From the NCBI GenBank assembly GCA_027035445.1, contig JALVUT010000119.1:1-13732 (forward strand): a stretch of DNA of 13,732 bases. Reading direction: 5' to 3'. Below, in pieces: positions 1-13,732 of this stretch. The position numbers and the translations under genes were made by a program. The stretch's first letter is position 1. Every line of letters starts with the position of its first letter. The notes below the pieces were generated by a model that had not been told where the DNA came from, made no database searches, and saw only the letters and a program-made list of their open reading frames with translations. This DNA comes from Thermococcus sp. (GTDB lineage: Archaea > Methanobacteriota_B > Thermococci > Thermococcales > Thermococcaceae).

Positions 1-158
1 GGAACGTCCACATGGTCAGGATGAAGAATCGGCTCTCCAGCTCGGAAAAATGGAAGCGCCTCCCTGACGAGCTTCACCGCTTTTTCAGCATCCTCAGGCT
101 TTAAAGTCCTGCCTCCAGTGTAAGGCTCCCTCCTTATCGGTGGAAGTGGAGCACCCAT
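1..158 (-). CDS. 5' part of an unrecognised protein gene, cut by the window edge
   Basis: Reading the minus strand from the ATG at 158-156 gives 52 codons with no stop, running off the left edge. The product begins MGAPLPPIRREPYTGGRTLK and continues with a charged stretch (PEDAEKAVKLVREALPFF) that looks like an amphipathic helix. A GGTGAT ribosome-binding site ends 3 nt before the ATG, which strongly supports both this start and real coding. No signal peptide or membrane segment is visible in the part present. I do not recognise the family from this fragment. It is divergently oriented to the oxidoreductase gene at 342, and the 183 bp between them must hold both promoters. Its ribosome-binding site sits in an inverted repeat (164-183). 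Confidence 0.7.
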   Translation of the reverse strand, partial: MGAPLPPIRREPYTGGRTLKPEDAEKAVKLVREALPFFRAGEPILHPDHVDV

Positions 159-163
159 GGTAT

Positions 164-183
164 CACCCGATTTAGTTCGGGTG
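164..183 (-). promoter_or_regulatory. Perfect 7-bp inverted repeat that includes the ribosome-binding site of the 1-158 gene
   Basis: CACCCGA (164-170) and TCGGGTG (177-183) are exact reverse complements separated by six bases. Read on the minus strand, the second arm is TCGGGTG followed by ATACC and the ATG, so the GGTG of the GGTGAT site lies in the arm. As RNA it could hide the ribosome-binding site; as DNA it could be an operator. A TATA-like element (GTTATTA on the minus strand, about 195-201) would place transcription start near 172-175, inside the repeat. If so the mRNA would lack the first arm and an operator role is more likely. Confidence 0.4.
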
Positions 184-299
184 CAAGCGTAATAACCTTT
201 GCTTTCTGTTACTAGCCATGAAGCCAGGAAAAGAACCACCCCCGCGTTTCAGACATTCGATTGAAAATTTTTCATATGGAACATATATCAGTCGAACCA

Positions 300-312
300 A
301 TCCTTATAAGGG
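300..312 (+). promoter_or_regulatory. Candidate TATA box for the oxidoreductase gene at 342
   Basis: The sequence CCTTATAAGGG, preceded by ACCAAT, lies about 35 nt before the chosen ATG at 342. Archaeal transcription starts about 25 nt downstream of the TATA centre, so the leader would be only about 10 nt and would begin close to the GGTGAG ribosome-binding site at 332-337. This is assigned by pattern only; a second AT-rich element (ACATATATC, about 282-290) is an alternative. Confidence 0.35.
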
Positions 313-341
313 TTCCCAAACCCCCCTATTTGGTGAGCCTA

Positions 342-2171
342 ATGAAAGAAGATTACCCTAAGTTATTCAAGCCGATAAACATCGGAAAAGTTCAGCTCAT
401 GAACAGGGCCATTTTTCCACCCATATCCACCAACTTCGCCCTTGGAAACGGCAGGCTGACCGAGAGGTTCGTTAAGCATTATGAGAGGCGCGCGAGGGGC
501 GGTGTCGGCCTGATAATCGTTGAGAACACGTCCATTGACTTCCCGGAAGGAAAGCACATGCCCTTCCAGCCGAGGATAGACTCAAAGGCTGTCCTCAAGG
601 ACTGGGAGTGGCTGACATTCGAGGTGCACGAGCACGAGGGGGTTAAGCTCTCCATCGAGCTTGCCCACGAGGGGTGGAAGAGGATAGGCACCGACTACCT
701 CTCGCCCGAGAAGATTGAGGAGCTTGTGGAGAAGTTCGCCTACTCCGCGAGGCTGGCCATGGAAGCGAGCTTTGACATGGTCGAAGTGCAGGCTGCTCAC
801 GGTCTTCTCATCAATCAGTTCCTCTCACCGCTGACCAACCACCGCGACGACGAGTGGGGTAAACCAACGAGGTTCGCCGTTGAGGTGCGGAAGCGCATAG
901 CAGTGGAGTGCGGCCGGGACTTCCCGGTTACCATAAGGCTCGCGGTTGATGATTTCCTTGAAGGGGGTATAAACCTGAGCATGGGACGCGAGATAGCTCT
1001 GGAACTTGCCAAAGCGGGCTACGACATGATCCAGGCGGATATAGGGTTAGGCCCAAAGGAGAAGCGCCTTGAGCCGATGCACTATCCCCAGGCCTGGCGC
1101 GCCTATCTGGCCGAGAAGATAAGGCCTCTACCGGTTCCAGTGGCGGCGGTGGGGATGATAAGGGAGCCGGCGGTCGCGGAGAGGGTTCTTGAGAGGCAGG
1201 CAGACCTCGTCGTCCTCGGAAGGACGCTCATAGCGGACCCGGACTGGGTAAAGAAGGTCGCCAAGGGTAAGGAGCATCTCATAAGGCGCTGCATCGGGTG
1301 CAGCGAGTGCATCAAGGCAGTACACGACGAGAATGGGCCGATAAGGTGCGGCGCCAACGCCAACGTCGGCAACGAGGAGGAGATCCAGCCGGCTCCGAGG
1401 AAGCGCGTTGTGGCAATAATCGGTGCCGGCCCCGGCGGACTTGAAGCTGCAAGGGTGGCGGCGCTCAGAGGGCATGAGGTGCATCTCTTCTACGAGGTCT
1501 TCGGCGGCCAGCTCGTCCTCGCGAAGGTTCCTCCGGGGAAGGAAAAGATAGGCTGGCTCATCGAGTACTACCACAACGCCCTCTCTGAGATGCCCAACGT
1601 CCACCTCCACAAGGGCAGGGCCACCAAGGAGGACGTCATGAAGTTCAACCCGGAGGCGGTGGTGATAGCGACCGGTGCGAACCCGATACTCCCCTGCTCC
1701 GGCGAGAGGGGCCTGATAATCCCCTTCGACAGAATCCTCAGGGGAGAGGTGAAGGTCGAGGGCAAAGAAGTCCTCATCGGCGGCGGGGGACTCGTAGGGG
1801 TGGAGACTGCCCTTTATTTGGCCCAATTCAACAACCGCGTGAAGATAATCAAGCGCAGTCCGGCAATTCTCCCCAACGTGGAGAGGATAACCCGTGGCTA
1901 CCTCCTGAGGAAGCTTGAGGAGAGGGAGATACCTATTCTGACCGGCAGGGTTTTCGTGAGCGCTGGAGATGGCTACGCAATCGTTGAGAACACCGAGACG
2001 GGAGAGAATGAGATGATAAAGTGCGACGTCATCGTCGGGGCCTTCGGCATGAGATCATATGTTCCCTTCGTCATAGACGGCGTTGAGTACCACATAATCG
2101 GGGACGCGAAGTCCGTGAGGAACATAGCGAGCGCCGTTAAGGAGGGCTACGAGGTAGGAAGACGGCTCTGA
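342..2171 (+). CDS. Fused FMN / 4Fe-4S / FAD-NAD oxidoreductase (2,4-dienoyl-CoA reductase / old yellow enzyme family)
   Basis: A 609-residue flavoprotein with the FadH / trimethylamine dehydrogenase layout. Residues 1 to about 310 are the FMN-binding TIM barrel (opening KLFKPINIGKVQLMNRAIFP; QFLSPLTNHRDDEWG near 158-172). C317, C320, C323 and C336 follow for one 4Fe-4S cluster. Next come an FAD site (GAGPGG, 361-366) and an NAD(P) site (GGGGLVG from 480). The Cys spacing (x2, x2, x12) is that of trimethylamine dehydrogenase, not E. coli FadH. Leu155 stands where the family normally has an active-site Tyr (HGY or HSY), so the usual acid is missing. The ATG at 342 is chosen because GGTGAG ends 4 nt before it and the barrel begins there; the in-frame TTG at 261 adds 27 residues unlike the family. 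The substrate is unknown. It appears to be a single-gene unit. Confidence 0.88.
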   Translation: MKEDYPKLFKPINIGKVQLMNRAIFPPISTNFALGNGRLTERFVKHYERRARGGVGLIIVENTSIDFPEGKHMPFQPRIDSKAVLKDWEWLTFEVHEHEGVKLSIELAHEGWKRIGTDYLSPEKIEELVEKFAYSARLAMEASFDMVEVQAAHGLLINQFLSPLTNHRDDEWGKPTRFAVEVRKRIAVECGRDFPVTIRLAVDDFLEGGINLSMGREIALELAKAGYDMIQADIGLGPKEKRLEPMHYPQAWRAYLAEKIRPLPVPVAAVGMIREPAVAERVLERQADLVVLGRTLIADPDWVKKVAKGKEHLIRRCIGCSECIKAVHDENGPIRCGANANVGNEEEIQPAPRKRVVAIIGAGPGGLEAARVAALRGHEVHLFYEVFGGQLVLAKVPPGKEKIGWLIEYYHNALSEMPNVHLHKGRATKEDVMKFNPEAVVIATGANPILPCSGERGLIIPFDRILRGEVKVEGKEVLIGGGGLVGVETALYLAQFNNRVKIIKRSPAILPNVERITRGYLLRKLEEREIPILTGRVFVSAGDGYAIVENTETGENEMIKCDVIVGAFGMRSYVPFVIDGVEYHIIGDAKSVRNIASAVKEGYEVGRRL

Positions 2172-2876
2172 GCAGCCGGTAGTCTACGGCGAGCTGAAAA
2201 ACATGTTCTATTACCTGTTCACCTATCCCGAAGGAAAAGCACATGAATCTAAAAGGTGCAATTGAAAATCAGGGGTCGAAATGAAGGGGATTGGCTGCAG
2301 CAGGGGAAGAGGCAGTGAGGCTAAGGGTGAAGGCTGAGCCCAGCTGCAACGGCAGGTTCGTGGGGCACCCCGATACTGAGGGACATCTCATGAAATCGGG
2401 TAAAGAACTGTCGATAAGCCCCTGGGGAAGCAGTGCCTACGTATCGAACCCCCTCCCTCTGAGCAAGATGTCGAGAAGAACAGGAGTTAAAAAGCCCGTT
2501 GTTACGAATTGCAGGGTACGTAATGGACTCCTGGCTATCGGGTGGTGTTTTCATAGTGGCTCTGCTCTTGATCTTTTCTTTTCCAAACCCCACCGTTCAC
2601 GGCTAGGGAGGGGGTCAGACTCGCGGCATTCCCATGATTCCTGTCTCCTGACTTCAATGATGGGGGATGATTCCAAGATCCCCTACAAGGATGGGGTTGA
2701 TACCTGGGGTGCTCGTCATGTTCATGATAGCCAGAAAGGGATGCTTAAGTGGCTGGTTTTACTGTAATCAGCACGGTAATCCTAACAGAGGGATTCTCAG
2801 CCTCTCAGGAGAAGGTTTAAACTTTAGGAGAAGAGTTCCCAGTTTTGTCCACAACCTTTGGTTTTTGTTTGAAAAC
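2172..2876. other. About 700 bp with no convincing gene; possible decayed sequence or unannotated RNA
   Basis: The longest plus-strand frame runs from a TTG at 2291 to 2767 (158 codons) but has no ribosome-binding site, no hydrophobic core pattern and a Ser/Gly/Arg/His-rich composition unlike the neighbours, so I do not call it. A 27-codon fragment before it (about 2185-2265, containing ELKNMFYYLFTYPEGKAHE) reads like part of a real protein but has no upstream start in frame. Several G/C-rich stems are present: 2296-2348, and 2661-2685, where an eight-pair arm (one G-T) brackets a 9-base loop. These fit a relic of a lost gene or mobile element, or a structured RNA; I cannot decide which. A possible upstream promoter with the palindrome GTTTAAAC lies at 2815-2822. 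Confidence 0.45.
2296..2348 (+). other. Potential stem-loop, nine pairs with one internal mismatch
   Basis: TGCAGC (2296-2301) pairs with GCTGCA (2343-2348). After an A-A mismatch, GGG (2303-2305) pairs with CCC (2339-2341), closing a purine-rich loop of 33 bases. It lies in the stretch without genes and could be part of a structured RNA or an element end. A stem of this quality can arise by chance in G/C-rich DNA, so confidence is low. Confidence 0.2.
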
Positions 2877-2912
2877 ATTTTTATATTAAATTATTTTCAT
2901 ATATTTTGGTGG
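2877..2912 (+). promoter_or_regulatory. Promoter and ribosome-binding site of the polyferredoxin / tandem-AOR operon
   Basis: The sequence becomes very A/T-rich just before the operon. GAAAAC followed by ATTTTTATATTAAA (about 2871-2890) fits an archaeal BRE plus TATA box, with a second TATA-like ATATAT at about 2900-2905. GGTGG at 2908-2912 is the ribosome-binding site, 5 nt before the ATG at 2918. The first TATA puts transcription start near 2909, giving a very short leader. Confidence 0.55.
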
Positions 2913-2917
2913 ATATA

Positions 2918-3370
2918 ATGCCTTACCTGATCGTACATGAGGATAGATGTATAGGTTGCCATACATGTGAAATGGTCTGTTCTCTAAGCCACGAGGGAGT
3001 GATAAACCCGGATCTATCAAGGATTCATGTAATAGGGTATAAGGGGGAGAAATTCCCCATAATGTGCCTTCAGTGCGAAGATGCACCCTGTGAACTGGTA
3101 TGCCCAATGGAAGCCATTCATATGGACGGCGATGTGAGGGTTGTAGACGACGACAAGTGCATCCGCTGCAAGATGTGCACCCTTGTCTGTCCGATTGGAG
3201 GTGTTCTCTATGATTATATTGGCCACAGGATGATAAGATGTGACCTGTGCGGGGGAGACCCTCAGTGTGCGAAATACTGTCCGATGGATGCCATTGAAGT
3301 TGTTCCCGATGAAGAGGTTCCCGAATCAAGAAGGAGGGGCGTTAGGGTGCTATACGGGGAGGCGGATTGA
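2918..3370 (+). CDS. Polyferredoxin with four 4Fe-4S motifs; electron-transfer subunit of an AOR-type complex
   Basis: A 150-residue protein with 16 cysteines in four groups: C11/14/17/21, C50/53/58/62, C81/84/87/91 and C108/111/117/121. This is the four-cluster pattern of the small electron-transfer subunits of DMSO-reductase-like and AOR-like complexes (HycB/DmsB type; AorA in Aromatoleum; WOR5S in P. furiosus). No signal peptide or membrane segment is seen, so it should be cytoplasmic. The ATG at 2918 is chosen over the in-frame TTG at 2906 because GGTGG lies 5 nt before it and because the TTG would place the ribosome-binding site inside the gene. Its stop abuts the next ATG with no gap. 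Being the first gene before two AOR homologues, it most likely wires the tungsten subunits to the flavoprotein encoded last. The family and cluster count are clear; the partner assignment is from gene order. Confidence 0.9.
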   Translation: MPYLIVHEDRCIGCHTCEMVCSLSHEGVINPDLSRIHVIGYKGEKFPIMCLQCEDAPCELVCPMEAIHMDGDVRVVDDDKCIRCKMCTLVCPIGGVLYDYIGHRMIRCDLCGGDPQCAKYCPMDAIEVVPDEEVPESRRRGVRVLYGEAD

Positions 3371-5176
3371 ATGATAGGATACGCGGGGGAGATCCTCGTA
3401 ATAGATCTGGGCACCCACGTTGTTAAAAAGATTCCAACAGAAAGATATGCAAAAGATTTCCTTGGAGGGAGAGGGATAGCTACAAAGATAGCCTATGACA
3501 TGATTCCTCCCCATGTAAATGCTCTGGAGCCTGATAACATTCTCATAATGATGACGGGCCCCCTAACGGGAGTTGCACCATCGAGTTCCAGGATAGACGT
3601 GGTCTCCCTCTCTCCTGTAACAAATCTCCTGGGAGGCAGCAGTGCTGGTGGAGATTTTGGTGCAGTTTTAAAATTTGCCGGCTATGATGGAATTGTGATA
3701 AAAGGAAAGAGCAAAAAGCCTGTGGGGATACGAATAATAGACGATGAGATTACGTTTCACGATGCAGAAGCATGCTGGGAGTATAATGTTTATGATACTG
3801 TAGATTGCATAAAGAGTCTGGGAAGAGAGGACGTGCAGGTTGCCTGCATAGGAAAAGCAGGGGCGAATCTAGTCAAGATGGCCGGGATAAGCTTCTCAAA
3901 GCGCAATCTCGCATCCCGCGGTGGTCTCGGTGCAGTAATGGGGAGCAAGAATCTTAAAGCTATTGCAGTTGCAGGAACGAAAGGAATAAAGGTTAGCGAC
4001 CAAGAAAAGCTCCTGGAGTATAACTTTGAAATTGAGAGCACTCTTATCAAGAGCCCCAGCTTTAAAAAATATGAAAACTGGCACGCAAATATCTCACCTG
4101 CCCTTCTCAAGGCAAAAAGACCCTACTTCGGCGATTATGAGGAAGACTTCTGGGAAGATGCAGAAGAGGCAGCAAAGAATTCAAAACATTTCTTCGAAGA
4201 AATGGCTGTTCTAAAACCCAACAGCTGCTTTGCATGTCCCCTGAGATGCTGGGCATGGATTGAGTATAAAGGAGAAGAAGCACCGATGGTAGCATGTCAG
4301 GGTACTTTTCCAGCAATAATATTCATGCTCAAAATAAAAGACCCAGAACTCGCCTGGAAGGTTTATCTCAAGCTCCAGAGGGAGGGAATGGATATAATGA
4401 GCACTGCCGCCATTGTGGCATACGCATCAACTCTCGGGCTGGTTAAACTTGGAAGCGAAGAAGTTCTCACTCTTATAGACAAGATAACCAATCGCGAGGG
4501 TTCAGGGAATGTGCTTGCAGAGGGTATTAAAAAAGCGAGTGAGCACTTTGGAGTCCCGGCGGTTTATGTTAAAGGAGGGATGGAGTCCTGGAGCAGCGAT
4601 ATAAGGCCATTTCGGGGTATTGCACTTGCGGCCGCGGTTACCGAAAGTGGCAGCATAAGCAGGGCAATCCATGGATTCCCGGCATCTTCATACTACACAA
4701 AACCAGAAAAAGCAAAGAAAGTCGCCAAGAAGATAGTGGGAAGTGAAAAAGCAGCGGAACCTACCAACTATGAAGGAAAGGCGGCATTAGTTGTGTATTT
4801 TGAGAACGAACACATCATAGCGGATTCCCTTGGAGTATGTGATACACCACTGCTTTCTATACCCCTTGATCTCTGGAGTGCCTCATATACAGCCGCCACT
4901 GGCATATCCATGAGGGTTGAAGGACTTCACTTTTTAGCTGGGAAGATAAGAACCCTTGAGAGGATGTTTAACGTAAGAAGGGGAGTTGATAGAAACAGAG
5001 ATATAATTTCACCAAAGTTCTTTCAGAGTGTTATACGTTCCGGGCCCTGGAAAGGGGTTAAAATAGACCGGGATGCCTTTGAGAGGATGAAAAGCGAATA
5101 TTACTCCCTCAGAGGTTGGGGCGAAAATGGAATTCCCACGGATGAAACACTGAAAAAATACGGACTTGAATGGTGA
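3371..5176 (+). CDS. Divergent aldehyde:ferredoxin oxidoreductase-family large subunit, tandem copy 1
   Basis: A 601-residue AOR-family tungstopterin protein. Family marks: GGRG near 32-35, TGPLTG near 62, KFAGYDGIVIKG, RGGLGAVMGSKNLKAI near 183-198, 4Fe-4S ligands C286, C289, C293 and C490, the second pterin motif DSLGVC (485-490), and the C-terminal YYSLRGW. Three AOR features are absent. The GPEYE segment with the active-site Glu (E313 in P. furiosus AOR) is replaced by QGTFPA (310-315). The active-site His (H448 in AOR) falls at about Ser430. The first Asp of the DxxGxD pterin motif is Gln336 (QREGMD). A ribosome-binding site GGGGAGG (3356-3362) precedes the ATG by 8 nt. It is more A/T-rich than the flanking genes. 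Substrate unknown; it should act with the polyferredoxin before it and the paralogue after it. Confidence 0.87.
   Translation: MIGYAGEILVIDLGTHVVKKIPTERYAKDFLGGRGIATKIAYDMIPPHVNALEPDNILIMMTGPLTGVAPSSSRIDVVSLSPVTNLLGGSSAGGDFGAVLKFAGYDGIVIKGKSKKPVGIRIIDDEITFHDAEACWEYNVYDTVDCIKSLGREDVQVACIGKAGANLVKMAGISFSKRNLASRGGLGAVMGSKNLKAIAVAGTKGIKVSDQEKLLEYNFEIESTLIKSPSFKKYENWHANISPALLKAKRPYFGDYEEDFWEDAEEAAKNSKHFFEEMAVLKPNSCFACPLRCWAWIEYKGEEAPMVACQGTFPAIIFMLKIKDPELAWKVYLKLQREGMDIMSTAAIVAYASTLGLVKLGSEEVLTLIDKITNREGSGNVLAEGIKKASEHFGVPAVYVKGGMESWSSDIRPFRGIALAAAVTESGSISRAIHGFPASSYYTKPEKAKKVAKKIVGSEKAAEPTNYEGKAALVVYFENEHIIADSLGVCDTPLLSIPLDLWSASYTAATGISMRVEGLHFLAGKIRTLERMFNVRRGVDRNRDIISPKFFQSVIRSGPWKGVKIDRDAFERMKSEYYSLRGWGENGIPTDETLKKYGLEW
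4517..4612 (+). repeat. Segment shared with 6289-6384: 32 codons giving identical protein in both tandem AOR genes
   Basis: Codons 383-414 of copy 1 encode the same 32 residues as codons 370-401 of copy 2, from AEGIKK to SSDIRPF. By direct comparison 85 of 96 bases match, all 11 differences are third-position synonymous, and one 29-base run is exact. Flanking regions of the two proteins are clearly more diverged. Confidence 0.85.
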
Positions 5177-5181
5177 TAAGG

Positions 5182-6927
5182 ATGTTTGGATACACAAACA
5201 AAATTCTTTTTGTGGATTTAACAAAAAGACAGGTTAAAACCGAACCAACTGACAGATATGCTAAAAAATTCTTGGGAGGACGGGGAATAGCAACCAAAAT
5301 CCTCTACGAGCATCCTGACGCCCTAGTCTTTATGACGGGGCCGCTAACCTCCTTCGTGCCCTCCGGCTCAAGGATGGACGTTGTCGGTGTATCGCCTATC
5401 ACGGGCCTCCTGGGGGGGAGCAGCACGGGTGGAGATTTCCCATCTGCATTAAAGTTCGCCGGCTACGACGGAATAGTCATCACGGGAAACGCAGAAAACC
5501 CAATTTATATAAAAATTGACAACGATGAAGTTTCTTTTGAATCTGCGGAAGAGTTCTGGGGATTAAACGTCTTTGACACAATAGACTATCTCACCCACGG
5601 ACATCCAGATTTACGAGTGGCATGCATTGGACGAGCCGGAGAAAGAATGGTTAAGTTTGCGGGAATCTCGTTCTCTCACAGAAACCTCGCATCGCGTGGT
5701 GGTCTCGGGGCCGTTATGGGTGCAAAGAAGTTGAAGGCAATCCTTGTTCATGGCACGAAGGGAGCAAATCCCTATAATCCAATGGAGCTCATGAGCGTGT
5801 TCCAGGAGATACAGGAGAGCATAATGGAGAGCGGGGAGTTCCTCCGCTTCAAGGACTGGCACAGGAACTTCGTACCGACGATACTGAACCTGAGGATGCC
5901 CTACTTTGGGGACTACGAAAGGGAATGGGAGAAGGCCGAGGAGGCTGCTTTGAAAGCAAGAGAGTTCTTTGAAGAGCATACAGTTGGAAGAGCAAGCTGC
6001 TTTTCCTGTCCTTTGAGATGCTGGGGTCTTGTGCAATATGATGGAGAAACACTCCCCATAAACCTCTGTCAGGGGACTTTTCCGGCGGCAGTCTTCACCC
6101 TCAAGATTGATGATCCGGAGCTTGCATGGAAGGTCTACCAGAAGTGCCAGAGCGAAGGTCTCGACATGATGAGCACAGTTGCTGTAGTAGCCTATGCCTC
6201 CCGTCTGGGAAAAGTGGAACTCGGAAGTGAGGAGATTCTAGATTTCATTGAAAAAATTGTGAGGAGGGAAGGAGAGGGAGACATATTTGCAGAGGGAATT
6301 AAAAAAGCGAGTGAGCACTTTGGAGTTCCAGCAGTTTATGTGAAGGGTGGAATGGAGTCCTGGAGCAGCGACATAAGGCCCTTCATAGGTTCTGCTTTAA
6401 TCTCAGCGGTTGCTGATTCGGGGAGCGTGAATAGAGCATTATACGGCTTCCCAGAGTTTTACTACTACATAAAGAAAGAGCAGGCAGAGACCGTTGCAAC
6501 CAGATTCGTGGGGGACATAGAAGCAGCTTATCCCTGGAGTTATTCGTCAAGTAAAGTAAAACTCGCGGTACTCTGGGAGAACATGCACATCATAGCAGAC
6601 AGCTTAGGCGTCTGTGTTATCGCGCTCCTTACAACACCTCTTGAACTGTGGGCTCAAGCTCACAAAGCTGTCACCGGGGAAACCATAACAAAAGAGGAGT
6701 TCATGATGCTGGCAGAGAGAATCAGATCCCTGGAAAGGCTCTTTAACTTAAAATATGGCAAAGGACAGGATGAAATCTCGGAGAGGCTCTTTACAGGTGA
6801 ATACGGCATTAACAGGGAAGAGCTGAACAGGATGAGGCTTGTTTATTACTCCCTCAGAGGGTGGGATGAAAACGGTGTTCCGGATCCGAATATGTTAAAA
6901 ATGCTCGGACTGGGTGATCTGGGATGA
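5182..6927 (+). CDS. Divergent aldehyde:ferredoxin oxidoreductase-family large subunit, tandem copy 2
   Basis: A 581-residue paralogue of the preceding gene. It has cluster ligands C273, C276, C280 and C478, the second pterin motif DSLGVC (473-478), RGGLGAVMGAKKLKAI, and C-terminal YYSLRGW. It shares the replacements of copy 1: QGTFPA from Gln297 where AOR has GPEYE, Gln323 in place of the first pterin-motif Asp (QSEGLD), and no His where AOR has GGDH (here SGSVNRALYG). It is about 20 residues shorter, mainly through loss of a loop after GGRGIATKI and near the C-terminus. The ATG at 5182 is chosen over the ATG at 5170 because GGTGAT (5172-5177) ends 4 nt before it and because the protein then begins MFGY, as AOR proteins do. 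Five bases separate it from copy 1, and it overlaps the next gene by 4 nt (ATGA). It may form a mixed complex with copy 1 or differ from it in substrate. Confidence 0.87.
   Translation: MFGYTNKILFVDLTKRQVKTEPTDRYAKKFLGGRGIATKILYEHPDALVFMTGPLTSFVPSGSRMDVVGVSPITGLLGGSSTGGDFPSALKFAGYDGIVITGNAENPIYIKIDNDEVSFESAEEFWGLNVFDTIDYLTHGHPDLRVACIGRAGERMVKFAGISFSHRNLASRGGLGAVMGAKKLKAILVHGTKGANPYNPMELMSVFQEIQESIMESGEFLRFKDWHRNFVPTILNLRMPYFGDYEREWEKAEEAALKAREFFEEHTVGRASCFSCPLRCWGLVQYDGETLPINLCQGTFPAAVFTLKIDDPELAWKVYQKCQSEGLDMMSTVAVVAYASRLGKVELGSEEILDFIEKIVRREGEGDIFAEGIKKASEHFGVPAVYVKGGMESWSSDIRPFIGSALISAVADSGSVNRALYGFPEFYYYIKKEQAETVATRFVGDIEAAYPWSYSSSKVKLAVLWENMHIIADSLGVCVIALLTTPLELWAQAHKAVTGETITKEEFMMLAERIRSLERLFNLKYGKGQDEISERLFTGEYGINREELNRMRLVYYSLRGWDENGVPDPNMLKMLGLGDLG
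6289..6384 (+). repeat. Partner of the 4517-4612 segment in tandem AOR copy 2
   Basis: Second member of the 96-base pair described at 4517-4612; the exact 29-base run occupies 6298-6326 here and 4526-4554 there. The segment lies between the first pterin motif and the region that replaces the active-site His, and contains GGMESWSSDIRPF, where the canonical AOR at 11886-13706 has an ELPAYDPRG motif. Confidence 0.85.
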
Positions 6928-8114
6928 GACACGTTATTATTGGGGCAGGTGGGGCAGGAACTGCAGCTGCCGAAACGATAAGCGAAAACTCCGAGGATGA
7001 GATCGTGGTAATAAACCGCGAGAAGACACTACCATACTCTCCGGCAGCGCTCCCCTACTACATAGAGGGGACGGTGAGGAGGGAAAAGCTTTTCATATGG
7101 AACTGGCGCTTCGTGCGCTCCAGCGGCATAGACTACGTGATGGGGCGGGAGGTCGAGAACATCGATGTGGAGAAAAAGAGGGTCTCCCTCGACAACGGAG
7201 AGGAGATAGATTACGACAGGCTGCTTATATCCAGCGGAGCGAAGCCCAACATAATCCCCCAGTTCAGGAGAGAGAATGTCATAGGGGTTAGGACAATTGA
7301 AGACGCCGACAGGCTGAAGCGGATACGGGGCAGGGTGATAATAATAGGTGCCGGGCCTGTCGCTGTTGAAACTGCCATAGCCCTCAGGAGGCTTGGAGCT
7401 GATCCCATAATAATCTGTCGCTCAAGGATCCTCAGAAGGCTCTTTGATGAGGATATCTCCGACATAATCAGGGACGTCATGATACTCAACGGCGTGAAGG
7501 TTCTTTTCGAGAAGAGTGTAGAGCTGGTTGGAGAACCCGTGGAGGGAATAAAGGCACCGTGCGGTATCGTCTATGGAGATCTGATAGTGGCGGCGCTGGG
7601 TGTGAGACCCAACCTATCCTTTGTGGACGGCAGGATTGCCTTGGGAGAGCGTGGTGGAATCCTGACTGACGAGAGGATGGGAACAAATGTAAAGGATGTC
7701 TACGCCGCCGGGGATTGCGCCGAGACCCGGGATTTGATAACGGGCCGCTACGGCATCTTCGCCATCTGGCCTCTCGCGAGGGAGCAGGGCCGGGTCGCGG
7801 GATACAACATGCTTGGGGTTGAAAAGCACTACCGAGGCTCGATAAACATGAACATAATAACGATATTCGACAAGGTCTTTGCCTCGATAGGAACCTTCAC
7901 AGGCGCAAGGAAAGAGGTATGGCACGGCTCACACATAGCGAAGCTCTTCATCGAAAACGGCAGGCTGAACGGGGCTCAGCTCGTCGGCAAGTACGCACTC
8001 CAGTATGCGGGTGCCGTGGAGTATCTGGTTAGGAGCAGAAGGGCCGTCAGGATGGAGTCCATGAGCGACGCAAAGAATTTCATAAAAGAAGTATGGCAGA
8101 GCGTAACGGCATGA
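6924..8114 (+). CDS. FAD/NAD(P)-dependent oxidoreductase, putative pyridine-nucleotide subunit of the tandem-AOR complex
   Basis: A 396-residue flavoprotein of the pyridine nucleotide-disulfide oxidoreductase fold. It has an N-terminal FAD Rossmann motif (GAGGAG, 7-12), a central NAD(P) motif (GAGPVAVETA from 142), and the second FAD motif DVYAAGDCAE (258 onward, Asp264). The redox cysteine of CoA-disulfide reductase and NADH oxidase (CGLPY) is absent: the segment reads SPAALPYY with Ala41 in its place. This points to simple hydride/electron transfer rather than disulfide chemistry, as in AorC of the Aromatoleum complex or NirB/rubredoxin-reductase-like proteins. GGTGAT (6913-6918) ends 5 nt before the ATG, which overlaps the stop of tandem AOR copy 2. 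As the last gene of the operon it probably links the polyferredoxin and tungsten subunits to NAD(H) or NADP(H). The fold is certain; partner and direction are inferred. Confidence 0.86.
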   Translation: MRHVIIGAGGAGTAAAETISENSEDEIVVINREKTLPYSPAALPYYIEGTVRREKLFIWNWRFVRSSGIDYVMGREVENIDVEKKRVSLDNGEEIDYDRLLISSGAKPNIIPQFRRENVIGVRTIEDADRLKRIRGRVIIIGAGPVAVETAIALRRLGADPIIICRSRILRRLFDEDISDIIRDVMILNGVKVLFEKSVELVGEPVEGIKAPCGIVYGDLIVAALGVRPNLSFVDGRIALGERGGILTDERMGTNVKDVYAAGDCAETRDLITGRYGIFAIWPLAREQGRVAGYNMLGVEKHYRGSINMNIITIFDKVFASIGTFTGARKEVWHGSHIAKLFIENGRLNGAQLVGKYALQYAGAVEYLVRSRRAVRMESMSDAKNFIKEVWQSVTA

Positions 8115-8154
8115 AGCAACGGATCATCCTTCGATTTCTAAAGGTGGTCACCCT

Positions 8155-8170
8155 CTATCTTTGGTTTTTA
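8155..8170 (+). terminator. T-rich terminator of the polyferredoxin/AOR operon
   Basis: A pyrimidine-rich stretch ending CTTTGGTTTTTA (T-run 8165-8169) lies about 45 nt after the stop at 8112-8114 and before the end of the convergent gene. This fits archaeal oligo-T termination. No strong stem precedes it. Confidence 0.45.
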
Positions 8171-8189
8171 GGGCCATAGCAACAACACC

Positions 8190-9623
8190 TCAATCAAAAG
8201 AAACCGTTTTGAGAGAGATCCTAGAAGCCTCCCTGTCCTTTTTAGTACTGTAGTAGATGTTGAGAACCCCCCGTATAGCCCTTCTCAGGATAAAGCCACG
8301 ACGTTCAATCACATCTTTTATGAGAACCTTAGGACGAAGGTAGAATGAGAGGTAGGCCTTTCTCAAAAGCTTCGATATCTGCTCGGGGGTGAAGTACTTT
8401 AATTTCATAACGGGATCGATAGTCGTGTACTTCCTCCAGTTGCGGGTCAGAAGAAGGCTGTGCTCTACCGCATACTGCCAGAGCCTCGTTCCAGGGTAGG
8501 GGGTTGCCACGGTGAACTGGGCAAAATCAACGCCAACTCTCTTGGCGAACCCTATGGTTGTATCTATCTCCTCTCTGGTTTCCTCAGGAAAACCTATTAT
8601 GAAAGAACCCAGTGCCCGGAGGCCGGCTTTTTTTGCAGTTTTAACGGCATCAATGGACTGCTGAGGGGTTATCCCCTTCCCGATGAAATCCAGCGTTCTC
8701 TGGGAACCCGATTCTATCCCAAAGTACACGGTGTGGCAGCCACCGGCTCTCATCGCCCTCGCTATCTTCTCGCTGAAGGTGTTGACCCTTGAGGATGCAG
8801 TCCAGGTTACGTCAAGCCCCTCCTCCTTTATTCTCCTTGGAATATCAACGGCCCTCCTCCTGTTGAGGGTGAAGGTATCGTCGAGGAACTCTATTTCCCT
8901 CTTGCCGTACTCGTTGCGCAGGATTGAGAGTTCTTCGATGACCCTTTCAACGCTGTGACCGCGCCATCTCTTCCCAAACTGGAGCGAAGAGGAGCAGAAG
9001 GCGCAGTTGAAGGGACACCCCCTGCTCGTCATTACCGTACCGAAAGGTGTCCCATCGGCGACGTATTCCTCCATCGGAAGGAGGTCATAGGAGGGTATCG
9101 GGATCTCGTCCACGTTCTTTATAAGGGGCCGTGGGGGCTCGTTTCTTATCTTCCCGCTCTTCCTGTCCTTGTAAGACAGTCCCAGTATCCCTTTGAGCCC
9201 CTTATTCTTATCCAAGGCATCAATAAGTTCCCTGAAGGTGAGTTCCCCCTCACCACGAACCACTGCGTCTATGCAGGGGCACTCCCTCATAGTAAGCTCT
9301 GGGGCAAAGGTGACGTGAGGACCACCCATAACCACGAAGACGTTTTCATTCAGGTTCTTTGCGATCCTCGCTATGGCGTAGGCGTCGTACATCGCCGAAG
9401 TGGTGGCGGTTATCCCGACTATATCTGGATCAAAGAGCTTGATCCTTCTCATCACATCGGGGAACGTCAGATCCTCGGCTATACCATCGATGATTTTGAC
9501 ATCGTGATCATCTCTAACCATTGAGGCTAGGTAAGCGAGACCCAGGGGCGGACCCGTTGTGCCCACGACCCTCTTTATCGCACTCTCGGTTGGAGGGAGT
9601 ATCAGAAGAACCCTCAACTCCAA
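8190..9623 (-). CDS. B12-binding-domain radical SAM enzyme, substrate unknown
   Basis: A 477-residue class B radical SAM protein. Residues 1 to about 140 resemble the cobalamin-binding Rossmann domain (LLILPP, GPPLGLAYLASM, MGGPHVTFAPEL, VVRGEGELTF). The radical SAM core has the 4Fe-4S motif C203-x3-C207-x2-C210, then EFLDDTF and YFGIESGSQ (the SAM-contact region). A basic C-terminal tail (about 415-477) is typical of BchE-like proteins. In archaea this class includes methylases and enzymes that modify tetraether lipids (ring, bridge and calditol synthases), but nothing here assigns one. The start is the TTG at 9623-9621, with only a weak GGGG upstream and TATA-like AGATATATC about 8-16 nt before it, so the start is uncertain by a few codons. 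It follows the permease gene by 58 bp on the same strand and may be co-transcribed with it. Confidence 0.85.
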   Translation of the reverse strand: MELRVLLILPPTESAIKRVVGTTGPPLGLAYLASMVRDDHDVKIIDGIAEDLTFPDVMRRIKLFDPDIVGITATTSAMYDAYAIARIAKNLNENVFVVMGGPHVTFAPELTMRECPCIDAVVRGEGELTFRELIDALDKNKGLKGILGLSYKDRKSGKIRNEPPRPLIKNVDEIPIPSYDLLPMEEYVADGTPFGTVMTSRGCPFNCAFCSSSLQFGKRWRGHSVERVIEELSILRNEYGKREIEFLDDTFTLNRRRAVDIPRRIKEEGLDVTWTASSRVNTFSEKIARAMRAGGCHTVYFGIESGSQRTLDFIGKGITPQQSIDAVKTAKKAGLRALGSFIIGFPEETREEIDTTIGFAKRVGVDFAQFTVATPYPGTRLWQYAVEHSLLLTRNWRKYTTIDPVMKLKYFTPEQISKLLRKAYLSFYLRPKVLIKDVIERRGFILRRAIRGVLNIYYSTKKDREASRISLKTVSFD

Positions 9624-9681
9624 CGCCCCTTGATATATCTGGTCCCTAAAGGGTAAAAAGGTAGCGGTAGACTGAAGGTGC

Positions 9682-10710
9682 TCATGCGGAAACCGTTGCC
9701 CCTTCCTCCTGCAGCACCGCGCATTTCCAGAGCCCCGCTATCTTTCTCCAGCCCTTCACATAACCAACCAGGAAAGGTATCTGAACTACAGGGGTTATAG
9801 CCGGCGCTATCGCCATAAGACCGGTCCCCGCTGCTAGGGCTATTGCCATTGCTGTTCCCTCATTCTTTCCGACGGAAGTGAAGGTTATCGCCATATGATC
9901 TTTGTAGGGAATCCCTGCGGCCCTGTCAACAAGGGTCATAAAGAGCAGGGCCGTGATATAGTAGAGAACTAGTGGTATCAATGCTACCCCGACGATACCG
10001 GGCTTACCGGCTATGAGCTTCGCCTTCTCCATGAAGATGAGGAAGACGATGGTGTACATGCCAAGGAGCGAGATTGAGGGAAAGGCTGGCTTTATCCTGA
10101 GGAAACCCTCCGGGCCAAGTTTGCCCATAAGGTAGGTCCGGGTGAGCATGCCAAGTATCATGGGCGTTACGACGACTACTAGGATGGTTCTGACGAGGAG
10201 CCACGCCGAAATCGCCACGTGATAACTGGAAGCGAAGATTTTAAGCCAGCCGGGGACGGTGACAATCGCCAAGGTGAAGCTCAGGGCGACCACTATAGTT
10301 GCCAGCTCGATGTTACCCTTTGTGAAGCCGGTGTAGGCTATGCTCATAGAAGAGCAGGGGACGACAACGGCCAGAAGCAGTCCAAGGGCGAGCATATGGT
10401 TCATCGGATGAAAGAGCCCGGTGAGCCAGATTGCCCCGTACATGATGAGGGGGGAGATTACAAGTCCCATGGTAAGGGCTATCGTCAGTTGCTTCCCAAG
10501 CTTCGCACCCTTCTTGAGCTCGCCGAGGCGGAGATTGACCATCATCGGGTAAATCATGCTAATAACGACGAGCATGTTGAGGAGCTTGAGCGTGTTATGG
10601 TAAGGTTTGATGTTGATGTGGTTACCCGCATAAAAGCCGAATATCATTGAGAGGGTGACGTAAACCGGGAGGTACTTGTCAAGGTGGTTCCTGAGCCTGA
10701 GCCAGTTCAT
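9682..10710 (-). CDS. Bile acid:sodium symporter / ACR3-like membrane transporter
   Basis: A 342-residue integral membrane protein with about ten hydrophobic segments (for example 14-30, 42-60, 74-96, 106-118, 135-157, 168-189, 211-227, 237-262, 286-303) and no signal peptide. PCSSM with Cys119 in a helix break, followed by GFTKGN, resembles the conserved Cys motif of ACR3 arsenite exporters. TSVGKNEGTAMAIALA (278-293) matches the second helix break of the bile acid:sodium symporter superfamily. It may therefore export a metalloid oxyanion or move an organic anion; the Cys favours ACR3-like function but does not prove it. GGTGAT lies 5 nt before the ATG. The ATG overlaps the stop of the UspA gene upstream by 4 nt, so the two are translationally coupled. 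The C-terminal end after 320 is hydrophilic and contains Cys330. Confidence 0.82.
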   Translation of the reverse strand: MNWLRLRNHLDKYLPVYVTLSMIFGFYAGNHINIKPYHNTLKLLNMLVVISMIYPMMVNLRLGELKKGAKLGKQLTIALTMGLVISPLIMYGAIWLTGLFHPMNHMLALGLLLAVVVPCSSMSIAYTGFTKGNIELATIVVALSFTLAIVTVPGWLKIFASSYHVAISAWLLVRTILVVVVTPMILGMLTRTYLMGKLGPEGFLRIKPAFPSISLLGMYTIVFLIFMEKAKLIAGKPGIVGVALIPLVLYYITALLFMTLVDRAAGIPYKDHMAITFTSVGKNEGTAMAIALAAGTGLMAIAPAITPVVQIPFLVGYVKGWRKIAGLWKCAVLQEEGATVSA

Positions 10711-11195
10711 ACCCCATCACCCCCGCAACTGCAGTGAGTCTTGATTATGAGGACGGGCCTCTTTGTCTTCCTCAGTACGCGGACGGTCGTTGAACCGAGG
10801 ATCTCGTGGGAGAACCCGAGCTTTCCATGGCTTGGAAGGATAATAAGCGATACGTCCTCTTCCTCTGCAACTCTGACTATCTCCTCCCAAGGGAAGCCAA
10901 ACCTCACCATCACCCTGACCTTTTCCACCTTGAATGCCCTCTTTACATTCTCAACCTTTTCAAGGAGCTTTTCCATGATCTTTCTCTCAAGTTTCTTCTT
11001 GACCTCTTCCATCTCAAGCTCCTCCTTCCCATAGAGGAGGGAATATCCATTGAGAAGGTCTTCAAGTGTGCCCTCGTCTATCACGTGCAGGAGAATCAAC
11101 TCCTCGACTTTCATCCTGTTCATTTCCTCAAAGCGCTTGGCTGCCCTGTAAGAACCCTCGCTGAAATCCGTTGGAAACAGCACCTTCCTGAACAC
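10707..11195 (-). CDS. Universal stress protein (UspA) domain protein with a Cys-rich tail
   Basis: A 162-residue UspA-fold protein. It has an N-terminal KVLFPTDFSEGS (strand 1 and the nucleotide-contact Asp10), a central charged helix (about 55-85) likely to form a coiled coil, and the C-terminal nucleotide loop SHG-x9-GST (122-136) with PVLIIK after it. The glycine that usually precedes SHG is Pro, so ATP binding is likely but not certain. It ends THCSCGGDGV; the HCSC (154-157) is unusual for this family and could bind a metal or metalloid. The GTG at 11195 is preferred to the ATG at 11201 or GTG at 11204 because GGTGAT (11205-11200) then has a 4-nt spacer, as in neighbouring genes, and the protein begins at strand 1. 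It overlaps the permease gene by 4 nt, so it probably regulates or senses for that transporter. Confidence 0.85.
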   Translation of the reverse strand: MFRKVLFPTDFSEGSYRAAKRFEEMNRMKVEELILLHVIDEGTLEDLLNGYSLLYGKEELEMEEVKKKLERKIMEKLLEKVENVKRAFKVEKVRVMVRFGFPWEEIVRVAEEEDVSLIILPSHGKLGFSHEILGSTTVRVLRKTKRPVLIIKTHCSCGGDGV

Positions 11196-11220
11196 TTCCA
11201 TCACCTCAATCTCTTTTCAT

Positions 11221-11266
11221 TTTAAAATATATTCATTAATTAGACTGCCCTAATTATTTTTAAGTT
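11221..11266 (-). promoter_or_regulatory. Promoter region of the UspA-permease operon
   Basis: On the minus strand, GAAAAACTTAAAAATAATTA (about 11267-11248) matches an archaeal BRE plus TATA box and would start transcription near 11230. A second A/T-rich element, TATATTTTAAA (11231-11221), lies closer to the gene and would start it near 11202, inside the ribosome-binding site. The first is the better fit. Confidence 0.4.
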
Positions 11267-11384
11267 TTTCTGGTCAGATATGGGTAACAGTGCGATCATT
11301 TAACAGACTAACATCTCCACATCACCCCCCATAACGGGAAGGATGTGACCATGCAGCGGGCGGATGCTCTCGGGAATAAGTGTT

Positions 11385-11394
11385 TGCATATGCA
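11385..11394. promoter_or_regulatory. 10-bp perfect palindrome next to the TATA box of the NifX-like gene; candidate operator
   Basis: TGCATATGCA is its own reverse complement and ends 5 bp before the TATA box at 11400-11406, so a dimeric regulator bound here would cover the TFB recognition region. It is one of few ordered elements in the 246-bp divergent region; an inverted pair CACATC / GATGTG lies farther upstream (about 11316-11347). Confidence 0.3.
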
Positions 11395-11436
11395 CAAAGT
11401 TTATATCTGAAGGAAGTTTCACTGATTAAGGGGGTG
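11394..11436 (+). promoter_or_regulatory. Promoter and ribosome-binding site of the NifX-like gene
   Basis: CACAAAG followed by TTTATAT (11400-11406) fits a BRE/TATA pair and predicts transcription start near 11428. GGGGTG at 11431-11436 is the ribosome-binding site, 5 nt before the ATG at 11442, giving a leader of about 14 nt. Confidence 0.5.
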
Positions 11437-11441
11437 TCAAG

Positions 11442-11825
11442 ATGAGAATAGTCGTTCCGGCAGAGGATGAGAAAGGGCTTGAGAGTAACGTTAGCAGGCA
11501 CTTTGGGAGAGCCAGATACTTCGTCTTCGTTGACATCGATGGAAACGAGATTAAAGGCTCCGAGGTCGTCGAGGTTCCCTTCGAAGAGCACGGCCCGGGG
11601 GATCTGCCCAACTTCGTCAAAGAGCATGATGGAGAGGTGGTTCTGGCCTACGGCATGGGTCAGAAAGCGATAGGATTTTTCAACCAGCTCGGAATAGAGG
11701 TCGTTACCGGTGCCTACGGCCCAATTAAGGACGTCGTCAGAGCCTTCATAGAGCAGGTTCTTGAGGTCGACCCTCACTGGAAGGAAAAGATAGAAGAGGA
11801 GAAGGAGAGCGGGCACATCCACTGA
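11442..11825 (+). CDS. NifX/NifB-like small protein (dinitrogenase iron-molybdenum cofactor family)
   Basis: A 127-residue single-domain protein of the NifX/NifB-C-terminal fold. It starts MRIVVPAEDEKGLESNVSRH, followed by FGRARYFVFVDID, then LAYGMGQKAIGFF near 70-82 and GIEVVTGAYGPIKDVVRAFI. These are the hallmarks of the family (HFGRA... and a GxGxKAI-type loop). Members bind or carry metal clusters or oxyanions in nitrogen fixers; free-standing copies are common in organisms without nitrogenase, where the role is usually unknown. The C-terminus is charged and ends GHIH, which could bind a metal. No cysteine is present, so it does not hold an iron-sulfur cluster by Cys. It is a single-gene unit with its own promoter. 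The neighbouring tungsten enzymes make a role in tungsten or molybdenum handling tempting, but nothing in the sequence shows it. Confidence 0.85.
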   Translation: MRIVVPAEDEKGLESNVSRHFGRARYFVFVDIDGNEIKGSEVVEVPFEEHGPGDLPNFVKEHDGEVVLAYGMGQKAIGFFNQLGIEVVTGAYGPIKDVVRAFIEQVLEVDPHWKEKIEEEKESGHIH

Positions 11826-11863
11826 TGTACCGTTGTCAGTTTATGGAACCTGTTGCAGGGAAC

Positions 11864-11877
11864 CAAACAAAAATAAG
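11864..11877 (-). terminator. T-rich terminator of the AOR gene on the minus strand
   Basis: Downstream of the AOR stop (11888-11886) the minus strand reads CCTTATTTTTGTTTGG, an oligo-T tract about 10-20 nt after the stop. It lies between the convergent NifX-like and AOR genes. Confidence 0.45.
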
Positions 11878-11885
11878 GGGAGGAC

Positions 11886-13706
11886 TCACAGGAACTCCTC
11901 AAGGCCCAGCTCTTTGATTTTGTTCTCCGTTATTCTTCCATCGTCAGTCCAGCCTCTGAGGGAGTAGTAGCGCGGCAGCATCTCCTTCAACCTGACGACG
12001 TGTCCCTTATTGGGGCCGTCCGGCATCGGCTCTTCCGTGAGCCTCTTGGGCAGGGTGTCCTCCCTGAGCGGGTCGAGACCCGCCTTAAGGTTGAAGAGCC
12101 TCTCCGCGTTCCATATCCTTTCCCCTATCTTAAGATACTCCTCGGTGGTCAGATCCCAGCCGGTTGCAGCGTTGAGCATGTCACGGTAGTCGTCCCCTCC
12201 AAGGCCAAAGGTTGTGAAAACACAGAGGCCGGCGGCGTCTATTATCGCGGTGAGGTTCTGGAAGAGTATGAGCATCTTGACCTTCTCATCGCTTATGTCA
12301 TGCGGATCCATCTTGTATGGATAACCGAGTATCTCAGGGCTGATCATGTAAGCCTTGATGTGATCCCCGCCACGGTTGTCGGTGGCGTAGCCGAGACCGT
12401 GCCCCTCCGCTCCCCTCGGGTCATAGGCTGGGAGCTCCTGCTTCTTGACGCCCATGAAGTACTCGGTTCCACCGTACGCCTCAGCAAGACGGTAGCCACC
12501 CTCCGCCAGTTTGTCTCCGAAGTCCTTCCTGTAGGCTATCTTCTCGATGTAATAGTGGAGAACCTCGGTGTTGCCCCATCTGAACGGAGGGGCGTCCTCG
12601 CCGAGGTCTTCCTGCTTGAGAAGCCCCTTCTCGTAGAGCTCCATAGCGGTGGCAAGGGTTCCTCCCGTGGAAATGGTGTCCATTCCAAGGTCGTCTATGA
12701 GGTGGTTGGCCTCGATGATGCTCGCGAGGTCGTTTATGCCGAGGTGGGCCCCAAGTGCCCAGGTACTTTCATACTCCGGCCCCTCGGTAATCCCCACGGT
12801 TCCAACCTTGTTGACCCTTCCACAGCCGATCGGACAGGCGTAGCACGGCTTGTTCCTGACCAAGTATTTCGCGGTCATGGCCTCGCCGCTCTGCTCTTCA
12901 GCGTACTCGAAGACGCCGGTCTTGAAGTTTCTGGTCGGGTAGAGGCCGTTTGAGTTTATAATGTTAACCAGAACCGCGGTACCGTAGTTCGGCAGTCCGC
13001 CGCCCGCTACCGGATCCTTCTTTAACTTCTCAATCTTCTCCTTAACAACGCTCGTAAACTTGCTCCTGTCCGCAACTTCAACACGCTTGTGTCCCCTGAC
13101 AACTATGGCTTTGAGCTTCTTGCTCCCCATAACCGCACCTACGCCACCCCTTCCGGCGGCACGGTGACCATTGTTCATAACTGCTGCAATCTTTACGAGG
13201 TTTTCACCAGCCGGGCCGATAGATGCAATTTGGATGTGTTTGTCCCCTATTTCCTCCATTAGGGCCTCTTCTGTCTCACCAACGCGCTTGCCCCAGAGGT
13301 GGGATGCGTCCTTGAGCTCAACATGGTCATCGTTGATGTACAGGTAAACCGGATGGTCAGCTTTTCCTTCCACTATAACAGCGTCCCAGCCGGCGAACTT
13401 GAGCTCGGCTCCAAAGAAGCCGCCCGAGTTGGCCATCGCTATATAGCCTGTCAGAGGGCTCTTGGTTATAACCATGTACCTCCCACCGGTTGGTGCCGTG
13501 GTTCCTGTCAGTGGACCGGTAGTGTAGAGTATTTTATTGTCCGGGCTCAGCGGGTCAACTTTCGGGTCGATCTCCTTGAGGAGGTAGTGGATCCCGAAAC
13601 CCCTAGTTCCAAGCCACTTCTGGGCGAACTTTTCGTCAAAGGTTTCTTCGCTAATTTTCCCAGTGGAGAGGTTTACCCTCAGAATTTTTCCCCAGTATCC
13701 GAACAT
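11886..13706 (-). CDS. aor: Tungsten-containing aldehyde:ferredoxin oxidoreductase
   Basis: A 606-residue canonical AOR; the P. furiosus enzyme is 605 residues. It oxidises aldehydes to carboxylic acids with ferredoxin as acceptor, using a tungsten bis-pterin and one 4Fe-4S cluster in the cytoplasm. Key residues fall at the known positions: C288, C291, C295 and C495 for the cluster; DDLGMD (338-343) and DAAGLC (490-495) as the two pterin motifs; E313 in GPEYE; and H449 in GGDH (H448 in P. furiosus). ELPAYDPRG and the C-terminal YYSLRGW are also present. The ATG at 13706 is chosen because the protein then begins MFGYWGKILRVNLSTGK like its family and the residue numbers agree; GGAGG (13719-13715) precedes it by 8 nt. 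The in-frame ATG at 13721 would add five residues and cannot be excluded. It is convergent with the NifX-like gene, and its promoter lies outside the window. Confidence 0.95.
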   Translation of the reverse strand: MFGYWGKILRVNLSTGKISEETFDEKFAQKWLGTRGFGIHYLLKEIDPKVDPLSPDNKILYTTGPLTGTTAPTGGRYMVITKSPLTGYIAMANSGGFFGAELKFAGWDAVIVEGKADHPVYLYINDDHVELKDASHLWGKRVGETEEALMEEIGDKHIQIASIGPAGENLVKIAAVMNNGHRAAGRGGVGAVMGSKKLKAIVVRGHKRVEVADRSKFTSVVKEKIEKLKKDPVAGGGLPNYGTAVLVNIINSNGLYPTRNFKTGVFEYAEEQSGEAMTAKYLVRNKPCYACPIGCGRVNKVGTVGITEGPEYESTWALGAHLGINDLASIIEANHLIDDLGMDTISTGGTLATAMELYEKGLLKQEDLGEDAPPFRWGNTEVLHYYIEKIAYRKDFGDKLAEGGYRLAEAYGGTEYFMGVKKQELPAYDPRGAEGHGLGYATDNRGGDHIKAYMISPEILGYPYKMDPHDISDEKVKMLILFQNLTAIIDAAGLCVFTTFGLGGDDYRDMLNAATGWDLTTEEYLKIGERIWNAERLFNLKAGLDPLREDTLPKRLTEEPMPDGPNKGHVVRLKEMLPRYYSLRGWTDDGRITENKIKELGLEEFL

Positions 13707-13732
13707 GTTTCGTGCCTCCATATGTTCCTTGC

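Follow-up and report, generated by a model that had tools for sequence, protein, structure and literature searches.

The genes of the aldehyde oxidoreductase AorABC of Aromatoleum aromaticum run A-B-C. This class III WOR (PDB 8c0z) is composed of a ferredoxin, a tungsten (W) subunit and a FAD subunit, and its W subunit, AorB, is single, belongs to clade 87 and oxidises aldehydes. In the Thermococcales, WOR5/ASOR of Pyrococcus furiosus (class II, PDB 6x1o) combines a single W subunit with a four-cluster ferredoxin, has no FAD subunit and holds its metal without a protein ligand (PMC12096430). Cysteine is the metal ligand in BamB of class II benzoyl-CoA reductase (Cys322; PDB 4z3w) and in YdhV of the E. 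coli class V WOR (Cys336) (PMC12096430). The available part of the 2026 WOR classification holds no class with a doubled subunit (PMC13328260), and we found no description of the operon reported here in open-licence PMC papers, in keeping with the earlier note, which did not know such a doubling as described. The clade of the operon may nevertheless already carry a WOR clade number.

We analysed a stretch of 13,732 nt from Thermococcus sp. (the window; GCA_027035445.1, contig JALVUT010000119.1, positions 1 to 13,732, forward strand). Its ORFs give the order ferredoxin (Fd), AOR-family copy 1, copy 2 and FAD protein:

2918..3370, + strand: Fd, a WorS/AorA-like ferredoxin (150 aa; its 16 Cys form four groups of four)
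3371..5176, + strand: copy 1 (AOR1), catalytic subunit (601 aa, AFOR_N and AFOR_C)
5182..6927, + strand: copy 2 (AOR2), catalytic subunit (581 aa, AFOR_N and AFOR_C)
6924..8114, + strand: FAD-NAD(P) oxidoreductase, WorN/AorC-like (396 aa, Pyr_redox_2)

The TGA of Fd directly abuts the ATG of copy 1, 5 nt (5177-5181) separate the two copies, and copy 2 overlaps the FAD gene by 4 nt (ATGA). The window ORFs thus confirm the gene order, the 16-Cys ferredoxin and the junctions of 0, 5 and -4 nt that had been described earlier. Copy 2 was taken to start at the ATG at 5182, which relatives use as well; a start at 5170, also an in-frame ATG, would make it run into copy 1. Pfam assigns AFOR_N and AFOR_C to both copies, several Fer4 models to Fd and Pyr_redox_2 to the FAD protein, and with their [4Fe-4S] Cys motif the two copies have the features that define the AOR/WOR superfamily. 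The 16 Cys of Fd are predicted to bind four [4Fe-4S] clusters, as compared with three in BamC according to the part of the classification available (PMC13328260). Genes for a four-cluster WorS and a FAD/NAD(P)-binding WorN adjoin WorL, the gene set of a class III WOR, and judged from its genes the layout is that of class III with the large subunit doubled. A third AOR in the window, at about 11886-13721, is of the canonical type.

The likeness of the partner proteins to AorA and AorC, also proposed earlier, is supported by the closest solved chains. Those nearest to Fd are 9mqx_E, the WorS of AmWOR1 (8e-33), and then 8c0z_C, AorA (3e-32). While AorC ranks sixth among the solved matches of the window FAD protein, it is the top solved match (8c0z_E) of the Hadarchaeum orthologue, which is 47% identical to the window protein. 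The NAD motif of AorC is acidic (VVEMGD), whereas IICRSR at this position in the window protein suggests NADP(H). The Fd sequence starts with MPYLIVHEDRC, residue 11 being already the first cluster Cys, and judged from this sequence Fd has neither a Tat-like N-terminal extension nor a transmembrane segment. A membrane subunit does not adjoin it either, and the operon has a FAD subunit instead, all in contrast to YdhV/class V WOR. We found no Bam-like bifurcation subunits (BamD-I) among the window ORFs or by Pfam/NCBIfam scans of ten window proteins, and no aromatic pathway genes were seen in the window.

The catalytic subunits had been thought to be of the AorB/WOR5 type, and it is here that the operon departs from the earlier description. 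The residues concerned are:

4226..4249, + strand: copy 1 CxxCxxxC (C286, C289, C293), with C490 (4838-4840) predicted [4Fe-4S] ligands
4295..4297, + strand: copy 1 Cys309 (CQGT), aligned with BamB Cys322 and YdhV Cys336
5998..6021, + strand: copy 2 CxxCxxxC (C273, C276, C280), with C478 (6613-6615)
6067..6069, + strand: copy 2 Cys296 (CQGT), in the column of copy 1 Cys309 and invariant in the 27-row alignment

In the alignment neither copy has the Thr243, Glu313, Tyr427 or His448 of Pf AOR, all four of which the third AOR of the window keeps in the aligned regions shown. YdhV likewise lacks the AOR second shell, and BamB lacks its Glu and His. Among the homologues listed (the best 120 of each search, so that the counts hold for these rows and not for the entire family), the BamB C322 column is Cys in 63/63 clade rows and in 64 of 124 further homologues; the 60 listed without Cys keep His448 in 60, Glu313 in 57 and Thr243 in 56 cases. 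HHalign, which is independent of MAFFT, placed C309 opposite both BamB C322 and YdhV C336, the latter a pair that the MAFFT alignment did not make. In the MAFFT alignment BamB Glu251, His255 and Glu257 are not conserved in the operon copies, and BamB His260 is paired with His238 by HHalign but not by MAFFT. The AOR-family trees agree with the Cys alignment: the Cys rows, both copies among them, form one side of a branch (support 100/99) whether the long BamB/YdhV/FOR rows are included or left out (partial rows and two near-duplicates, copy 1 of L004 and L006, are omitted from the trees), and BamB, where included, is on this side too. Among the solved chains WOR5 scored low (3e-39, against 8e-74 for 9mqx_D). 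We dropped the AorB/WOR5 label: the aldehyde-oxidising residues are missing and the BamB/YdhV Cys is present. Cys is predicted to be a ligand on the metal in both copies, and the predicted metal sites resemble those of the benzoyl-CoA-reductase branch, not the aldehyde-oxidising branch, which makes ordinary aldehyde oxidation improbable.

These data bear on the possibility that the copies are two broad-specificity aldehyde oxidoreductase isoenzymes with a common Fd and NAD(P) outlet, like AorABC. The AOR family fold and domains, the AorA- and AorC-like partners and the fact that most characterised WORs are aldehyde oxidisers, as stated in the part of PMC13328260 available, all fit such isoenzymes. 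We nevertheless consider them quite unlikely, given that both copies lack the aldehyde second shell and have a Cys in the metal-ligand column, and that the window already encodes a canonical AOR. In addition, the accessible text of PMC13328260 gives CsWOR41, a member of clade 41, the clade of Cys-type YdhV, as inactive with 46 aldehydes (large subunit only, partly purified).

The reading that we prefer, and regard as probable, is an NAD(P)-linked W (or Mo) oxidoreductase of the BCR/YdhV type, in which two catalytic protomers are alternatives on a single wire. It builds on gene order, domains, cluster ligands, Cys alignment, tree, selection and transporter co-occurrence, all of them read from sequence. 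The four-cluster Fd would be the electron wire, and the AorC-like FAD subunit would exchange electrons with NAD(P), both the direction and the choice of NAD(P) being putative. The two paralogues would be BamB/YdhV-type bis-metallopterin subunits whose presumed metal carries a predicted Cys ligand, and because of this type and ligand they would most likely act on a small substrate by second-shell proton-coupled electron transfer. That substrate is probably reduced, or else oxidised towards NAD(P)+, rather than being an aldehyde oxidised as in AOR. In a presumed assembly the copies, with their different pockets, are most likely alternative protomers that dock on a common Fd and that either supply a common FAD subunit with electrons or take electrons from it. 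The operon would give hyperthermophilic archaea a class III layout with a Cys-type site, doubled with diverged pockets and accompanied by a transporter gene. Both P. horikoshii and T. peptonophilus have proteins among the named relatives in the matches listed, so that the reaction of this uncharacterised branch of tungsten enzymes is testable. An unlikely variant is a two-headed enzyme, in which both copies sit on one Fd with the FAD protein as a cap and catalyse two different Cys-ligated metallopterin reactions; if true, it would use NAD(P)H as a buffer while handing electrons from one substrate on to the second. The single hetero-oligomer with both copies that the earlier note proposed, and its coupling of two reactions, are likewise putative. 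This and the other alternatives overlap mutually and with the preferred reading, and their probabilities do not sum to one.

Searches of whole genomes with copy 2 covered 94 genomes in the family of G001, 300 in the class of G003 (a draw from that class) and 229 in the class of G005. The order Fd-copy 1-copy 2 was found in nine genomes from two archaeal groups; among these genomes, G009 is nearly conspecific with the window. Where the assembly continues, the FAD gene comes next (7/7). Given this recurrence, the arrangement is not due to chance. The idea that the genes travel together holds for copy 1, which always lies between an operon-type Fd and copy 2 (9/9). Copy 2, however, is without copy 1 in 6/15 genomes, in five of these six with no FAD gene seen next to it. 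As many of the genomes searched are MAGs, a missing copy 1 can mean an unassembled one; in G558 the contig ends just upstream of copy 2, and L013, where a contig end cuts Fd and copy 1, was excluded from the counts. In G039 and in Desulfurococcales, copy 2 is accompanied by a different, second type of Fd, and an orphan Fd of this type is upstream of the operon in L002 and L004. This would suit separate homomeric enzymes that are merely cotranscribed, copy 1 with the operon Fd and FAD protein and copy 2 with another ferredoxin, a possibility that we think unlikely: no second Fd type was found in the 13.7 kb of the window, and G058 has Fd-copy 2-FAD with copy 1 missing, which indicates that the operon Fd probably serves copy 2 also, as the preferred reading proposes.

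The doubling of the catalytic subunit, a further claim of the earlier note, is borne out by this recurrence and by selection on both copies. The copies are 55% identical, and copy 2 lacks two loops found in copy 1, single-copy relatives and Pf AOR. Thirty columns are fixed differently between 10 copy-1 rows (near-duplicates from L004 and L006 included) and 13 copy-2 rows. Differences close to the site include Ser430 (copy 1) versus Asn417 (copy 2) in the His448 column, His434 versus Tyr421 in the Tyr452 column, and Ala308 versus Leu295 just before the metal-column Cys. Pairs with dS < 0.6 gave dN/dS of 0.056 and 0.071 for copy 1 and 0.083 and 0.107 for copy 2; dS was saturated for most pairs with the window, which hence gave no ratio, and the window-G039 pair (0.067 at dS 2.5) was excluded. 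By these ratios purifying selection acts on both copies. Both give confident full-length models (copy 2, AF2 mean pLDDT 90.4). Together with the cluster ligands (CxxCxxxC...C) and metal-column Cys kept in both, the low ratios and the models make it very unlikely that one copy is catalytic and the other a structural or regulatory paralogue without catalysis, even though copy 1 occurs only with copy 2, copy 2 occurs alone and two loops are lost.

In the tree the two copies stem from one duplication, and the single-copy subunit of Hadarchaeum yellowstonense (L010/L146) branches outside it. This Fd-AOR-FAD operon has homologous parts (47-49% identity) and a Cys-type W subunit, but only one catalytic subunit. 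With the Hadarchaeum subunit as query we searched 28 genomes in the phylum of G006 and 100 in that of G008; a separate search of plasmids with it returned 34 records, each below 60% identity (best 33%), and no characterisation of the operon was found in open-licence PMC papers. An ArsR-type regulator stands on either side of this locus, and a true ACR3 comes after it (364.4 bits, cut-off 282.8).

Other genes, two of them for transporters, occur with the doubled operon as well. An MFS gene is present in 7/8 operon genomes versus 1/86 others, an ACR3-like SBF gene in 8/8 versus 16/86 (2 of the 24 SBF genomes being weak matches, ~40% identity) and an OYE gene in 4/8 versus 12/86, and the Fisher values for these comparisons ignore relatedness. 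Relatives have a full-length MFS gene upstream of Fd, of which the window has a trace:

2231..2747, + strand: decayed remnant of the MFS gene (blastn pieces, and collinear but weak tblastn matches with E 0.002-0.2)

The SBF protein of the window keeps the ACR3 Cys (PCSSM versus PCTAM), and this, the SBF co-occurrence and the Hadarchaeum neighbours would fit a metalloid (arsenic-like) redox enzyme working with the SBF transporter, which overlaps the preferred reading and names its substrate. The Hadarchaeum evidence comes from a single locus, however, and in another Hadarchaeon (L153) ACR3 and ArsR adjoin a Glu-type AOR (PEYE motif), so that this adjacency is not specific; an arsenic function was consequently retained as no more than a rival. 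The window SBF also scores below the ACR3 cut-off (104.7 versus 282.8), and L160 and L161 have SBF in an OYE-rSAM-SBF island but lack the operon. We thus regard a metalloid substrate as highly improbable. With the same island and its occurrence in only half of the operon genomes, OYE was rejected as an operon partner and is a neighbour, not a demonstrated partner.

The operon consists of a polyferredoxin (Fd), two AOR-family catalytic subunits (copy 1 and copy 2) and an FAD/NAD(P) oxidoreductase (FAD protein):

2918-3370, + strand, Fd, 150 aa with 16 Cys
3371-5176, + strand, copy 1, AOR-family protein, AFOR_N and AFOR_C (Pfam)
5182-6927, + strand, copy 2, AOR-family protein, AFOR_N and AFOR_C (Pfam)
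6924-8114, + strand, FAD/NAD(P) protein, 396 aa

The coordinates of all four genes confirm the order and the junctions (spacers of 0 and 5 nt, then an overlap of 4 nt) claimed in the earlier note. The closest relative found is the operon of a Thermococcus MAG (L001), whose four proteins are 96-99% identical, the identity for the FAD protein spanning 329/396 residues. By its parts the operon is of the class III layout (WorL, WorS, WorN) as defined in the available text of PMC13328260, where none of the classes has two large subunits. Searches of open-licence PMC papers yielded no account of either a doubled large subunit or Cys-type class III enzymes.

The two catalytic subunits share 55% identity. 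In trees, the 8 copy-1 rows and the 13 copy-2 rows each form a clade, the two clades are sisters, and a single-copy group from Hadarchaeum branches outside both. Thirty alignment columns are fixed differently between the copies (10 copy-1 rows, 13 copy-2 rows). Among them, the column of P. furiosus (Pf) His448 holds Ser430 in copy 1, Asn417 in copy 2 and Asn in the outgroup; the Tyr452 column holds His434, Tyr421 and Tyr, respectively. The position preceding the invariant Cys (Cys309 in copy 1, Cys296 in copy 2) is Ala308 in copy 1, Leu295 in copy 2 and Ala in the outgroup, and differently fixed columns also fall within two loops absent from copy 2. In low-dS pairs, copy 1 has dN/dS values of 0.056 and 0.071 and copy 2 values of 0.083 and 0.107, pairs beyond these being mostly saturated. 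Predicted models of both copies are confident and full-length (mean pLDDT 89.1 and 90.4).

Among 94 genomes of Thermococcaceae (the family of G001), with relatives counted at E up to 1e-90, eight have a relative. Copies 1 and 2 are adjacent in six of these (G001, G002, G009, G015, G037, G057), and two (G058, G039) have copy 2 without copy 1. In a sample of 300 genomes from the class of G003, three carried both copies, and among 229 genomes of the class of G005 four had copy 2 without copy 1. Copy 1 was thus found in nine genomes, in 9/9 with this Fd directly upstream and copy 2 directly downstream; copy 2 was found without copy 1 in six genomes in total. The FAD gene comes next in 7/7 copy-1 genomes whose assembly continues (G009 was read over two contigs; the contigs of G057 and G004 end inside copy 2). 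As for copy 2 alone, G058 retains the Fd-copy 2-FAD order, while in G039 and Desulfurococcales G005, G007 and G533 copy 2 is accompanied by an Fd of another type, and no neighbouring FAD gene was found. In G558 no FAD gene was found on the assembled side of copy 2, a contig end cutting the upstream side. At two relatives' loci (L002, 6938-7468; L004, 394 onward) a second, orphan polyferredoxin immediately precedes the Fd of the operon; it is of the type that G039 and Desulfurococcales pair with copy 2.

Consistent with the AorA-like and AorC-like partners proposed earlier, the best solved matches of Fd include AorA (8c0z_C, 3e-32) behind the top match, the small subunit of bifurcating AmWOR1 (9mqx_E, 8e-33), and the Hadarchaeum FAD orthologue, 47% identical to the window protein, has AorC as its best solved match (3e-44). 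For the window FAD protein itself, CoA-disulfide reductases score highest and AorC is sixth. Its dinucleotide motif reads IICRSR, as opposed to VVEMGD in AorC, a change that removes the acidic residue and hints at use of NADP(H).

Most likely, a transported small substrate would reach the predicted Cys-ligated metallopterin of copy 1 or copy 2, and that subunit's [4Fe-4S] and the four-cluster Fd would carry electrons between this site and FAD/NAD(P), in one direction or the other. Because several AorAB protomers are able to line up on one AorC (available text of PMC10413684), the two kinds of large subunit could, on the AorABC model, use one common outlet. The arrangement in G058, where the same Fd and FAD genes enclose only copy 2, fits an Fd common to both copies.

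Other genes of the window are:

354-2171, + strand, OYE flavoenzyme, FadH/BaiCD-like
8190-9623, - strand, B12-binding radical SAM protein (rSAM)
9682-10710, - strand, SBF/ACR3-like transporter, below the ACR3 cut-off, retaining the ACR3 Cys (PCSSM)
11886-13721, - strand, third AOR, canonical, sharing 77% identity with Pf AOR and keeping the usual second-shell residues

OYE, rSAM, the ACR3-like SBF and Usp flank the operon. Since the same four occur together without it at two loci (L160, L161), with rSAM-OYE spacing of ~180 nt at the site that it occupies in the window, L002 and L003, the operon looks, from gene order, like a cassette placed between a pair of convergent genes. Of the operon genomes, 8/8 have the SBF gene, vs 16/86 others (24/94 Thermococcaceae in all), counts that ignore relatedness. 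In Hadarchaeum (L146, 726-7297), ArsR-type regulators stand on both sides of the single-copy Fd-AOR-FAD operon, and a true ACR3 gene comes after it.

Upstream of Fd, relatives carry an MFS transporter gene and a small gene. The small protein (L002 5450-5728 and relatives; 90-116 aa) adjoins the MFS gene at all seven loci that had both, and one member tested had no match in Pfam or NCBIfam. The MFS gene occurs in 8/94 Thermococcaceae, namely 7/8 operon genomes and G076 (counts ignoring relatedness); six of the eight operon genomes have it at full length, G037 has it as two pieces, and it was not found in G009, the window's near relative, in the search of these 94. In the window, the gap upstream of Fd (2171-2918) contains weak, collinear pieces of the MFS gene and is, as judged from sequence, a decayed MFS transporter gene.
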